From: an uncultured Eubacteriales bacterium
GTDB taxonomy: Bacteria; Bacillota; Clostridia; Peptostreptococcales; Anaerovoracaceae
NCBI GenBank assembly: GCA_900315485.1
Contig: OMZI01000004.1
Location: 32,336 to 96,335 of the forward strand
Length of the DNA: 64,000 bases
Reading direction: 5' to 3'
A program made the translations under genes and the position numbers. Positions 1 to 64,000 of this stretch are shown piece by piece. Under the pieces are notes generated by a model. The model was not told the origin of the DNA. It was given only the letters and a program-made list of their open reading frames with translations, and made no database searches. Each line of letters begins with the position of its first letter. The stretch's first letter is position 1.

Positions 1-1
1 A

Positions 2-301
2 CTCAACCTGAAGGATTTTGAGAGCGACACGAAGAAAGTAGCCATCTGCACATTCGGCAAGCTCGTATTCTTCCCGGCATTCGGGATCGCAGGAGCAGTG
101 CTCATCGGTCTGAGAGGAGTGCCTCTTGTATCCGTCACGCTTATGGTGGCGGCCCCTGTTGCGCTCGCTTCATATGCTATGGCGAGCTCAATGGGAGGCA
201 ACGGCAGGCTCGCGGGAGAGCTCGTCGTAACGACAACGCTTATTTCATGCCTGACCATACCGGTCTGGCTGTTCATACTCAAGACAGCGGGGATGTTCTG
301 A
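2..301 (+). CDS. AEC-family (auxin efflux carrier-like) transporter, C-terminal part
   Basis: The window opens inside this gene; about 99 C-terminal residues are visible in frame 2, ending at TGA 299-301. They contain hydrophobic segments (FFPAFGIAGAVLIG, SVTLMVAAPVALASYAMASS, TTTLISCLTIPVWLFIL) in the arrangement of the last membrane helices of AEC permeases, including the APVA..SY.MA pattern typical of that family. These proteins export or exchange organic anions such as malate or auxin-like acids at the membrane. Substrate cannot be told. The next gene, mntP, follows after 48 bp on the same strand. Confidence 0.6.
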   Translation, partial: LNLKDFESDTKKVAICTFGKLVFFPAFGIAGAVLIGLRGVPLVSVTLMVAAPVALASYAMASSMGGNGRLAGELVVTTTLISCLTIPVWLFILKTAGMF

Positions 302-349
302 GTAGATACATATACGCAGTAACTGAGATCGGGTAAGAGGGATATCAGA

Positions 350-976
350 TTGACTACGGAACTTATCATTACAAGTATACTGCTTGGCGCAGGCCTTGCT
401 ATGGATGCGTTTTCCGTCAGCCTGGCGGACGGGCTCGGCGAGAAGGAACTCAGCGCAGGGAGAGTGCTCACGATCGCGGGCACCTTTGCGGTGTTTCAGT
501 TCGCCATGCCGGTAGCAGGCTGGCTTCTTGTACACACTGCAGCAGAGAGATTCACTGCTTTTCAGGCATTCATACCGTGGATAGCACTTGTTCTGCTCCT
601 GTATATCGGGGGCAAAATGCTGATCGAAGGCATCCGTGAGAACCGCAGCGCAGCGGGCGCGGAAGAAGAGGCTGTTGCGCAGACAGCAGAGGCATCTTCC
701 CATGATGCACACCTTTCCGCCGGCGACCTCCTGGTCCAGGGCGTGGCCACATCCATTGACGCTCTCTCGGTCGGCTTCACCATAGCAGCATACAGCGCGG
801 GTCAGGCGGTCGTGTCTTCACTCATAATCGGAGTCGTGACACTGTTCATATGCATAGCAGGACTGTATCTCGGCAGGAGCATCGGGACAAGACTGGCCGG
901 CAAGGCGTCTGTCCTCGGCGGCGTTATACTCATCGCCATCGGGATCGAGATATGGGCAAGAGGAGTATTCTTCTGA
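350..976 (+). CDS. mntP: MntP-type manganese efflux pump
   Basis: A 208-residue integral membrane protein with two related halves, each with an Asp-bearing helix: AMDAFSVSLADG near residue 18 and TSIDALSVG near residue 138. This duplicated signature and the six predicted helices are those of MntP (DUF204), which exports Mn(II). A variable loop rich in Glu and Ala (about 93-120) separates the halves and makes it a little longer than the usual 190 residues. The start is TTG with a purine-rich AGAGGG ribosome site 8 bp upstream. No yybP-ykoY Mn riboswitch fits in the 48-bp gap upstream. Confidence 0.85.
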   Translation: MTTELIITSILLGAGLAMDAFSVSLADGLGEKELSAGRVLTIAGTFAVFQFAMPVAGWLLVHTAAERFTAFQAFIPWIALVLLLYIGGKMLIEGIRENRSAAGAEEEAVAQTAEASSHDAHLSAGDLLVQGVATSIDALSVGFTIAAYSAGQAVVSSLIIGVVTLFICIAGLYLGRSIGTRLAGKASVLGGVILIAIGIEIWARGVFF

Positions 977-2994
977 CAGTAAAAACTAAGTTGAGAAAAA
1001 AGAGCGGAATTAACAGTATATATAAGGCGGTAATAACGATGACTATGGCGGCTGTTCTAATCATGAGCAGCGGCCTTATTTACGTTGACGCAGCCGGCCC
1101 GTCCGGACTCGATGAGTATATAGCGTCCGGGATCGTCGGCGGAGATAATGCAGGCAGCGGGGACGCAGCTGAGACAGAAGAGCCTGAGGAGCCGCGCCTT
1201 GAAGCCGGGCCGCAGAGCTTCGCTGAAGCTCTCGCTCAGGAGTACAGCAGGCAGAAAGGGTCTTTCATCCTGACTAAGGACAGCAGGTTCTATATAGTGG
1301 CAGACGAAGAGCCGGACAAGGACCTCGTTGAGACTGTAAGGCTCATAGACTCTCAGTTTGCGGCTTACGCCATCCCTTCGGATCAGCCTCTTCCTGTCGT
1401 ATACGGGAAAAAGGATTTTGCCCTTAAGGGGGATATCGTCGTTAACCTTGTCGGTGAAGAGGACTTCCTGCCGGGGATACAGACGGCTGACCCGGAAGAG
1501 ACGTACAGGATCGACGTGGATGAAACGGCGGCGGTGGAAGCCTGCGGACAGGATGGGATATGGTACGGCCTGATTGAGCTGATGCAGCTCTTCAGGGAAA
1601 AGCAGAACGCGGAGCAGGAAAATGCGGTGGTCCTTGACAAAATGAGGATCAAGGACGGACCTGACCTGAAAGAGCGTGCGCTGATGCTCGACTGCGGGCG
1701 CAAATACTACAGTAAGGAATGGATAGAGAATCTTATTAAAAGAGCTTCTCTTCAGAGATACAACGCGATCATCCTGCATTTTGCCGAAGCGGAGGGCATC
1801 AGATTCGACTCCGAAGTTTTCCCGTGGCTGACGGAAAACATAGACTCTCTTACGACTGAGGACATGAAGGAGATCGTCGAAACTGCGCACCGCTATCACA
1901 TGGAGGTGATCCCATCCTTCGACACTCCGGGACACAACACCTTTATGGTCGAAAGATATGCTTCGTATGTTAAGAGCGATCCGGACTTCTCGTTCACGTA
2001 TGACGGAAAGACGTATGACAGCAGTGTTGACGGATTCAGCTCGATCGCCAATCATTACTCTCACGGCGGAGAGACGGAGAAGGCGGATTATATAGGCATC
2101 GATCTTACAAGAGAGCATGCGGTGGCCTTCACCAATACGCTGATCGAAGGTTACGCGGATTATTTCAGCAAACTCGGTTGTACCAAGTTCGATATCGGAA
2201 GTGACGAACTTCTCGGGTGGTATACGTTCGAGCTGGGCGGGGATGTCATTGACTACGATAACCGCTGGACTGCGCTCGAGCACTGGAAGAGCTATGCGAG
2301 GAACACGCTCGGGATAGAGAAAGGAAGCGCGAGAGACGTTCTCGTATCCTACATCAATGATCTCGCTGGGCGACTTGAGAAAAAGGGCTACACCTGCAGG
2401 GTCTTCAACGACGAGATAGATGTGAACAGGAGCCAGCATGTGGAACTGAAGGATTCGATAGAGGTCACATACTGGTTCGACGCGGACAATACAGCTGCTC
2501 ATTTTGCGGAAAAGGGACATACCGTACACAACTTCATGGAATCCTGGTGCTTCTATGTTCTCAGAAGCGAGAACGGCAGGGACATCATGAACGGCAAGTA
2601 CAGGACGGTCAACGGGCGCAACATATACGAGAACTGGAACCCGAGGTCTTTTGCCCGCAAGGCCGGCAAAAGCGACACGGTGCCTGAGGACAGGCTCGGC
2701 GGCGGATATTTTGCGATATGGTGCGACTTCCCTGATTACAAGGGCGCAGGCACTGTGTGGGCGGAAACTGAGTTCAAGACGTGGGCCAACGCGTCGAGGA
2801 TGTGGAATGCAGAGGTGAACTCTGCAGCCTCGGGCATCAGAAACAGGATCCCGTATGATGATATGAAAGCGTTTGCTGCGGGCCTGAACGGATTCCCGGG
2901 TTATACCGGCGATCCTGAGGTAAATGCTGAACTTCCTGATGCACCGCAGCCTGAGGATGGAATGAGCTGGTGGCAGAGACTGACTTCAAAATGA
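952..2994 (+). CDS. Secreted GH20-like beta-N-acetylhexosaminidase
   Basis: A protein of about 680 residues with an N-terminal signal segment (AVITMTMAAVLIMSSGLIYVDA), so probably exported. The central part has the GH20 layout: a GH20b-like domain ending in GIWYGLIELMQLF, then a TIM barrel with MLDCGRKYYSKEWIENLI, HYMEVIP-type strands (HRYHMEVIPSFDTPGH) and the catalytic Asp-Glu pair in DIGSDELLGW (about residues 418-419). GH20 enzymes remove terminal GlcNAc or GalNAc, here perhaps from host glycans or peptidoglycan. The start is uncertain: ATG 952 overlaps mntP by 25 bp; TTG 991 gives a more ordinary signal peptide. No sortase motif is visible at the C-terminus. Confidence 0.7.
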   Translation: MGKRSILLTVKTKLRKKSGINSIYKAVITMTMAAVLIMSSGLIYVDAAGPSGLDEYIASGIVGGDNAGSGDAAETEEPEEPRLEAGPQSFAEALAQEYSRQKGSFILTKDSRFYIVADEEPDKDLVETVRLIDSQFAAYAIPSDQPLPVVYGKKDFALKGDIVVNLVGEEDFLPGIQTADPEETYRIDVDETAAVEACGQDGIWYGLIELMQLFREKQNAEQENAVVLDKMRIKDGPDLKERALMLDCGRKYYSKEWIENLIKRASLQRYNAIILHFAEAEGIRFDSEVFPWLTENIDSLTTEDMKEIVETAHRYHMEVIPSFDTPGHNTFMVERYASYVKSDPDFSFTYDGKTYDSSVDGFSSIANHYSHGGETEKADYIGIDLTREHAVAFTNTLIEGYADYFSKLGCTKFDIGSDELLGWYTFELGGDVIDYDNRWTALEHWKSYARNTLGIEKGSARDVLVSYINDLAGRLEKKGYTCRVFNDEIDVNRSQHVELKDSIEVTYWFDADNTAAHFAEKGHTVHNFMESWCFYVLRSENGRDIMNGKYRTVNGRNIYENWNPRSFARKAGKSDTVPEDRLGGGYFAIWCDFPDYKGAGTVWAETEFKTWANASRMWNAEVNSAASGIRNRIPYDDMKAFAAGLNGFPGYTGDPEVNAELPDAPQPEDGMSWWQRLTSK

Positions 2995-3116
2995 CAACAG
3001 CTGTTCTCACAAGTATCACCAATTCAACATAATTGTGGGTTAATATATAGCTGTAACAGAGAGAAACCTCTGAAACCTCCATATAAAATTTCCATATAAT
3101 ACCTTAGACAATGATG

Positions 3117-3148
3117 AGAGCGGAGATGAAAGTCTCCGCTCTTGTTTT
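3117..3148 (+). terminator. Rho-independent terminator after the GH20 gene
   Basis: AGAGCGGAGA (3117-3126) pairs perfectly with TCTCCGCTCT (3133-3142) around a 6-nt loop and is followed by TGTTTT. It lies 120 bp after the stop codon. The rest of the 309-bp gap to the next gene holds only a candidate -10 box. Confidence 0.8.
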
Positions 3149-3253
3149 GCGTTACGGAACACATGCGTGATGTGACACATCCATGCTGGAATCCGTCACA
3201 TATCTTTCACTATTGAATCGTCCGCAATTATACCTATTGCAAATTCAATGTTG

Positions 3254-3259
3254 TATAAT
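3254..3259 (+). promoter_or_regulatory. Candidate -10 box for the ABC exporter gene
   Basis: TATAAT lies 45 bp before the ATG at 3304. No good -35 hexamer is found at 16-18 bp, so this is a weak call based on one box and its position between a terminator and a gene. Confidence 0.35.
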
Positions 3260-3303
3260 ATGGTGTCAAATTATGTTGATCAAAGGACTAGAGTTATAAA
3301 CAC

Positions 3304-6300
3304 ATGCTTGAACTGAAGAACATTTCCAAGGAATATAAGACGGGCGCCGAGGTGGTCCATGCTCTGAAGGGCATAGACCTCGCTTTCCGTGAGAGCGAGT
3401 TCGTCTCGATCCTGGGACCTTCAGGATGCGGCAAGACTACGATGCTGAACATCCTCGGAGGACTTGACCAGTATACGGACGGCGACCTTGTAATAGACGG
3501 CATCAGCACCAAGGAGTACAAGGACGCGGACTGGGATGCGTACAGAAACGACACGATAGGTTTCGTATTCCAGAGCTACAACCTGATTTCACATCAGACG
3601 GTGCTTGCCAATGTTGAGCTTGCGCTGACTCTTTCAGGTGTATTCGCAGGGGAGAGAAAACAGAGGGCGATACAGGCTCTTGAGCAGGTAGGCCTGGGAG
3701 ACCAGATATACAAGAAGCCGGCACAGATGTCGGGCGGACAGGTGCAGAGAGTTGCGATAGCGCGTGCACTCATAAATGACCCGGACATAATCCTTGCTGA
3801 TGAGCCGACCGGTGCGCTGGACTCCGAGACCAGCATCCAGGTAATGGCCATCCTAAAGGAGATATCCAGAAACAAGCTGGTCATAATGGTAACGCACAAC
3901 CCTGAACTTGCCGAGGAGTATTCCACCAGGATAGTAAGACTGTCTGACGGACAGGTCATCAGTGACTCCGATCCGTTCGTGCCCGGAACAGAGCCTGTGA
4001 TGCTCAGTGCGGGAGCCCTTCCTGCAGCAGGAGCAGCGGCAGGGCTGGCCGGAGCTGATGCAGCGGACGTTCCGAAACGGGCTGCAAGAAGAGCGAGCGG
4101 AAGACATAATAAGTCGATGTCAATGAAGACCGCGCTGCAGCTGTCGCTGAACAACCTCATGACCAAGAAGGCCAGGACTCTGCTCACGGCTTTTGCCGGC
4201 AGCATCGGGATAATCGGCATCGCGCTCATACTTTCGGTATCCAACGGATTCCAGAAGTACATAGATAAACTCGAAGAGGATACACTCTCGTCCTATCCTC
4301 TGACGATACAGTCCGAGACCGCGGACATGACATCCATGATCACGGCTTTTGCCACAAACGTCCAGGACACTGAAGGTGAGGAATCCGGCGACCGGATTCA
4401 TGAGCAGCAGATCATGACGGATCTGCTGGCAAGTGTCGGAAGCAATGACCTCGCGGCATTCAAGAAGAGGCTGGATGCTGACATGGGCAAAATCGGCAAG
4501 TGGTTCAATGCGTACGATTATTCATACGGGCTGTCCGTAAACATATACTCGACGGATATGAAGTACGGACCGCTGAGAGTCAGCCCGGGCTCGATCATGC
4601 AGTCGTATATGAGCGGCTTCCAGCAGAACAACTTCTCGATGATGAACACAGACGTATTCTTCCAGATGATGGACAACGAGAAGCTGCTGAAATCCCAGTA
4701 TAAAGTGCTCGCAGGCAAGTGGCCTGAAAAGTACAACGAGCTGCTGCTCGTCCTCGACAGCGAAGACCAGCTCAATGACTACATAGTCTACACGCTCGGC
4801 CTCCGCGACCCTCAGGAACTGAAGGACATGATCAACGATGTCATGAACGGCAAAGAGGTCGAGAACACCAATGAAAAGCTCGAATGGACCTACGATGACT
4901 TCATCGGCAAGGAGTTTGCCCTTGTTCATGCCTGCGATACATTCAGACGCAACTCTTCCTATGCTGTATGGGAGGATATGACCGATGACGAGGCATACAT
5001 GGAGAATCTGATCAAGGATTCAGAGAAGCTTCATATAACCGGTATAGTCTGTGCGAAGGAAGCCAGTGCTGCCAATGCCATGGAGTCCGGCGTAGGATAC
5101 CTTCCGGCCCTGACGCATCACATGATCGACTATGCCAAGGAATCAGAGATCGTCAGGATACAGCGCGCCAACAAGAACACTGATGTTTTCTCGGGCAAAA
5201 GCTTCGAGTCGATCCGCAGCAATACCGATGAGGGGCTCGGCTTCGATGACATGATCAGCATCGACGAGAACAAGCTGAAGCAGGCGTTCGGCGGCAACAT
5301 GAACATGAAGGCGCTCGAAAAGGCAATCCGCAAGACCGGAGACGACGAGCTCAAAAAGCTGATGAATCAGGACTCAGCGGAGAAGATAGAAGAAGATGTC
5401 AATTCCGCACTCCGTACAGGATGCAACGGAATGATAGACTATATAGTTGAGCAGTATAAGAAAGATCCTGCGAACTTCAAGTTCAATGATGATCTTGTCA
5501 CTGCAGCTCTCGGAGAGAACCTGAACAGCGGCAAGCATGCACAGGTAGTAAACGGCCTTCTCAAAGGATATGCCGAGCTTCTCAAAGCATCGGGACCGCA
5601 GATCATGGCGGGTATAGCTGCTGCATCTGACCCTGCGGCTGCGCAGGCGCTGCTGGCTCAGCAGATAGCTCAGCAGACGGGCGGTATGATCACGGCAGAC
5701 CAGGCCATGCAGCTTCTCAATACCGGAGTGAATAAGGAAGCCATAATGGCTCTTATCCCGGATATGACTGAGGAGGCGGCAGAAGCCCTTGCCGCACAGA
5801 TCAACAAGATGGTTGAAGAGCAGGCACAGGCTGATCCGGCGCAGATGCTTAAGGACGGACTGACGCAGACGGTGGACCCGTATGTTACTAACAATGAGGT
5901 GCAGAACGGCATCAAACAGTACGGCGAAGGCATCCAGGCCATGCAGATGGCCCAGGAGGTATACCCTGCTCTCGGCAAGGTAGCCGCTGCAGTCGGAAGC
6001 CAGTTCAATGTCGATCCGTCGCTTATTGCTTCGGCCTTCCAGATGAAGATGGATGAGGATGAGATCACACGGCTCATCACGGCATATGTATCCGGAGGAC
6101 AGGAGACGAGTTATGACTCCAACCTCAGGAAACTCGGATATGCGGATCTCGCCAACCCGATGGCGATGTCCTTCTATCTCAAGGACTTTGAGTCCAAGGA
6201 GAGCTTCCTGAAGTATATAGATGACTACAATCAGGAGATGCAGGACAACGGCGATGAGGACATGGTCATCAGCTACACGGATATAACCGGCGTCATGATC

Positions 6301-6732
6301 AAGTCGGTCAAGACGATCACCAATGCCGTCAGCTATGTTCTTATAGCATTCGTGGCGATTTCACTGATCGTATCCTCGATCATGATCGGAGTCATCACCT
6401 ACATCTCGGTACTTGAGCGTACCAAGGAGATCGGTATCCTGAGAGCTATCGGAGCATCCAAGAAGGACATCTCAAGGATATTCAACGCAGAGACTATAAT
6501 AGTCGGTCTGTGCGCAGGTGTCATAGGAATAGCGGCGAGCCTGCTCCTCCTGATACCTATCAACCACATACTGTTAAATCTCACCAAGATAGCTTCACTC
6601 AGGGCCATACTGCCGCCGGCAGGAGGAGTAATACTGATACTCATCAGCATATTCCTCACCTACATCGCGGGACTCATCCCGTCAGGCATGGCCGCACGGA
6701 AGAATCCTGTAGAAGCACTCAGAACGGAATAG
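3304..6732 (+). CDS. MacB-like ABC transporter, ATPase and permease in one chain
   Basis: A 1142-residue fusion. Residues 1-225 are an ABC ATPase: Walker A GPSGCGKTT, signature MSGGQVQRVAIARAL, Walker B ILADEPTGALD. A low-complexity Ala linker follows, then one membrane helix (LLTAFAGSIGIIGIALILSVS), a very large extracytoplasmic region of about 680 residues, and three C-terminal helices with the FtsX motif ERTKEIGILRAIGASKKDI (about residues 1006-1142). Topology is that of MacB/LolE mechanotransmission exporters, which move peptides, antibiotics or lipoproteins out of the membrane rather than import. The large outer domain is rich in Gln, Ala and Met. It stands alone between two terminators. 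Confidence 0.85.
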   Translation: MLELKNISKEYKTGAEVVHALKGIDLAFRESEFVSILGPSGCGKTTMLNILGGLDQYTDGDLVIDGISTKEYKDADWDAYRNDTIGFVFQSYNLISHQTVLANVELALTLSGVFAGERKQRAIQALEQVGLGDQIYKKPAQMSGGQVQRVAIARALINDPDIILADEPTGALDSETSIQVMAILKEISRNKLVIMVTHNPELAEEYSTRIVRLSDGQVISDSDPFVPGTEPVMLSAGALPAAGAAAGLAGADAADVPKRAARRASGRHNKSMSMKTALQLSLNNLMTKKARTLLTAFAGSIGIIGIALILSVSNGFQKYIDKLEEDTLSSYPLTIQSETADMTSMITAFATNVQDTEGEESGDRIHEQQIMTDLLASVGSNDLAAFKKRLDADMGKIGKWFNAYDYSYGLSVNIYSTDMKYGPLRVSPGSIMQSYMSGFQQNNFSMMNTDVFFQMMDNEKLLKSQYKVLAGKWPEKYNELLLVLDSEDQLNDYIVYTLGLRDPQELKDMINDVMNGKEVENTNEKLEWTYDDFIGKEFALVHACDTFRRNSSYAVWEDMTDDEAYMENLIKDSEKLHITGIVCAKEASAANAMESGVGYLPALTHHMIDYAKESEIVRIQRANKNTDVFSGKSFESIRSNTDEGLGFDDMISIDENKLKQAFGGNMNMKALEKAIRKTGDDELKKLMNQDSAEKIEEDVNSALRTGCNGMIDYIVEQYKKDPANFKFNDDLVTAALGENLNSGKHAQVVNGLLKGYAELLKASGPQIMAGIAAASDPAAAQALLAQQIAQQTGGMITADQAMQLLNTGVNKEAIMALIPDMTEEAAEALAAQINKMVEEQAQADPAQMLKDGLTQTVDPYVTNNEVQNGIKQYGEGIQAMQMAQEVYPALGKVAAAVGSQFNVDPSLIASAFQMKMDEDEITRLITAYVSGGQETSYDSNLRKLGYADLANPMAMSFYLKDFESKESFLKYIDDYNQEMQDNGDEDMVISYTDITGVMIKSVKTITNAVSYVLIAFVAISLIVSSIMIGVITYISVLERTKEIGILRAIGASKKDISRIFNAETIIVGLCAGVIGIAASLLLLIPINHILLNLTKIASLRAILPPAGGVILILISIFLTYIAGLIPSGMAARKNPVEALRTE

Positions 6733-6747
6733 AGAAATGCAAAACGG

Positions 6748-6769
6748 GCGGGCCGTATGGCCCGCTTTT
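6748..6769 (+). terminator. Terminator after the ABC exporter
   Basis: GCGGGCC (6748-6754) and GGCCCGC (6759-6765) form a perfect 7-bp GC stem with loop GTAT, followed by TTTT, 15 bp after the stop codon. Confidence 0.85.
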
Positions 6770-6922
6770 GCGTTGTGCGGAAGCTGAGGTATGCCGCATA
6801 CTCAGCGATAGAAAACTATTAGTGGCAAGTTGGAATGAATAGTGTTAAAATTAGCGGGATTGCAATACTGATGGCAGGCGCCGTAAAGCGCCGCATTTAG
6901 ACTTTTGTCAAAGGAAATGGAA

Positions 6923-8719
6923 ATGGAAAAGTACAACTGGACACTCAATGAGAACGATAAGATCGTCTTTCCTGTACCGGAAACAGTAAAGACACCGTGG
7001 GAAGCCTACAGAGGGGATCTTCCATTCACACTTGAGTACTTCAACGGCACTATGTATGAGAAGGTGGAGGAGATCGCAAAGAAGCAGCCTCTCGCCATAG
7101 CTCTGGATTTCATGGGCAAGCACATCACATACAAGTATATGATCGATCAGATCAACCTTTGCGCGAGATCACTCAGAGTTCTCGGAATAAGAGAGAACGA
7201 CAGAGTAACGATCGCAATGCCTAACTGCCCGCAGGCTATATACATGCTTTACGCAACCAACCTCGTCGGAGCAGTTGCAAACATGATCCATCCTCTCTCG
7301 GCAGAGAAGGAGATCGAGAACTATCTCAACATGTCCGGAAGTGTTATGGTCATTACACTCGACCAGTTCTATCACAAGATCGAAGCGATAAGATCCAACA
7401 CCAAGATCCAGAACGTTATCATCGCCCGCATCAAGGACGAGCTGACCAGACCTATCAAGGTCGGATACATGATGACCGAAGGACGCAAGATACAGAGGAT
7501 ACCGAGAGAGGCACCTGTATTCCAGTGGCCTGACTTCATGAAGCTCGGCAGACACTGCGGATATGAGTATAAGGTAAAGCGCAAGGTCGATGACCCGGCT
7601 GCTATCCTGTATTCAGGCGGAACCACCGGAACCACCAAGGGCATCGTGCTGACCAACCTCAATTTCAATGCGCTCGCAGAACAGGTCATCGCCACCAATC
7701 CTATGTTCCGCAGGGGAGATAAGATGCTCGCAGCGATGCCGCTGTTCCACGGATTCGGACTCGGCGTCTGCATACACACCATGCTTGCAATGGGCGGCAG
7801 ATGCATACTCGTACCGAGATTCACACCGAAGAGCTACGCCAAGCTGATCACCAAGTACAGATGCAACTTCATCGCAGGCGTACCGACTCTTTACGAAGCA
7901 CTTCTGAGACTTCCGTCAATGGACGGCAAGGACCTCTCGTGCCTCAAGGGTGTTTTCTCAGGCGGAGATTCGCTCTCGATCGAACTCAAGAAGAAGCTCG
8001 ACAAGTTCCTCTATGACCACAATGCGACTATCCAGGTCAGAGAGGGATACGGCACTACTGAGTGTGTAACGGCATCCTGCCTGACACCTCCGCAGATGCA
8101 CAAGGAGGGAAGCATCGGGATCCCGTTCCCTGATACATACTACAAGATCGTTAAGCCGGATACAGCTGAGGAGCTCCCGTACAATGAAGAGGGCGAGATC
8201 CTGCTGGCAGGACCGACTGTCATGAAGGAGTACCTCGACATGCCGGATGAGACGGCTGAGACTATAAGAGAGCATGCTGACGGACTCAAGTGGGTATACA
8301 CCGGAGACCTCGGAACGATGGACGAGGAAGGCTTCATCCACTTCCGCGGAAGAGCCAAGAGAATGATCATCTCATCCGGATACAACATCTATCCTGCACA
8401 GCTTGAGAACATCTTCGATGCTCATGAGAAGGTGCAGATGAGCTGCGTCATCGGAGTACCTGACAGTTACAAGATGCAGAAGGTCAAGGTTTTCGTTATG
8501 CCTGTAGGGGGAGTTGTACCTGCAACAGATAAGGCTAAGGAAGAGCTTAAGGAAGAACTCATGGCATATGCAAGGAAGCACATCGCCAAGTACGCAATGC
8601 CATATGATATAGAGTTCAGAGCAGAGCTGCCTAAGACACTCGTCGGCAAGGTGGCATACCGTGTACTTGAAGAAGAAGAGGCAGCAAAACGCAAAGCTGC
8701 TGAGTCAACGGAGGAATAA
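6923..8719 (+). CDS. AMP-forming acyl-CoA synthetase (FadD-like acid-CoA ligase)
   Basis: A 598-residue ANL-family adenylate-forming enzyme. Visible motifs: the ATP loop YSGGTTGTTKG, GYGTTE, the hinge region YTGDLGTMDEEGFIHFRGR followed by K, SSGYNIYPAQLE, and the C-terminal catalytic lysine in KTLVGKV. It should activate a carboxylic acid to its CoA thioester; chain length or aromatic nature cannot be read off. AAGGA at 6911-6915 sits 7 bp before ATG 6923, which is preferred over TTG 6905 and ATG 6917. The stop overlaps the next start (TAATG), so the two genes are translationally coupled. A GGCGC-N6-GCGCC hairpin lies just upstream (about 6875-6890). It is the first gene of the accessory catabolic region. 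Confidence 0.85.
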   Translation: MEKYNWTLNENDKIVFPVPETVKTPWEAYRGDLPFTLEYFNGTMYEKVEEIAKKQPLAIALDFMGKHITYKYMIDQINLCARSLRVLGIRENDRVTIAMPNCPQAIYMLYATNLVGAVANMIHPLSAEKEIENYLNMSGSVMVITLDQFYHKIEAIRSNTKIQNVIIARIKDELTRPIKVGYMMTEGRKIQRIPREAPVFQWPDFMKLGRHCGYEYKVKRKVDDPAAILYSGGTTGTTKGIVLTNLNFNALAEQVIATNPMFRRGDKMLAAMPLFHGFGLGVCIHTMLAMGGRCILVPRFTPKSYAKLITKYRCNFIAGVPTLYEALLRLPSMDGKDLSCLKGVFSGGDSLSIELKKKLDKFLYDHNATIQVREGYGTTECVTASCLTPPQMHKEGSIGIPFPDTYYKIVKPDTAEELPYNEEGEILLAGPTVMKEYLDMPDETAETIREHADGLKWVYTGDLGTMDEEGFIHFRGRAKRMIISSGYNIYPAQLENIFDAHEKVQMSCVIGVPDSYKMQKVKVFVMPVGGVVPATDKAKEELKEELMAYARKHIAKYAMPYDIEFRAELPKTLVGKVAYRVLEEEEAAKRKAAESTEE

Positions 8720-9774
8720 TGGAGAGACAGGACAGAGATCTCGCATGGATGCTGCAGTATGAGAATATTGCATGGTACGAAGGTGACGTAGTAAGGATCC
8801 TCGACCGCCGCATATATCCGATCGAGATAAAGAAAGTAGTCTGCAGGACACATCAGGAAGTGGCCGGTGCCATCAGAGAGATGGTGACACAGAGCGCAGG
8901 TCCGTATGTTGCTGCAGCTATGGGTATGGCCCTCGCTGCACATGAGTGCAGAGGCAGGACTGAAGAGGATCAGATAGAGTTCCTCACAAATGCGGCTGAC
9001 GTGATTTCACATGCTAGACCGACGACATCCAAGAGGATGGAGAACGTTACAGATGCATGCCTGGTGGCTGCAAAAGAAGCACTCGCTGCAGGCAAAGCGG
9101 ATGTATCTGAAGTGATCAGAGATCTTGCCATAGAGCAGAACAACACAAGATATTACCGTATCGGAAAGACCGGAAAGTATCTTGCCGACCTTTTCCCTCA
9201 GAACGGCGCAGTAATGACACAGTGTTTTGCCGAGACAATACTCGGAATGATGCTGAGAGAAGCGAGAAAGCAGGGCAAGGATGTCAGATTCTTCTGCCCG
9301 GAGACAAGACCTTACTTCCAGGGCTCGAGACTGACTGCTTCGGTGATCCACGACATGGGATTCGACGTCACGGTCATAACAGACAACATGCCTGCATTCG
9401 TAATGAAGAAGGAGGGCATCGACCTGTTCACATCAGCTGCTGATGTCATCTGCGGTGACGGCCACGTTACCAACAAGGTAGGTACCTATCAGATAGCGAT
9501 CGCTGCAAAGTATCACGATATCCCGTACTATGTCACCGGTTCACCTGATCTGGGACATCCGACGATCGACACGGTACGCATCGAGATGAGGGACCCTTCG
9601 TTCGTGCTCCAGGCCATGGGCACACCTACAGCCAACCAGGAGGTAAAGGGTTACTATCCTGCATTCGACATTACACCGCCTGAACTGGTAACTGGTGTTG
9701 TAACAGACCAGGGCATCTTCTCGCCATTCAAGCTCGATGAGTATGATGCAGACGCAGGAGCATTCCTGGTATAG
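8719..9774 (+). CDS. MtnA / eIF2B-alpha family protein (sugar-phosphate isomerase-like)
   Basis: A 351-residue member of the 5-methylthioribose-1-phosphate isomerase / eIF2B fold. Supporting stretches: a helical N-terminal part with EVAGAIREMVTQSAGPYVAAAMGMALAAHE, ARPTTSKRM, the strongly conserved ETRPYFQGSRLTA, and AADVICGDGHVTNKVGTYQIA. The position of the MtnA catalytic Cys is kept as Cys (VMTQCFAETIL) and Asp of AADVI matches the catalytic Asp, but the usual THCNTG context is changed, so the substrate may differ from methylthioribose-1-phosphate. It overlaps the acyl-CoA ligase stop codon, an unusual partner for this family, and no other methionine-salvage gene is near. Confidence 0.6.
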   Translation: MERQDRDLAWMLQYENIAWYEGDVVRILDRRIYPIEIKKVVCRTHQEVAGAIREMVTQSAGPYVAAAMGMALAAHECRGRTEEDQIEFLTNAADVISHARPTTSKRMENVTDACLVAAKEALAAGKADVSEVIRDLAIEQNNTRYYRIGKTGKYLADLFPQNGAVMTQCFAETILGMMLREARKQGKDVRFFCPETRPYFQGSRLTASVIHDMGFDVTVITDNMPAFVMKKEGIDLFTSAADVICGDGHVTNKVGTYQIAIAAKYHDIPYYVTGSPDLGHPTIDTVRIEMRDPSFVLQAMGTPTANQEVKGYYPAFDITPPELVTGVVTDQGIFSPFKLDEYDADAGAFLV

Positions 9775-9820
9775 GATCCCCGGAGATATCGCACAAATAC
9801 CGCAATGTGAAGCAAAAAAA

Positions 9821-9850
9821 TCACCGTGCATAAAGCGCGGTGAATTTTTT
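9821..9850 (+). terminator. Terminator after the ligase-isomerase pair
   Basis: TCACCGTGC (9821-9829) pairs with GCGCGGTGA (9835-9843, one G-U) and is followed by ATTTTTT; an A-run on the other side makes it usable in both directions. Confidence 0.8.
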
Positions 9851-10004
9851 GTTTATCACGGATTTCCGGGTGATAGAACTTGAAAATGAGCCTTTGGGTT
9901 AAAGGAACTATATGTGAAGGTGAGAGTTGATCGGGTTGGATTAACCATTTATGTAAAAACGGCATGATTAGTTAAAACCTGCGGCTGTTTTGCATATTGG
10001 TAAG

Positions 10005-10034
10005 AAAACAGCTCTCGTGAGTGAGAGCTGTTTT
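10005..10034 (-). terminator. Bidirectional terminator between convergent transcripts
   Basis: AAAACAGCTCTC (10005-10016) and GAGAGCTGTTTT (10023-10034) form a perfect 12-bp stem with loop GTGAGT, giving a U-run on either strand. It lies 76 bp beyond the stop of the minus-strand flavoprotein gene. The remaining parts of the 335-bp gap 9775-10109 show nothing else. Confidence 0.8.
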
Positions 10035-10109
10035 CCGTATCAGATAGGATAAACCCACGCATTGACTGCGCAGCATTTATCGGCTAATGTTATTGGAGCA
10101 ATACAGGGT

Positions 10110-12923
10110 TTACTTGCGTCCTGTTACTCCGAATGCGCTCAGGTCGTACCATGCAGGTATGATTTTAGGCATTACTTCATCAGGATCGGCCTCTTCGCAG
10201 AAGATGCTGCTGCCGAGGTAGAGGTTGTTGTTGGAGTATCCTGCTCCGATGATGGTCTCTACAGGGAGATCAGCCCATGGATCATCCACGCTGGACTTCA
10301 GCTTGAAGTCCTCTACGAATGCAGGGATCCAGCCTGTGTACTCGTATTGGCAGAGAACCTTGGTCAGTGATGTGCTGAACTTGGATCCGCCGTTCTCATC
10401 AGGCATCTGATCGAAGTGGAAGTAGTATCCGAATCCCTTGGTTTCCTTGCCAGCCGACGGCGCCTGGAAGATAAGGTGAGTCATCGGGTGGTTGTATTCG
10501 CCGAGGCGCAGCTTCATGTCGATGAGCTGTGTGCCTCTTCTTGATACGCTCACATCCACTTTGCCCGTCTCATCATTCTTTCTGATGACGAACTCAGCAT
10601 CTACCTTCTTAGGGATCGACAGTACATCGCGTCCGAGGGCGGTAGCCATCTCTGCGCCCTGTCCTCCGAGCACGAGGCTGATGCAGTAGAGCCCGAGCTG
10701 GCCCTTGTATGTAGCATAAACGCCGAGGATCGATTCGTAGTAATTGTCTGCGAAAGTAGGCTCGTTGATGTGGTTGGCTGATACATATACGAGCGGCAGT
10801 GCGTATGGCTCGAGAGGTGCCGGCAGGATCTCCCTGATCTTGGCAGGGTCTGTAGCATACAGCATGTATACGCCTTCCTGTTTCTTCATTGCGCAGTCCT
10901 TAGCGAATGCCGCCATCTTCTCAGGCGATGTTACGAAGCTTGGCTTTGCCTCAGCGAAGAGGGAAGCTCCGACATCATAACCGCTTCTTGTAGCAGGGCC
11001 CATCGTTCCGTCCTTGATAGCCGATCCAACCAGCTTGACACAGATGCCCTTCTCTTCGAGAGCAGCCTTGAGGCTCTGATCAGGCTTGTAACCGAGCGAC
11101 ATTACTACAGCATCGCATTCGATCTTCTTCTGCTCGCCTGTCTCTACGTTTTCTATGCATACTCCGTCTGCCTCGACTGCCTTGAGAGCATTCTTGAGCT
11201 CGAGAGTAACATCCATCTGCTTGATCCTGCCCATTACATCGATGACGTTGGCGATGTATGCAGTAGGAGCAGGTCTGTCTACCATGTCAACGATCGTGAC
11301 CTTGATGCCTTTCTCGCCAAGGAACTCAGCAGCTTCAAGTCCTGTGAGTCCGGCGCCGATCATTGCTACGTGCTTGCCGGTGAAGTCGACCTCACCCTTG
11401 AGAGCCTGCTCAACTGTGAACACGTTGGCACCGTCCGCACCAGGAATGCTCTTAGGTACGATGCTCCTGGAGCCTGTAGCGAGTACTACTGCGTCAGGTC
11501 CCATGGCTGCGATGTCATCAGCTGTGACTTCCTTGCCAAGCTGAACGTCTACGCCGAGTCTGCAGAGCTGATTGCCCATGTAGTCTATGAAGTTCTGCAT
11601 TCTCTCCTTGAGAGGAGGCAGTTTAGCGAGATTGACCGTTCCGCCGAGCTCTTCCTGTCTGTCAACGAGAGTAACCTTGACACCTCTTTCTGCGAGAGTC
11701 TTTGCTGCGTACATTCCGCCAGGGCCGCCGCCGACAACTACGGCTTTCTTCTCGCCGACGACCGGCTCGAGGTTGCCGCACTTCAGTTCTCTTCCCATTA
11801 CAGGGTTGACTGCGCACTGGAAAGGCTGCAGCTGAGCGTTGATGGTCAGCAGTGTCTCGAAGCAGCGCAGGCAGTTGATGCACTTGTTGAGTTCGTCGAT
11901 ACGGCCTTCCTGTACCTTGACGCCCCATTCAGGCTCTGCCAGCCATGTTCTTCCGAATTCGGCGAAATCATATACGCCTTCCTCCATGAACTGAGCAGCG
12001 ATCTCAGGACTCCTGATTGCCGAAACAGCCATTACAGGGATGTTTACAGCGTCCTTGACTGCCTGGATCATAGGTCTTCTCCAGCCTTCAGGGAAGGATG
12101 TCGGCTCGATAGCCCAGTTGAGAGTCTCATATATACCGCAGCTGACATCGATGAAGTCAATGCCGACTTCTTCGAAGTACTTGACGATTTTGACGCCTTC
12201 TTCGAGATCTATGAAAGGCTCTGTTACTCCGTTGTGCGCGAGCATCTCGTCTACGGAGAGTCTCATGCCCACTACATAATCAGGACCGCACTTCTCGCGG
12301 ATCTTGTCAATGATGTCTTTGACAAAACGCATTCTGTTCTCGAAGCTGCCGCCGTATTCATCATCACGGAAGTTGGTGTATGGCGAAAGGAACTGCTCGA
12401 GAAGATAACCATGCGCGCAGTGAAGTTCAATACCGTCAATGCCTGCTTTCTGGCATCTTACAGCACCGTCACTGAACTGCTCGATGAGCTCAAGAACTTC
12501 ATCATGAGTCAGTGCTCTGGTCGGCTGGTTGGAATACAGACAGACTCTGTCAGACGCCGAGACACATGGCTGACCGCCGATCAGCTTAGATACACCCTCT
12601 CTGCCAGGGTGGTGGAGCTGGATGAATATCTTGGAACCGTGTTTATGAATGGCAGCAGCCAGTCTTGAGAGACCTGCAATATGGCGGTCCTTGGTTACAG
12701 ACAGCTGTCTGAAGGAACCTGCGCCGGTAGCGTCATTGACACGGCAGATCTCAGGAATAATAAGTCCGCATCCGCCCTTGGCTCTTGCTTCATAGTATGC
12801 GATCATTGCATCGCCGCATGAGCCGTCAAGCTCGGCAAGGTTGCTGCCCATAGGGGACATGACGAGCCTGTTCTTCAGCTCGACATTACCGATCTTACCT
12901 TTCTGGAATAAAATATCGTACAT
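10110..12923 (-). CDS. OYE/enoate-reductase-type Fe-S flavoprotein fused to an acetoacetate-decarboxylase-like domain
   Basis: A 937-residue four-part protein. Residues 1-340 are an FMN TIM barrel of the 2,4-dienoyl-CoA reductase/BaiCD group (QLHHPGREGV, HCAHGYLLEQFLSPYTN, DDEYGGSFENR). A 4Fe-4S site follows with Cys 348, 351, 354 and 370. Residues from about 390 hold an FAD Rossmann fold (GGGPGGMYAA) with an inserted NAD(P) fold (GAGLTGLEAAEFLG). After about residue 670, where the family normally stops, comes a 265-residue domain resembling acetoacetate decarboxylase, with GRDVLSIPKK placing a Lys pair at 772-773 like the Schiff-base lysine. Expected: reduction of an activated C=C coupled to a Lys-dependent decarboxylation or retro-aldol-type step. 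GGAGG precedes the ATG. It is last in a four-gene minus-strand operon. Confidence 0.8.
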   Translation of the reverse strand: MYDILFQKGKIGNVELKNRLVMSPMGSNLAELDGSCGDAMIAYYEARAKGGCGLIIPEICRVNDATGAGSFRQLSVTKDRHIAGLSRLAAAIHKHGSKIFIQLHHPGREGVSKLIGGQPCVSASDRVCLYSNQPTRALTHDEVLELIEQFSDGAVRCQKAGIDGIELHCAHGYLLEQFLSPYTNFRDDEYGGSFENRMRFVKDIIDKIREKCGPDYVVGMRLSVDEMLAHNGVTEPFIDLEEGVKIVKYFEEVGIDFIDVSCGIYETLNWAIEPTSFPEGWRRPMIQAVKDAVNIPVMAVSAIRSPEIAAQFMEEGVYDFAEFGRTWLAEPEWGVKVQEGRIDELNKCINCLRCFETLLTINAQLQPFQCAVNPVMGRELKCGNLEPVVGEKKAVVVGGGPGGMYAAKTLAERGVKVTLVDRQEELGGTVNLAKLPPLKERMQNFIDYMGNQLCRLGVDVQLGKEVTADDIAAMGPDAVVLATGSRSIVPKSIPGADGANVFTVEQALKGEVDFTGKHVAMIGAGLTGLEAAEFLGEKGIKVTIVDMVDRPAPTAYIANVIDVMGRIKQMDVTLELKNALKAVEADGVCIENVETGEQKKIECDAVVMSLGYKPDQSLKAALEEKGICVKLVGSAIKDGTMGPATRSGYDVGASLFAEAKPSFVTSPEKMAAFAKDCAMKKQEGVYMLYATDPAKIREILPAPLEPYALPLVYVSANHINEPTFADNYYESILGVYATYKGQLGLYCISLVLGGQGAEMATALGRDVLSIPKKVDAEFVIRKNDETGKVDVSVSRRGTQLIDMKLRLGEYNHPMTHLIFQAPSAGKETKGFGYYFHFDQMPDENGGSKFSTSLTKVLCQYEYTGWIPAFVEDFKLKSSVDDPWADLPVETIIGAGYSNNNLYLGSSIFCEEADPDEVMPKIIPAWYDLSAFGVTGRK

Positions 12924-12936
12924 TAGTGCCTCCTTA

Positions 12937-13806
12937 TTACCTCTTTATATTGTGATCGATCTCAACTGCCTCCGGATTCCTGCGTGCGAGCATGTTCTCG
13001 CAGCGTGCCTGAATGTACTTGTCATAGTGCTCATGTGTGATGATGTAGAGCTGATCATCCTCGATCGCCTTGAATACGACCGGTCCGGATTCGTCAATCG
13101 CACGTCCTGTCATGATCAAATACTTGGCAGCGCCCTGCATCTTCTGGTGAAGCTCGCTTCCATAGTACGGACTCTCGACTTTGTACTTGTCCTGCTTGTA
13201 CTCTTCAGAATGATCTAGGTTGGTCTGGATGAAACCAGGACAGTAAGCGCTGATGTGGATGTTGTTTACGCCAAATGCAATGAGGTCATAGTAAACGGAC
13301 TCAGTCAGAGCAAGTGCTCCGAACTTTGATGCCTGATATGCTGCAGCACTCTTTGATGTGAATCTACCTGCTGCTGAGCATGTGTTGACTATGTTGCAAG
13401 GGGTTCCCTGCTTGATCATGTACGGAATGACCTCGTGCATGAAATAGACGTGCGATTTGAGGTTGGTATCGATGATCCACTCATATTCGAGAGGAGGAAC
13501 GACCCATACAGGTCCGAAAGTAGCAACGCCTGCATTGTTCATCAGAAGGTCGATTTGACCGAACTTCTCAATAACGCCGGCTACTACTGCTTTGACCTGC
13601 TCATACTCTGTTACATCGCAAGGGCAGAGAATGATATCTTCTGCTCCGAGCTCTTTTGCCATCGGCTCGATCGCCTTAAGATCATCTTCCATGATGTCTA
13701 CTGCAGCGATCTTCATGCCGCGCTGAGCTGCCTGCTTGACAAATTCCTTACCGAATCCATGAGCTGCACCTGTTATAAGTGCGACTCTTCCTGCAAAATT
13801 TTTCAT
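12937..13806 (-). CDS. Classical short-chain dehydrogenase/reductase
   Basis: A 289-residue SDR. It has the cofactor motif TGAAHGFG, an Asp after strand 2 (AVDIMEDD) that favours NAD over NADP, NNAG, and the active-site Ser/Tyr/Lys set (CSAAG, then YQASK). A C-terminal extension of about 40 residues (YIITHEHYDKYIQARCENML) is shared with both halves of the tandem SDR at 20111-21907, to which it is clearly related. Expected to oxidise or reduce a secondary alcohol or ketone of the pathway substrate. It is 13 bp upstream of the fused flavoprotein gene and 24 bp downstream of the hydroxyacyl-CoA-dehydrogenase-like gene, so one operon. Confidence 0.85.
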   Translation of the reverse strand: MKNFAGRVALITGAAHGFGKEFVKQAAQRGMKIAAVDIMEDDLKAIEPMAKELGAEDIILCPCDVTEYEQVKAVVAGVIEKFGQIDLLMNNAGVATFGPVWVVPPLEYEWIIDTNLKSHVYFMHEVIPYMIKQGTPCNIVNTCSAAGRFTSKSAAAYQASKFGALALTESVYYDLIAFGVNNIHISAYCPGFIQTNLDHSEEYKQDKYKVESPYYGSELHQKMQGAAKYLIMTGRAIDESGPVVFKAIEDDQLYIITHEHYDKYIQARCENMLARRNPEAVEIDHNIKR

Positions 13807-13830
13807 GCTGCTTTCTCCTCCTTTTTTAAA

Positions 13831-14790
13831 TCAATACTCATAGAAGCCTTTACCGAAGTTAACTCCTTTTTCACCGCGGTCTATCTTCTCTTTGAGAAGC
13901 TTGCCGATCTTATATTCGGTAGTTCCTTCCTGCTGAGCAGCAGGCTTCATCTGATTGATGTTGTATGCTGTCTCGAGGCCGACGATATCGAGGATCTGGA
14001 ACGGTCCTGCCGGAGCACCTGTTGCAAGTCTCCAGGTGAGATCTATGGTCTCAGGATCAGATACGCCGTTGGCCCAGAGTCCCTGTGCTGCACTCAGGAA
14101 AGGGACGAGCATCGAGTTGAGAATGTATCCAGGCTGCTCCTTGTGAAGCTGAAGAGGAACCATTCCGATTGATGCTGCGAATTCAACTACCTTCTGGAAG
14201 ATTTCAGGAGAGGTTCCCGGATGTCCCATGATTTCTGCTGTGTTGTTCTTCCAGATCGTATTGGCAAAATGCAGAGAACAGTACTTTTCAGGACGTCCTG
14301 TGTACTCTGCGAACATGCTAGGAAGAAGTGTGGATGAATTGGTGCAGAGAATTGTGTCAGGATCCAGAAGATCCTTCATCGCTGTATACACACCTATCTT
14401 AGCCTGAGGATCTTCCGACATGGACTCGATTACCAGATATGCGTCTTTGACGGCAGCAGCCATATCGAGCTCGATATGAACGTTTTCTGCAAAACGCTTC
14501 TTAGCACATTCTGCCATTTCATCTATCTTCTCTGCTGTAATACCGTTCCACTCGCTGATGAGCCCCTTAGGATACATGAATGCTCCCATCGGATTGCCAA
14601 TAAGAGCCTTGGCCTTGAGGAGGTCTTCGATCATAAGCGCGGAATAACGATCGATCTTAGGCTGAGTTCTTCCGATCGAGCTTTCAGATCTCAGCCAGAA
14701 TGTTGTGTCATATCCGTGATAAGCACAGATGAGGCCTATCTGTGTTCCGAGGACACCACCGCCTGCTACTACTACTTTCTTTGCATTCAT
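13831..14790 (-). CDS. 3-hydroxyacyl-CoA dehydrogenase family protein
   Basis: A 319-residue NAD-dependent dehydrogenase. N-terminal Rossmann fold GGGVLGTQIG, catalytic region NSSTLLPS and SLHFAN (His of the His-Glu pair), and the C-terminal helical domain ending in the typical KGFYEY. Family members oxidise L-3-hydroxyacyl-CoA, or related 3-hydroxy acids such as L-gulonate or carnitine. With a CoA ligase nearby, a CoA-thioester substrate is plausible, but the Rossmann acidic residue (ESSIGR region) is not diagnostic. It is second gene of the minus-strand operon. Confidence 0.8.
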   Translation of the reverse strand: MNAKKVVVAGGGVLGTQIGLICAYHGYDTTFWLRSESSIGRTQPKIDRYSALMIEDLLKAKALIGNPMGAFMYPKGLISEWNGITAEKIDEMAECAKKRFAENVHIELDMAAAVKDAYLVIESMSEDPQAKIGVYTAMKDLLDPDTILCTNSSTLLPSMFAEYTGRPEKYCSLHFANTIWKNNTAEIMGHPGTSPEIFQKVVEFAASIGMVPLQLHKEQPGYILNSMLVPFLSAAQGLWANGVSDPETIDLTWRLATGAPAGPFQILDIVGLETAYNINQMKPAAQQEGTTEYKIGKLLKEKIDRGEKGVNFGKGFYEY

Positions 14791-14820
14791 ATCATATACC
14801 TCCTGTGAATCCGTTGATTG

Positions 14821-15009
14821 TTACAGACCGAGCTCTTTCTTGAGAGGCTTCCACCAGAGAAAACCTCTGAGAAGGCACTGAGGCAGAGCTTTCTTAACAG
14901 GAATGCCTGCTGCCTTAGCGACATGCCTGCCTTCAAGGAACCATTCTGCTGTGTGGCATATACCGAGTACTGCGACACAGACGCCTAATACTTTTGCAAT
15001 GATTTTCAT
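14821..15009 (-). CDS. Small membrane-anchored protein of unknown function
   Basis: A 62-residue peptide starting MKIIAKVLGVCVAVLGICHTAEWF: one hydrophobic N-terminal segment, then a basic Trp-containing tail (GFLWWKPLKKELGL). No family recognised. ATG 15009 is chosen because GAGGTGAG sits right upstream; the in-frame GTG at 15018 is part of that ribosome site. It is the first gene of the operon leading to the dehydrogenases and fused flavoprotein, 30 bp before the next gene, with a good promoter upstream. A membrane anchor or assembly role is only a guess. Confidence 0.6.
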   Translation of the reverse strand: MKIIAKVLGVCVAVLGICHTAEWFLEGRHVAKAAGIPVKKALPQCLLRGFLWWKPLKKELGL

Positions 15010-15053
15010 AATTCTCACCTCGCAGTTTAGACATAGATTGTAGTTGTACTTTA

Positions 15054-15082
15054 ATTATGAAATCTGCACAAAACGGTAACAA
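15054..15082 (-). promoter_or_regulatory. Promoter of the four-gene minus-strand operon
   Basis: Read on the minus strand, TTGTTA and CATAAT are separated by 17 bp, 45 bp before the small first gene. TTGTGCAG, close to the TTGTGCAC motif found around pucR, lies within the spacer (15064-15071). Confidence 0.6.
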
Positions 15083-15122
15083 TAGTCAGCATATCCAAAA
15101 CAAAGAAAAGCATTTGTCTGCG

Positions 15123-15130
15123 GTGCACAA
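15123..15130 (+). promoter_or_regulatory. GTGCACAA motif upstream of the minus-strand operon
   Basis: An exact GTGCACAA lies 41 bp upstream of the predicted -35 box, between this operon and the end of pucR. The same 8-mer occurs three more times upstream of pucR and the plus-strand arm, which suggests a shared regulator site. Confidence 0.4.
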
Positions 15131-15251
15131 TCGGCAGGAATGAAGCGGGAAAAAATGTCTCCGGAAGAGGGCGGTCTGAGTCAGGTTCCGTACAATAAAA
15201 AAGGCCTCACATTCTGAGGCCTGTGACATATTCAAGATCGTTTATACAAAA

Positions 15252-16787
15252 CTATTTTGCGGCGGCGCTGAAGTCCTTGCCGGCCCATTTTCTCTTCTGG
15301 TTGATGACATTGCTCAGGGCATACGACAGGCGCAGACGGAATCTGGTGTCTGTGTCATCCAGATCGATATCGCACAGCTCTTCTATCCTGCGCAGACGGT
15401 AGATGACACTGTTCCTGTGAAGGTAAAGCGCTTTGGCTGTATCCGTCGTGCTGCAGGAATTTTTAAGATAAGTGTGCAGGGTCAGCTCCAGATTGGTGCC
15501 GTTCTCGGTATCGTATGAGGCCAGTTTAGGCAGTGCCGGATGAAGATATCTGCTGAGATCTTCGGTCTCTGACACCGTCCGGAACATTACATAAATACCA
15601 TAATCCTCGAAAGTATATATGTGAATATCCGGGTCAAGAAGACAGCCTATTTCAAATGCATCCACGGCTTCGTAGAAATGCGCGCGCAGCGTGCCGATAT
15701 CTGTGAACCGCAGGCTGACTCCGATCCTGACCTTGCATTTTTCAGGGAAGAGCCCCGCTATGGTGCTGAGCTTGTGGATCATCTCGCTGCTACCGATGAT
15801 GGTGGCGTTATCTCTCTGAGCAATGACGTGACATCTCGGAAGGATCATTGTCATCTCTTCTGACAGAGCGCCTTCACGCGGGAACGCAGATCCGTCACCT
15901 GTTGCTTTGCAGTAGATCGCTATAAGCTCCGACGGGAACGTCAGCCTGGTGTATGCGTCAGGAAGAGACGCCGCATCGGCACCGATGATGAGATTGTACA
16001 GGAACCTGTGGTAATCACTGGTCATGTACAGATAACTCGGCGCGTACTTCATTACGGCATATCCGAGAATTCCGCTGAGTATCCTCAGCATCTCGACGTG
16101 TTCAGAGCGGTATGAATCATAGCCCTCAATGACTATGAGAAAGCCTATCCACGTGTCGTGGCAGTAGACCCTGCTCGAGAACTTCTGGAAAGGGGACGAC
16201 GGGCAGGAAACTTCTATAGGCGTCATTGTGGAGTCTGCCATCTGGACTGATTTGAGCGACCTGACGGCCTGAATGAATTCGTAGTCGCAGTATCCCTGTT
16301 CAATGTTCTTCTTCCACAGCTCATCTGTGACAGGAATCTGTGTGGAGTAGCTGAGTATCCTGAACTCGCGGTCGATGAATACCAGCGATGCGCCAAAAGT
16401 CTGCGAAGCTATGTCAATCAGAGTGTCGACATCTTTCACCCGTTCCAGAGTATTCATCATGGAATCATAATAGTCATCCTTGTGAGAGCCCTGTATGATC
16501 TGGAAGGCAGTGTTGAATGCATATCCGAAGTCGCTTTCCGCTACCATGGCCAGATTATCCGGCATCGTTGTTATTTCAGATACGGATACTGAGGCAGAGA
16601 ATATACACTGCTTCGGCATCTCTGCACAGCCCTGCATCGTATTGCAGAAATACAGAACGTTGCTTTTGAATTCATGCTGGCGGAAATCTATGAACTGTAC
16701 CTCTGTGATCTCTGTTTCAAGTGAGACTGAGATGATCTCTATCTGGCACATATTGCTGAGCCTTGCAGCTATTTCGCGGAATATCAT
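15252..16787 (-). CDS. PucR/CdaR-family transcriptional regulator
   Basis: A 511-residue regulator. The last 60 residues carry the PucR-type helix-turn-helix: LELTLHTYLKNSCSTTDTAK followed by LYLHRNSVIYRLRRIEELC. The middle resembles a GAF-like sensor and the GGDEF-like CdaR region; the N-terminal part is unique. PucR proteins usually activate purine, amino acid or aromatic catabolism in answer to a metabolite. The gene sits between two arms of related catabolic genes and is the obvious local controller. ATG 16787 has GAGGTG 7 bp upstream, preferred over upstream ATGs. Its own promoter contains the GTGCACAA motif, implying autoregulation. Confidence 0.8.
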   Translation of the reverse strand: MIFREIAARLSNMCQIEIISVSLETEITEVQFIDFRQHEFKSNVLYFCNTMQGCAEMPKQCIFSASVSVSEITTMPDNLAMVAESDFGYAFNTAFQIIQGSHKDDYYDSMMNTLERVKDVDTLIDIASQTFGASLVFIDREFRILSYSTQIPVTDELWKKNIEQGYCDYEFIQAVRSLKSVQMADSTMTPIEVSCPSSPFQKFSSRVYCHDTWIGFLIVIEGYDSYRSEHVEMLRILSGILGYAVMKYAPSYLYMTSDYHRFLYNLIIGADAASLPDAYTRLTFPSELIAIYCKATGDGSAFPREGALSEEMTMILPRCHVIAQRDNATIIGSSEMIHKLSTIAGLFPEKCKVRIGVSLRFTDIGTLRAHFYEAVDAFEIGCLLDPDIHIYTFEDYGIYVMFRTVSETEDLSRYLHPALPKLASYDTENGTNLELTLHTYLKNSCSTTDTAKALYLHRNSVIYRLRRIEELCDIDLDDTDTRFRLRLSYALSNVINQKRKWAGKDFSAAAK

Positions 16788-16854
16788 ATGGTGCACCTCG
16801 CGCCTCGGGGACATGGTTAAACTGCGCAAAGAGTTATTCTGTATTGACAAAATC

Positions 16855-16883
16855 AGCATAGTTTACGGTGCACAACAAGTCAA
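16855..16883 (-). promoter_or_regulatory. pucR promoter with operator in the spacer
   Basis: On the minus strand TTGACT and TATGCT are 17 bp apart, 68 bp before the pucR ATG. TTGTGCAC (16868-16875) lies entirely inside the spacer, which would suit repression or autoregulation. Confidence 0.6.
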
Positions 16884-16993
16884 TTGTCATTATGCCCAAA
16901 TATATCTGGTGGAAAGTGCACAATCATGATGGCCTGCACTGCAGGGGGGATCGTGGTTTTTCATGAATTCTGCCATTAGGTCACCGTGCACAA
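16868..16993 (+). promoter_or_regulatory. Three GTGCACAA operator-like sites between pucR and the plus-strand arm
   Basis: Exact copies of GTGCACAA occur at 16868-16875, 16916-16923 and 16986-16993. With the copy at 15123 they make four in the two gaps flanking pucR. A possible -10 GATAAT at 17021-17026 would place the last copy near -43 of the plus-strand promoter, an activator position. The 372-bp gap 16788-17159 holds nothing else apart from an AT-rich stretch at 17040-17075. Confidence 0.5.
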
Positions 16994-17159
16994 ATGTCTT
17001 TTATTGTTTTGGGTAAGTCGGATAATGCCCGGAGGATATCGTTAATTTTATAATTTAATCAGATAACTTATAACCTTGGTTCACCACGCCCGGCTGTGAC
17101 GGATCGCGTGACAGCCGCGGCTATCCTTAGAAGCTTCTGAAAGAAGGAAAGGAGAAACT

Positions 17160-19976
17160 ATGTACGATAAGCTATTTGAAAAAGGTAAGATCGGCAATGT
17201 CGAAATCAAGAACAGACTGGTTATGACCCCGATGGGAACAAACCTGGCTAACCTTGACGGAACACCGGGGCCTGCAATGATCAAGTATTATGAAGACAGG
17301 GCTGCAGGCGGATGCGGACTGATCATGCCGGAGATCTGCAGAGTCAATGAGAAGACCGGAGCAGGAATGCTCAGACAGATCGCAGCAACCAAAGACTATC
17401 ACATCCAGGGACTGAAAGAGCTTGCGATGGCCGTTCATAAACACGGTTCCAAGATTTTCATCCAGCTCCATCACCCTGGCAGAGAAGGAGTTTCCTCGCT
17501 GATCGGCGGACAGCCATGCGTATCTGCTTCTGACAGAGTATGCAAGGTATCACAGCAGGAAACAAGACCAATGACAATCGAAGAGATCCATGAGCTGGTA
17601 GGACAGTTCGGTGATGCAGCTCTGAGATGCAAGAAGGCCGGCATCGATGGTATCGAGCTTCACTGTGCTCACGGATATCTGCTCCAGCAGTTCCTGTCGC
17701 CTTACACCAACTACAGAGATGACGAGTACGGCGGCAGCTTCGAGAACAGAATGAGACTTGTTCTCGAGATCATCGAGGACATCCGCAAGAAGTGCGGCCC
17801 TGATTTCCCTCTCGGCTGCAGAGTATCCGTAATTGAGTTCCTCGACAAGATCGGATATGACGGAGATCAGATCAGACTCGAGGATGGTATCAAGATCGTT
17901 AAGTGCCTTGAAGAGGCAGGCATCGACTTCGTAGACGTTTCCGATGGTCTCTATGAGACAGGAAGCTTCTCCGTAGAGCCTATCTCATTCCCTCAGGGCT
18001 GGAGAAAGCCATTCATCAAGGCTATCAAGGATGTAGTAAAGATTCCTGTAATCGCAGTATCCGTAATCAGAGAGCCTGCTGTTGCAGAGAATTTCCTCGA
18101 TGAGGAAATCGTAGACTTCGTCGGCATGGGCAGAACATGGATCGCTGATGCTGAATGGGGCAAGAAGGTACAGGAAGGCAGAGAGGATGAACTCAACAAG
18201 TGTATCGCTTGTCTGAGATGCTTCGAGTCACTGCTCGGCCTCAATGCTCAGGGACTCCCGTTCGAGTGCGCTGTAAACCCGAGAGCATGCAACGAGCTCC
18301 GTTACGGAGATCTCGAGCCTGTAAAGGGTGAGCACAAGGCTGTAGTAGTCGGCGGCGGCCCTGGCGGAATGTATGCAGCAGCTACTCTTGCCAAGAGAGG
18401 CGTTGATGTAACACTTATCGACAGACAGGAAGAACTCGGCGGAACCGTAAACCTCGCCAAGAAGCCTCCTCGGAAGGAAAGAATGCAGTGGTTCATCGAC
18501 TACCTCAAGCAGGATATGGAGAAGGCAGGCGTCAAGGTATGCCTCGGCTGCGAAGCTACAGCAGATGACATCGCTGCAATGGAGCCTGAAGCAGTAGTTC
18601 TTGCAACAGGATCAACTTCGATCTTCCCTGCAAGCATCCCTGGCGTTGACGGCGACAATGTATACGCAGTCAATGACGTTCTGAACGGCAAGGTAGACCT
18701 CGCAGGCAAGAAGGTAGCTATGATCGGTGCAGGACTCACAGGTCTTGAAGCAGGTGAGTATCTTGCAGAGACAGGCGCTGAAGTAACATTCATAGACATG
18801 CTCAAGGTTGCAGCTCCTAACGCATACAGACTGAACGTAGTAGACGTTCAGACAAGACTCGCCAAGCTCGGCGCAAAATATGAACTCGGCAACGCTCTCA
18901 AGGCTATCCTGCCTGACGGAGTATGCATCGAGAACGTAGACACCAAGGAAGAGAAGAAGGTAGATGCTGATGCAGTCGTACTCTCACTCGGATACAAGCC
19001 TGACCAGTCACTCAAGGCAGCTCTCGAGGAAAAGGGACTCTGCGTTAAGGTAGTAGGCTCTGCAGTCGTTGACGGAACGATCGCACCTGCATCAAGAGGC
19101 GGCTATGAAGTTGGCGCGTCACTCTTCGCAGATGAGGAACTCAGTTTTGCCATCGGTGACGGACAGTTCAAGTCCTTCTCGAAGATCTCACACATGAGAG
19201 GCCAGGAGGGCACATACGTAGCTTACCTGACGCAGCCTGAGGCTATCAGGAAAGTGCTGCCTGAACCACTCGAGCCATTCTCGATGCCTGTAGTAACAGT
19301 CAGCTGCTGCCACATCAAGGACCCTACATTCGCAGACAACTACTATGAGACGATCCTCGGCGTATACTGCACATATAAGGGCCAGCTCGGTATGTACACC
19401 GTCAGCCTGCTCCTTGGAGGACAGGGCGCAGAGATGGCAACACAGCTCGGACGTGACAACTCGGCTATCCCTAAGAAACTGGATGCAGAATTCGTGATCA
19501 GAAAGGATGACGAGACGGGCAAAGTAACAGTTGGTGTATGCAGAAGAGGCACTCAGATCATCGACCTCGAGATGCAGCTCGGAAGCTACAATCACCCACT
19601 GATGCACGTACTGTATCAGGCACCGGCTCCTGGCGCAGAGACAGCAGGCAGCGGATACTACATCCACTTCGATAGACTGCCTGGAGAAGATGGAGTATGG
19701 AAGTTCGATAATGTATTCCTGCTGAGAAACGTTGTTAAGTACAAATACGATGACTGGAAGCCGGGCTTCGTAACCAGGTTCGAGCTGAAGTCCAGCATCG
19801 ACGATCCATGGGGCTGTCTGCCGGTCAACACCATCATCGGCGGAGCTTATGCAGAGAACAACCTGCTGATCACAGCACTGCAGAAACTCGAGGACGTAGA
19901 TGCAGAATCCACAATGAAGAAGATCCTGCCTGCATGGTATGACAGAACAGCATTCATGGAAGTAGGACGTAAGTAA
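17160..19976 (+). CDS. Second OYE-type flavoprotein fused to an acetoacetate-decarboxylase-like domain
   Basis: A 938-residue paralogue of the protein at 10110-12923, colinear along its whole length. FMN barrel (HHPGREGV, HCAHGYLLQQFLSPYTN, DDEYGGSFENR), 4Fe-4S cysteines at 348, 351, 354 and 370, FAD fold near 394 (GGGPGGMYAA), NAD fold near 520 (GAGLTGLEAGEYL), and the C-terminal decarboxylase-like domain with GRDNSAIPKK, Lys 772-773. That numbering is identical in both proteins, so the fusion predates the duplication. A strong AGGAAAGGAG precedes the ATG. It heads the plus-strand arm, divergent from pucR, and is followed by the tandem SDR gene. Confidence 0.8.
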   Translation: MYDKLFEKGKIGNVEIKNRLVMTPMGTNLANLDGTPGPAMIKYYEDRAAGGCGLIMPEICRVNEKTGAGMLRQIAATKDYHIQGLKELAMAVHKHGSKIFIQLHHPGREGVSSLIGGQPCVSASDRVCKVSQQETRPMTIEEIHELVGQFGDAALRCKKAGIDGIELHCAHGYLLQQFLSPYTNYRDDEYGGSFENRMRLVLEIIEDIRKKCGPDFPLGCRVSVIEFLDKIGYDGDQIRLEDGIKIVKCLEEAGIDFVDVSDGLYETGSFSVEPISFPQGWRKPFIKAIKDVVKIPVIAVSVIREPAVAENFLDEEIVDFVGMGRTWIADAEWGKKVQEGREDELNKCIACLRCFESLLGLNAQGLPFECAVNPRACNELRYGDLEPVKGEHKAVVVGGGPGGMYAAATLAKRGVDVTLIDRQEELGGTVNLAKKPPRKERMQWFIDYLKQDMEKAGVKVCLGCEATADDIAAMEPEAVVLATGSTSIFPASIPGVDGDNVYAVNDVLNGKVDLAGKKVAMIGAGLTGLEAGEYLAETGAEVTFIDMLKVAAPNAYRLNVVDVQTRLAKLGAKYELGNALKAILPDGVCIENVDTKEEKKVDADAVVLSLGYKPDQSLKAALEEKGLCVKVVGSAVVDGTIAPASRGGYEVGASLFADEELSFAIGDGQFKSFSKISHMRGQEGTYVAYLTQPEAIRKVLPEPLEPFSMPVVTVSCCHIKDPTFADNYYETILGVYCTYKGQLGMYTVSLLLGGQGAEMATQLGRDNSAIPKKLDAEFVIRKDDETGKVTVGVCRRGTQIIDLEMQLGSYNHPLMHVLYQAPAPGAETAGSGYYIHFDRLPGEDGVWKFDNVFLLRNVVKYKYDDWKPGFVTRFELKSSIDDPWGCLPVNTIIGGAYAENNLLITALQKLEDVDAESTMKKILPAWYDRTAFMEVGRK

Positions 19977-20110
19977 CTTTATCTCCGGAGGGGTTCCTCC
20001 AACAGAAACAAGGTAATGAGACGGGGTGCCGCATCATGCGGCATCCCGGGCAGAAATTTAAAGGGCTTAATATAATAGACAACTACGATGAAATCCATAG
20101 GGGGAATATT

Positions 20111-21907
20111 ATGAAGGACTTTAAAGGAAGAGTAGCTGTTATTACCGGAGCTGCCAATGGATTCGGATTCGAATATGTCAAAGAGGCAGCAAAGAGAGGA
20201 ATGAAGATCCTCGCAGTAGATATCGAGGGCGATGAGGTTCTTGCATGCGAACCGGTCGCTAAGGAACTCGGAGCAGAAGAAATCGTATGCCTGCAGGCAG
20301 ACGTGTCACTTCTGGAAGACACTCAGAAGATCGTTACGTGCGCCATGGACAAGTGGGGCCAGATCGACCTTCTGATCAACAACGCAGGAACAGGCAAGGG
20401 CGGATATATTGAAACACTACCGCTCAGAGACTGGGAGTGGATGATGTATGCCAATGTATTCTCCCAGATCTACATGATGAAACAGGTCATTCCTATCATG
20501 ATGAAGCAGGGCACACACTGCAACATCCTCAACGTATGCTCGATAGCTGGACTCATCACAAGCAACGCTATGCCTGGCTACTATTCGACCAAGCACGCAG
20601 CTGTTTCTCTGAGCCGTGCTACACGCAACGAGCTTGAGGAGATCGGTGTAGATAATATCCACATCAGCATCTTCTGCCCTGGCTTTGTACAGACCGACCT
20701 GCATCACGCAGAGCGCCACAGACCTGCCAGATTCTCTGACCCGACCGATCCTTACTATACAAGTGCAGAATTCCGGAAATTCGAGAAGATGAGCGAGTAC
20801 GTAGTTACTACGGGTCTTCCGATCGACGGATTCGGTGAAAAATGCTTCAAGGCCATCGAGGATGATCAGTTCTACATCGTAACACATCCTCAGTATGATC
20901 CAATCATCAGAAAGCAGATCTATGACAGCGTAAACAATGTCAACCCTGATTTGAAGAATGTAGGCAAAGAGCCTAAGGCTTATGAGAAGGGAGACAAAGA
21001 CCTGGCCGGCAGGGTAGCTCTTATTACAGGTGCTGCATACGGATTCGGTAAGGAATTCGTCAAAGAGGCTGCCAAGAGAAAGATGAAGATCGCTGCAGTC
21101 GACATCATGGAGGATGAGCTTGCCAAGATCGAAGATGTTGCCAAGGAATTCGGTGCTGAAGACATCCTGATCATCCCTGCGGACGTATCACTGTATGAAG
21201 AAACAGAGAAGGTCGTCAATGCCGTAATGGACAAGTGGGGCCAGATCGATCTTCTGATGAACAACGCAGGAACCTGCACGCCTGGACCTGGATTTGTCAT
21301 TCCGCTGCAGGATTGGGAGTGGATCTTCCGCACCAACTATCTGTCACACGTTTACTTCATGAGGCAGGTAATTCCAATCATGAGAAAGCAGGGCACACAC
21401 TGCAACATCATGAACACCTGCTCGGTAGCCGGACTCATCACAAGCACCGGCATGGCTGCGTACTATACGACCAAGAATGCAGCTGTAGCTTTGTCTGAAT
21501 GCATCGAATACGAGATGCAGGAGACAGGATCGGACATCCACCTCGGAGTATTCTGTCCGGGCTTCGTACGCACCAACTTTGACCACGCTGATGAGTATCG
21601 TCCTGCAAGATATGCTCACGGAGATGATCCGTACTATCAGAGCGAGACCTTCGCAAAGGGCAAAGCTGCTGCACAGTTCGTAATCGGAACAGGCTATCCG
21701 ATCGAAGGCTTCGGAGCGAGAGTATTCAGGGCAATCGAGAATGATGAGTTCTATGTAGTCACTCACCGTGAATATGATGAGCACATCATTAAGCAGGTAG
21801 AGCAGACCATCGCAAGGGAAAATCCTGTAGTTGCGTCGATATCTGAGGCAATCAAGGATGTTACAAATCTCCCTGGCGGACCGCTGAGAGGATATCTCAA
21901 AGACTAA
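20111..21907 (+). CDS. Tandem fusion of two SDR dehydrogenases
   Basis: A 598-residue protein made of two complete, related SDR units joined by a short linker (about residues 288-305, KNVGKEPKAYEKGDKD). Unit 1 has TGAANGFG, AVDIEGDE, NNAG, CSIAG and YYSTK; unit 2 has TGAAYGFG, AVDIMEDE, NNAG, CSVAG and YYTTK. Both active sites look intact, and both prefer NAD by the Asp after strand 2. Unit 2 is closer to the free-standing SDR at 12937-13806. ATG 20111 with AGGGGGA upstream is chosen over the ATG at 20036. Two successive oxidoreductions, or an internal dimer, are possible. Confidence 0.85.
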   Translation: MKDFKGRVAVITGAANGFGFEYVKEAAKRGMKILAVDIEGDEVLACEPVAKELGAEEIVCLQADVSLLEDTQKIVTCAMDKWGQIDLLINNAGTGKGGYIETLPLRDWEWMMYANVFSQIYMMKQVIPIMMKQGTHCNILNVCSIAGLITSNAMPGYYSTKHAAVSLSRATRNELEEIGVDNIHISIFCPGFVQTDLHHAERHRPARFSDPTDPYYTSAEFRKFEKMSEYVVTTGLPIDGFGEKCFKAIEDDQFYIVTHPQYDPIIRKQIYDSVNNVNPDLKNVGKEPKAYEKGDKDLAGRVALITGAAYGFGKEFVKEAAKRKMKIAAVDIMEDELAKIEDVAKEFGAEDILIIPADVSLYEETEKVVNAVMDKWGQIDLLMNNAGTCTPGPGFVIPLQDWEWIFRTNYLSHVYFMRQVIPIMRKQGTHCNIMNTCSVAGLITSTGMAAYYTTKNAAVALSECIEYEMQETGSDIHLGVFCPGFVRTNFDHADEYRPARYAHGDDPYYQSETFAKGKAAAQFVIGTGYPIEGFGARVFRAIENDEFYVVTHREYDEHIIKQVEQTIARENPVVASISEAIKDVTNLPGGPLRGYLKD

Positions 21908-21940
21908 GATCAGATAGTAAACCTATCGGAGGCAATTCAA

Positions 21941-21976
21941 AAGGACCGGGCCAAAAACAAAACAGGCCCGGTCCTT
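21941..21976 (+). terminator. Terminator between the tandem SDR gene and the EamA gene
   Basis: AAGGACCGGGCC (21941-21952) pairs perfectly with GGCCCGGTCCTT (21965-21976) around a 12-nt A-rich loop. The T-tail is poor on the plus strand; the hairpin can serve both convergent transcripts. Confidence 0.7.
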
Positions 21977-22024
21977 ACTGTCTGGATTCTATAGTTGAGT
22001 TTGTGACTTGAATGTGCGTGCAGA

Positions 22025-22924
22025 TCAGTCCGCCCGCTTTTTTGATCTCCGGTCCTCGATCCAGGCAGGAGCGAGGATGGAGATGAGGATCAGTATGGCG
22101 CCGAGGATCATGCTTCCTGTGAGTTTTTCATGCAGGAACACGACTCCCAGCACGGCTGCAGTCAGCGGGTTGAAGACTGCAAGCACGCCGGCCCGCTCTG
22201 CTGTTATGTACTTCTGCCCGAAAGGCTGTATGGTGAAGCCTACGCCGGTGCAGATAATGGCAAGAGCGAGGACCGCTCCCCATTCCTGGCCGCTCTGAGG
22301 CAGGCGGATCTCTTCAAATATAAATGCGCCGATGTAAGCGAAAATCGCTATGAACAGAAGCTGGTATACCGCGACGACTTCAAGGTCGTCGTTTTTTGCC
22401 GCTGTATCTGTGACGATTACCGTCATGGAATACCAGACTGTGCCGCCGAGCACCAGCAGCTCACCGGTGGTGAAACCGAGGCGGTCGCCCTTGAGAGTGA
22501 GGAATGCGACACCGATCAGCGCGACAATGGCAGAGATCACAGTGACTTTGTCAGGCAGCTTTCGCTGCATTATGCAGGCTATTGCAGGGACTATCACCAC
22601 GACAGAGCCTTCGAGGAAGGCTGTAACTGATGACGGGGTGGTCTGAAGACCGAACATCTCAAACACCATAGCGAGGAAAAAGAAGAATCCTATCAGCGCG
22701 CAGTGCCACAGAGTCCTGAAGTTGACCTTGTGCAGGCTCTTCCTGAAGAGAAATGCTATCAGGACAAATGCGATGGAGAACCTTATAGCGATCGTCAGAT
22801 AAGGCCCCATGGTGCGCATCGCTATTTTGCCGAAGAGAAGCGAGCTTGCTCTCAATGCAAGAGCGAGCCCTACAAGGAATTCTCCCTTTCTCTCATTCAT
22901 GTTCAGTCTCTTCTCGAGATCCAT
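22025..22924 (-). CDS. EamA/DMT-family transporter
   Basis: A 299-residue permease with about ten hydrophobic helices in two EamA repeats; the second repeat ends in the usual GAILILISILAPAW. The ATG at 22924 is preceded by AGGGAG, better than the upstream ATG at 22951. It lies 84 bp downstream of the aconitase X small-subunit gene on the same strand, so it is probably the transporter of that operon. DMT proteins move amino acids, metabolites or drugs, usually outward; direction and substrate are unknown here. Confidence 0.75.
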   Translation of the reverse strand: MDLEKRLNMNERKGEFLVGLALALRASSLLFGKIAMRTMGPYLTIAIRFSIAFVLIAFLFRKSLHKVNFRTLWHCALIGFFFFLAMVFEMFGLQTTPSSVTAFLEGSVVVIVPAIACIMQRKLPDKVTVISAIVALIGVAFLTLKGDRLGFTTGELLVLGGTVWYSMTVIVTDTAAKNDDLEVVAVYQLLFIAIFAYIGAFIFEEIRLPQSGQEWGAVLALAIICTGVGFTIQPFGQKYITAERAGVLAVFNPLTAAVLGVVFLHEKLTGSMILGAILILISILAPAWIEDRRSKKRAD

Positions 22925-23008
22925 TTTCTTTTGCTCCCTGTTTACCCTCAAAAAACCACGACCTGCTCCCGGAGAAGCGGGTCTGTATTATTATGCATCA
23001 AAACGGCA

Positions 23009-23452
23009 TCAGCCTACAAGAATCTTTCCGCCTTCCTGTACGACTATGTTCATTCCATCCCTGACGTAATCAAGGAACTCATCCCCGAGTGAATCGATGA
23101 CAGGCATATTGACATCATCGAGCCACACGTCTGCGAGCACAGTTCCTGCCGCAGCAAGTGAGTCGATCGGCTTGGAGAACAGCATGCAGGCAGGCTGTCT
23201 GCCCATCGAGCATGCGCAGTAGAGAACCAGTCCACCCGTTGTGGAGCCGATGGTCTGAGGCAGGCAAAGCGCCTTACCTGCCATCTGCTTTCCGTACAGG
23301 TCAGGGTTGTTCTGGTCGCCGCAGGTCGCATTCTTATCGCCGAACTGCAGCGCCTTCTGGAAGGAAGCAAGTGTATTGAGTCCCTCGTGTGATACGAGTG
23401 CTTCGGCAGCTATTCTGCCCGGTACGACTACACGTCCTTTGAACTCTTTCAT
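23009..23452 (-). CDS. Aconitase X small (swivel) subunit, DUF126
   Basis: A 147-residue protein matching the swivelling domain of aconitase X: start KGRVVVPGRIAAEALVSHEGL, and the catalytic-serine loop LPQTIGSTTGG, followed by hydrophobic strands (CMLFSKPIDSLAAAGTVLADV). In this superfamily a Ser from the small unit acts with Fe-S and substrate-binding residues of the large unit to dehydrate a hydroxy acid. The gene begins one base after the large-subunit stop, a typical coupled pair. Confidence 0.8.
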   Translation of the reverse strand: MKEFKGRVVVPGRIAAEALVSHEGLNTLASFQKALQFGDKNATCGDQNNPDLYGKQMAGKALCLPQTIGSTTGGLVLYCACSMGRQPACMLFSKPIDSLAAAGTVLADVWLDDVNMPVIDSLGDEFLDYVRDGMNIVVQEGGKILVG

Positions 23453-23453
23453 T

Positions 23454-24851
23454 TTATTTGCCTCCTTTCCTGATCCCGCGAGGCAGCGGATTAGGGAGTT
23501 TGTGGAAGGCAGGCACTGCGCCGGTTATCCTGCCGAGCAATATCTTCCTGCCGCTTTTTCTGCCCGGAGCTGTTATCTGTTCAAGTATCTCTTCATCTGT
23601 ATAGTAACGTGCAGATGTGTACGTTCTCAGCTTGTTGCTCGATGTAATGACAGGCATCTTCTCGCTGAGAGGATTGTTCATGTACATAAGAGGGCAAATG
23701 TATGAGGTGATGACTCCGGTCGCCTTAAGCCTGTCGGCATAAGGTGTCTTTGCGAAGGCTTCGAGCACATCAGGAGCAGCCGTGAAGACGGTTGGCACTG
23801 TTACCTTTTCAACACCATTCTTCTTCAGGCTTTCTTCCACCTTATCTGTCCAGTCCTTGAGCTGCTGCAGACTCATATGAGGGCAGCCCATGAAGCAGAG
23901 TTTAGGCTGAGCGTTCCTGTTCTTCCAGATGACAGGGTACTCTCTGTAAACTCTCTCGAGTTCTGCGTCATCGATGACATAGGTCTTTGCGCCCGGCTTT
24001 ATAAGGTCTTCGCCGAACTTTACAGCTTCAGGCGTGAGTTTGTCGATGTGGTAGAGTCCTACTGCACCGTTGGAAGCTGTTGCAGCACCGAAGTCCTTGA
24101 GATAGGTGCATGCCTCGTCGTCAAGTTCTGTTCCGAGCCACTGATCGAGGCCCTTTACATAAGGAACATCTTCCATGACCTTCATGCCTATCGCAGAACC
24201 GAGAAGCTGGGCTTCCGGTTTCTTAGTTGTCCTGACTTCGATGATCCAGTCAGCCTTGCGGCCCTCATCGGTCAGCAGACCGAACTTAGGGACGTAGCCG
24301 ATCACGGATCCCATCAGGTCTATGATTCCCGAATTGCGGTTGCATCTTGCGCCGAGTACTGAATTTGCATAAACGACGGCGGAGGACTCAGACCAGCTGA
24401 GGACCTCGCCGTATCCCGGCTTGTTGCCTACCTCATCCATGTAGCAGGTGCAGGTGAAGGCCTTGTCAGAAAGAAGTCCCAGCTGTTTGAGCTGCTTCTC
24501 GTAGTCCTTCTGACGGCTGTACATGAAGAACTTGAAGATAGCGTCCTGGGCAAAGCTGCTTGGCACATTAGGGTCCAGAGGCTTCGGATCGACTGAGAAT
24601 TTCTGTCCCGACGGTGCGCCTGCTTCGAGGAGCTTGTCCATCAGGTCGTATACCGGGCCGAGTGCTTTCAGTCCGAACGATGTAACGAGGTGATTATACT
24701 TGCTGCTGATCGGGACCATCTCTGTGGCGCCGAACAGCTCGCCGTATCTCACCAGCGATTCCATGACTTTGGCAAGAGTCTCACCCTTTGAGTGTTCAAG
24801 GATGGCCTTCTGCTCATCAGTCAGCTTCATTTTGTATTCCAATGACCTCAT
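23454..24851 (-). CDS. Aconitase X catalytic large subunit, DUF521
   Basis: A 465-residue aconitase X large subunit. Recognised stretches: MKLTDEQKAILEHSKGETLAKVMESLVRYGE-like N-terminus (split here), FTCTCYMDEVGNKPGYGE, SWSESSAVVYANSVLGARCNRNSG and CPHMSLQQLKDW. The Cys residues in TCTC, ARCNR and GCPH are those expected around the cluster. Known bacterial members are cis-3-hydroxy-L-proline dehydratases; archaeal ones are mevalonate-5-phosphate dehydratases. No proline-catabolic gene is adjacent, so the substrate is open. AAGGA six bases before ATG 24851 supports the start. The operon is large subunit, small subunit, EamA carrier. Confidence 0.8.
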   Translation of the reverse strand: MRSLEYKMKLTDEQKAILEHSKGETLAKVMESLVRYGELFGATEMVPISSKYNHLVTSFGLKALGPVYDLMDKLLEAGAPSGQKFSVDPKPLDPNVPSSFAQDAIFKFFMYSRQKDYEKQLKQLGLLSDKAFTCTCYMDEVGNKPGYGEVLSWSESSAVVYANSVLGARCNRNSGIIDLMGSVIGYVPKFGLLTDEGRKADWIIEVRTTKKPEAQLLGSAIGMKVMEDVPYVKGLDQWLGTELDDEACTYLKDFGAATASNGAVGLYHIDKLTPEAVKFGEDLIKPGAKTYVIDDAELERVYREYPVIWKNRNAQPKLCFMGCPHMSLQQLKDWTDKVEESLKKNGVEKVTVPTVFTAAPDVLEAFAKTPYADRLKATGVITSYICPLMYMNNPLSEKMPVITSSNKLRTYTSARYYTDEEILEQITAPGRKSGRKILLGRITGAVPAFHKLPNPLPRGIRKGGK

Positions 24852-24971
24852 CTCCCTTCCTTACATATCCGCGTTTATACGTGTGAATTTAATGTTATTG
24901 AGCAAAAATAAGATCTTTTGTTTAAGTATAGCACAACGGAAAATGGTTACGCCGAAGTTTGCTGAATAATT

Positions 24972-24987
24972 GTAAAGGAAACTTTAC
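24972..24987 (+). promoter_or_regulatory. Palindrome GTAAAG-N4-CTTTAC, distal copy
   Basis: Exact 6-4-6 inverted repeat in the divergent gap between acnX and the CobW gene. It is nested in a longer interrupted inverted repeat: CTGAATAAT (24962-24970) and ATTATTCAG (24992-25000). It shares its core with the palindrome at 25037-25056. Confidence 0.55.
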
Positions 24988-25036
24988 TATCATTATTCAG
25001 GGTGCTATATTCCACTATGTACAGTTGACAACATAC

Positions 25037-25056
25037 GTGTAAAGGACGCTTTACAC
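25037..25056 (+). promoter_or_regulatory. Palindromic operator GTGTAAAG-N4-CTTTACAC
   Basis: A perfect 8-4-8 inverted repeat just downstream of a consensus -35 TTGACA (25025-25030), so it covers the expected -10 region of the CobW gene promoter, 31 bp before its ATG. This is the placement of a repressor operator, likely metal-responsive given the genes; the sequence does not match the Bacillus Zur box. Confidence 0.6.
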
Positions 25057-25087
25057 TAAAAAATCAAAAGAAGAGAGGCATAATATT

Positions 25088-26269
25088 ATGACAAAAGTCG
25101 ACATTTTTTCAGGATTTCTCGGAGCAGGAAAGACCACACTTATCAAGAAACTCATCGCTGAAGGATATGAGAACAAGAACATCGTACTCATTGAGAACGA
25201 ATTCGGTGAGATCGGTGTTGATACGGGCTTCCTCAGAGAGTCAGGGATCAAGATAAATGAAATGGTAGCCGGATGCATCTGCTGCACACTGGTAGGTGAC
25301 TTCGGCAAAGCACTTAATGAAGTAATCGAACAGTATAACCCGGACAGGATCCTCATCGAGCCGTCCGGAGTCGGAAAACTGTCAGACGTAATTATCGCAG
25401 TTCAGGATCTTAAGAATGACAAGATCCGGCTCAACGGATTCACAACAGTCGTAGATGCAAAGAGATACGACATGTACATGGAGAATTTCGGAGAGTTCTA
25501 TAAGAATCAGGTAGAGCACGCAAGCTCGATCTTCCTTTCACATCAGCAGGGCATGAGCGCAGAGGAGATCGACAGGATCGTTAAGTCGATAAGAGAGCTC
25601 AACGCAGAGGCTGAGATCGTAACCACTGACTGGGATCAGCTGAGCGGAGCCAAGATGCTCGAGGTAATGGAGTCGAAGAAGACTCTGAGTGCAGAGCTCG
25701 ACAAGCTGAGAGAAGAAGCTTACGAGGAACTTGCAGCACACGAACATGAGCACGAGTGCGACGATGATGAGTGTGAGTGCCATCACCACCATCACCACGA
25801 TGATGACGATGATGACGACGAGCATGAACATCATCACCACCATCATCATGATCACGACGACGATGACGATGACGACGATGAGCATGAACATCATCACCAC
25901 CATCATCATGATCACGACGACGATGACGATGATGACGACGAACATGAGCATCACCACCACCATCATCACCATCACCATCACCACCACGGACATGATGCTG
26001 ATGAGGTATTCGACGAAGTCGGAGTACATACAAGCAACAAGTACTCAAGAGCAGAGATCGAGGAGATCGTTGACAGCCTTGATGAGTGCGGAGAGGTGCT
26101 CAGAGCCAAGGGCATCGTAGAGAACACTGAAGGCGGATGGCTCGAATTCGACTACGTACCTGGTGAAGGTGAAGTCAGAGAGACAGAGGCTGAGGCAACC
26201 GGAATGGTAGTTGTTATCGGAACAAGCCTCAAGAAGGACAAGATCAATAAGCTGTTCAGACTGGCTTAA
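25088..26269 (+). CDS. CobW/G3E-family GTPase with a long His/Asp metal-binding repeat
   Basis: A 393-residue G3E GTPase. P-loop GFLGAGKTTL, switch region ENEFGEIGVD, and the CICC metal-relay motif (AGCICCTLVG) are intact. The usual NKxD guanine-specificity motif is replaced by SHQQ. Between the GTPase and CobW_C domains (about residues 217-299) lies an extreme run of His, Asp and Glu made of 20-residue repeats. G3E proteins hand Zn, Co or Ni to target enzymes; the His-rich stretch suggests zinc or nickel buffering. Two palindromic operators precede it and a second CobW-type gene follows 67 bp later. Confidence 0.85.
   Translation: MTKVDIFSGFLGAGKTTLIKKLIAEGYENKNIVLIENEFGEIGVDTGFLRESGIKINEMVAGCICCTLVGDFGKALNEVIEQYNPDRILIEPSGVGKLSDVIIAVQDLKNDKIRLNGFTTVVDAKRYDMYMENFGEFYKNQVEHASSIFLSHQQGMSAEEIDRIVKSIRELNAEAEIVTTDWDQLSGAKMLEVMESKKTLSAELDKLREEAYEELAAHEHEHECDDDECECHHHHHHDDDDDDDEHEHHHHHHHDHDDDDDDDDEHEHHHHHHHDHDDDDDDDDEHEHHHHHHHHHHHHHGHDADEVFDEVGVHTSNKYSRAEIEEIVDSLDECGEVLRAKGIVENTEGGWLEFDYVPGEGEVRETEAEATGMVVVIGTSLKKDKINKLFRLA
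25801..25980 (+). repeat. 60-bp in-frame tandem repeat coding His/Asp runs
   Basis: Three near-identical 60-bp units (25801-25860, 25861-25920, 25921-25980); bases 25877-25920 are identical to 25817-25860. Each unit encodes an Asp run, EHEH, a His run and DH. Such in-frame repeats can change length by slippage or recombination. Confidence 0.85.
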
Positions 26270-26273
26270 AAGA

Positions 26274-26304
26274 TGTGTCAAAAAGGACCGTCCCCAATGA
26301 CACA
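26274..26304 (+). repeat. Short intergenic element with 7-bp terminal inverted repeats
   Basis: TGTGTCA (26274-26280) and TGACACA (26298-26304) flank AAAAGGACCGTCCCCAA in the gap between the two CobW genes. From memory, closely similar GGGGACGGTCCTTTT-type strings recur between genes in many Firmicutes genomes. Only one copy is in this window. Confidence 0.4.
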
Positions 26305-26336
26305 GACGCAAAACTAAGAAAAGAGACTATTAAGTA

Positions 26337-27281
26337 ATGTTGACAGATAAACCAGTATATCTCTTTACCGGGTTCCTCGGATCCGGAAAGACGACATTTA
26401 TAAAAGAAACACTTGAGAATCATGAATTCGGCGATGACGGAAGGACGCTGCTCCTCATCTGTGAGAGGGGAGAGACAGCATACGAGCCGGAGAAGTTCGT
26501 CGGCCCGGGCGTCAGGGTGGAACACATCCGCTCGGAGGAAGAGCTGAATCCGAGCAACCTGCTGGACATATCCAAGGCAGGTCCGTATGACAGGGTCGTA
26601 GTCGAGTACAACGGCATGTGGGAAAACCAGAAGCTCTTCGCAGCGATGCCGGTAAACTGGCTGATCCAGCAGGAGATGGCACTCTTCGATGCGACCACCT
26701 TCCAGATGTACAACCGCAATATGCGTCAGCTCTGCTTCAACAAGATGCAGACCGCAGACATGGTCGTATTCAACAGATGCGAGAAGGGTTTTGACAAAAT
26801 GCCTTTCCACAAGGAAGTCAGGATAGCCAACAGGCGCAACCTCATCGTATACGAATACGGTCCGGACGACATCGAGCCGGATGATATCCAGGATCCGCTG
26901 CCGTACGATATGACGAAGTCCCAGATCAGGATCGAGGACGACTGGTACGCAGAGTGGTACAGGGATATAAACGAGAACGAGGATGATTACGACGGCAAGA
27001 CATTCATTCTGAAGGGCCGTGTGGCTCTGTCAGAGGAACTCCCGGAAGGGCAGTTCGCATTCGGCAGACATGTGATGACATGCTGCGAGGCGGACATACA
27101 GTTCGCGGGACTGCTGTCGTACTACTCCGGTCACGAGAAACTGAATGTAGGTGACTGGATAGAGATAACAGCCAAGGTAAGAGTGGAATACGCTGAAGCG
27201 TATCAGGAAAAGGGGCCGGTACTGTATATCAGGAAACTGGCAAAATGTGAACCGTGCAGCCCGGAGGTAGCGACCTTCTGA
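26337..27281 (+). CDS. CobW-type GTPase fused to a DUF1980/YcgQ-like C-terminal domain
   Basis: A 314-residue protein. The N-terminal 200 residues are G3E-like: P-loop GFLGSGKTTF, CERGE in place of the usual ENEFG, and NRCE at the NKxD site; the CXCC motif is absent. The last 90 residues (FAFGRHVMTCCEADIQFAGL through LNVGDWIEITAKV) match the C-terminal domain of the YcgQ/TIGR03943 proteins, with their TCC-A-D signature. YcgR-YcgQ permease-like pairs are commonly linked to CobW GTPases and zinc limitation, so the fusion supports a metal-handling role. Its ribosome site is weak. It probably shares the promoter of the preceding CobW gene. Confidence 0.7.
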   Translation: MLTDKPVYLFTGFLGSGKTTFIKETLENHEFGDDGRTLLLICERGETAYEPEKFVGPGVRVEHIRSEEELNPSNLLDISKAGPYDRVVVEYNGMWENQKLFAAMPVNWLIQQEMALFDATTFQMYNRNMRQLCFNKMQTADMVVFNRCEKGFDKMPFHKEVRIANRRNLIVYEYGPDDIEPDDIQDPLPYDMTKSQIRIEDDWYAEWYRDINENEDDYDGKTFILKGRVALSEELPEGQFAFGRHVMTCCEADIQFAGLLSYYSGHEKLNVGDWIEITAKVRVEYAEAYQEKGPVLYIRKLAKCEPCSPEVATF

Positions 27282-27328
27282 CGCAGGGGGACAGAGGGAA
27301 GATACAGCAGACAGGGAAGGAGCAACTT

Positions 27329-29143
27329 ATGAAGAAGTCAACCGGTATAACAAGAATGGCAAGACACCTGCTGGCAGTAATACTGACAGTCAGCCTCGTC
27401 TGCGGACTTGCAGGACTGGAAGACGGGGCATATGCAGCAAGCGGTACATCACCTTTTGCAAATACAAGGTCATCGTATAATCATAACGCAAGATTCAACG
27501 GCAACCTTATAGTTCACGGTGTCGATGTTTCGTACTTCCAGGCTACAGGAAGTGACTGGAAAGCTGCCAAGCTCAACGGCTGCGACTATGCGATCATGAG
27601 AGTAACCTACACAACATACGGAAACGGCAGCCTCAACATCGACAGCAAGTTTGCTACACATTACAGCAAGGCTAACGCTGCAGGCGTCATGAAGGGTGTG
27701 TATGTATTCTCACAGGCCAAGAGTGCAGCTGAGGCAAGGAAGGAAGCCCAGTATGCTGTAAACAGACTCAGAGCTCTCGGTATCGGACCTGAAGATCTCG
27801 AACTCCCTGTATACATGGATTATGAGTTCGCAGGCAAGTCGAGCGGAAAGAACAAGGGAAGACTTTACGGACTCAAGCAGAAGACAGCTATCGAAGCTGT
27901 AAACGCTTTTGCAGATGTTATAAGAACCAACGGATATGACCCGGGAGTATATGCGAATACGAACTTCTTCAAGTCATATCTCGCAAACGGTACAGGACTG
28001 GCTTCGGATATCGACATGTGGTGCGCACAGTACTACAACATGAACCAGTCGCCGTCAAACTATACCAAGTGGCAGTATTCAAGCACCGCCAGAGTAAACG
28101 GCATCCTGTACTACTCAACAAATAAGATCGGATCGACAGATGTAGACTTCTGGTATCTCAACAAGAATGCCAACAGTGCGGCCAAGACAACGATTTACGG
28201 CAACACCAACCTGAACTACACAGGAAATGCTGTAAAGCCTGTTCTTGAGATCTACAACGGCGGAACACTTCTGAAGGAAGGCACCGACTACATCGTAGGC
28301 GGTATCAACAACGTCAAGAAGAGCTCATCCGGAGCATATGCATATGTCAAGGGTATCGGAAAGTACGGCGGATACGCGCTCGTTCCGGTCACGATCGACA
28401 GCGGATACATCAACCATATCGGACTGTCCAAAGTGGGCGGTGTCATCTTCGCCAACAAGAGCGGCTCATCGTACAGCATCGGATCCAACGGCAATGGTGC
28501 TTACGTAAGGAACGTACCTGCAGGAACTACAGCCGGCACACTTCTCAGCAAGGTAGCTCTCAAGAGCAGCTACTCCGGAAAGTACACACTGAAGGTGATC
28601 GATGCCAGGGGCGGCAATGTTGCCGACGGCACCAGAGTCAGCACAGGCATGATGGTAGGCGTCTACAGCGGATCAACACTTAAGGGAACTGCGGACATCA
28701 CCGTAAACGGAAGTGCTATCAACAACACCGGTGCGAACTACCTGAGGACGGTCAACCGCAGCATCGTAACTGTACCGACAGTCAGCCAGCAGATCTCGAA
28801 CGTGCTGAGCGGCAAGTCCACAAACGGTGCGCTGGTCGTAGACGGTAAGGGCGGAAAGGCAACTATCAAGGAACTGCAGAAGTTCCTCGGAGTCAAGCAG
28901 ACCGGAAAGATCACAATAAAGAAGAAATACAAAAAGTACAGCACAGGCGTAACTTCCAAGAAGTATGCCAACAAGAAAGACCCGACTGTCAAGGCTATGC
29001 AGAGATGGCTCGGAGTCAAGGCTGACGGTGTGTGGGGCAAAGGTACATCCAAAGCTCTCCAGAGAAAACTCGGAGTCAAGGCTGACGGAAAGTTCGGCAA
29101 GAATTCGATGAAAGCTCTCCAGAGGTATCTGAACAGCAGATAG
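27329..29143 (+). CDS. Secreted GH25 lysozyme with cell-wall-binding modules
   Basis: A 604-residue exported muramidase. Signal peptide MKKSTGITRMARHLLAVILT onward, cleaved near AYA-AS. GH25 domain about residues 45-275: HGVDVSYFQ, the catalytic DYE of PVYMDYEFAG, and DVDFWYLN. Next comes a wall-associated beta module (YTGNAVKPVLEIYNGG, EGTDYIV, KGIGKYGG), and at the C-terminus two peptidoglycan-binding repeats (KAMQRWLGVKADGVWGKGT, KALQRYL). GGAAGG lies before ATG 27329, preferred over ATG 27254, which overlaps the previous gene. Likely hydrolyses peptidoglycan in remodelling or competition. Confidence 0.9.
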   Translation: MKKSTGITRMARHLLAVILTVSLVCGLAGLEDGAYAASGTSPFANTRSSYNHNARFNGNLIVHGVDVSYFQATGSDWKAAKLNGCDYAIMRVTYTTYGNGSLNIDSKFATHYSKANAAGVMKGVYVFSQAKSAAEARKEAQYAVNRLRALGIGPEDLELPVYMDYEFAGKSSGKNKGRLYGLKQKTAIEAVNAFADVIRTNGYDPGVYANTNFFKSYLANGTGLASDIDMWCAQYYNMNQSPSNYTKWQYSSTARVNGILYYSTNKIGSTDVDFWYLNKNANSAAKTTIYGNTNLNYTGNAVKPVLEIYNGGTLLKEGTDYIVGGINNVKKSSSGAYAYVKGIGKYGGYALVPVTIDSGYINHIGLSKVGGVIFANKSGSSYSIGSNGNGAYVRNVPAGTTAGTLLSKVALKSSYSGKYTLKVIDARGGNVADGTRVSTGMMVGVYSGSTLKGTADITVNGSAINNTGANYLRTVNRSIVTVPTVSQQISNVLSGKSTNGALVVDGKGGKATIKELQKFLGVKQTGKITIKKKYKKYSTGVTSKKYANKKDPTVKAMQRWLGVKADGVWGKGTSKALQRKLGVKADGKFGKNSMKALQRYLNSR

Positions 29144-29169
29144 CAGAGCGGAAAGCGAAGGGCAAAGTC

Positions 29170-29481
29170 ATGAAGAAAAGATCAGCAGTAATATCTTTAA
29201 TACTTGCGCTTCTGATGCTGATGTTCTCCTCCGCAGCAGTGCTCGCTGAAGGCGGTGATAACGGAGCAGACGCACATTCCGAATCCATGTCACAGGCCGA
29301 GGAAGAGGTAGCTGATGACGCACCTGACAGCATGACCGAAGTGGTCAGGGATGCTGTTATGCAGTATGCACCTTATGCGGCCGGAGTACTGGGCGGTATA
29401 GTAATTATCGTCCTGGTCGTAAAGCTCATAATAAACATTGCCGGAAGAGAGCGAAAACCAAAATACACAGGAAAACACTGA
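29170..29481 (+). CDS. Small exported single-pass membrane protein
   Basis: A 103-residue protein with a signal peptide (LILALLMLMFSSAAVLAEG), an acidic middle (about 28-63), one membrane helix (AAGVLGGIVIIVLVVKLIINI) and a short basic tail. No family recognised. It follows the lysozyme by 26 bp and precedes a terminator, so the two are probably co-transcribed; it may anchor or control that enzyme, which is inference from position only. Confidence 0.7.
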   Translation: MKKRSAVISLILALLMLMFSSAAVLAEGGDNGADAHSESMSQAEEEVADDAPDSMTEVVRDAVMQYAPYAAGVLGGIVIIVLVVKLIINIAGRERKPKYTGKH

Positions 29482-29485
29482 AGTG

Positions 29486-29513
29486 AGGCTGACCTGAAAA
29501 GGTCAGCCTTTTT
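29486..29513 (+). terminator. Terminator of the lysozyme operon
   Basis: AGGCTGACC (29486-29494) and GGTCAGCCT (29501-29509) form a perfect stem with loop TGAAAA followed by a T-run, directly after the stop codon. Confidence 0.9.
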
Positions 29514-29610
29514 CGTGGCAATGAAAAAACGACTCTGAACAAATCCGAACCCCAACCGGACATGTGCATAGCCGTTTCTTCAAAGCACTATCTCATATCG
29601 AGTTTTGATC

Positions 29611-29640
29611 AGACTCTCCCCGTAGACCGGAGAGTCTTTT
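29611..29640 (+). terminator. Second, unassigned terminator-like hairpin
   Basis: AGACTCTCC (29611-29619) pairs with GGAGAGTCT (29629-29637) and is followed by TTTTCT. No gene ends here: the previous terminator is about 100 bp upstream. The gap 29482-29832 otherwise holds the AraC-gene promoter; the stretch between the hairpins has no coding frame and could be a small RNA or read-through safeguard. Confidence 0.7.
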
Positions 29641-29735
29641 CTGTGTTATTGCAAAACTTACTATAAAAGTGAACTGACAGCCTGCCTAATAACACATTTC
29701 GTAAATTCATTGTAATAAATCGGGGGTTCTTATGT

Positions 29736-29741
29736 TATAAT
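29736..29741 (+). promoter_or_regulatory. Extended -10 promoter box of the AraC-type gene
   Basis: TGTTATAAT contains a consensus TATAAT with an extended TGn, 91 bp before ATG 29833. TTGCA and TGCAA half-sites in the leader (about 29744-29778) form an interrupted inverted repeat that might bind the regulator. Confidence 0.5.
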
Positions 29742-29832
29742 CCTGTTGCAAATAATATAAGGAAATTACGATTTTGCACTAAGTCGGCGATTATTTGCCC
29801 ATTAAAAAAATACAGATCAGGAGTTGACTATA

Positions 29833-30564
29833 ATGAGCGACAGGAAAACAGCGAACATGATACTGAGCCGTACCCGCAGGAATCAGATATATCTTCCGTA
29901 TCTCAGGAAGAAAAAATATTTTGATGCGATCAGAAAAGGTGATGCGGACAGGATCACGGCACTGTCACAGGAGAACTATGAATACCCGACGGCGCTTTTT
30001 AACAGGTGCTCATCGTACAGCGAGGCAATGAACAAGATGTATTATGAGTCGGTATGCGCGGCTTCAGAGATGTGCCTGGTGGCAATAGAAGCCGGCCTGC
30101 TCGATATGGTCGCTTACGATATACGTGATGAGTTTATCGGTGAATTTGATCATGCATCCGCGCTCCCGGACCTGTACGACCTCGTTCACGGCATGGCATA
30201 CAACTATGCAATGAAGATGAAGTATGTCCTCAAAGAGAAGAAGAAGTCGCCTAGACTGGCGAGGATGGTGTCCTATATTGAGGACCACTTGCATGAGAAA
30301 ATAGAGCTGGCGGATATCGCTGAACATGTCAATGTGAGCAGGACGTACGCATCGGCGATCTTCAAAAATGAGCTCGGGATCACTATAAGCGAGTTCATAC
30401 TCAGGGAGAGGATGCTTGAGGCGCAGAGACTGCTGAGAGAGACGGACATGACTGTGGCTGCCATAGCGGACAGCCTGGCATTCTGCTCGCAGAGCTACTT
30501 TACCAAGAATTTTACTGAGTCACAGGGAATGACGCCTGTGGAGTACAGGAAGAGCTTTGTATAA
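29833..30564 (+). CDS. AraC-family transcriptional regulator
   Basis: A 243-residue regulator. The C-terminal 100 residues hold the double helix-turn-helix: MVSYIEDHLHEKIELADIAE with NVSRTYASAIFKNELG, then LLRETDMTVAAIADSLAF and SQSYFTKNFTESQGMTPVEYR. The N-terminal 130 residues are helical and match no ligand domain known to me, though the layout suits a metabolite or stress sensor. CAGGAG at 29818-29823 supports ATG 29833 over TTG 29824. The Y-family polymerase gene starts 12 bp downstream, so both may be one transcript. Confidence 0.85.
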   Translation: MSDRKTANMILSRTRRNQIYLPYLRKKKYFDAIRKGDADRITALSQENYEYPTALFNRCSSYSEAMNKMYYESVCAASEMCLVAIEAGLLDMVAYDIRDEFIGEFDHASALPDLYDLVHGMAYNYAMKMKYVLKEKKKSPRLARMVSYIEDHLHEKIELADIAEHVNVSRTYASAIFKNELGITISEFILRERMLEAQRLLRETDMTVAAIADSLAFCSQSYFTKNFTESQGMTPVEYRKSFV

Positions 30565-30576
30565 AACAATAATCTC

Positions 30577-31947
30577 ATGGATGACCTGAAGAGTGTAAAT
30601 GGCGAATACGGCGATGTGTTCCTGTGCATAGACCTTAAATCCTTCTATGCATCGGTCGAATGCGTCGAAAGGGGACTCGATCCGATGACTACCGATCTTG
30701 TCGTTGCAGATCCTTCGAGGAGCGACAAAACGATATGTCTCGCAGTGTCGCCGTCTCTTCGCGCGCGCGGAATCAGCAGCCGTGCCAGGGTCTTTGAGAT
30801 ACCGAAGAGCTTTGAGTACATAATGGCTCCGCCGAGAATGAATCTGTACATAGAATATGCCGCAGAAATTTACAAAATATACCTTGATTATATTGCGCCC
30901 GAGGACATGCATGTGTATTCTATTGACGAGGTTTTTTTAGACGTCACGCACTACCTGAAGCGTTACAATTGCTCGCCCAAGCAGATGGCAGAACTCCTGA
31001 TGGGAGAGGTGCAGCGAAGGATAGGTGTCAGGGCAACAGCGGGAGTAGGCACCAACATGTACCTGTGCAAGATCGCACTGGACATACTGGCAAAACACGC
31101 CCCTGACTTCATCGGAGTCCTCGACGAGCAGACCTACAGGGAGGTGCTGTGGGACCACACACCGCTTACAGACTTCTGGCGCGTGGGACCGGGAACGGCC
31201 CGGAGGCTGGCGAAGATAGGGATCACCACGCAGAGAGGCATAGCGGAAGCGGATGAGGATCTCCTGTACCGCATGTTCGGCATCGATGCGGAGCTTCTTA
31301 TCGATCACGCCAACGGCATCGAGCCTACGAAGATATCCGATATCAAGGGATATAAGAACAAGAGCCACTCTCTCAGCCGCGGACAGGTGCTGATGAGAGA
31401 CTATAACAACGATGAAGGCGAACTCATCGTCAAGGAGATGACTGAGCTCCTGTGCCATGAGATGACAGACCTCGGCATGGTGACTAAGAATGTCTCCATA
31501 GCTGTCGGCTACTCGAACGCACTCAAGGTGCCGATGGCGCACGGATCGGTCAGCTTCAGCGTCATGACGGACGCCTCTTCTATCATAATACCGGCGGTTG
31601 CCGGACTGTATCGGAGCATTACGGATCCCGAGTATCCGGTCAGAAGGGTATTCATCAATTTCAATGACATAAAGCCGCGGGATGAAGACCGGCAGATGAC
31701 ACTGTTCGACCTTGCGGATATGGAAGCGCAGGAAGACGGCCGGACTGCCGGCGAGCAGAGAGAGTCCGGTTTTGCCGATCCTATCAAAGAGACGCAGACA
31801 AGGATGAAACGCGATGCGGCTCTTCAGGAAACCGTAAATTCGATTAGAAAGAAGTACGGCAAAGATGCTATGATAAGGGGCATGGATCTTGAGGAGGCTG
31901 CGACTACGATCGAACGCAATCACCAGAGAGGCGGGCACAGAGAATAG
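30577..31947 (+). CDS. Y-family DNA polymerase (UmuC/UvrX-like)
   Basis: A 456-residue translesion polymerase. Catalytic palm motifs are present: CIDLKSFYASVECVERGL at the N-terminus with the metal-binding Asp, and YSIDEVFLDV with the SIDE acidic pair. Thumb and little-finger parts follow; a helix-hairpin-helix-like piece includes WRVGPGTARRLAKIGI. C-terminal region has TLFDL, a plausible beta-clamp-binding peptide (QMTLFDL). It should copy damaged DNA in an error-prone manner. The YolD-like gene follows immediately, the usual Firmicutes pairing. Confidence 0.9.
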   Translation: MDDLKSVNGEYGDVFLCIDLKSFYASVECVERGLDPMTTDLVVADPSRSDKTICLAVSPSLRARGISSRARVFEIPKSFEYIMAPPRMNLYIEYAAEIYKIYLDYIAPEDMHVYSIDEVFLDVTHYLKRYNCSPKQMAELLMGEVQRRIGVRATAGVGTNMYLCKIALDILAKHAPDFIGVLDEQTYREVLWDHTPLTDFWRVGPGTARRLAKIGITTQRGIAEADEDLLYRMFGIDAELLIDHANGIEPTKISDIKGYKNKSHSLSRGQVLMRDYNNDEGELIVKEMTELLCHEMTDLGMVTKNVSIAVGYSNALKVPMAHGSVSFSVMTDASSIIIPAVAGLYRSITDPEYPVRRVFINFNDIKPRDEDRQMTLFDLADMEAQEDGRTAGEQRESGFADPIKETQTRMKRDAALQETVNSIRKKYGKDAMIRGMDLEEAATTIERNHQRGGHRE

Positions 31948-32139
31948 ATGGGAAAGAAACCGAGGACTAAAATGCCCCGTGAGCAGAGGGCAAAACAGTT
32001 CGCTCCGTTCCAGGCGGTAGGAGGGCTCGATGAGGCGCTCCGGAGAGCTGAGGCGGAGCATCGAAGAATGCTTGAGACAGGAAATGTGGTCAACGTTCCT
32101 GTTGAAGATACAGATAATACGGAAGGAAACGAAGGATAG
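31948..32139 (+). CDS. YolD-like small protein
   Basis: A 63-residue protein with the core RAKQFAPFQAVGGLDEALR, the signature of small YolD-like proteins encoded after UmuC-like polymerases. The acidic tail (VPVEDTDNTEGNEG) is disordered. It begins at the base after the polymerase stop, so it is translationally coupled and probably assists or restrains that polymerase. Confidence 0.75.
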   Translation: MGKKPRTKMPREQRAKQFAPFQAVGGLDEALRRAEAEHRRMLETGNVVNVPVEDTDNTEGNEG

Positions 32140-32145
32140 GGGCAC

Positions 32146-33339
32146 ATGGAAAACAAAGTAAAAAAAGACTACGCTGCTGAATCAGAGAAACTGCACGAGA
32201 AGCTGCACGGCAAGATAGAGGTCATTTCGAGAGTACCGGTGGATAATGATGATGATCTGTCGCTGGCATATACTCCGGGAGTTGCAGAGCCTTGTCTTGA
32301 GATCCAGAGAGATCCGGAGATGAGCTATGAACTTACAAGACGCTGGAATACCTGCGCTGTAATCACTGACGGTTCTGCTGTACTCGGACTCGGAGATATC
32401 GGACCTGAGGCAGGCATGCCTGTAATGGAGGGAAAGTGCGTTCTCTTCAAGTCGTTCGGCGATGTAGACGCATTCCCGCTTTGCATCAAGTCCCATGATG
32501 TGGATACGATCGTAGAGACTATATACCAGATTTCCGGTTCTTTCGGCGGCATCAACCTCGAGGATATCTCCGCACCGAGATGCTTTGAGATCGAGAGAAA
32601 GCTCAAGGAGAGATGCGATATCCCTATTTTCCACGATGACCAGCACGGAACCGCTGTCATCACACTTGCGGGCCTCATGAACGCCCTCAAGGTAGTTGGC
32701 AAGAAGAGCGAGGATGTCAGGATAGTTACTTCGGGTGCAGGTGCTGCAGCAGTATCTATCACCAAGCTGCTCCTGTCGCACGGATTTAAGAATATAATCA
32801 TGACCGACAGACGCGGCATCATATATGAGGGCCGTCCTGAAGGCATGAACTGGATCAAGGAAGAAATGGCGAAGGAGACCAACCTGGAGGGCATGAAGGG
32901 CTCCCTGGCAGATGCACTCAAGGGTGCAGATGTCTTCATCGGAGTTTCCGCACCGGGCCTTGTGACCCCTGAAATGGTAAAGTCAATGGCCAAGGACCCG
33001 ATCATCTTCGCATGTGCAAATCCTACACCGGAGATATTCCCTGACGAAGCGAAGGCAGCAGGCGCGGCAGTCGTTTCCACAGGACGCTCCGACTTCCCTA
33101 ACCAGATCAACAACGTTCTGGCCTTCCCGGGGATCTTCCGCGGAACATTCGACTGCATGGCCAGGACCATCAACGAAGAGATGAAGATAGCAGCTGCAGA
33201 AGCCCTTGCCGGACTCATTTCCGATGAAGAGCTCTCTGCTGACTACATCATTCCTAAGGCATTCGACCACAGGGTCGGACCGGCAGTAGCCGCTGCAGTA
33301 GCAGAGGCTGCAAGACGCACAGGCGTTGCAAGAAAATAA
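32146..33339 (+). CDS. NAD(P)-dependent malic enzyme
   Basis: A 397-residue short bacterial malic enzyme. Visible: AYTPGVAEPC with catalytic Tyr, TDGSAVLGLGDIGPEAGMPVMEGK (split by eye), FHDDQHGTAVI for metal binding, the Rossmann part RIVTSGAGAAAVSITKLL, and FACANPTPEIFPDEA. It decarboxylates malate to pyruvate with reduction of NAD(P). It is six bases after the YolD-like gene, a spacing that permits co-transcription, but no shared function is evident. With tartrate dehydratase elsewhere in the window it fits C4-dicarboxylate metabolism. Confidence 0.9.
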   Translation: MENKVKKDYAAESEKLHEKLHGKIEVISRVPVDNDDDLSLAYTPGVAEPCLEIQRDPEMSYELTRRWNTCAVITDGSAVLGLGDIGPEAGMPVMEGKCVLFKSFGDVDAFPLCIKSHDVDTIVETIYQISGSFGGINLEDISAPRCFEIERKLKERCDIPIFHDDQHGTAVITLAGLMNALKVVGKKSEDVRIVTSGAGAAAVSITKLLLSHGFKNIIMTDRRGIIYEGRPEGMNWIKEEMAKETNLEGMKGSLADALKGADVFIGVSAPGLVTPEMVKSMAKDPIIFACANPTPEIFPDEAKAAGAAVVSTGRSDFPNQINNVLAFPGIFRGTFDCMARTINEEMKIAAAEALAGLISDEELSADYIIPKAFDHRVGPAVAAAVAEAARRTGVARK

Positions 33340-33470
33340 ATGGAAGACAGTACACACAGACAATTATCCATGAAATCGGCGGTCCTGCTGATGGCTGCAG
33401 TAGCAGTCGCCAGGGGATCGTCATTATTATTGCGGCGATCGTGATGCACAATCTGTTGCCCGAAAAGTGA
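33340..33470 (+). pseudogene. Possible remnant of an EamA-type transporter gene
   Basis: From ATG 33340, 34 residues (ending MAAVAVARGSSLLLRRS) resemble the N-terminus of DMT carriers. A stop follows at 33442. In the adjacent frame GIVIIIAAIVMHNLLPEK up to TGA 33470 resembles a DMT C-terminus. The two parts overlap where a large internal deletion with frameshift would join them. It lies between malic enzyme and a TauE/SafE gene, with no other content. Short and hydrophobic, so chance resemblance is possible. Confidence 0.35.
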
Positions 33471-33492
33471 TAATGCGTGATAGAATACACCC

Positions 33493-34254
33493 ATGCCGGT
33501 AATTAATTGGACAACTTTCTTAATAGTATGCCCGCTCACATTCCTGGGCGGTTTCGTTGATGCAGTCGCCGGAGGCGGAGGCCTTATTTCGCTGCCGGCT
33601 TACATGATCGCGGGGCTGCCGGCGCACTATTCGATCGCGACTAACAAGCTCAGCTCGGGAATGGGTACGACGGTATCGACGTACAGATTCGCAAAGGGCG
33701 GAAATATCCCGTGGAAGAGGGCGCTGCCGTGTGTCATCATGGCGATGATCGGCTCAAGCGCCGGAGCCAGGCTTGCTCTCATGGTCGACGCCGATCTGTT
33801 CAAAAGGCTGATGCTGGTGATAATACCGGCTACCGCTTTCTATGTTCTGAGGACTAAGACCATGGACGGAGAACCGGAGCCCATCGATAGCAGGAAGATG
33901 CTTATCCGGTCGTGCCTTGTCGCACTTATAATAGGCGTGTACGATGGGTTCTACGGCCCCGGAACGGGAACCTTCCTGATACTTCTCCTGTCAAGCTATG
34001 CAAAATTCAGGCTCGGAGAAGCCAATGGTGTAGCCAAGTCGATCAACCTGACAACCAACCTCACATCGCTTGCAGTATATCTGATGAACGGCAAAGTCAT
34101 ACTGCTGCTCGGACTCGCAGGCGGTGTATTCGGAATAATTGGAAACTATATAGGAGTATCCTTCTTCAATGAGAAGGGCAGCAAGGCGGTCAAACCGATA
34201 ATGATCACCGTGCTCGTCATATTCTTCATCAGGATACTCACGGAAATAATGTGA
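33493..34254 (+). CDS. TauE/SafE-family sulfite/anion exporter
   Basis: A 253-residue membrane protein with seven or eight hydrophobic segments. The repeated TauE/SafE signature is seen in GGFVDAVAGGGGLISLP near residue 17 and in YDGFYGPGTGTFLILL near residue 152. Members move sulfite, sulfoacetate or similar organic anions. A sulfite role would fit the asr genes 26 kb away, but is not shown. ATG 33493 has no strong ribosome site. The glycerate kinase gene follows after 59 bp. Confidence 0.8.
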   Translation: MPVINWTTFLIVCPLTFLGGFVDAVAGGGGLISLPAYMIAGLPAHYSIATNKLSSGMGTTVSTYRFAKGGNIPWKRALPCVIMAMIGSSAGARLALMVDADLFKRLMLVIIPATAFYVLRTKTMDGEPEPIDSRKMLIRSCLVALIIGVYDGFYGPGTGTFLILLLSSYAKFRLGEANGVAKSINLTTNLTSLAVYLMNGKVILLLGLAGGVFGIIGNYIGVSFFNEKGSKAVKPIMITVLVIFFIRILTEIM

Positions 34255-34313
34255 TACAATCGGATAGAAAGAATGGGGAAACTAGAAGGGATAGTTAAAG
34301 AGGGGTATGAAGC

Positions 34314-35543
34314 ATGAACAAGGAACTAAGAAATCACGCACAGAAGATAATCGATGCGGCGATAAAGGACAACCTGCCTGATGAGGCGGTAAGACACGCT
34401 CTTACGGGGCGTGAGTTCACAGGAAACCTGTATCTCATAGCCATAGGCAAAGCGGCGTGGCAGATGGCTTTCGCAGCTGATGAATGTCTGGGAGATAAAG
34501 TGAAGGCCGGACTTGTGATCACCAAGTACGATCACTCTCAGGGACCAATCGCAGATTACAGGATAATTGAAGCCGGCCACCCGGTATCAGATGAGAATTC
34601 ATACGCAGCTGCACAGGCTGCTCTCGAAATGGTCTCCGGGCTAGATAAGGATGATACGGTGCTCTTCCTCGTATCCGGAGGAGGGAGTGCGCTGTTTGAA
34701 AAGCCGCTCATCCCGGAGGAAGAGATGCAGGATGTGACAAGACAGCTCCTTGCGTGCGGTGCCGATATTACTGAAATGAACACCATCCGCAAGAGACTTT
34801 CGGCGGTAAAAGGCGGCAAGTTTGCCAAGGCATGTCCGGCGAAGGTCGTCGCTGTAGTCCTCAGCGATATTCTCGGGGATCCCCTCGACATGATCGCATC
34901 GGGACCTGCTGCACCGGATAAGTCACTGCGTGAGCAGGCGAAGGCTCTGGTGGCAAAATATGATCTCAAGCTGAGCGAGAAGGCTCTGAAGCTGCTGGAT
35001 ATAGAGACTCCGAAGCAGCTTGATAACGTGGAATCCCACATCGTCGGAAGCGTCAGAAGGCTCTGTGAGTCGGCAGCAAAGACTGCCTCTGAACTCGGAT
35101 ATGAGCCTCATGTCATGACCGACCAGCTGTGCTGTGAGGCAAGAGATGCCGGTTCATTCCTTGCTTCTATCGCCCGCACACATGCAGACGATGGCAAAGC
35201 CCTTGCATACATTGCAGGAGGTGAGACGGTCGTGCATCTTACAGGCAAGGGTCTGGGCGGCCGCAACCAGGAGATTGCACTCTCCGCTGCTGCAGGCATA
35301 GCCGGTCTTGATAATGTCCTTGTATTCTCGCTCGGATCAGACGGTACAGATGGCCCTACAGATGCGGCCGGAGGCATAGTCGACGGAAGCACCGCGGCCT
35401 GCCTTGCTGAGCAGGGGATATCAATAGATCAGGTGCTCGCAGACAATGATGCCTACACAGCACTCGGAAAGGCTGACGGCCTGATCATGACAGGACCGAC
35501 CGGCACTAATGTGAACGACGTAGCCGTAGTATTAATAAAGTAA
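34314..35543 (+). CDS. Glycerate 2-kinase, MOFRL type
   Basis: A 409-residue GckA/GarK-II protein. The N-terminal DUF4147 part contains GKAAWQMA and LFLVSGGGSALFE; the C-terminal MOFRL part contains GKGLGGRNQEIAL and GSDGTDGPTDAAGG, both hallmark loops. It phosphorylates D-glycerate to 2-phosphoglycerate, bringing glycerate, hydroxypyruvate or tartronate-derived carbon into glycolysis. In this genome glycerate may come from sugar-acid or serine breakdown. AGAGGGG upstream supports the start. A strong terminator follows. Confidence 0.85.
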   Translation: MNKELRNHAQKIIDAAIKDNLPDEAVRHALTGREFTGNLYLIAIGKAAWQMAFAADECLGDKVKAGLVITKYDHSQGPIADYRIIEAGHPVSDENSYAAAQAALEMVSGLDKDDTVLFLVSGGGSALFEKPLIPEEEMQDVTRQLLACGADITEMNTIRKRLSAVKGGKFAKACPAKVVAVVLSDILGDPLDMIASGPAAPDKSLREQAKALVAKYDLKLSEKALKLLDIETPKQLDNVESHIVGSVRRLCESAAKTASELGYEPHVMTDQLCCEARDAGSFLASIARTHADDGKALAYIAGGETVVHLTGKGLGGRNQEIALSAAAGIAGLDNVLVFSLGSDGTDGPTDAAGGIVDGSTAACLAEQGISIDQVLADNDAYTALGKADGLIMTGPTGTNVNDVAVVLIK

Positions 35544-35552
35544 ACTCAACAA

Positions 35553-35601
35553 CGGTATAAACATTTCCAGAAGAAGGAAGTATTTATACCGCTTTTGTTT
35601 T
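35553..35601 (+). terminator. Terminator of the glycerate kinase gene
   Basis: CGGTATAAA (35553-35561) pairs with TTTATACCG (35583-35591), with inner TTTCC/GGAA pairing, followed by CTTTTGTTTT. Confidence 0.85.
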
Positions 35602-35630
35602 GCCTTAAATAAGGCTGATCAGCGCAATGT

Positions 35631-35664
35631 AAAACGGAGTCCGCCGTAATGGTGAACTCCGTTT
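35631..35664 (-). terminator. Terminator of the rplM-rpsI operon
   Basis: On the minus strand AAACGGAGT and ACTCCGTTTT pair across a GGCGG-containing hairpin, ending in TTTT, 54 bp beyond the rpsI stop. Confidence 0.75.
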
Positions 35665-35718
35665 CTGGTTGGCTCGTAATTCTGAGCGAATCTCCGGTAT
35701 GCTCCGGGATAAGAAATC

Positions 35719-36117
35719 TTATCTCTTGGAGAACTGGGATGCTCTTCTAGCTTTCTTGAGACCAGGTTTCTTTCTTTCCTTCATTCTTGGGTCTCTTGTC
35801 AGGAAGCCAGCTGCCTTGAGCATTGGTCTGTAAGCCTCAGCGTCTACTTCGCACAGTGCTCTTGCGATACCGTGTCTGAGTGCGCCTGCCTGACCTGTGA
35901 AGCCGCCGCCGTTAACTGTAGCGATAACGTCGAAGCTGCCCATGGTTCCTGTCAGCTCGAGAGGTCTCTTAACTTCGTTCTTAACGATATCCTTCTCGCC
36001 GAAGTAAGTGTCGATGTCTCTCTTGTTGATGATGATATTTCCAGCACCCGGGAGAAGTCTTACTCTGGCTACGGATGACTTTCTTCTGCCTGTTGCCTGA
36101 TACATAGTCTTTGCCAT
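35719..36117 (-). CDS. rpsI: 30S ribosomal protein S9
   Basis: A 132-residue S9/uS9. Begins [19 protein letters not shown] and ends with the basic tail [12 protein letters not shown] whose final Lys-Arg reaches the P-site t[23 protein letters not shown] is the conserved middle. It follows rplM by 17 bp, the conserved L13-S9 operon order in bacteria. A useful anchor showing that this part of the window is core chromosome. Confidence 0.97.
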
Positions 36118-36134
36118 TTCTTATTCCTCCTTTC

Positions 36135-36563
36135 CTAGAAATTCCATTCTTCCGGCTTCTGAGCTGTGTGTGGGTGCTCAGGGCCTGCATAAACCTTCAG
36201 CTTCTTGAACATCTGACGTCCGAGTCTGCCCTTAGGCATCATGCCCTTTACAGCGTGCATGATGATCTCTTCAGGCTTCTTAGCTCTCATCTCTCCGAGT
36301 GTGGTCTCCTTGAGTCCGCCCGGATAACCGCTGTGTCTCTTGTAGACCTTGTCAGATTCCTTCTTGCCTGTTACAGCTACCTTCTCAGCGTTGATAACGA
36401 TGACATAGTCACCGGTATCGATGTGAGGTGTGTAAGTCGGCTTCTTCTTTCCTCTCAGGATCATAGCTGCTTCAACTGCGAGCTTTCCGAGAGTCTTGCC
36501 TTCTGCATCGATAACGTACCACTTGCGGTCGATATCGGATGGCTTAGCGATGTAAGACTTCAT
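36135..36563 (-). CDS. rplM: 50S ribosomal protein L13
   Basis: A 142-residue L13/uL13: [62 protein letters not shown]13 is an early assembly protein of the large subunit. The gene heads the rplM-rpsI operon behind a consensus promoter and a leader of about 190 nt likely to be a ribosomal-protein autoregulatory element. Confidence 0.97.
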
Positions 36564-36753
36564 TCTTTTGTCCTTTCTACCTACTCAGTTCCGTGGGCAG
36601 ATCCTGTGATCTGCGCTTCGAACCCTTTTTCGGTCCGCCTACTCGGTACTTCGTACTTTTTCGGCATTACTAGTAATAAATTATTAGTGCCTCAGCTGCC
36701 GGCCTCATGGACCTGCTTTGGCTGTGATGCTGTCTGCACATAGTGACGACAGC
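36564..36753 (-). ncRNA. Candidate L13 ribosomal leader
   Basis: The gap between the rplM promoter and its ATG is about 190 nt with several short complementary stretches (GCAGATCACAGGATCTGC near 36600-36617 on the minus strand is a clear hairpin). Firmicutes rplM-rpsI operons carry an L13 leader in this position. I infer it from place and length; no covariance check was possible. Confidence 0.45.
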
Positions 36754-36759
36754 CTAATC

Positions 36760-36788
36760 AGTATATTATCGCGGGCCTTTCAAGTCAA
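36760..36788 (-). promoter_or_regulatory. Promoter of the rplM-rpsI operon
   Basis: On the minus strand TTGACT (36783-36788) and TATACT (36760-36765) are exactly 17 bp apart, about 197 bp before the rplM start. Confidence 0.8.
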
Positions 36789-36939
36789 GCGAAAAGTTGA
36801 TTTTTCGCGCTTTTCTTCGCCCTGGAAATCATTATCCGTGCGTACGGAATCTTTCGGAGCGGTCCAACTTGATTTTGGATACACGTGATTGTAGAATAGC
36901 ATCGTTCGTCTGACCAGCCCGGAAAACCGGAGACAGATA

Positions 36940-37833
36940 ATGAGTAACAGGACCAAAGGCAGTCTCGCCCTGCTTCTCACAGCTGCTATGTGGGGGTCAG
37001 GGTTCATATCGCAGAAGCTCGGCAACGAGGTGATGCCGCCGATGACATTCAATGCGGTGAGGCAGCTTCTTGCAGCCATGCTTCTGACTCCGTTCATGAT
37101 CCGCTCTCTAAAAAAAAGCGGCTACTTGTCGCGGACACAGAATTCAAGCTCGCAGCTTGAACACAGGAAGAAAAAGCTGATACTTGCGTGCATTGTGTGC
37201 GGCGCGTTTCTGCTGCTCGGAACTGAGGCCCAGCAGATAGGGCTTCTGACTGTCAGTGCAGGCAAGTCGGGATTCATCTCGGCCCTGTATATAGTAATTG
37301 TGCCATTCTTCAGCGTTCTGCTTGGGGAGAAGGTAAGAAAGAAGTCCGTGGCATGCGTGATTGCGGCTATGGCAGGCTTTGCAGTAATGAGCCTTCACGG
37401 AGGCCTCAGTGGTGCAACGCCGGGTGACTGGTGGACACTCGTAAGTGCAGCGGCTTTTGCAGCGCAGATCGTAATGGTCAATGAATACGTGGATAAGGAT
37501 AACGCCCTGGCGATCTCATGCCTTCAGTTCTGGTTCTGCGGGATAGTAGGCATGGTCATAGCCCTGATCATGGAAGGCTGGCAGCTCCCGGGGGTCTTTG
37601 CCGGGATCCCGATCCTTATCTATCAGACACTGGGCCCGACAGCGACCGGATACACCATGCAGACCATCGGCCAGAAGTATACAGACTCATCGACTGCGGC
37701 GCTGATCATGAGCCTGGAGGCCGTTCTTGCAGCCGTCTTCGGCGCGGTATTCCTTGGAGAAATGATGAGCGCCCGCGAAATCGCAGGCGCTGCTATAATC
37801 CTTGCCGCAACTGTGATAGGGCAGAGAGATTGA
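36940..37833 (+). CDS. EamA/DMT-family transporter
   Basis: A 297-residue permease with two EamA repeats (LLLTAAMWGSGFISQKLG; TAALIMSLEAVLAAVFGAVFLGE near the end). No substrate can be assigned. It is divergent from the rplM promoter and its final codons abut the tnpB element: the stop TGA at 37831-37833 falls at the inferred right end, so the last few residues may have been set by the insertion, though the C-terminus looks close to normal length. Confidence 0.8.
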   Translation: MSNRTKGSLALLLTAAMWGSGFISQKLGNEVMPPMTFNAVRQLLAAMLLTPFMIRSLKKSGYLSRTQNSSSQLEHRKKKLILACIVCGAFLLLGTEAQQIGLLTVSAGKSGFISALYIVIVPFFSVLLGEKVRKKSVACVIAAMAGFAVMSLHGGLSGATPGDWWTLVSAAAFAAQIVMVNEYVDKDNALAISCLQFWFCGIVGMVIALIMEGWQLPGVFAGIPILIYQTLGPTATGYTMQTIGQKYTDSSTAALIMSLEAVLAAVFGAVFLGEMMSAREIAGAAIILAATVIGQRD

Positions 37834-37989
37834 ACGCTCCCGCCACTTAGTCTGCCGACTTGAAGTGGGGGATTCCTGCTTCTCAGAGAACTGCGCTCGC
37901 TCCTTAGAACTAACGTCTCACATTCTCTCCACAGGCGTAGATTCCCGTGCGACCCACGGTATTTATTTTAACTTGTGTTTTCTTATGCC
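37834..37989 (-). ncRNA. Probable omega (right-end) RNA of TnpB
   Basis: The stretch downstream of the tnpB stop on the minus strand contains the conserved omega-RNA-like pieces GTGGGTCGCACGGGAATC, TTAGTTCTAAGGAGCGAGCG and GCAGGAATCCCCCACTTCAA. In characterised TnpB systems this transcript, starting in the 3' part of tnpB, guides the nuclease with the sequence just beyond the right end; here that would be the 3' end of the EamA gene. Confidence 0.55.
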
Positions 37990-39093
37990 TCAGGATGCAA
38001 TCATCTCAAGGCCCTTGGCCAGTATGTTGACCGCGGCATTCATGTCGCGGTCATGTTTTGTCCCGCAGGCAGGACAGGTCCAATTACGTATCGTTAGATC
38101 TCTCACTCTCCTGTTCTGACGGCCGCAGCAGCTGCATCTCTGACTGGATGGATATGTCCTTGGCACCTTGATCAGGATCCCCCCTCTGTCTGCCATCTTG
38201 TATCCCAGTTTTCGGAAAAACTCGCTCCATGATGCGTCAGATATCGACTTTGCCAGTCTGTGGTTTTTCATCATTCCCTTCACGTTTAGATCCTCTATGC
38301 AGACGACTTGGTTATCGCTCGCCAGTCTATAGCTGACCTTATGCTGGAAGTCATTCCTGATGTCTGCCACCTTCTCGTGCTCTCTTGCCAGTCTTAGCCT
38401 TGCCTTATCCCGGTTTCTCGAGCCTTTCTTCTTTCTGGACAACTCCCTTTGGAGTCTGCGTATGCGTTTCTCATGTTTAGACAGCGTCCTCGGATTTTCT
38501 ATCTTATTATTCTCTGAATCTGTGTACAAAACTGTCAGTCCGGCATCTATGCCGACTTTGCCGCCGTTATTAGGAAGGATCTCATATTCCTCTTCTACCT
38601 GCAGGGATATGTAATATCTGCCGCTCGATGTTCTTGATACTGTCGCGCTGATTATCCTGCCTTCGAAGCCTCTTGTATTGACTACCTTTACTTTGCCTGC
38701 CTTAGGTAGTCTTATGGCATCACCTTCTATCCGGATGCTGTCATTGTTATTCATTGTCCGGTAGCTCTGATCAGATCTCTTCCTCTTGAACTTCGGATAG
38801 CCGGCCCTCTTAGCGAAGTAGTTTTTATACGCATTGTCCAGATGTCTCAGGCTCTGCTGCAGTGCACTGCTGTCTGCTTCTTTCAGCCACACATATTCTT
38901 TCTTGAGATTATGGGTAAGATCTTTCGCTGTATCTGTGTACGACATAGATACATGATCCTCTGTCCAGGATGTCTTTCTCATGGCCAGATAGTGATTGTA
39001 CACAAAGCGGCATGAGCCGAAGTTCTTAGAAAAGAACTCCTGCTGCTTCTTATCCGGATATGCTCGATACTTGTATCCTCTTATCCGCTCCAT
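37990..39093 (-). CDS. tnpB: TnpB RNA-guided nuclease / transposase accessory (OrfB)
   Basis: A 367-residue TnpB. N-terminal helix-turn-helix region begins MERIRGYKYRAYPDKKQ. RuvC-like catalytic acids are visible in GIDAGLTVLYTDS, CIEDLNVKGM and HDRDMNAAVNIL, and the zinc finger in CSCCG and CPACG, so it looks functional. ATG 39093 starts at the usual family N-terminus; an earlier ATG at 39147 would add 18 unlikely residues. Length is normal and no frameshift is seen, which suggests a recent arrival or selection for activity. Confidence 0.9.
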   Translation of the reverse strand: MERIRGYKYRAYPDKKQQEFFSKNFGSCRFVYNHYLAMRKTSWTEDHVSMSYTDTAKDLTHNLKKEYVWLKEADSSALQQSLRHLDNAYKNYFAKRAGYPKFKRKRSDQSYRTMNNNDSIRIEGDAIRLPKAGKVKVVNTRGFEGRIISATVSRTSSGRYYISLQVEEEYEILPNNGGKVGIDAGLTVLYTDSENNKIENPRTLSKHEKRIRRLQRELSRKKKGSRNRDKARLRLAREHEKVADIRNDFQHKVSYRLASDNQVVCIEDLNVKGMMKNHRLAKSISDASWSEFFRKLGYKMADRGGILIKVPRTYPSSQRCSCCGRQNRRVRDLTIRNWTCPACGTKHDRDMNAAVNILAKGLEMIAS

Positions 39094-39352
39094 GATATAC
39101 CTCCGAACTGATGTTCGTATTATACCACGAAAGCGTTGGAATTTCAATAGGTTGAGCCATACAACATTCCGCCAAAAATCGCCGAAAAACGCACCTTTTC
39201 AAATACTCCAAATGCCACTAAGCCCCTACTGACTGATCGAAAATCATCCTTGTGTTGCCTGCATATCGCTATCTATATTGAAGAAAAAGGTGTGTGATTC
39301 ATCCCGCTACCTGCAGAGGATAGGGGTATTCTCACACGGATATGATAAAAAT

Positions 39353-39395
39353 GGCGCAGGATACAGGGAATAACCTGATCCTGCGCCTGTTTTTT
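39353..39395 (-). terminator. Bidirectional terminator downstream of the flavoprotein gene
   Basis: GGCGCAGGAT (39353-39362) pairs with ATCCTGCGCC (39378-39387), T-run on both strands. It serves the minus-strand gene ending at 39411. The rest of the gap 39094-39410 holds the left end of the tnpB element and no gene. Confidence 0.8.
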
Positions 39396-39410
39396 ACGCC
39401 AAATGCGCTA

Positions 39411-40799
39411 CTACGCATACTGTCCGAGTATCTCGCGTGCCACGAAGACTCCGCTTGCCGATGCGTGGGACAGTGAATGCGTTACGCCGCTTCCGTCACC
39501 TATCATGTACAGGCCCTTGTGCTCTGTCTCAAGGTGCTCGTCAAGCTTCACTTCCATATTGTAGAACTTGACCTCGACTCCGTAGAGCAGGGTATCGTCA
39601 TTGGCGGTTCCCGGCGCGATCTTGTCTAGTGCATAGATCATCTCGATGATGTCATCGAGGATCCTCTTCGGCAGTACCAGACTCAGGTCGCCTGGCTCAG
39701 CCTTGAGTGTCGGGATGACAAAGCTGTCAGACAGCCTCTTGTGGTTGGTCCTGCGTCCTCTTATCAGGTCACCGAATCTCTGAACGATAACGCCGCCGCC
39801 CAGCATGTTGGAGAGCCTTGCTATGCTCTCGCCGTAACCGTTGCTGTCCTTGAACGGCACGGAGAAGTGCTTGGACACCAGCAGTGCAAAATTCGTGTTG
39901 CCTGTCTGGCGCTCCGGATCTTCGTAACTGTGGCCGTTTACCGTAACGATCCCGTTGGTGTTCTCGTTTACGACGCTTCCGCGCGGGTTCATGCAGAACG
40001 TGCGGACCTTGTCCTCGAACGTTTCGGTCCTGTAGACGATTTTGCTCTCGTACAGCTCATCCGTGAGGTGCGCGAAGAGCTCAGCAGGCAGCTCGACCCT
40101 GACTCCGATGTCGACACGGTTGGACTCTGTCGGGATCTGAAGTTCTTTGCATATCTGCTCCATCCACTTGCTGCCGCTTCTGCCGACTGACACGATGCAG
40201 CGGCTGCAGGTATATTCCCCGTCATCTGTGATGACCTTGTAGTATTCGGTACCGTCGTCTCCCTGCAGTATCTCAATATGCCTGACCGGCGTGTCGAAGA
40301 AGAAGTCAGCCTTGTCCTTAAGCTGGCTGTACAGATTCTCGAGGACGACATAGTTCTTGTCCGTGCCGAGATGTCTTACCGAAGCATCGAGGAGCTGCAG
40401 CTTGTTCTGCGAGCAGATGGTCTTGAACCTCGTGTTGGCTGTTGTATACAGCTTAGTGCCTGCACCGCCGTTGGCCATGTTGATGTCATCGACATAGTGC
40501 ATAAGGCGGAGAGCCTCTTCCTTTCCTATGTATTCAAACAGCGTTCCGCCAAAATCATTGGTGATGTTGTACTTTCCGTCAGAGAAAGCGCCTGCACCGC
40601 CGAACCCGCTCATGATCGAGCAGCTCTTGCATCCGATGCAGCTTTTCACTTTGACACCATCGATAGGGCATTTTCTTTTGCTCAGTTCATGGCCGGACTC
40701 AAAAACTCCGACCCTGAGGCTGCTGTTATTCCTGGTCAGCTCGTAAGCGGCGTATATCCCGCCCGGGCCTGCACCTATTATTATCACATCATAATCCAT
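39411..40799 (-). CDS. FAD-dependent dehydrogenase (COG2509-like)
   Basis: A 462-residue flavoprotein. N-terminal dinucleotide fold DYDVIIIGAGPGGIYAAYEL; a Cys-rich loop KCPIDGVKVKSCIGCKSC near residue 50-60; GFGGAGAFSDGKYN; and a C-terminal MIGDGSGVTHSLSHASASG that closes over FAD. This matches an uncharacterised FAD-dependent dehydrogenase family widespread in anaerobes; its substrate is not known to me. ATG 40799, directly before MDYDV, is chosen over ATG 40865. It is divergent from the racemase-family gene. Confidence 0.75.
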   Translation of the reverse strand: MDYDVIIIGAGPGGIYAAYELTRNNSSLRVGVFESGHELSKRKCPIDGVKVKSCIGCKSCSIMSGFGGAGAFSDGKYNITNDFGGTLFEYIGKEEALRLMHYVDDINMANGGAGTKLYTTANTRFKTICSQNKLQLLDASVRHLGTDKNYVVLENLYSQLKDKADFFFDTPVRHIEILQGDDGTEYYKVITDDGEYTCSRCIVSVGRSGSKWMEQICKELQIPTESNRVDIGVRVELPAELFAHLTDELYESKIVYRTETFEDKVRTFCMNPRGSVVNENTNGIVTVNGHSYEDPERQTGNTNFALLVSKHFSVPFKDSNGYGESIARLSNMLGGGVIVQRFGDLIRGRRTNHKRLSDSFVIPTLKAEPGDLSLVLPKRILDDIIEMIYALDKIAPGTANDDTLLYGVEVKFYNMEVKLDEHLETEHKGLYMIGDGSGVTHSLSHASASGVFVAREILGQYA

Positions 40800-40912
40800 A
40801 TCTTTTAACCCTTCCTTATACCCGGTTCTTTTCCTATTATAATACGTGCAAGGTGGCAGATGCACGGGGAAAAGCGTATAATAACTATGATTTGGCGCAA
40901 GGGGGTAGAGAT

Positions 40913-41584
40913 ATGATCAAAGCAGCTGTAATCGCGGGTACTCCCGTAGACACCAGAATGGGAGTAGAGTATCTGGAGAAGAGAAGTGCGGAATACTGCA
41001 CACCTGTTGTAATGCCGCTGTACATGCCGGCCGCAGAGGACTGCGATGCACAGGTGAGATTCCAGTACTCAGACTATGAGACAAAACGCAGACATCTTGA
41101 TGAGATATTCGATGCTGCGATCAGGGACGGCGTAGAGGATTTCTTCATCTACTGCAATTCACTGTCCGGAGCCTTCGACTTCGATGCCTATGCAGAGGAG
41201 AAGGGTGTAAAGGTATATACCCCGCTGCAGGTGTACAGGAAGCTCGGTCAGAAATACGGAAGAGTAGGGCTGGTGGCAGCTCACAATCTGTCTGCATATA
41301 AAATAGAAGAAACTTTGCTCGAAGCCAATCCGGATATGTATGTTATAGGATCCGGGAATATGGCGATCGTCAGTGCCATCGAGCACGGACTGCCGGCTGA
41401 AGAGATCGTGGAGAAGTGCGGAGTAAAGCACATGGTGAAGTACATGGAGACATGCGGCTGCGAAGCGCTCATTCTCGGCTGCACCCATTTCCCGTATCTG
41501 AGACGTGAACTGGATAAGTTCTGCAGCATTCCGGTCATTGATCCTGCAGATGAGATGTTCACAGCAATGACAGGACTTAAATAG
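40913..41584 (+). CDS. Aspartate/glutamate racemase superfamily protein
   Basis: A 223-residue protein with the two active-site cysteine contexts of the Asp/Glu racemase fold: FIYCNSLSG near residue 80 and LILGCTHFPYLR near residue 190, the latter as in MurI. The short length and the first motif differ from true MurI, so it may be an aspartate racemase, hydantoin racemase or maleate isomerase relative. AAGGGGG precedes ATG 40913. It is followed by a cyclophilin after 92 bp with no evident functional link. Confidence 0.7.
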   Translation: MIKAAVIAGTPVDTRMGVEYLEKRSAEYCTPVVMPLYMPAAEDCDAQVRFQYSDYETKRRHLDEIFDAAIRDGVEDFFIYCNSLSGAFDFDAYAEEKGVKVYTPLQVYRKLGQKYGRVGLVAAHNLSAYKIEETLLEANPDMYVIGSGNMAIVSAIEHGLPAEEIVEKCGVKHMVKYMETCGCEALILGCTHFPYLRRELDKFCSIPVIDPADEMFTAMTGLK

Positions 41585-41676
41585 TTAATGATCCGGCACA
41601 TAAGATAATAGGAAGGCTTCAAGAGGCCCGCCCTTATAAGAATGTGACCGGCAATAATAATAAAAGGAGAAGAAAA

Positions 41677-42321
41677 GTGAAAAAGTTAATCAAAATCACA
41701 GGTGTTCTCATGCTGATGATGGTAATGGTGCTGACTATGGCAGGCTGCGGAGGAAGCTCTGAAGAAGCTCCTGCTGAGGAGCCTGCAGAAACTGAGCAGG
41801 CAGAAGAACCTGCTGCAGAACCTATCGGCATCCATCACGCGGAGATTGTTATAAAGGACTTCGGTACGGTCAAGGTGGAGCTCGACGGAGACACAGCTCC
41901 GATCACAGTTCAGAATTTCATGGATCTCGCCAATGAAGGATTCTATGACGGACTTACATTTCACAGGATCATGGAGGGCTTCATGATCCAGGGCGGCGAC
42001 CCGAACGGAGACGGAACGGGTGGATCCGAGAAAACCATCAAGGGTGAGTTCTCAGCCAACGGAGTGAACAATGACATTTCCCACAAGAAGGGCGTTATCT
42101 CCATGGCAAGAGCACAGGATCCTGACAGTGCAAGCTCGCAGTTCTTCATCGTACAGGAGGACTCTGAGTTCCTTGACGGACAGTATGCCGCATTCGGACA
42201 TGTGACTGAGGGAATGGAGTTCGTTGACATAATCGCCAAGGAGGCTAAGCCGATAGATGATAACGGAACTATTCCTAAGGAAGAACAGCCTGTTATCGAG
42301 ACTATAAAGATCATAGACTGA
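41677..42321 (+). CDS. Lipoprotein peptidyl-prolyl isomerase (cyclophilin type)
   Basis: A 214-residue lipoprotein. Signal peptide with lipobox VLTMAGC near residue 22, a Glu/Ala/Pro linker, then a cyclophilin domain: FHRIMEGFMIQGGDPNGDGT, SMARAQDPDSASSQFFIV, and GHVTEGMEFVD. It should speed proline isomerisation in proteins outside the membrane. GTG 41677 with AAGGAG 7 bp upstream is chosen. A strong terminator follows. Confidence 0.9.
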   Translation: MKKLIKITGVLMLMMVMVLTMAGCGGSSEEAPAEEPAETEQAEEPAAEPIGIHHAEIVIKDFGTVKVELDGDTAPITVQNFMDLANEGFYDGLTFHRIMEGFMIQGGDPNGDGTGGSEKTIKGEFSANGVNNDISHKKGVISMARAQDPDSASSQFFIVQEDSEFLDGQYAAFGHVTEGMEFVDIIAKEAKPIDDNGTIPKEEQPVIETIKIID

Positions 42322-42352
42322 TGGACTGACAGAACACATAGAACATTCAGAG

Positions 42353-42388
42353 CACCCGGGCCGCAGGTATCTGCAGCCCGGGTGTTTT
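42353..42388 (+). terminator. Terminator of the cyclophilin gene
   Basis: CACCCGGGC (42353-42361) pairs with GCCCGGGTG (42376-42384), with an inner GCAG/CTGC stem, followed by TTTT. Confidence 0.9.
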
Positions 42389-42418
42389 GCTCTTTTTCGC
42401 TCTTTCATACATCAAAAA

Positions 42419-42432
42419 TGAATAAATATGCA
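42419..42432 (+). promoter_or_regulatory. ARG-box-like site 1
   Basis: TGAATAAATATGCA closely follows the Bacillus ArgR box pattern (CATGAATAAAAATTCA-like), 250 bp upstream of argG. Confidence 0.5.
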
Positions 42433-42541
42433 TTATTGATACAGCATGGCAACTGCTGGGCGATCCCTGCTGCAAAATGGCTGAAGCGCAGTAAAATGCA
42501 GGAAGCTGGAATATGTTTTTATATATGTACAAAAAGATGTA

Positions 42542-42570
42542 TTGACATGTATTTCGTGAATATTTATAAT
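42542..42570 (+). promoter_or_regulatory. Consensus promoter of argGH with an overlapping ARG box
   Basis: TTGACA (42542-42547), 17-bp spacer, TATAAT (42565-42570): a perfect match. The spacer and -10 contain TGAATATTTATAAT (42557-42570), an ARG-box-like sequence, so ArgR bound here would block RNA polymerase. Confidence 0.85.
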
Positions 42571-42595
42571 AACCACATTATGAAAATACGGTATA

Positions 42596-42617
42596 AATAT
42601 TCATAAAAATGAATATT
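42596..42617 (+). promoter_or_regulatory. ARG-box palindrome in the argG leader
   Basis: AATATTCAT and ATGAATATT are perfect inverted copies separated by AAAA, about 20 bp downstream of the predicted start of transcription. With the upstream sites it would suit ArgR hexamer binding. The remaining leader to argG at 42669 is A-rich with GGGGC before the ATG. Confidence 0.65.
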
Positions 42618-42668
42618 AACAACAAACACAGAACAGAAACCACAAAATACAATCAAGGGGCTTAAGAA

Positions 42669-43892
42669 ATGGACAAGAAGGACATCAAGAAAGTAGTACT
42701 CGCGTATTCAGGAGGTCTCGACACTTCCATCATCATTCCATGGCTCAAGGAGAACTACAACGATCCTGAGATCATCGCAGTCAGCGGCAACGTAGGACAG
42801 GCTGATGAGCTCGAGGGACTTGAGGAAAAGGCTCTCAAGACAGGAGCAAGCAAGCTGATCGTTGCAGACCTTACAGATGAGATGGTAGAAGAAGTCATCA
42901 TTCCATCGGTCAAGATGGGAGCTAAGTATGAGACTTATATGCTCGGCACAGCTTTTGCAAGACCGGTCATCGGCAAGAAACTCGCAGAGATCGCTCTCGA
43001 GGAAGGCGCTGACGCTATCTGCCACGGCTGCACAGGCAAGGGCAACGATCAGGTAAGATTCGAACTCGCGATCAAGAGATGGGCCCCTGGCATGAAGATC
43101 ATAGCTCCATGGAGAGAGTGGGACATCAAGTCGAGAGATGAAGAGATCGACTACGCTGAGGCTCACAATGTTCCTCTGAAGATCTCAAGAGAGACCAACT
43201 ACTCCAAGGACAAGAACCTCTGGCACCTCAGCCATGAAGGACTTGACCTTGAGGATCCGGCTAACGAGCCGCAGTATGAGAAGGAAGGCTTCCTCGAGAT
43301 GGGAGTTTCCCCACTGCAGGCACCGGATGAGCCGACATACATCACCCTCGGATTCGAGGCGGGCGCACCGGTTTCCTTCAACGGTGAGAAGATGAAAGCT
43401 TCCAAGATCATCGAGAAGCTCAATGAGGTCGGCGGAGCCAACGGTATCGGCATCATCGACATCGTAGAGAACAGACTGATCGGCATGAAGGACCGCGGCG
43501 TATATGAGACCCCGGGCGGAACTATCCTGTATTTTGCACATGATCAGCTCGAGATGCTTACCATGGACAAGGAGACGCTCCACCTCAAGCAGAAGCTCGC
43601 TGTAGACTACGCAGACATGCTCTACAACGGCAAGTGGTATTCACCGCTTCAGGAAGCGCTGACAGCTTTCGCCAACGAGGCCAACAAGAACGTAACAGGA
43701 GAGGTCAAGCTCAAACTCTACAAGGGCAACATCATCCCTGCAGGAATGACTTCACCTTACTCACTGTACTCAGAAGAGCTCGCATCATTCGGAGAGACCG
43801 ATTACGATCAGGCTCAGGCAGAAGGCTTCATCAACATCTGGGGACTGCCGACACTCGTTCAGGCACTGCTCGAGAAGGGCAGCCTCAAATAG
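42669..43892 (+). CDS. argG: Argininosuccinate synthase
   Basis: A 407-residue synthase. ATP pyrophosphatase loop [11 protein letters not shown] at the N-terminus, [15 protein letters not shown], and [17 protein letters not shown]. It joins citrulline and aspartate with ATP to give argininosuccinate. Followed by argH after 47 bp. The upstream region with a consensus promoter and three ARG-box-like sites points to repression by arginine through ArgR. No ornithine carbamoyltransferase or early arg genes are in the window, so citrulline must come from elsewhere; a DDAH homologue lies 4 kb downstream. Confidence 0.96.
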
Positions 43893-43939
43893 ACAGGTTA
43901 TTTCACTAAGATAGAAAGATAGATTATAAGGACAGGATA

Positions 43940-45325
43940 ATGGACAAACTCTGGGCAGGCAGGACAGCCGGTACAACTGCAAATCTGGTAGACGAGATCA
44001 ACTCTTCGATCGCTGTTGACAGGAGACTGTACAAGAGAGATATCGCCGGCAGCATAGCACACGCGAAGATGCTGGCCAATCAGGAGATCATCTCTTACGA
44101 AGAGGCTGATGCCATCGTTCAGGGACTGAAGGGCATCGAGGCGGATATAACATCCGGAGCGCTCCAGATCGATCCGACAGCTGAGGACATCCACATGTTC
44201 GTGGAGACAGTCCTGACACAGAGGATCGGCGATACGGGCAAAATGCTCCACACCGCAAGAAGCCGTAACGACCAGGTCGCACTCGATACCAAGATGTACT
44301 GCATCGAGGAGATCGACAGCATAGACTATCTTCTCAGCGAGCTCATGAAGGTGCTCGCGGACAAAGCCGAGAAGAACATGGAAGTCATCATGCCGGGCTA
44401 CACTCACATGCAGCACGCACAGCCGGTATCCTTCGCACAGCATCTCATGGCATACGCGATGATGTTCGAGAGAGACAAGAGCAGACTCGAAGACTGCAAG
44501 AAGAGGATGCTTGAGAGATCACCGATCGGAGCATGCGCTCTGGCAGGAACGACCTTCAACATCGACAGGGAGTATGAAGCCAGCCTCCTCGGTTTTACCG
44601 GCATAGCGATGAACAGCATGGATGCCGTTTCAGACAGAGACCACTTCGTGGAACTGATGTCGGCGCTGTCGATCATCATGATGCACACCTCGAGGCTTTC
44701 CGAAGAGATCATCATGTGGGCAACATCGGAGTTCAACTTCATTCAGCTCCCTGATGAATACACAACAGGATCCTCGATCATGCCTCAGAAGAAGAACCCG
44801 GATGTAGCCGAGCTCTGCAGGGGCAAGACCGGAAGAGTATACGGCAACCTGATGTCGCTTCTCACGGTGCTCAAGGGACTGCCGCTCGCATACAACAAGG
44901 ACATCCAGGAAGACAAGGAGCCGCTGTTCGACTCAGTCGAGACCGTCAAGCTCTGCATCGAAGCCTTCATCGAGATGGTGGATGTCATGAAGATCAACGA
45001 GGAGAGCATGTATGAGTCGGCTACCAAGGGATACGTCAATGCGACAGACCTTGCCGACTACCTGGTAGTCAAGGGACTCCCGTTCAGGGATGCATACAAC
45101 ATCTCGGGCAAAGTCGTATCCTACTGCCTCGGCAGGGGATGCAAGCTGGAGGAGCTTCCGATCGAAGAGTACAAGCAGTTCTCGCCTCTCATTGAAGAGG
45201 ATGTTCATAAGAGACTGTCACTTAAGACATGTGTTGAAAGGAGGAACTCGGCCGGCGGAACAAGCCCGGCCTCCGTAAGAAAGCAGATCGCGTATATCAG
45301 ATGTCTGCTTCAGCAGGAGCAATAG
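43940..45325 (+). CDS. argH: Argininosuccinate lyase
   Basis: A 461-residue member of the fumarase/aspartase fold: LWAGRTAG at the start, HTARSRNDQVA, PGYTHMQHAQPVSF, and the signature GSSIMPQKKNPD. It splits argininosuccinate into arginine and fumarate. Fumarate could feed the malate branch. Co-transcribed with argG; the amino-acid importer follows after 82 bp. Confidence 0.96.
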   Translation: MDKLWAGRTAGTTANLVDEINSSIAVDRRLYKRDIAGSIAHAKMLANQEIISYEEADAIVQGLKGIEADITSGALQIDPTAEDIHMFVETVLTQRIGDTGKMLHTARSRNDQVALDTKMYCIEEIDSIDYLLSELMKVLADKAEKNMEVIMPGYTHMQHAQPVSFAQHLMAYAMMFERDKSRLEDCKKRMLERSPIGACALAGTTFNIDREYEASLLGFTGIAMNSMDAVSDRDHFVELMSALSIIMMHTSRLSEEIIMWATSEFNFIQLPDEYTTGSSIMPQKKNPDVAELCRGKTGRVYGNLMSLLTVLKGLPLAYNKDIQEDKEPLFDSVETVKLCIEAFIEMVDVMKINEESMYESATKGYVNATDLADYLVVKGLPFRDAYNISGKVVSYCLGRGCKLEELPIEEYKQFSPLIEEDVHKRLSLKTCVERRNSAGGTSPASVRKQIAYIRCLLQQEQ

Positions 45326-45407
45326 AGTTTCAGCACAGTTTAAAGATATAAACAAGGGCAAATAATAAGCTAAGGTATAGCGGAAAAGAAAGGACAGAGG
45401 TAACAGT

Positions 45408-46256
45408 ATGAAGAATTCAATCAAGAAAATGCTCATCATAGCACTCTCAATGATGATGGTACTCGCACTCGCAGCATGCGGCGGAAGCGGCAGCGGAGAT
45501 GCTGAAGAAGGCGGCGGCAAGCTCGCTGAGATCCAGGAGAAGGGCAAAATCGTAGTCTGCACAGACGCAGCATGGGCACCGTTCGAATATATCGGTGAAG
45601 GCGGAGAGCCTACAGGAATCGACATCGAGATCGCACAGGCAATCGCAGATGAGCTCGGCGTAGAGCTCGAGGTAAAGAATATCGCATTCGATACTATCCC
45701 TGCATCACTCAGCGGCGGAGATGCTGATCTCGCACTCGCGTGCATAACTATCACAGATGAGCGTAAGGAAGAGATGGCTTTCACAGATCCTTACACAACT
45801 GTACAGCAGTACATGGTAGTTCCTGCAGACAGTGAGATCAAGACAATGGAAGAACTCGGCGGCAAGGCAGTAGGAACACACCTCGGAACAACAGGTGACT
45901 TCCTCATGAGTGATGAGAACACATCCGGCGTTCTTAAGGACAACAATGTAGAGAACAAGCAGTATAAGGCTCTTCCGGACGCAGCACTTGCTATGAAGAG
46001 CGGTGAGCTCCAGGCTATCGTATGCGACTCCGTACTCGCTAAGAACCTTGTTAAAGCTAACGGCGACGCATTCAAGTGCTTCCCTGTAGCTTATGCTGAC
46101 GGACATGAGGCAGATATTGAGGAGATCGGAGCTGCCATGGCTAAGGGCGATGATGAATTCACAGCCAAGATCAACGAGATCATTCAGAAGCTCAAGGATG
46201 ACGGAAAGATCAACGAGTGGTTCGTTCAGCACAGCGAAGAGGCTTCCAAGCTCTAA
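45408..46256 (+). CDS. Amino-acid ABC transporter, substrate-binding lipoprotein
   Basis: A 282-residue SBP_bac_3 lipoprotein: signal peptide with lipobox LALAAC, then GKIVVCTDAAWAPFEYIGEGG, ITITDERKEEMAFTDPY and LGGKAVGTHLGTTGDF. This is the polar/basic amino acid binding family. Position between argH and a DDAH homologue suggests arginine, citrulline or methylated arginine as ligand, which is inference. GGACAGAGGTAACAGT precedes the ATG. Confidence 0.85.
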   Translation: MKNSIKKMLIIALSMMMVLALAACGGSGSGDAEEGGGKLAEIQEKGKIVVCTDAAWAPFEYIGEGGEPTGIDIEIAQAIADELGVELEVKNIAFDTIPASLSGGDADLALACITITDERKEEMAFTDPYTTVQQYMVVPADSEIKTMEELGGKAVGTHLGTTGDFLMSDENTSGVLKDNNVENKQYKALPDAALAMKSGELQAIVCDSVLAKNLVKANGDAFKCFPVAYADGHEADIEEIGAAMAKGDDEFTAKINEIIQKLKDDGKINEWFVQHSEEASKL

Positions 46257-46352
46257 GACGTTATACATTAAGCAAGCAACATAGAAAAAATGAAATGCCG
46301 TGCATGGGCTGCGTCAATGGCGCAGCCTATGCGGGTATAGCGGGGTAACAAA

Positions 46353-47075
46353 TTGTTTGAAAGCTTAAAACAGGGATTCATAAAGACTTTCATCAGAGAC
46401 AACCGGTACAAGGTATTCCTTGAAGGTTTCAAGAATACGATGATAATCACGATAGTGGCTGCCCTCATAGGTATAGTGCTTGGTGTCATCGTTTCATTCG
46501 TTCACTCCCTTGCCGAAAATGCGAGGGACAAGCATCAGGATTCATTTGGCGCAAAATGCCTGATGGTGCTGGACAAGATCTGTGCGGCTTATGTCGCTGT
46601 TGTCAGAGGAACGCCGCTTGCCATCCAGCTGATGATCATGACATTCATTGTCATGAGCGGCTTCCCTAACAAAGTGCTTGTATGCTGCATCGCATTCGGC
46701 ATCAACTCAGGAGCTTACGTATCCGAGGTCATCAGAGGCGGAATCGGCTCGGTAGATTATGGTCAGACTGAAGCAGGACGTTCACTCGGACTTTCCCAGA
46801 TCGGAACACTCCGTCTGATCGTGCTCCCTCAGGCCATCAAGAACATCCTGCCGGCACTCTGTAATGAGGCTATCGCAGTTCTGAAGGAGACATCGATCGT
46901 AGGTATGGTAGCGGTTGTCGACCTGACACGTGCCGGCGACCTTGTCCGCAGCAGGACAATGTCACCGTACTTCACGCTCATTTCTGTAGCGATAGTATAC
47001 TTCGTACTGGTATTCGGCCTGTCCAAGGCGGTACAGAGATTCGAAAGGAGGCTGGCTAAGAGTGATAGAAATTAA
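46353..47075 (+). CDS. Amino-acid ABC transporter permease
   Basis: A 240-residue HisM/GlnP-type permease with about five membrane helices and the EAA loop [24 protein letters not shown] start at 46353 is the only suitable one near CGGGG. Forms the membrane channel for the binding protein encoded 97 bp upstream; its end overlaps the ATPase gene by 14 bp. Confidence 0.85.
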
Positions 47076-47784
47076 AGGACTCAAAAAAGACTTTGGCGAC
47101 CTCAAAGTACTGCAGGGCATAGATCTGGATATAGAAAAGGGAGAGAGAGTTGTTATCATCGGTCCGTCGGGCTCGGGCAAAAGTACACTGCTGAGATGTA
47201 TGAACATGCTCGAGGTGCCAACAGGCGGACAGATAATATTCGAGGGAACTGACCTGACCGACAAAAAGACAGACCTTGACAGCGTGCGCTGCAAGATGGG
47301 AATGGTTTTCCAGCAGTTCAACCTCTTCCCGCACAAGACCATCCTCGAGAACATGACCCTGGCGCCTCTGTATCACAAGATGATGAGTGAGGAGGCGGCT
47401 AAGGAAAGAGCCATGGAGCTCCTGACCAGGATAGGTCTTGCGGACAAAGCGAATGTTTATCCGTCGACACTTTCCGGCGGGCAGAAGCAGAGAGTTGCGA
47501 TCGTGCGCGCGCTTGCCATGGATCCGGATGTAATGCTCTTCGATGAGCCGACATCAGCACTGGACCCTGAAATGGTAGGCGAAGTGCTCGAGCTCATAAG
47601 AGAGCTTGCAAATACCGGAATGACAATGGCGATCGTAACCCATGAGATGGGATTCGCCAAGGAAGTCGGAACCAGAGTCATCTTCATGGATGAGGGTGTG
47701 ATCGCTGAGGAGAACGAGCCTAAAGAGTTCTTCGAGAATCCTCAGAACCCGAGACTCCAGGACTTCCTGTCGAAGGTGCTGTAG
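47062..47784 (+). CDS. Amino-acid ABC transporter ATP-binding protein
   Basis: A 240-residue GlnQ-type ATPase: Walker [12 protein letters not shown], signature [15 protein letters not shown], Walker [15 protein letters not shown], and the switch His in IVTHEMGF. Powers the importer with the permease it overlaps. The GTG start at 47062 gives [11 protein letters not shown], the usual N-terminus. Confidence 0.9.
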
Positions 47785-47873
47785 ACCGCATCATCGAAAC
47801 AGTCCCTGCGGATAACTGTCAGCACTGTTTCATACGTATAAATTATTAGTAACAAAGGAGATAAGCATTAAAA

Positions 47874-48644
47874 ATGTTCAAGCATACAATTGTAAGGACC
47901 CCGTGTTCCAAGATCTGTGACGGTATAACTTCAGCACCTGAGCTCGGCCAGCCGATCTATGAGAAGGCTCTCGAGCAGCATGCAAAATACATCGAGGCAT
48001 TGAAGTCGACCGGTGTTGATGTGCTGGTGCTGCCTGCACTTGAGGAGTATCCGGATTCATGCTTCGTTGAAGACGTTGCCGTACTTTCAGAGAAATGCGC
48101 TATAATCACCAATCCGGGAGCAGGCACAAGAAACGGTGAGACAGAATATATCGTGGATGCTATAAAGAAATTCTACAGCGACGATCAGATCGGCTACATC
48201 AAGAACCCTGGAACACTCGAGGGCGGAGATGTAATGAAGGTTGGAGATACTTTCTATGTCGGAGTATCTGCAAGGACCAATGAAGAGGGTATCAAACAGT
48301 TTGCTGATTTCTTCGGATCATACGGCTACACGGTCAAGGCTGTTCCTCTGACAGAGGTGCTGCACCTCAAGACCGGAGTCAACTATATCGAGAACAACAA
48401 GATGCTCGTTTCCGGCGAGTTCATCGATAAGCCTGATTTTGCATCCTATGAGAAGATCATAGTTCCTGAAGAGGAAGCATACGGTGCAAACTGCATCTGG
48501 ATGAACGGAACAGTCATCGTACCTGAGGGATACGACGCAGTAAAGAAGGCAGTAGAGGATGCAGGATACCCTGTAATCCTTGTAGACACATCCGAGTTCA
48601 GAAAGATCGACGGCGGCCTCAGCTGCCTGTCACTCAGATTCTAG
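47874..48644 (+). CDS. Dimethylarginine dimethylaminohydrolase-like amidinotransferase-fold enzyme
   Basis: A 256-residue DDAH homologue. Conserved stretches: PDSCFVEDVAVL, GTLEGGDVMKVGDTFYVG, SARTNEEG, the catalytic His in LHLKTGVNYI and the nucleophilic Cys in DGGLSCLSLRF at the very C-terminus. DDAH hydrolyses asymmetric dimethyl- or monomethyl-arginine to citrulline plus methylamines; some relatives act on arginine. Its position after an amino-acid importer and argGH would allow the citrulline to be rebuilt into arginine. AAAGGAG lies upstream. Confidence 0.8.
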   Translation: MFKHTIVRTPCSKICDGITSAPELGQPIYEKALEQHAKYIEALKSTGVDVLVLPALEEYPDSCFVEDVAVLSEKCAIITNPGAGTRNGETEYIVDAIKKFYSDDQIGYIKNPGTLEGGDVMKVGDTFYVGVSARTNEEGIKQFADFFGSYGYTVKAVPLTEVLHLKTGVNYIENNKMLVSGEFIDKPDFASYEKIIVPEEEAYGANCIWMNGTVIVPEGYDAVKKAVEDAGYPVILVDTSEFRKIDGGLSCLSLRF

Positions 48645-48675
48645 AACACAGAGCAGCGGCAAATATGACACAGCA

Positions 48676-48701
48676 AAAGAGCAGCCCGCGGGCTGCTCTT
48701 T
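48676..48701 (+). terminator. Bidirectional terminator between ddaH-like gene and ttdB
   Basis: AAAGAGCAGCCC (48676-48687) pairs perfectly with GGGCTGCTCTTT (48690-48701), giving U-runs on either strand between convergent genes. Confidence 0.9.
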
Positions 48702-48734
48702 AAGTTGTTTTGTGAAATATGTCTGTGCTTCAAC

Positions 48735-49361
48735 TTATTTCATGAAGTGGACCTGTTTTTTGATTATCTCTGCCTGCTCGTCCTTGCGCCTGTTGTATTC
48801 GACTTTCTTCTCTTCGAAGTAGTTGCGGCCGTCCGTGTCGATGGTGACGATGAGCGGGCCGAACTCCCTGATGCGGCAGTGCCAGCAGGCCTCAGGCATT
48901 CCGAGGTCGAGCCATTCGACGCCTGTGATCTCTTCTACGCAGACAGCACCAACGACGGCGTTGCCGGCAGGAAGTACACAGTGTATCGCGCCGAACTCTT
49001 TGCAGCCGGCGGCTGTCTTCTCTTTCATGCCGCCCTTGCCGATGATGATCCTTACACCGGTCTCTCTGATGAATTCATATTCGAATCTCTCCATGCGCAT
49101 GGAAGTCGTCGGCCCGACGGAGATCATCTCGTAGGAGCCGTCTTCGCGCTTCCTGATGATCGGGCCGGCGTGCATTATCGCCTTGCCGCGGATGTCTATC
49201 GGCATCTCAAGGCCCTCGTCGACCACGCGTCCGTGAACTGAGTCGCGGCCGGTGACCATCTCGCCGTCGAGATAGAACACATCACCTACGTGGAGTGCAG
49301 CGATATCTTCGGCGGAGACAGGAGTGGTAAGCACTTTTCTTCCGTTTCTTATCTCAGTCAT
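48735..49361 (-). CDS. ttdB: L(+)-tartrate dehydratase, beta subunit
   Basis: A 208-residue protein that lines up with E. coli TtdB throughout: LTTPVSAEDIAALHVGDVFYL, GKAIMHAGPI, SVGPTTSMRMERFE, IIGKGGM and REFGPLIVTIDTDG. With TtdA it forms the oxygen-sensitive 4Fe-4S dehydratase converting L-tartrate to oxaloacetate. A class I fumarase-type activity cannot be excluded. Its ATG overlaps the ttdA stop (ATGA), coupling translation. Confidence 0.85.
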   Translation of the reverse strand: MTEIRNGRKVLTTPVSAEDIAALHVGDVFYLDGEMVTGRDSVHGRVVDEGLEMPIDIRGKAIMHAGPIIRKREDGSYEMISVGPTTSMRMERFEYEFIRETGVRIIIGKGGMKEKTAAGCKEFGAIHCVLPAGNAVVGAVCVEEITGVEWLDLGMPEACWHCRIREFGPLIVTIDTDGRNYFEEKKVEYNRRKDEQAEIIKKQVHFMK

Positions 49362-50284
49362 CAGTCTCTGCCTCCTTCCGCGTCATCATATCTGAAACCC
49401 GAATGGGTCATGACCGTATAATTAAGGTCCCTGTCAAAACGTATGAGTCCCCGTCTGTGGCTCCAGCATGCGACTGTAACGGCTACGCCGAGGGTTGCCG
49501 GGTGGCGCGCGGTATTCACGACGTTGACTCCCATGACGGAATACTTTCCGCCCATGCCCTGCGGTCCGAATCCTATCGCGTTGATTCCGTCCTCAAGGAG
49601 CTTTTCCGTGCGGGCGGCTTTTTCATTTTCGTTATGTGAGCCGACAGGCCTCAGGAGAGCGTGCTTGGCATTCAGCGCAGCTGTTTCCGCGGTAGCACCG
49701 ATACCGACTCCTACAAGGAGGGGCGGGCATGCGTTGAGGCCATAGGAAGTCATCCTCTCAAGGACAAAATCCACGGCGCCTTCATATCCCTGACCCGGCA
49801 TCAGTACCATAGCGTGTCCCGGAAGGGAGCATCCGCCGCCGGCCATGTATGTATAGATCTCGCATCCGTCCCAGCCCGGAACGATCTCCCACCAGATGGT
49901 CGGAGCACCGGTGCCCGTGTTGATGCCTGTATTGTTCTCGTCAAAAGTCTCCACGACATTAGGGCGCAGAGGCGTTTCGGCTGTTGCCTTCCTCACGGCG
50001 TCCACGAGAAGACCCTCCAGATCATCGATCAGAGGAAAGCCTGTGCCGCATTTTATAAGGAACTGAAGAACTCCGGTGTCCTGACATGACGGACGGTCAA
50101 GCTCCTCGGCCAGTTCAAGATTGCGGAACATCAGGTCATAGATCTCAAGCGCCAGAGGGTTGTCCTCCGCCGCCTGCATCTCATGCAGCCTGGCCAGGAC
50201 ATCATCCGGCAGGTGCTTTGCCGTGTGGCCGATGAATGAAGCCATCACGCCGGTCATCTTTTTAACTGCTTCATTGTTAGACAT
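49361..50284 (-). CDS. ttdA: L(+)-tartrate dehydratase, alpha subunit
   Basis: A 307-residue protein closely like E. coli TtdA: RPSCQDTGVLQFLIK, FDENNTGINTGTG, YMAGGGCSLPG, NACPPLLVGVGIGATAETAA, SVMGV and ACWSHRRG. The three Cys (in SCQDTG, GGGC and VACW) are the expected cluster ligands. ATG 50284 begins MSNNEAVKKMTGV, as in the family; the open frame upstream is spurious. It is divergent from a dicarboxylate symporter gene, whose substrate may be tartrate or a related diacid. Confidence 0.85.
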   Translation of the reverse strand: MSNNEAVKKMTGVMASFIGHTAKHLPDDVLARLHEMQAAEDNPLALEIYDLMFRNLELAEELDRPSCQDTGVLQFLIKCGTGFPLIDDLEGLLVDAVRKATAETPLRPNVVETFDENNTGINTGTGAPTIWWEIVPGWDGCEIYTYMAGGGCSLPGHAMVLMPGQGYEGAVDFVLERMTSYGLNACPPLLVGVGIGATAETAALNAKHALLRPVGSHNENEKAARTEKLLEDGINAIGFGPQGMGGKYSVMGVNVVNTARHPATLGVAVTVACWSHRRGLIRFDRDLNYTVMTHSGFRYDDAEGGRD

Positions 50285-50444
50285 TATTTTCCCCCGTATC
50301 TGAGAATTCCGGCAGAAAGCCGGAGCTTTTCCAACAGTATACCATAAGTGTGCAGACAAAACGGGGAAATGATGTATAATAGACGGGTAGCATTGATCCC
50401 GGGAGATATGGCTGAAACCATCAGTGTAATCGAGGTGTAAGCGT

Positions 50445-51671
50445 TTGAAATTTCTGATGAAGAAGGAAAACCTGTTCATAAGGATCGCGATCGGATTTGT
50501 CATCGGCATCGCGCTCGGTTTTCTTGCACCTTCTTTTTCACTCAGCATCAAGTTCCTCGGTGACATATATCTCAACCTGATCAAGATGATGATCATCCCG
50601 ATCCTCGTGTGCGCAGTCGCAGGAGGCATCATCAATTCATCAGACATCACAGCTCTTAAGAGGATAGGGGTCAAAACAGTGATCCTGTATGTGATAATGT
50701 TCCTGGCATCGTTTGCTGTTTCGTTCGGCGTAGCGGTTACGATACGTCCGGGACTTAATGTAGTATTTGAAAACCAGCCTGTGTATGAGGGTGACGGCCC
50801 GGCATCCATGAGCTTCGGTGAGGTGCTTACAGGCATCGTACAGGACAACATGCTGAAGGCGATGCTCGACAATGCCGTTCTGCCGACGATCCTCTTCACC
50901 ATGATAATAGCGATAGCAATACTGGCGGCAGGAGAGAAGGGGAAGGTCCTCAAGGACTTTATCAACAGCATGTCAGCTGTTGCATTCAGTGTGCTCGGCA
51001 TGATCATGGAGACTTCTCCTGTAGGCGTCATGGCGCTCATGGCATTCTCAATAGCAGAGTACGGATCGGGCATATTCATGGCTATCGGCAAGTACATCCT
51101 GTGCTGCTGGCTTGCCTGCATCGCGGTATTCATAATAGTGTTCACTATTCCTGTAAAACTGTATACCGGAGTGGATCTCAGGACCTACCTTGCCGCCTGC
51201 GGCAAAGTCGCGCTGATGACCATGTCTACTACGAGCTCTGCGGCGACTCTGCCTACGACTATAAGAGTCAGCACGGAGGATCTGGGGGCACCTGCATCCA
51301 TCAGCGACTTTACACTGCCGCTCGGATGCACTATAAACATGTGCGGAGGCGCATGCTCGTTCTGCTGCATCTCGCTGTTCGTTGCTGACTTCTACTCGCT
51401 GGATCTACCTCTCGGCAAGCTGGCCGCAATGGCGGTCGTTGCCACGCTTATCAACATGGCGGCGCCGGGGATCCCGGGCGGAGGCATAGTCCTCATGACA
51501 TCATATCTTACTATATTCGGCCTGCCGATAGACCTGATCGGTCCGGTGGCCGCCTTCTACAGGCTCCTTGACATGGCATTCACCACTATCAATGTTGAGG
51601 GAGATATTGCAGCCAACCTGATCATCTCAAAGTCTGAAGGACTGTGGGACCCATCCATGGTCCGGCGCTGA
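50445..51671 (+). CDS. Dicarboxylate/amino acid:cation symporter (DAACS)
   Basis: A 408-residue GltP/DctA-family carrier: N-terminal helix start KENLFIRIAIGFVIGIALG, the serine-rich hairpin STTSSAATLPT, the NMCGGA loop (TINMCGGACSFCC) and GGGIVLM. It imports glutamate, aspartate, C4-dicarboxylates or tartrate with Na or H ions. TTG 50445 has GAGGTG 9 bp upstream and gives the usual N-terminus. Divergent pairing with ttdAB (160-bp gap) implies a shared control region and a diacid substrate. Confidence 0.85.
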   Translation: MKFLMKKENLFIRIAIGFVIGIALGFLAPSFSLSIKFLGDIYLNLIKMMIIPILVCAVAGGIINSSDITALKRIGVKTVILYVIMFLASFAVSFGVAVTIRPGLNVVFENQPVYEGDGPASMSFGEVLTGIVQDNMLKAMLDNAVLPTILFTMIIAIAILAAGEKGKVLKDFINSMSAVAFSVLGMIMETSPVGVMALMAFSIAEYGSGIFMAIGKYILCCWLACIAVFIIVFTIPVKLYTGVDLRTYLAACGKVALMTMSTTSSAATLPTTIRVSTEDLGAPASISDFTLPLGCTINMCGGACSFCCISLFVADFYSLDLPLGKLAAMAVVATLINMAAPGIPGGGIVLMTSYLTIFGLPIDLIGPVAAFYRLLDMAFTTINVEGDIAANLIISKSEGLWDPSMVRR

Positions 51672-51706
51672 CCGCAGGAGACATAGGGTGAAGGCGGGAA
51701 AGGAAC

Positions 51707-51758
51707 CAGTGAAGCGCTGAGCATCATGACATGCCCGGCAGTCACTGATAATAATCAG
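51707..51758 (+). ncRNA. Candidate structured RNA in the gap after the symporter
   Basis: CAGTGA (51707) pairs with TCACTG (51742), with inner CTG/CAG and GCAT/ATGC pairings in perfect register. A competing hairpin CTGAT-AATA-ATCAG (51745-51758) shares bases with the first. A terminator lies 75 nt further on, and no coding frame is seen in 51672-52011, so this could be a switch-like leader of the next gene or a structured 3' UTR. No known class was recognised. Confidence 0.3.
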
Positions 51759-51831
51759 GATAATAAGGTTCTCAAGAAGAGAGGATTCATTGACTAGTCA
51801 TTGTCATAATCGATATCCTTTGAGAGAAGAG

Positions 51832-51854
51832 CGCTGCCGTGAGGCAGCGTTTTT
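51832..51854 (+). terminator. Terminator between the symporter and EamA genes
   Basis: CGCTGCC (51832-51838), loop GTGA, GGCAGCG (51843-51849), then TTTTTC. Confidence 0.85.
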
Positions 51855-52011
51855 CTTGTCCGGAAAGGCATAGAACTACAGCTTTGCGCTATTATGCGGT
51901 CATCTGATGGACGTATAAAAAAACTTTGCTCACCTGACGGGTAAAGAGAGTATACTGTTACAGGTCAACCGCCATGAACGGACGGAATTTGTTTGAAAGA
52001 AGTTACAGTAA

Positions 52012-52890
52012 ATGAAAAAAGTTGTATTTTGCATAATAATGGCCGCGACCATCTTCGCAACGATGGAGGTCGCTCTCAAGATCGGAGGCGTCAATCTGGA
52101 TTCGTTCCAGCTGACTGCCGTCAGGTTCCTCATAGGCGGACTGATCCTCGCACCTGCTGCATATTTCGAATGCAGGAAGAGCGGGTACAGACTGAAAGGT
52201 AAGGATGTCGCATGGATGGCGCTCCTGGGAATCGTGGGCATTGCGATCAGCATGGTCGCTTTCCAGATGGGAGTTCTGAGGTGCAATGCTGCAACAGCAG
52301 CTCCGCTCTTCTGCACCAATCCGCTGTACGCGATGGTAATAGCGCACATCTTTACATCAGAAAAAATGGATACCCGCAAGTGGATAGCTTTTGCGCTCGG
52401 TGTAGTAGCAGCAATATTTATGATCAGACCGTGGGATGTACAGGAAGGAAATACCGCTCTCGGAATGGTCATCATGGTCTTTGCTGCTGTGACTTTTGCC
52501 GCATATACAGTCATGGGCAAGAGATCGATAAAGAGGATCGGCACTATAACTCAGACCAGCGTCAGCTTCATAGTCGGCGCACTGATACTGCAGGTGTTCA
52601 CTGCTGCGACAGGCCACCCGGTAGTTGCGGGACTTGCTGAGAACCTGGCGGTCGTACTGTACTGCGGCATCGTTGTAACAGGTATCGGCTATCTCTTCTA
52701 CTTCCTGGCGATCAGATATTCAGATGCCTCGACAGGTTCGATCACGTTCTTCGTCAAGCCTGCGATCGCACCTGTATTCGCAGTCATAATCCTGCATGAG
52801 ACCGTGTACTGGAACACCATCGTGGGTATCGTGCTTCTGGTCATCGCATCGGTGATCACTATCTCTGATACAGTAATAAAAAACAGATAA
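52012..52890 (+). CDS. EamA/DMT-family transporter
   Basis: A 292-residue permease with two EamA repeats (VVFCIIMAATIFATMEVALKIGG start; FVKPAIAPVFAVIILHETVYWNT near the end). It begins with an unusual short MKKVVFC N-terminus and lies alone. About 100 bp of AT-rich DNA separates it from the preceding terminator. Substrate unknown. This is the third intact EamA gene in the window. Confidence 0.8.
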   Translation: MKKVVFCIIMAATIFATMEVALKIGGVNLDSFQLTAVRFLIGGLILAPAAYFECRKSGYRLKGKDVAWMALLGIVGIAISMVAFQMGVLRCNAATAAPLFCTNPLYAMVIAHIFTSEKMDTRKWIAFALGVVAAIFMIRPWDVQEGNTALGMVIMVFAAVTFAAYTVMGKRSIKRIGTITQTSVSFIVGALILQVFTAATGHPVVAGLAENLAVVLYCGIVVTGIGYLFYFLAIRYSDASTGSITFFVKPAIAPVFAVIILHETVYWNTIVGIVLLVIASVITISDTVIKNR

Positions 52891-53000
52891 ATCCTGAGAA
52901 GTGCACAAAATTCGGACAACGAAAGAATGATGAGCATTTAAACCATGAGACTCCGGGGCTATCCTATGGATGACATAAGGAAGACAAGGAGGTAACAGTC

Positions 53001-53171
53001 ATGAAGAGTGCACTGAATTTATCAAGAAGAGTTGTAACCGTATTGCTTGTGATGCTGATGCTGCTCGGAACATGTCTGTTCAGCTATGCATGTTATGCAG
53101 TAGAGGAATGTGAGCAGATCGATTCTTACTATCCGCAGCAGACCGAACAGAGCGCAGAGCAGGGCGCATAA
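53001..53171 (+). CDS. Small exported peptide, 56 residues
   Basis: ATG 53001 follows a near-perfect GGAGG at 52989-52993, 7 bp away, and runs to TAA 53169-53171. The peptide has a basic start (MKSALNLSRRVV), one hydrophobic core (TVLLVMLMLLGTCLFSYACYA) and an acidic Gln-rich tail. A terminator follows 26 bp later, so it looks like an independent small gene. No homologue is known to me. Confidence 0.55.
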   Translation: MKSALNLSRRVVTVLLVMLMLLGTCLFSYACYAVEECEQIDSYYPQQTEQSAEQGA

Positions 53172-53197
53172 ACCTTCGATAATACAGTCTGAAAAGC

Positions 53198-53226
53198 CCG
53201 GGCTTCATATTGTGAGGCCCGGTTTT
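53198..53226 (+). terminator. Terminator of the 56-residue peptide gene
   Basis: CCGGGCTTCA (53198-53207) pairs with TGAGGCCCGG (53213-53222, one G-U), followed by TTTT. Confidence 0.8.
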
Positions 53227-53285
53227 ATACAATAGAAAAAACAACTTGCGAAAGTGTACAGCGTGGAGTAATGTTATATAGACAA

Positions 53286-53369
53286 AAGGGGAGCTTGCGC
53301 AGGCAGGCTGAGAACGGGAGGTGCGTCCCGGACCCATAACCTGATTTGGATAATGCCAACGTAGGGATA
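53286..53369 (+). promoter_or_regulatory. TPP (thiamine pyrophosphate) riboswitch
   Basis: All conserved THI-element parts are present in order: AGGGGAGC, GGCTGAGA, GGACCC, ACCTGATTTGGATAATGCCA and CGTAGGGA. Binding of TPP should favour the terminator that follows, switching off the thiamine salvage operon. Confidence 0.95.
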
Positions 53370-53402
53370 TACATAGCCGTTTTGTTTAAGCAAGTTATTA
53401 AG

Positions 53403-53435
53403 GCAGATATGACCTACAGGCATATCTGCTTTTTT
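53403..53435 (+). terminator. Expression-platform terminator of the TPP riboswitch
   Basis: GCAGATATG (53403-53411) and CATATCTGC (53421-53429) pair perfectly and are followed by TTTTTT, 22 bp before thiM. Confidence 0.9.
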
Positions 53436-53456
53436 AGTTTGTACAAGGAGGAGAAT

Positions 53457-54278
53457 ATGCTTGGAACGTGTATTGAGAATGTAAGAAAGAATGTACCGCT
53501 GGTCCACAACATCACTAACTATGTGACGGTAAACGATGTAGCCAATGTGCTTCTGGCATGCGGGGGAAGTCCTATCATGTCGGATGAGCCGGAAGACGTT
53601 GAAGACATCACAACTATCTGCGGCGGACTCAACATCAACATTGGTACGCTCAACAAGAGCAGCATCGAGGGAATGTACCGCGCAGGAAAGAGAGCCAATG
53701 AACTCGGACATGTCGTCCTCCTTGACCCTGTCGGTGCCGGAGCATCAGCTCTTCGTACCAATACAGCTGTAGGACTGATGGATAAAATCAAATTTAACGT
53801 GATCCGCGGCAACATCTCCGAGATCAAGACTCTCGCTCTCGGAAGCGGCACCACCAAGGGTGTAGATGCCGATGTAGCAGATGCAGTAACCGAGGAATCA
53901 CTTGACAGCGCAGTAAAGTTCGCAAAGGACCTGGCAAAGAAGACCGGCTCTATCATAGCCATCACAGGAGCTATCGACCTTGTCGCTGACTCTGACAGAT
54001 GCTATGTCATCAGAAACGGCAGACCTGAGATGGGAAGGATCACAGGCACAGGTTGCCAGCTTTCAGGCATGATGACAGCTTTCCTTGTGGCCAACCCTGA
54101 AGCACCTCTTGATGCAGCTGCGGCAGCTGTATGCACCATGGGCCTTGCCGGAGAGATCGGCTGGAGCCGCATGCAGGAGGGCGACGGCAATTCGACATAC
54201 AGAAACCGCATCATCGATGCCATCTTCAACATGGACGGAAAGACGCTGGACGAAGGCGCAAAGTACGAGATCAGATAA
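53457..54278 (+). CDS. thiM: Hydroxyethylthiazole kinase
   Basis: A 273-residue ThiM: PLVHNITNYVTVNDVANVLLA, SPIMSDEPEDVEDI, DPVGAGAS, RGNISEI and the ATP/catalytic loop GRITGTGCQLSG with catalytic Cys. Phosphorylates salvaged thiazole alcohol. Start ATG 53457 has GGAGGAG just upstream. First gene after the TPP riboswitch. Confidence 0.95.
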   Translation: MLGTCIENVRKNVPLVHNITNYVTVNDVANVLLACGGSPIMSDEPEDVEDITTICGGLNINIGTLNKSSIEGMYRAGKRANELGHVVLLDPVGAGASALRTNTAVGLMDKIKFNVIRGNISEIKTLALGSGTTKGVDADVADAVTEESLDSAVKFAKDLAKKTGSIIAITGAIDLVADSDRCYVIRNGRPEMGRITGTGCQLSGMMTAFLVANPEAPLDAAAAAVCTMGLAGEIGWSRMQEGDGNSTYRNRIIDAIFNMDGKTLDEGAKYEIR

Positions 54279-54294
54279 AGGAGCAGTTTTGCAT

Positions 54295-54951
54295 ATGAAA
54301 GCAGATATGAGAGATAAACTGGCAGAGTCGCTTCTGCTGTATGCAGTGACAGACAGGCACTGGCTGGGTGAAAGGACTCTGTATGACGTGGTCCGCGAAA
54401 GTCTTGACGGCGGGGTCACATTCCTGCAGCTGAGAGAGAAGGACCTTGATGATGAGAACTTCTATAAGGAGGCAGTAGAGCTCCAGGCAATGGCCAGAGA
54501 GTACGGAGTTCCGTTCGTAGTCAACGACAATGTGGATATCGCTGTAAGAATGGATGCTGACGGCGTCCACGTAGGACAAAGCGATATGGAAGCGGGCGAT
54601 GTGCGCGCACTAATCGGTCCGGACAAGATCCTCGGTGTTTCTGCACAGACCGTTGAGCAGGCAGTGCTCGCAGAGAAGCGCGGTGCTGACTACCTCGGAG
54701 TCGGTGCTGTTTTCCCTACCGGTTCCAAGGATGACGCGGACGATGTTTCCTTCGAAACACTTAAGGCCATATGCGAAGCCGTGTCGATACCGGTCGTTGC
54801 CATAGGCGGCATCACAGAGAAGAACACTCCTGAGCTTGCCGGCAGCGGTATCTGCGGCATAGCCGTGATCAGTGCCATCTACGGTCAGAAAAACATATAC
54901 GAAGCGACCGCTTCGCTGAAGAAAGTAACTGAGGAAATGGTCAGGGCATGA
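54295..54951 (+). CDS. thiE: Thiamine-phosphate synthase
   Basis: A 218-residue ThiE: LYAVTDRHW, VTFLQLREKDLDDE, FVVNDNVDIA, DGVHVGQSDM, GVSAQTVEQA, LGVGAVFPTGSK and PVVAIGGI. Joins HMP pyrophosphate and thiazole phosphate into thiamine phosphate. ATG 54295 with AAAGGAG upstream is used. Its stop overlaps the HAD gene start (ATGA). Confidence 0.95.
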   Translation: MKADMRDKLAESLLLYAVTDRHWLGERTLYDVVRESLDGGVTFLQLREKDLDDENFYKEAVELQAMAREYGVPFVVNDNVDIAVRMDADGVHVGQSDMEAGDVRALIGPDKILGVSAQTVEQAVLAEKRGADYLGVGAVFPTGSKDDADDVSFETLKAICEAVSIPVVAIGGITEKNTPELAGSGICGIAVISAIYGQKNIYEATASLKKVTEEMVRA

Positions 54952-55613
54952 AGAACTTCAGATGGGATATAAAAGGGGTGATCTTTGATGTCGACGGGGT
55001 CCTGCTGGATTCGATGGGAATATGGACGGACCTCGGAGCCAGATATCTGGTGAGCATCGGAAAGACACCTGAGGAAGGCCTTGCGGAGATACTTTTCTCA
55101 ATGAGCATGGAGCAGGGCGCGGAGTACCTCAGGGAGCACTACTCCATCGGTCTGACCGCAGAGGAGATAGGCACCGGATTGCAGGATATGCTTCGCGACT
55201 TCTACTACTATGAAGTCCAGGCCAGGCCTGGTGCGCAGCAGCTGCTGCAGGCAGTGAGCAGCGCAGGCATAAAGATCACCGCGGCGACCTCAAGCCCCCG
55301 CGAACATATAGAGAAAGCTCTTGAAAGGAACGGTCTTCTCAGCTATGTGGACAGGATGTTTACAAATGCCGAGATCGGAAAGAGCAAGCACTCGCCTGAC
55401 ATTTACGATGCGGCTGCGGACCATATGGGGACAGCGCCGGGAGAAACCTGCGTATTCGAGGATTCTCTCTATGCCCTCAGGACAGCGGCAGCTGCCGGAT
55501 ACCACACTGTGGGTGTGTTCGACAGCAAAGGAGAGAGCGATCAGGAAGGGCTGAGAGGATCAGCAGAAATATATATACACGAACTGTGCGAAATAACCGC
55601 ACTTTTTCAATAA
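54948..55613 (+). CDS. HAD-superfamily phosphatase in the thiamine operon
   Basis: A 221-residue beta-phosphoglucomutase-like HAD protein: motif I FDVDGVLLDS, motif II AATSSPREH, motif III Lys in GKSKHSPDIYDAA, motif IV VFEDSLYALRTA. It removes phosphate from a small metabolite. Overlapping thiE by 4 bp and preceding thiD, it may act on thiamine phosphate or on damaged thiamine intermediates; this rests on context only. Confidence 0.85.
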   Translation: MKNFRWDIKGVIFDVDGVLLDSMGIWTDLGARYLVSIGKTPEEGLAEILFSMSMEQGAEYLREHYSIGLTAEEIGTGLQDMLRDFYYYEVQARPGAQQLLQAVSSAGIKITAATSSPREHIEKALERNGLLSYVDRMFTNAEIGKSKHSPDIYDAAADHMGTAPGETCVFEDSLYALRTAAAAGYHTVGVFDSKGESDQEGLRGSAEIYIHELCEITALFQ

Positions 55614-55693
55614 AAACTGAATAAGCGGCATCCCGGGGGCACCACTCGATGTCGCTATATAAAAGTGAATGCTTTCAGCAGAAAGGAGAAAAG

Positions 55694-56503
55694 ATGAGAA
55701 AAGCATTGACGATCGCAGGGTCGGATTCCTGCGGAGGCGCCGGTATTCAGGCAGACATCAAAACGATGACCATGAATGGGGTATACGCAATGAGCGCGAT
55801 CACGGCACTCACGGCGCAGAATACCACCGGCGTGACAGGTATACTTGAAGCATCACCGGAGTTTCTCAGGAAACAGCTAGATGCAGTGTTTGAGGACATT
55901 TTCCCTGACGCAGTCAAGATAGGAATGGTCTCCTCATCCGAACTTATCGGGGTCATCGCGGACTGCCTTACAGAATATAAAGCAGTCAATATTGTCGTTG
56001 ACCCTGTCATGGTGGCTACAAGCGGAGCCCGCCTGATAGAGGATACTGCGATAGATACCCTCAAGGCCAGACTGCTTCCTCTTGCCGCAGTCATCACACC
56101 TAACATTCCTGAGGCGGAGATCCTTGCGGATATGACCATCAGGACTGAAGCTGACATGGAGAAGGCTGCAAAGACACTCTTTGAGCGCTACGGATGCGCT
56201 GCTCTTGTCAAGGGCGGACACAGCATCAATGATGCCAACGATGTCCTTTTCAGCGCTGAGAGCGTGGAAGCTGTGTGGTTCAAGGGCAGAAGAATAGATA
56301 ATCCGAATACTCATGGAACAGGATGCACTCTTTCCAGTGCGATCGCATCCAACCTTGCAAAAGGCTGCAGCCTCACAGAGTCTGTAGAGCGCGCCAAAGC
56401 GTACCTTTCAGGTGCTCTTGAGGCGATGCTGGACCTCGGCAAGGGGTCGGGACCGCTGATGCATAATTACGCTCTTCCTGAAGAACTCATAAGGGAGGTG
56501 TAA
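55694..56503 (+). CDS. thiD: Hydroxymethylpyrimidine (phosphate) kinase
   Basis: A 269-residue ribokinase-fold ThiD: ALTIAGSDSCGGAGIQADIKT, GMVSSSELI, DPVMVATSGARLI, ALVKGGH and NTHGTGCTLSSAIASNLAKG. It phosphorylates HMP twice to HMP pyrophosphate. AAAGGAG lies 6 bp before ATG 55694. Confidence 0.95.
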   Translation: MRKALTIAGSDSCGGAGIQADIKTMTMNGVYAMSAITALTAQNTTGVTGILEASPEFLRKQLDAVFEDIFPDAVKIGMVSSSELIGVIADCLTEYKAVNIVVDPVMVATSGARLIEDTAIDTLKARLLPLAAVITPNIPEAEILADMTIRTEADMEKAAKTLFERYGCAALVKGGHSINDANDVLFSAESVEAVWFKGRRIDNPNTHGTGCTLSSAIASNLAKGCSLTESVERAKAYLSGALEAMLDLGKGSGPLMHNYALPEELIREV

Positions 56504-56505
56504 TT

Positions 56506-57684
56506 ATGACCGTGAAAAGGACTTCGGTATTTGAGAATGCGCTGATATGGTTCGGCGCGGGTGTTAGTCTGGCCGAAATAATGACAGGGACCTTTCTGGC
56601 TCCGCTCGGCTTCTCTCAGGGATTGCTGTCGGTAATCATAGGTCATGTCATAGGCTGCTTCCTGCTGTTTCTTGCGGGATGTATGGGCGGCAAAAGGCGA
56701 ATGAGCGCCATGGAGACTGTTACGCTGAGCTTTGGCAGCAAGGGAGCGTTCCTTTTCGCAATGCTGAATGTACTTCAGCTTGTCGGGTGGACTGCGATCA
56801 TGATATATGACGGAGCCCTTGCCGCAAACGGAGCATTGCCATGCGGTCACTGGATCTGGGCAGTCGTCATAGGCGGACTGATCATAGTCTGGCTCATCAT
56901 AGGCATCAAGAGTCTCGGCAAGGTGAATCTCATAGCGATGAGTGCATTGTTCATACTTACTGTCGTGCTCTCGTTCCTCATATTCCGCAGAGGCGATCTG
57001 TCCGCTGCCGCGGAGGGAGGCCTGTCGTTCGGAGCGGCCATCGAGCTCAATGTGGCCATGCCGCTGTCGTGGCTTCCGCTCATAAGCGATTACACCAGAG
57101 AGGCAGAGAAACCTGTCGCTGCATCAGCCTGTTCGGCAGTGGTATACGGAGTGGTCAGCTGCTGGATGTACATAATCGGACTGGGCTCCGCTTTGCTGGC
57201 GGGCACTTCGGATATCGCGGAGATAATGCTGAGCGCGGGCCTTGGGATAGCAGGCCTGATAATCATCGTTCTGTCAACTGTGACGACTACGTTCCTCGAT
57301 GCTTATTCAGCCGGTATTTCCAGTGAACTGTTTTCTGAGAAGATAGACGGACGTAAGGTCGCGATAGCTGCAGCCGCTATAGGAACAGCAGCTGCTATAG
57401 TATTCCCGATGGACGACTTTACAGACTTTCTGTATCTTATAGGATCCGTATTTGCTCCGATGATCGCTGTCATGATAGCGGACTTTTTCATCCTCAAAAG
57501 GGATCATAACGGGGAGACGGTATGCGTGAAGAACCTGATCATCTGGTTCGCCGGATTCCTTCTTTACAGAAAGATGATGACGATAGATCTTCCAATCGGG
57601 AGTACCCTTGTAGATATAGCCGCAACTATACTAATATGTATTGTAGTAGGAATTGCAGAGAAGGCTATAGGATCAAAACAATGA
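56506..57684 (+). CDS. cytX: CytX-type hydroxymethylpyrimidine permease (NCS1 family)
   Basis: A 392-residue, roughly ten-helix permease of the cytosine/purine (NCS1) group: WFGAGVSLAEIMTGTFLAPLGF and SDYTREAEKPVAAS are typical. In thiamine operons this family imports the pyrimidine HMP. It starts 2 bp after thiD and overlaps tenA by 4 bp, so it belongs to the same salvage operon. Confidence 0.85.
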   Translation: MTVKRTSVFENALIWFGAGVSLAEIMTGTFLAPLGFSQGLLSVIIGHVIGCFLLFLAGCMGGKRRMSAMETVTLSFGSKGAFLFAMLNVLQLVGWTAIMIYDGALAANGALPCGHWIWAVVIGGLIIVWLIIGIKSLGKVNLIAMSALFILTVVLSFLIFRRGDLSAAAEGGLSFGAAIELNVAMPLSWLPLISDYTREAEKPVAASACSAVVYGVVSCWMYIIGLGSALLAGTSDIAEIMLSAGLGIAGLIIIVLSTVTTTFLDAYSAGISSELFSEKIDGRKVAIAAAAIGTAAAIVFPMDDFTDFLYLIGSVFAPMIAVMIADFFILKRDHNGETVCVKNLIIWFAGFLLYRKMMTIDLPIGSTLVDIAATILICIVVGIAEKAIGSKQ

Positions 57685-58334
57685 AAATATCTGATATGCT
57701 GTATGAGGCCGCACAGGATCTGTGGGGCGAAGCGGCAGAAAAATCTTTTGTAAGAGAAATGGCGGAAGGGTCCCTCGATGAGGGGCTTTTCCGCCGTTAT
57801 ATGATCCAGGATTATCTGTATCTGCTCGACTACATCGATACCCTGAGACTGATACAGAGCAGGACCGATGATGCGGAGATGACAGCTTTCATGGATGCAG
57901 TGATCGCGGAGACGGAGAATGAGACATATCGTGTCCACGTCCCGCACATGAAGCAGCTCGGCGTAAGCGACGAGGAAATCAGCTGCGCTGCCAGGCTGCC
58001 AGTGATATCTGAGTACATAGGCTATATGCAGAGGCAGATACATGAGCACGGACTGATCGCCGGGCTTACGGCACTGCTGCAGTGCTCGTGGCTGTATGCA
58101 TACATAGGAGAAAAGGCCGTTTCAGAACATGCGGACAGCATAGCAGCTTCTCCGTATAAGTTCTGGTTTGACGCGTACACATGCAGGGAGTATCTTGAAG
58201 CAAACCAGATGTGGATCGATGTCCTTGACCGCGAAACAGAAGGAATCAGCCGTGACATGGCAGAGATGCTGAAAGGTATCTTCGTGAGATGCGCAGGATA
58301 TGAAAATGAATTGTGGGATGAGCTGTATTTGTGA
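57681..58334 (+). CDS. tenA: TenA-type aminopyrimidine aminohydrolase (thiaminase II)
   Basis: A 217-residue TenA: SFVREMAEGSLDEGLFRRYM (by eye), ETENETYRVH, the catalytic Cys context LLQCSWLYAYIG and the C-terminal Glu in CAGYENELWDELY. It hydrolyses aminomethylpyrimidine from degraded thiamine to HMP for re-use by ThiD. Last gene of the operon; no terminator hairpin is obvious before the convergent Crp/Fnr gene. Confidence 0.9.
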   Translation: MKISDMLYEAAQDLWGEAAEKSFVREMAEGSLDEGLFRRYMIQDYLYLLDYIDTLRLIQSRTDDAEMTAFMDAVIAETENETYRVHVPHMKQLGVSDEEISCAARLPVISEYIGYMQRQIHEHGLIAGLTALLQCSWLYAYIGEKAVSEHADSIAASPYKFWFDAYTCREYLEANQMWIDVLDRETEGISRDMAEMLKGIFVRCAGYENELWDELYL

Positions 58335-58464
58335 CCTTGCATGTACACTTTGCCGTAAACGAAACGATAGACGCGTATGACCCCAAAAACGGCCAAAAGT
58401 CGGAACGATGCGTACAAAGGAATTCAGATCCTTTCAGCTGCCGGAACGATTGCTGCAATTGATG

Positions 58465-59142
58465 TCACGATCTATAAAGGGTTCCGCTCTTTAGGATCCT
58501 GAAATGGTTTTTTCTTGCGGTCAGCAGCCCGTCCTGCTTCATTTTACCGATCTCCTTGGAAAGAGCCGTCCGTTCTACGTTCAGATAGTCGGCCAGCTGC
58601 TGCCGGTCAAAGGGGATATCGAATTCGTCAGATCCGGTCTGCAGTGATACAGAACTCAGATAAGCCATGACTCTTCCTCTGATGCTTTTCGGAGAGGTGT
58701 GAAAACTCCTCCCTGAGAGCATCAGATTTTTTTGCATTGATATGCTCAGCATGTTAGCTGTCAGCTTTAGCCGCCAGAGGGAGGCATCGTGTCCTAAGAT
58801 ACCTGCTGAACCTATTCCGAGCATCAGGACTTTGCTCTCCCGGTTAGCCACAGCATCGACAAGAAGGGCCGCATTTTCAACGATAGCATATGTCTCAGCA
58901 AATACCTGGCCCGGGGCAATATGACTCAGTATGGTTCGGTTGCCCCATATGTCATTGCTTTCAATGCGTACACTTCCTTCCAGAACCAGTCCCATCATAT
59001 CAGTCGTGCTTCCCGCGTGCAGGATCACCTCATCCTTTGCATATTTTCTCTCTGCTGCACCCAGCGCGGCCAGAGCAGCATCAAGCTCATCATCCTCCAT
59101 GCCGCGGAATACGACGGTTTTCTTAAGTTTTTTCTTATCCAT
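58465..59142 (-). CDS. Crp/Fnr-family regulator 1
   Basis: A 225-residue regulator: cyclic-nucleotide-binding-like beta barrel (ILHAGSTTDMMGLVLEGSVRIE, PGQVFAETYAI) and a winged helix near the C-terminus (FDIPFDRQQLADYLNVERTALSKEIGKMKQDGLL). No N-terminal Cys cluster as in Fnr, so not an Fe-S oxygen sensor of that type; ligand unknown. It is divergent from the ferredoxin-like gene and a perfect palindrome lies between them. Confidence 0.85.
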   Translation of the reverse strand: MDKKKLKKTVVFRGMEDDELDAALAALGAAERKYAKDEVILHAGSTTDMMGLVLEGSVRIESNDIWGNRTILSHIAPGQVFAETYAIVENAALLVDAVANRESKVLMLGIGSAGILGHDASLWRLKLTANMLSISMQKNLMLSGRSFHTSPKSIRGRVMAYLSSVSLQTGSDEFDIPFDRQQLADYLNVERTALSKEIGKMKQDGLLTARKNHFRILKSGTLYRS

Positions 59143-59166
59143 AAAACCTCCGGCAAAGTTTGTAAA

Positions 59167-59184
59167 ATGTGGTTATAACCACAT
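59167..59184 (+). promoter_or_regulatory. Perfect 18-bp palindrome, Crp/Fnr operator 1
   Basis: ATGTGGTTATAACCACAT, centred at 59175.5. With the -10 box TATACT at 59205-59210 the predicted start is 59217, which puts the centre at exactly -41.5, the class II activation position of Crp/Fnr proteins. Confidence 0.8.
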
Positions 59185-59204
59185 ACTTATAGTACACACT
59201 TTAC

Positions 59205-59210
59205 TATACT
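59205..59210 (+). promoter_or_regulatory. -10 box of the ferredoxin-like gene
   Basis: TATACT with no -35 match upstream, as expected where an activator at -41.5 replaces it; 44 bp before ATG 59254. Confidence 0.65.
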
Positions 59211-59253
59211 GACATTGGATAAACAAGAGACAGGCAATAAGGAGGATGCTGTG

Positions 59254-60063
59254 ATGATAAGGAAGATAATCCATATAGATGAGGAGAAATGCAATGGCTG
59301 CGGACTGTGCGCAGAGGCTTGCCACGAAGGGGCGATAGATATTATTGACGGCAAGGCAAAGCTGGTGAGAGAGCACTTCTGCGATGGCCTGGGCGACTGC
59401 CTGCCTAACTGCCCGACAGGTGCGATCACTTTTGAAGAAAGAGAGGCGCCTGCTTATGATGATCAGGCGGTAAAGCAGGAACAGGCGGATAACAGAGAGG
59501 CGGCAAAGAATATGACAGCAGAAGAGATAATGAAAATAGAAGATGAGAATGAAAGGCGCAGGCTGATGACAGCCAAGCTGAAAGAAGAAGGCCATGATGC
59601 ACCTCCTGCCGGCGGATGCCCGGGATCAAGGATGATGCAGTTCAAAGCAGCGCAGGCAGAGGGCGCACAGGAGCAGAGCCAGGCCTGTATGAAACCTGTT
59701 TCGAGGCTCGGACAGTGGCCTTGCCAGATCAAGCTCCTGCCGGCAGAGGCACCGTTCTTCGATGGAGCAAAGTTGCTGATAGCTGCAGACTGCACAGCCT
59801 ATGCTTATGCTAACATGCATGAGGATTTCATGAAGGGAAAGATCACTGTCATAGGATGCCCTAAGCTCGATGCGATAGATTACAGCGAGAAGCTTACAGA
59901 CATTATCAGGAACAACGATATAAAGAGCGTGACTATAGTACGCATGGAAGTTCCGTGCTGCGGAGGGTTACAGAGAGCAGCGGAGAACGCGCTGCGTAAC
60001 AGCGGAAAATTCATACCGTGGCAGGTGGTCACGATCTCAAGAGACGGAAGGATCCTGGATTAG
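59254..60063 (+). CDS. Two-cluster ferredoxin-like iron-sulfur protein
   Basis: A 269-residue protein. The N-terminus holds two 4Fe-4S motifs (CNGCGLCAEACHEGAIDI and CDGLGDCLPNCPTGAI). A charged linker follows, then a C-terminal region with CPGSRMMQF, GCPKLDA and VPCCGGLQRA, whose Cys suggest a further metal or redox site. Such proteins often accompany Crp/Fnr regulators in anaerobes; the exact role is unknown, perhaps electron supply to stress reductases. ATG 59254 with GGAGG 8 bp upstream is preferred over TTG 59215. Confidence 0.75.
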   Translation: MIRKIIHIDEEKCNGCGLCAEACHEGAIDIIDGKAKLVREHFCDGLGDCLPNCPTGAITFEEREAPAYDDQAVKQEQADNREAAKNMTAEEIMKIEDENERRRLMTAKLKEEGHDAPPAGGCPGSRMMQFKAAQAEGAQEQSQACMKPVSRLGQWPCQIKLLPAEAPFFDGAKLLIAADCTAYAYANMHEDFMKGKITVIGCPKLDAIDYSEKLTDIIRNNDIKSVTIVRMEVPCCGGLQRAAENALRNSGKFIPWQVVTISRDGRILD

Positions 60064-60117
60064 CTTTTTCGCCGGAACATATGAAGTACTATGGATTTTT
60101 TATATACAAACCCAGTA

Positions 60118-60133
60118 CGTAACCATGGTTACG
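60118..60133 (+). promoter_or_regulatory. Perfect 16-bp palindrome, Crp/Fnr operator 2
   Basis: CGTAACCATGGTTACG, centred at 60125.5. The -10 box TATAAT at 60155-60160 gives a start at 60167 and again a centre of -41.5. The half-sites differ from those of operator 1, so a different Crp/Fnr protein may use it. Confidence 0.8.
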
Positions 60134-60154
60134 GAAAAGAAAAAATAATGAATA

Positions 60155-60160
60155 TATAAT
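60155..60160 (+). promoter_or_regulatory. -10 box of the asrABC operon
   Basis: Consensus TATAAT with no convincing -35, 98 bp before asrA. Confidence 0.7.
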
Positions 60161-60257
60161 CAAATTGGGTACGGGCATTGCTCTATAAATGACGTGCCCT
60201 AATTTTGTATATGTAGATGTAATAATGTGTAGATTGCTGCAGAAACGGAGGGATACG

Positions 60258-61277
60258 ATGGGTTTTGTTTACAAGACTGAAGAGTTCAACAAAGTCCTCG
60301 AAGCTCTTGAAAGTAAGTACAGGATATTCGCGCCGGTGTTAAAAGTCGGAGAGGGCCGCTTCAGAGACACCGATGTGATCCGTTACGACTACATCAGCCG
60401 CATCGAAGATGCAGAGCTGGAGGAACGTTCGGATTACTCCTTTAAGGAGATCCTGATACCTCTTTCGGAGACTATGTTCTACTTTACAGAGAACGAGATA
60501 AAGGAAGCGGATTATGATGCCCGTCCTGTAATCGTGCTGATGAGAAGCTGCGATATCCATGCGGTGAAGAGACTCGATCAGATGTATACGGGTAACGGGC
60601 CGAACAACGACTGGTTCTATGAGAGACTCAGAGACAGAGTGAAATTCGCTCTGATCGGATGCGGGAAGGCGTGTCCGAACAGCTTCTGCGTAGATATGGG
60701 AAGCAATAAGACAGATGAGTATGCTTTCTCAATCGATGTGATCGACGGAAAAGTTTACTGCGATGTCAAAGATGAGGAGTTGCTTGCTGCATTTGAAGGC
60801 GCAGGCGGTGCAAAAGATAATGTTGAGCCTCGTTTTGTGACAGAGGCAGAGTTCAGGGTCGAAAGGCCGGAGGAAGTACCTATAGAGTTGTTCAAGGACT
60901 CTATGTGGGATGAGTACACCAAGCGTTGTGTCAACTGCGGCCGCTGTAACTTCGTATGCCCGACATGCACATGCTTTACAATTCAGGATATTTTCTATAC
61001 GGATAACGGCAGAGTCGGAGAGCGCCGCCGTGTGAATGCTTCCTGCATGGTTGACGGATATACCGATGTGGCGGGCGGCCTGGTAATGAGAAAGACCAAC
61101 GGCGAGAGAATGAGATTCAAGGTGCTGCACAAGGTGTACGACTTCAGAAAACGCTTTGGCTACGATATGTGCGTAGGCTGCGGACGCTGCGATACTGTAT
61201 GCCCTGAGTACATCTCGTTTGCGAACTGTATCAACAAACTTAACGCGAGAGTGAAGGAGGTGTCAGCTAATGTGTAA
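60258..61277 (+). CDS. asrA: Anaerobic sulfite reductase subunit A
   Basis: A 339-residue AsrA. The C-terminal ferredoxin part has CVNCGRCNFVCPTCTC and CVGCGRCDTVCPEYIS; the N-terminal part is the AsrA/HdrB-like electron-input domain. It passes electrons within the NADH-dependent sulfite reductase AsrABC. ATG 60258 with CGGAGGGA upstream is used; an earlier ATG at 60189 adds an unlikely leader. Overlaps asrB by 8 bp. Confidence 0.92.
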   Translation: MGFVYKTEEFNKVLEALESKYRIFAPVLKVGEGRFRDTDVIRYDYISRIEDAELEERSDYSFKEILIPLSETMFYFTENEIKEADYDARPVIVLMRSCDIHAVKRLDQMYTGNGPNNDWFYERLRDRVKFALIGCGKACPNSFCVDMGSNKTDEYAFSIDVIDGKVYCDVKDEELLAAFEGAGGAKDNVEPRFVTEAEFRVERPEEVPIELFKDSMWDEYTKRCVNCGRCNFVCPTCTCFTIQDIFYTDNGRVGERRRVNASCMVDGYTDVAGGLVMRKTNGERMRFKVLHKVYDFRKRFGYDMCVGCGRCDTVCPEYISFANCINKLNARVKEVSANV

Positions 61278-62073
61278 CTGCGGGAAAAATGAATATACAC
61301 CTGTTCCTTCAAAGCTTCAGGACATTATAAAACACACAGCTCAGGAGTGGACGTTCAGATTTACTTACGTGGGAGACGTAAAGCCCGGCCAGTTTTTCCA
61401 GATCTCGATCCCGAAGGTCGGAGAGTGCCCAATCTCAGTCAGCGGAATCGGACCTGACTACGTTGACCTGACGCTGAGAGCTGTAGGAAAAGTAACGGAT
61501 TATCTTTTTGAAAACTTCAAGGCAGGAGACAGCCTCTTCCTCCGCGGACCTTACGGCAATGGCTTTGATGTACATGAGTATGAAGGCGGAGAGCTGATCA
61601 TCGTTGTCGGAGGTACTGCGGTTTCGCCTGTAAGAGGAGTAGTACAGTATCTGTGCGAAACTGAAAGTGCGAAAGACGTACACATGATTGCAGGATTCAA
61701 GGATCCGGGAGAGATCATGTTCAAGGCCGACCTTAAAGACTGGGCTGATAAGATCGATCTGACACTTACTGTCGATGGCGCGCCTGAAGGATATGAAGGC
61801 AATGTCGGGCTGGTCACAAAATACATTCCGGATATCCCGATCAGAGATATCAGCAAGTGCAAGGCCATCGTAGTCGGACCTCCTCCGATGATCAAATTCT
61901 CTATGATCGAGCTCGTCAAGAGAGGCCTCAGTGAAGACAACGTATGGATCTCGGATTCGAGAAGGATGAGCTGCGGGATCGGAAAGTGCGGTCACTGCCG
62001 CATCAACGACAAGTATGTCTGCATCGACGGTCCTGTATTCAAGTTCTCTGAACACAAGTCGCTGATCGATTAG
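61270..62073 (+). CDS. asrB: Anaerobic sulfite reductase subunit B
   Basis: A 267-residue ferredoxin-reductase-type FAD/NAD subunit: FQISIPKVGECPISVSGIG, LFLRGPYGNGFDV, VVGGTAVSPVRGVV, and a C-terminal Cys-rich CGIGKCGHCRINDKYVC that binds 2Fe-2S. Takes electrons from NADH for sulfite reduction. Starts inside the end of asrA. Confidence 0.93.
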   Translation: MCNCGKNEYTPVPSKLQDIIKHTAQEWTFRFTYVGDVKPGQFFQISIPKVGECPISVSGIGPDYVDLTLRAVGKVTDYLFENFKAGDSLFLRGPYGNGFDVHEYEGGELIIVVGGTAVSPVRGVVQYLCETESAKDVHMIAGFKDPGEIMFKADLKDWADKIDLTLTVDGAPEGYEGNVGLVTKYIPDIPIRDISKCKAIVVGPPPMIKFSMIELVKRGLSEDNVWISDSRRMSCGIGKCGHCRINDKYVCIDGPVFKFSEHKSLID

Positions 62074-62087
62074 CGGGAGGTGTAATC

Positions 62088-63119
62088 ATGAACAAGACGA
62101 GTTTAGATACTAATTTAAAGAAACTGAAGAAAAACGCCTTCCGTGTTTCCAAGGTCAGAGGCGAAACAGCTTCCCGTATACGCTGTCCGGGAGGAGAGAT
62201 AGATGTTGACTCGCTTCAGCGTGTCGTCGATATCGCCAGAAAATATGGTAAGGGCATGGTAAACATCACGAACCGCCAGGGATTTGAGATCCCGGGAATC
62301 GACCTGAAGGATGTTGAAGAAGTCAACAAGGCCCTTCAGCTGATCATTGAGAACAGAGGCGTCAATCAGGAAGACTATAACGGCGGATATCCTGCTTCCG
62401 GAACACGTAATGTCGTGGCTTGTCCGGGCAAACAGCTCTGCCCGTTCGCCAACTATGATACAAAGAAATTCGCGCAGGAGATAGATAAGGCTATATTCCC
62501 GAACGATCATCACGTTAAGATCGCCTTCACAGGCTGCTCGAATGACTGCGCACACACACGTCTTAATGACTTTGGTATCATCGGCATGAGTGAGCCTCAG
62601 TACAACAAGGACAGGTGTGTCGGATGTGAGCAGTGCGTCAAGTACTGCAGGAAAAGATCGGTCGGAGCCCTCAAAGTTGTAAACGGCAAGATCGAGCGTG
62701 ACGCTAACAAGTGCGTAGGATGCGCGCTTTGTGTTAATTACTGCCCGACAAGAGCATGGACAAGAAGTAAGGAAGAATACTTCCGCGTCGTGCTGCTCGG
62801 GCGTACCGGCAAGAAGAATCCGCGCATGGCAGAAGATTTCATGAGATGGGCTGATCACGATACTGTGAAGAAGGTCATCTGCAATGTGTATGCATATCTT
62901 GATGAGTATCTGGACAGAGCAGCAGTCGAGAGCAAGGAGCATATTGGTTACATCGTAGACCGTACGGGATTTGAAGAATTCCTGAAATACATCATGAAGG
63001 ATGTCACTCCGAATCCGAAGTGCGAGATCCAGGGACGCATTTACTGGGGCGGTAAGCGCTATGATCAGGGTAACGAGCTGAGACAGTCTATGTTCCGCTT
63101 CTCCGAAAGAGAAGAGTAG
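62088..63119 (+). CDS. asrC: Anaerobic sulfite reductase subunit C, siroheme subunit
   Basis: A 343-residue catalytic subunit. Siroheme-4Fe-4S ligands lie in CPGKQLCPFANYDTKK and TGCSNDCAHTRLNDFGIIG; two ferredoxin motifs follow (CVGCEQCVKYCRKRSVGAL, CVGCALCVNYCPTRAW). Reduces sulfite to sulfide by six electrons. GGGAGG upstream supports ATG 62088. The operon makes sulfide and may also serve as an electron sink. Confidence 0.93.
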   Translation: MNKTSLDTNLKKLKKNAFRVSKVRGETASRIRCPGGEIDVDSLQRVVDIARKYGKGMVNITNRQGFEIPGIDLKDVEEVNKALQLIIENRGVNQEDYNGGYPASGTRNVVACPGKQLCPFANYDTKKFAQEIDKAIFPNDHHVKIAFTGCSNDCAHTRLNDFGIIGMSEPQYNKDRCVGCEQCVKYCRKRSVGALKVVNGKIERDANKCVGCALCVNYCPTRAWTRSKEEYFRVVLLGRTGKKNPRMAEDFMRWADHDTVKKVICNVYAYLDEYLDRAAVESKEHIGYIVDRTGFEEFLKYIMKDVTPNPKCEIQGRIYWGGKRYDQGNELRQSMFRFSEREE

Positions 63120-63163
63120 TAAGGTATCATTTTGCCTCAAAAGAAAAGAAGGGTAAGAACAAA

Positions 63164-63877
63164 ATGTCAGAAAAGATACCTGCTAAAAATGATGAAAGCC
63201 TGAAATCGATATTACAAGGGACTGCGCTGTTCATGAATCTGAGCGAAGAGGAAATACAGCTCTGTTTCGAGTGCAGTAAGGCGGAAAGCATTTATTATGA
63301 GAAAGGCGAAATGATTTTTTCCGAGGAAGATAATCCTGCCGGCATGCCTGTGCTGATCAGCGGCTCCGTTACTCTTGGAATGGATTACTATGACGGGAAA
63401 AGAAGTATCATCGCTATCTATGAGAACAGAGGCGACGTTTTCGGCCATGAGTATATCCTCATAGGACAGAGCAAATACGGAATGTACGCGCAGGCTCAGA
63501 CAAAGTCACATATTCTTATGATACCGAAAGCCTTTCTTGTAGGGACCTGTGAGCGTAACTGCGGTTTTCATTCTATTTTGATTTCGAATATGCTGCAGCT
63601 GATGGCACGTAAATCACTGACTCTCAACGAGCGGCTTGAGATAATGTCCTGCAGTACTCTGAGACAGAAAATAGCTAAGATGATATTGTTCAGTATCGGG
63701 GGAAAAGCACCCACGTCGGTTTCCATGAGCAGACAGGAAATGGCAGACTTCCTTAATACTGCACGGCCGTCTCTTTCAAGAGAACTTATGAGAATGCAGA
63801 ATGACGGTCTGATAACTGTTGAAGGCAGAAAGATCACTGTAAGAAATAAGAGCGCGCTGGAAGAGCTGCTCAACTGA
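63164..63877 (+). CDS. Crp/Fnr-family regulator 2
   Basis: A 237-residue regulator: sensor barrel (YYEKGEMIFSEEDNPAGMPVLISGSVTLG, GDVFGHEYILIG) and winged helix (SVSMSRQEMADFLNTARPSLSRELMRMQNDGLI). No Fnr-type N-terminal Cys cluster. It follows asrC by 44 bp and probably controls the asr operon, whose promoter holds an ideally placed palindrome. Confidence 0.87.
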   Translation: MSEKIPAKNDESLKSILQGTALFMNLSEEEIQLCFECSKAESIYYEKGEMIFSEEDNPAGMPVLISGSVTLGMDYYDGKRSIIAIYENRGDVFGHEYILIGQSKYGMYAQAQTKSHILMIPKAFLVGTCERNCGFHSILISNMLQLMARKSLTLNERLEIMSCSTLRQKIAKMILFSIGGKAPTSVSMSRQEMADFLNTARPSLSRELMRMQNDGLITVEGRKITVRNKSALEELLN

Positions 63878-63906
63878 TAGTTGAATAAAAAGAGAAAAGA
63901 AAATAG

Positions 63907-63941
63907 GGCTGTCGCATTTAGATAAAATGTGGCAGCCTCTT
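63907..63941 (+). terminator. Terminator of the asr operon
   Basis: GGCTGTCGCATTT (63907-63919) pairs over 13 bp, with two G-U pairs, to AAATGTGGCAGCC (63925-63937); the T-tail TCTT is short. Confidence 0.6.
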
Positions 63942-63950
63942 AACGTAAAC

Positions 63951-64000
63951 AGCAGACAGCCTCAGACAGAGAGCAAGCTCTCAGTCATCAGCAGTCTGCT
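63951..64000 (+). repeat. Nested inverted repeat at the window edge
   Basis: AGCAGAC (63951-63957) is the inverse of GTCTGCT (63994-64000), and GAGAGC-AA-GCTCTC lies inside. It could be another terminator, an RNA leader or the end of a repeat; the window cuts it off. Confidence 0.4.

Follow-up and report, generated by a model that had tools for sequence, protein, structure and literature searches.

Two OYE-ADC fusion genes in the window

The window, a stretch of 64,000 nucleotides from an uncultured Eubacteriales bacterium, contains two genes that each encode an OYE-type flavoprotein joined to a C-terminal domain of the acetoacetate decarboxylase (ADC) superfamily. Protein 1 (937 aa) is encoded on the reverse strand at 10110..12923, and protein 2 (938 aa) on the forward strand at 17160..19976, both ORFs lying where the initial annotation had placed them. 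The two proteins are 65% identical in pairwise alignment and share the Pfam order Oxidored_FMN, Pyr_redox_2, and ADC. Oxidored_FMN was found at residues 5–343 of protein 1 (E 3.9e-72) and 4–344 of protein 2 (E 2.6e-74), Pyr_redox_2 at 393–623 and 393–640, and the ADC profile PF06314 at 665–904 and 679–911, with 121 and 122 bits against a cut-off of 29.8 (E 7.6e-35 and 3.8e-35). No other PF06314 match was present in the source genome, which is 85.6% complete.

The extra domain reported earlier is real, but with about 277 residues, from 661 to the end, it is somewhat larger than the 265 first given. It corresponds to residues 661–937 of protein 1 (10113..10943, reverse strand) and 661–938 of protein 2 (19140..19973, forward strand). 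Both proteins possess the motif GRD-x4-PKK with K772-K773, as had been noticed. This lysine pair is encoded at 10605-10610 on the reverse strand in protein 1, where it aligns to K115-K116 of 3bh2, and at 19473-19478 on the forward strand in protein 2.

A chance ORF or a mis-assembly was rejected, as the same fused frame is seen across many species and in independent assemblies, including those of isolates. In eight ortholog pairs dN/dS was 0.035–0.066 for the OYE half and 0.041–0.075 for the ADC half. Because of the latter values, the ADC half was rejected as a decayed passenger domain.

The OYE half

Residues H168, H171, Y173, C348, C351, C354, and C370, together with both dinucleotide motifs, were invariant in 36 aligned fusions. 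The half thus has an FMN barrel, the four Cys for a 4Fe-4S cluster, and FAD and NAD(P) motifs, as in OYEs of the 2,4-dienoyl-CoA reductase (FadH) type. Pfam, these motifs, and the PDB fold matches all bear out the build proposed in the initial annotation. The PDB entries closest to this part, by fold as well as by sequence, were 6qkg (31% identity) and 1ps9 (27%), which are 2-naphthoyl-CoA reductase and FadH. The likeness to the class of FadH, 2-naphthoyl-CoA reductase, and BaiCD extends over the entire N-terminal 650 residues, and the fusions differ from this class by the added C-terminal ADC domain. Many OYEs function without such an extra domain.

Three NCBIfam models (BaiCD, mycofactocin OYE_2, and bilirubin reductase) cover approximately residues 1–654, and the scores were far under their cut-offs. 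BaiCD (NF041087) was the best equivalog match, but it scored 462 bits where the cut-off is 825, so that the earlier label "BaiCD type" holds in a loose sense and membership was rejected. Membership of mycofactocin OYE_2 (TIGR03997; 443.9 and 442.6 vs 793.15 bits) and of the bilirubin reductases (score under the model cut-off) was likewise rejected.

Fold and residues of the ADC half

The full-length model of protein 2, built with 36 aligned sequences, had a mean pLDDT of 79.8 and a pTM of 0.60. When the ADC domain was modelled alone (35 sequences), the values were 90.0 and 0.88. A Foldseek search with the latter model found 24 PDB chains at E ≤ 0.001, and all 24 belong to the ADC superfamily (3bgt, 3bh2, 3c8w, 3cmb, MppR, Sbi, and Swit_4259). 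The PF06314 profile and these structure matches together confirm an ADC-superfamily domain with the Schiff-base Lys motif; HMMER and Foldseek had been proposed as the check, and the lack of an ADC fold that would have spoken against the assignment did not occur.

Residue places were read with 3bh2 as the anchor (R29, E61, E76, K115, and K116). At these five places all 35 fused domains had Q, S, E, K, and K, and K772, K773, and E730 were invariant among them. The Schiff-base Lys (K115 of 3bh2), the next Lys, and E76 are therefore all kept, whereas R29 and E61, which are present in the ADC of Clostridium acetobutylicum and matter for acetoacetate decarboxylation, are replaced. Six stand-alone ADCs, taken for true ADCs, retained R, E, E, K, and K; three of them lie in apparent acetone operons, in which the thiolase and CoA-transferase genes were identified by eye, and the others are L150, L153, and L163. 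Two ADC-like genes, L141 and L053, likewise lacked R29 and E61.

With the acetoacetate decarboxylases 3bh2, 3bgt, and 3c8w, the fused domains have in common the fold, the GR-x-PKK region, K115, K116, and E76. Unlike these, they are joined to an OYE, are changed at the R29 and E61 places, and have no adjoining acetone-pathway genes. With Sbi (4zbo, 4zbt, 6eej) and Swit_4259 (5upb) they share the fold, the loss of R29 and E61, and the retention of E76 and PKK; in an alignment read by eye, the two changed places hold A and Y in Swit_4259 and G and F in Sbi. The PDB titles of the Sbi and Swit entries read "aldolase-dehydratase" or ADC-like, "Schiff base complex with pyruvate", and "covalent complex with dienone product", and both proteins are reported to act as aldolase-dehydratases. 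Both, however, are stand-alone proteins whose fold score to the fused ADC domain is lower than that of true ADCs (Foldseek E 1.6e-11 for Sbi or Swit vs 3e-14), and phmmer and hmmsearch with the fused ADC domains found only true ADCs. The GR motif before PKK is absent from Sbi and Swit_4259, while the fused domains have GRD and true ADCs GRE. As this motif is common to the fused domains and true ADCs, simple membership of the aldolase-dehydratases is disfavoured.

Distribution and history of the fusion

An alignment built from the ADC domains of six fusions served to scan a collection of species genomes. The scan requires two short peptide patterns, and distant family members are therefore missed. 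It found 83 relatives, of which the best 80 gave 73 distinct loci, some genomes holding two or three. The fusion was present in 69 of these 73 loci, in 66 by ORF and in L066, L073, and L097 by tblastn. Of the remaining four, L090, L091, and L095 are truncated where their contigs end, and in L084 the frame is broken close to the junction of the two halves. A number of the 69 fused loci are incomplete, mostly through contig ends; L088 is without a middle stretch and L105 without most of the OYE half.

Judged by their titles, all 73 loci (from the best 80 of 83 relatives) belong to Clostridia or their kin; gut, oral, and sediment Clostridia are among the carriers. The hosts include Mogibacterium timidum, Baileyella intestinalis, Mobilibacterium timonense, Hespellia stercorisuis, Robinsoniella peoriensis, Oscillibacter ruminantium, Acetobacterium paludosum, A. 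tundrae, and Sinanaerobacter chloroacetimidivorans. The distribution is patchy: among 40 relatives there were eight full-length matches and two more that were partial at contig ends. Of 297 genomes searched in the order, nine had the ADC domain, as a fusion in seven, in split form in one, and as a stand-alone gene in one; of 398 genomes of the phylum, two had it, the source genome included. OYE-ADC is a conserved family and an apparently new combination of known folds.

In a midpoint-rooted FastTree tree of OYE halves, the 36 fused sequences formed one clade (0.997), whose neighbours were the OYE of the split operon L140 (see below) and three further OYEs from the genus, and the OYEs of the other two split operons, L139 and L049, branched elsewhere. 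In the corresponding ADC tree the clade of 36 fused halves, with the ADCs of L049 and L140 as neighbours, had a support of 0.469. The two trees disagree in part. A single fusion event is likely, though not proven.

Gene neighbourhood and split operons

Next to the gene of protein 1 in the window are a short-chain dehydrogenase (SDR) gene at 12937..13806 (reverse strand; adh_short E 4.7e-46) and a 3-hydroxyacyl-CoA dehydrogenase-like gene at 13831..14790 (reverse strand; NF006143, 380.7 bits against a cut-off of 312). Downstream of protein 2 lies a gene at 20036..21907 (forward strand) for a 623-aa chain with two SDR domains, seen as two adh_short stretches. Between the two units is a single PucR-type regulator gene at 15252..16859 (reverse strand; PF13556 HTH_30 E 3.5e-21), which is divergent from the gene of protein 2.

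Module genes were counted by tblastn in the 57 loci with enough flank, after 16 of the 73 (best 80 of 83 relatives) had been set aside. As raw counts, a PucR-type gene lay within 4.5 kb in 51 of the 57, a same-strand SDR gene within about 1 kb in 47, and both in 46; this is the gene-neighbourhood survey that had been called for. The SDR was missing from ten loci and the regulator from six, five of which lacked both (L076, L077, L079, L080, and L082). The SDR alone was missing from L074, L093, L096, L105, and L123, and the regulator alone from L124. A Zn-type alcohol dehydrogenase occupies the SDR position in L123. The 3-hydroxyacyl-CoA dehydrogenase-like gene occurred in only 7/73 loci by the ORF picker, which drops genes under longer antisense ORFs, and was therefore not regarded as a core part. 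The acyl-CoA ligase, IF-2B-like, aconitase X, and transporter genes of the window were rejected as module parts, being unmatched in an ORF survey of 20 relative loci, ABC-type ATPases excepted.

Three operons encode the OYE and the ADC as separate genes. L139 consists of a PucR gene followed by genes for an OYE (646 aa), an ADC (270 aa), and an SDR (257 aa), and L049 of genes for an extended SDR (344 aa), an OYE (650 aa), and an ADC (292 aa). L140 encodes a glycyl radical enzyme, its activase, an ADC (270 aa), and an OYE (698 aa), with no adjoining PucR or SDR gene. These operons indicate that OYE and ADC genes also adjoin where they are unfused, with either gene first, and therefore that their functional link is independent of the fusion. 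The link of two activities put forward in the initial annotation gains support here, and we consider it very probable that they are functionally coupled. The 46 of 57 loci with both module genes and the five PucR and ADC-SDR loci described below count as further evidence for the coupling. The three split ADCs had Q, Q, and A at the R29 place and Y, Y, and F at the E61 place, and kept E, K, and K in 3/3. The glycyl radical enzyme of L140 was closest to (2S)-3-sulfopropanediol dehydratase, at a score under the cut-off (986.7 vs 1000); an enzyme of such diol-dehydratase type would yield an aldehyde.

In 149 genomes of the order to which L139 belongs, five relatives of its ADC have a PucR gene on one side and an SDR gene on the other. 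No OYE was found near these five ADC-SDR loci in the 1.5 kb inspected. At the same five 3bh2 places their ADCs had A, F, E, K, and K in 5/5.

Candidate operator in the pucR promoter

Forty-four regions between pucR and its divergent gene were searched (42 loci, the window, and L139). The palindrome GTGCA-N3-TGCAC was perfect in 14 of these regions and had at most one mismatch in 28, while letter-shuffled sets gave 0.02 and 0.14. In 32/44 regions it was situated between the TTGACA-like and TATA-like boxes of the pucR promoter (0.02 on average in shuffled regions, and never more than 1). As the loci are related, part of this conservation is due to common descent. In L139, although its regulator shares only 24% identity with the window's in the aligned portion, the palindrome is perfect; the full composite is not present there. 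GTGCA-N3-TGCAC is, on these counts, a conserved palindromic candidate site of the pucR promoter, which the PucR-type protein may bind and thereby repress its own gene.

The putative site in the window, at 16861..16873 on the forward strand, has two mismatches and lies inside the pucR promoter at a position homologous to that of its relatives. A second match with one mismatch is at 16909-16921, the whole window containing five such matches against 2.5 expected. A scan for promoters and terminators gave matches no commoner than in shuffles. The longer operator pattern was also searched in 12 genomes for a wider regulon that might reveal the substrate. At up to two mismatches it had 27 matches, whereas the reversed pattern, used as a control, had six. 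Ten matches had 0–1 mismatch, eight of them at the cassette and two elsewhere (G335:C1:2631173 and G303:C2:242052). On this search of the 12 genomes a wider regulon was rejected.

Possible reaction of the fusion

The fusion may be a bifunctional enzyme within a small regulated module; fusion, SDR, and regulator point to a two-step reaction. As fold and invariant motifs suggest, NAD(P)H would give hydride to the FAD of the FadH-type OYE half, and the electrons would pass via the 4Fe-4S cluster to FMN, where an activated C=C would be reduced. In the ADC-fold half, K772 would form a Schiff base with a ketone or 2-oxo acid, E730 being the likely acid/base. This half would most likely perform an aldol, retro-aldol, dehydration, or hydration reaction, and the conjugated enone so made or used would be reduced by the OYE half. 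The adjoining alcohol dehydrogenase (an SDR; Zn-type in one locus) may interconvert carbonyl and alcohol, and the PucR-type regulator would control the module from its candidate site. Dienones or enones are the usual substrate type of OYEs; the linking idea is that the enone could be both the product of an aldolase-dehydratase and the substrate of an OYE.

This pairing of a Schiff-base ADC half of the aldol/dehydration type with reduction of the resulting or used enone is the chemistry we tentatively prefer, though with somewhat less than even confidence. The R29 and E61 places are changed while K, K, and E are kept in 35/35 fused, 3/3 split, and 5/5 ADC-SDR domains, and aldol/dehydration-type chemistry is therefore favoured over decarboxylation. 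The PDB titles of the Sbi and Swit entries, and the presumably aldehyde-forming glycyl radical enzyme ahead of ADC and OYE in L140, also speak for it. Against it count the proximity to true ADCs in sequence and Foldseek comparisons, the GRD motif, the loci without SDR or regulator, the lack of adjoining PucR and SDR genes in L140, and the disagreement of the trees. The fuller picture, of one chain that makes or breaks a C-C bond by Schiff-base aldolase-dehydratase action and reduces the enone made, with its own regulator and dehydrogenase and spread over Clostridia, is possible but rather doubtful. We know of no natural aldol-condensation/ene-reductase enzyme of such kind. Of the earlier proposal that C=C reduction is coupled to decarboxylation or C-C cleavage, the decarboxylation part is weakened by Q and S in 35/35 domains, and the making or breaking of C-C bonds is favoured.

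Decarboxylation of a larger beta-keto or vinylogous acid by the ADC half, with the SDR oxidising a hydroxy acid and the OYE reducing a C=C before or after CO2 loss, resembles the view of the initial annotation. True ADCs are nearest by sequence and Foldseek E-value, K, K, E, and the GRD motif are retained, and the SDR partner could furnish a beta-keto acid; yet the fused domains have Q and S where the six stand-alone ADCs have R and E, and we regard this reading as unlikely. It is distinctly less probable that the ADC half is a Schiff-base isomerase shifting a double bond from beta,gamma to alpha,beta to feed the OYE. Iminium chemistry would in general permit such a shift, but the five ADC-SDR loci have no OYE in the 1.5 kb inspected, and we know of no ADC-superfamily isomerase. 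The half would then correspond to the isomerase partner in the OYE-3beta-HSD/isomerase fusion, a precedent for an OYE fused to a dehydrogenase/isomerase of one pathway (PMC12238238). That the ADC half has no catalytic role, and oligomerises the enzyme or binds a ligand, appears least probable and indeed very unlikely. Nothing direct favours it beyond the general fact that OYEs can act without this domain, and against it stand the invariance of K, K, and E in 35/35, the ADC-half dN/dS, and the retention of ADC as a gene of its own in the split operons.

Relation to known gut OYEs

PMC12238238 describes the OYE-3beta-HSD/isomerase fusion of gut bacteria (e.g. mf2052) as fused in 61/257 homologs. 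The gut OYEs covered there act on steroid hormones and bile acids, so that a member of this class with its own second catalytic domain offers a good starting point for finding a new step in gut chemistry. Like OYE-ADC, that fusion is a gut OYE with a C-terminal second catalytic domain, the two serving one pathway there (PMC12238238). The partner is a Rossmann-type 3beta-HSD domain in that case and an ADC fold in OYE-ADC, whose C-terminal domain is PF06314 and not a Rossmann domain of PF01073 type.

No OYE-ADC enzyme was found in literature searches of open-licence papers, which are no proof of absence; the architecture is apparently undescribed, in agreement with the initial annotation, which knew of no described enzyme of such build. 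OYE-ADC is conserved among anaerobic Clostridia of gut, mouth, and sediment and appears to be regulated, and the open-licence literature searched assigns no reaction to it. Should its ADC half prove to be an aldolase-dehydratase, OYE-ADC would be a ready two-step biocatalyst. Carrier isolates such as Hespellia stercorisuis, Acetobacterium paludosum, and Lachnotalea glycerini make the enzyme testable.

Two other OYE fusions were also seen: an OYE-SDR fusion (L018) in the genus of the window, and an OYE-extended-SDR fusion in tandem with OYE-ADC in L082.

Other OYE fusions and stand-alone ADC genes

Our analysis showed OYEs fused to other domains in the relatives as well. In L018, a locus from the same genus as the window, an OYE of 1001 aa carries a C-terminal short-chain dehydrogenase (SDR) domain (L018:991-3993), and ORFs of about 970–1010 aa in L014–L017 look alike. 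A 1154 aa fusion of an OYE with an extended SDR was found immediately 5′ of an OYE-ADC fusion (both within L082:3339-9828), and the OYE-SDR protein is similar to the published OYE-3beta-HSD/isomerase fusion of gut bacteria (PMC12238238).

Stand-alone ADC or ADC-like genes were identified in further settings. At L140:6109-12762, a glycyl radical enzyme and its activase share an operon with an unfused ADC and an OYE; the closest family of the glycyl radical enzyme was 3-sulfopropanediol dehydratase, with a score below the cut-off. Pairs of an ADC-like gene and an SDR, adjoining a PucR gene (PucR / ADC-like, SDR), were found in 5 of 149 genomes in the order of the relative G335, itself not counted (L145–L149), and no OYE was seen within 1.5 kb of them.

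Palindrome in the pucR promoter

A GTGCA-N3-TGCAC palindrome, in places with mismatches, was found in the spacer of the pucR promoter; the survey covered window positions 16800-17160 and, at 42 loci, the DNA between pucR and the cassette. It is kept across Clostridia, including the split operon L139, where OYE and ADC are separate genes.

Other genes of the window

An acyl-CoA ligase gene overlaps by one base a gene passing NF004326, a methylthioribose-phosphate isomerase subfamily (335.6 bits, cut-off 271), at 6905-9774, and this pairing is unusual. A 623-residue chain with two SDR domains is encoded at 20036-21907. Aconitase X genes lie at 23009-24851, the large one matching PF04412 (E = 1.7e-90) and the small one assigned from its position only. 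The gene at 25088-26269 encodes what we take to be a CobW-like GTPase, with long His/Asp-rich repeats.
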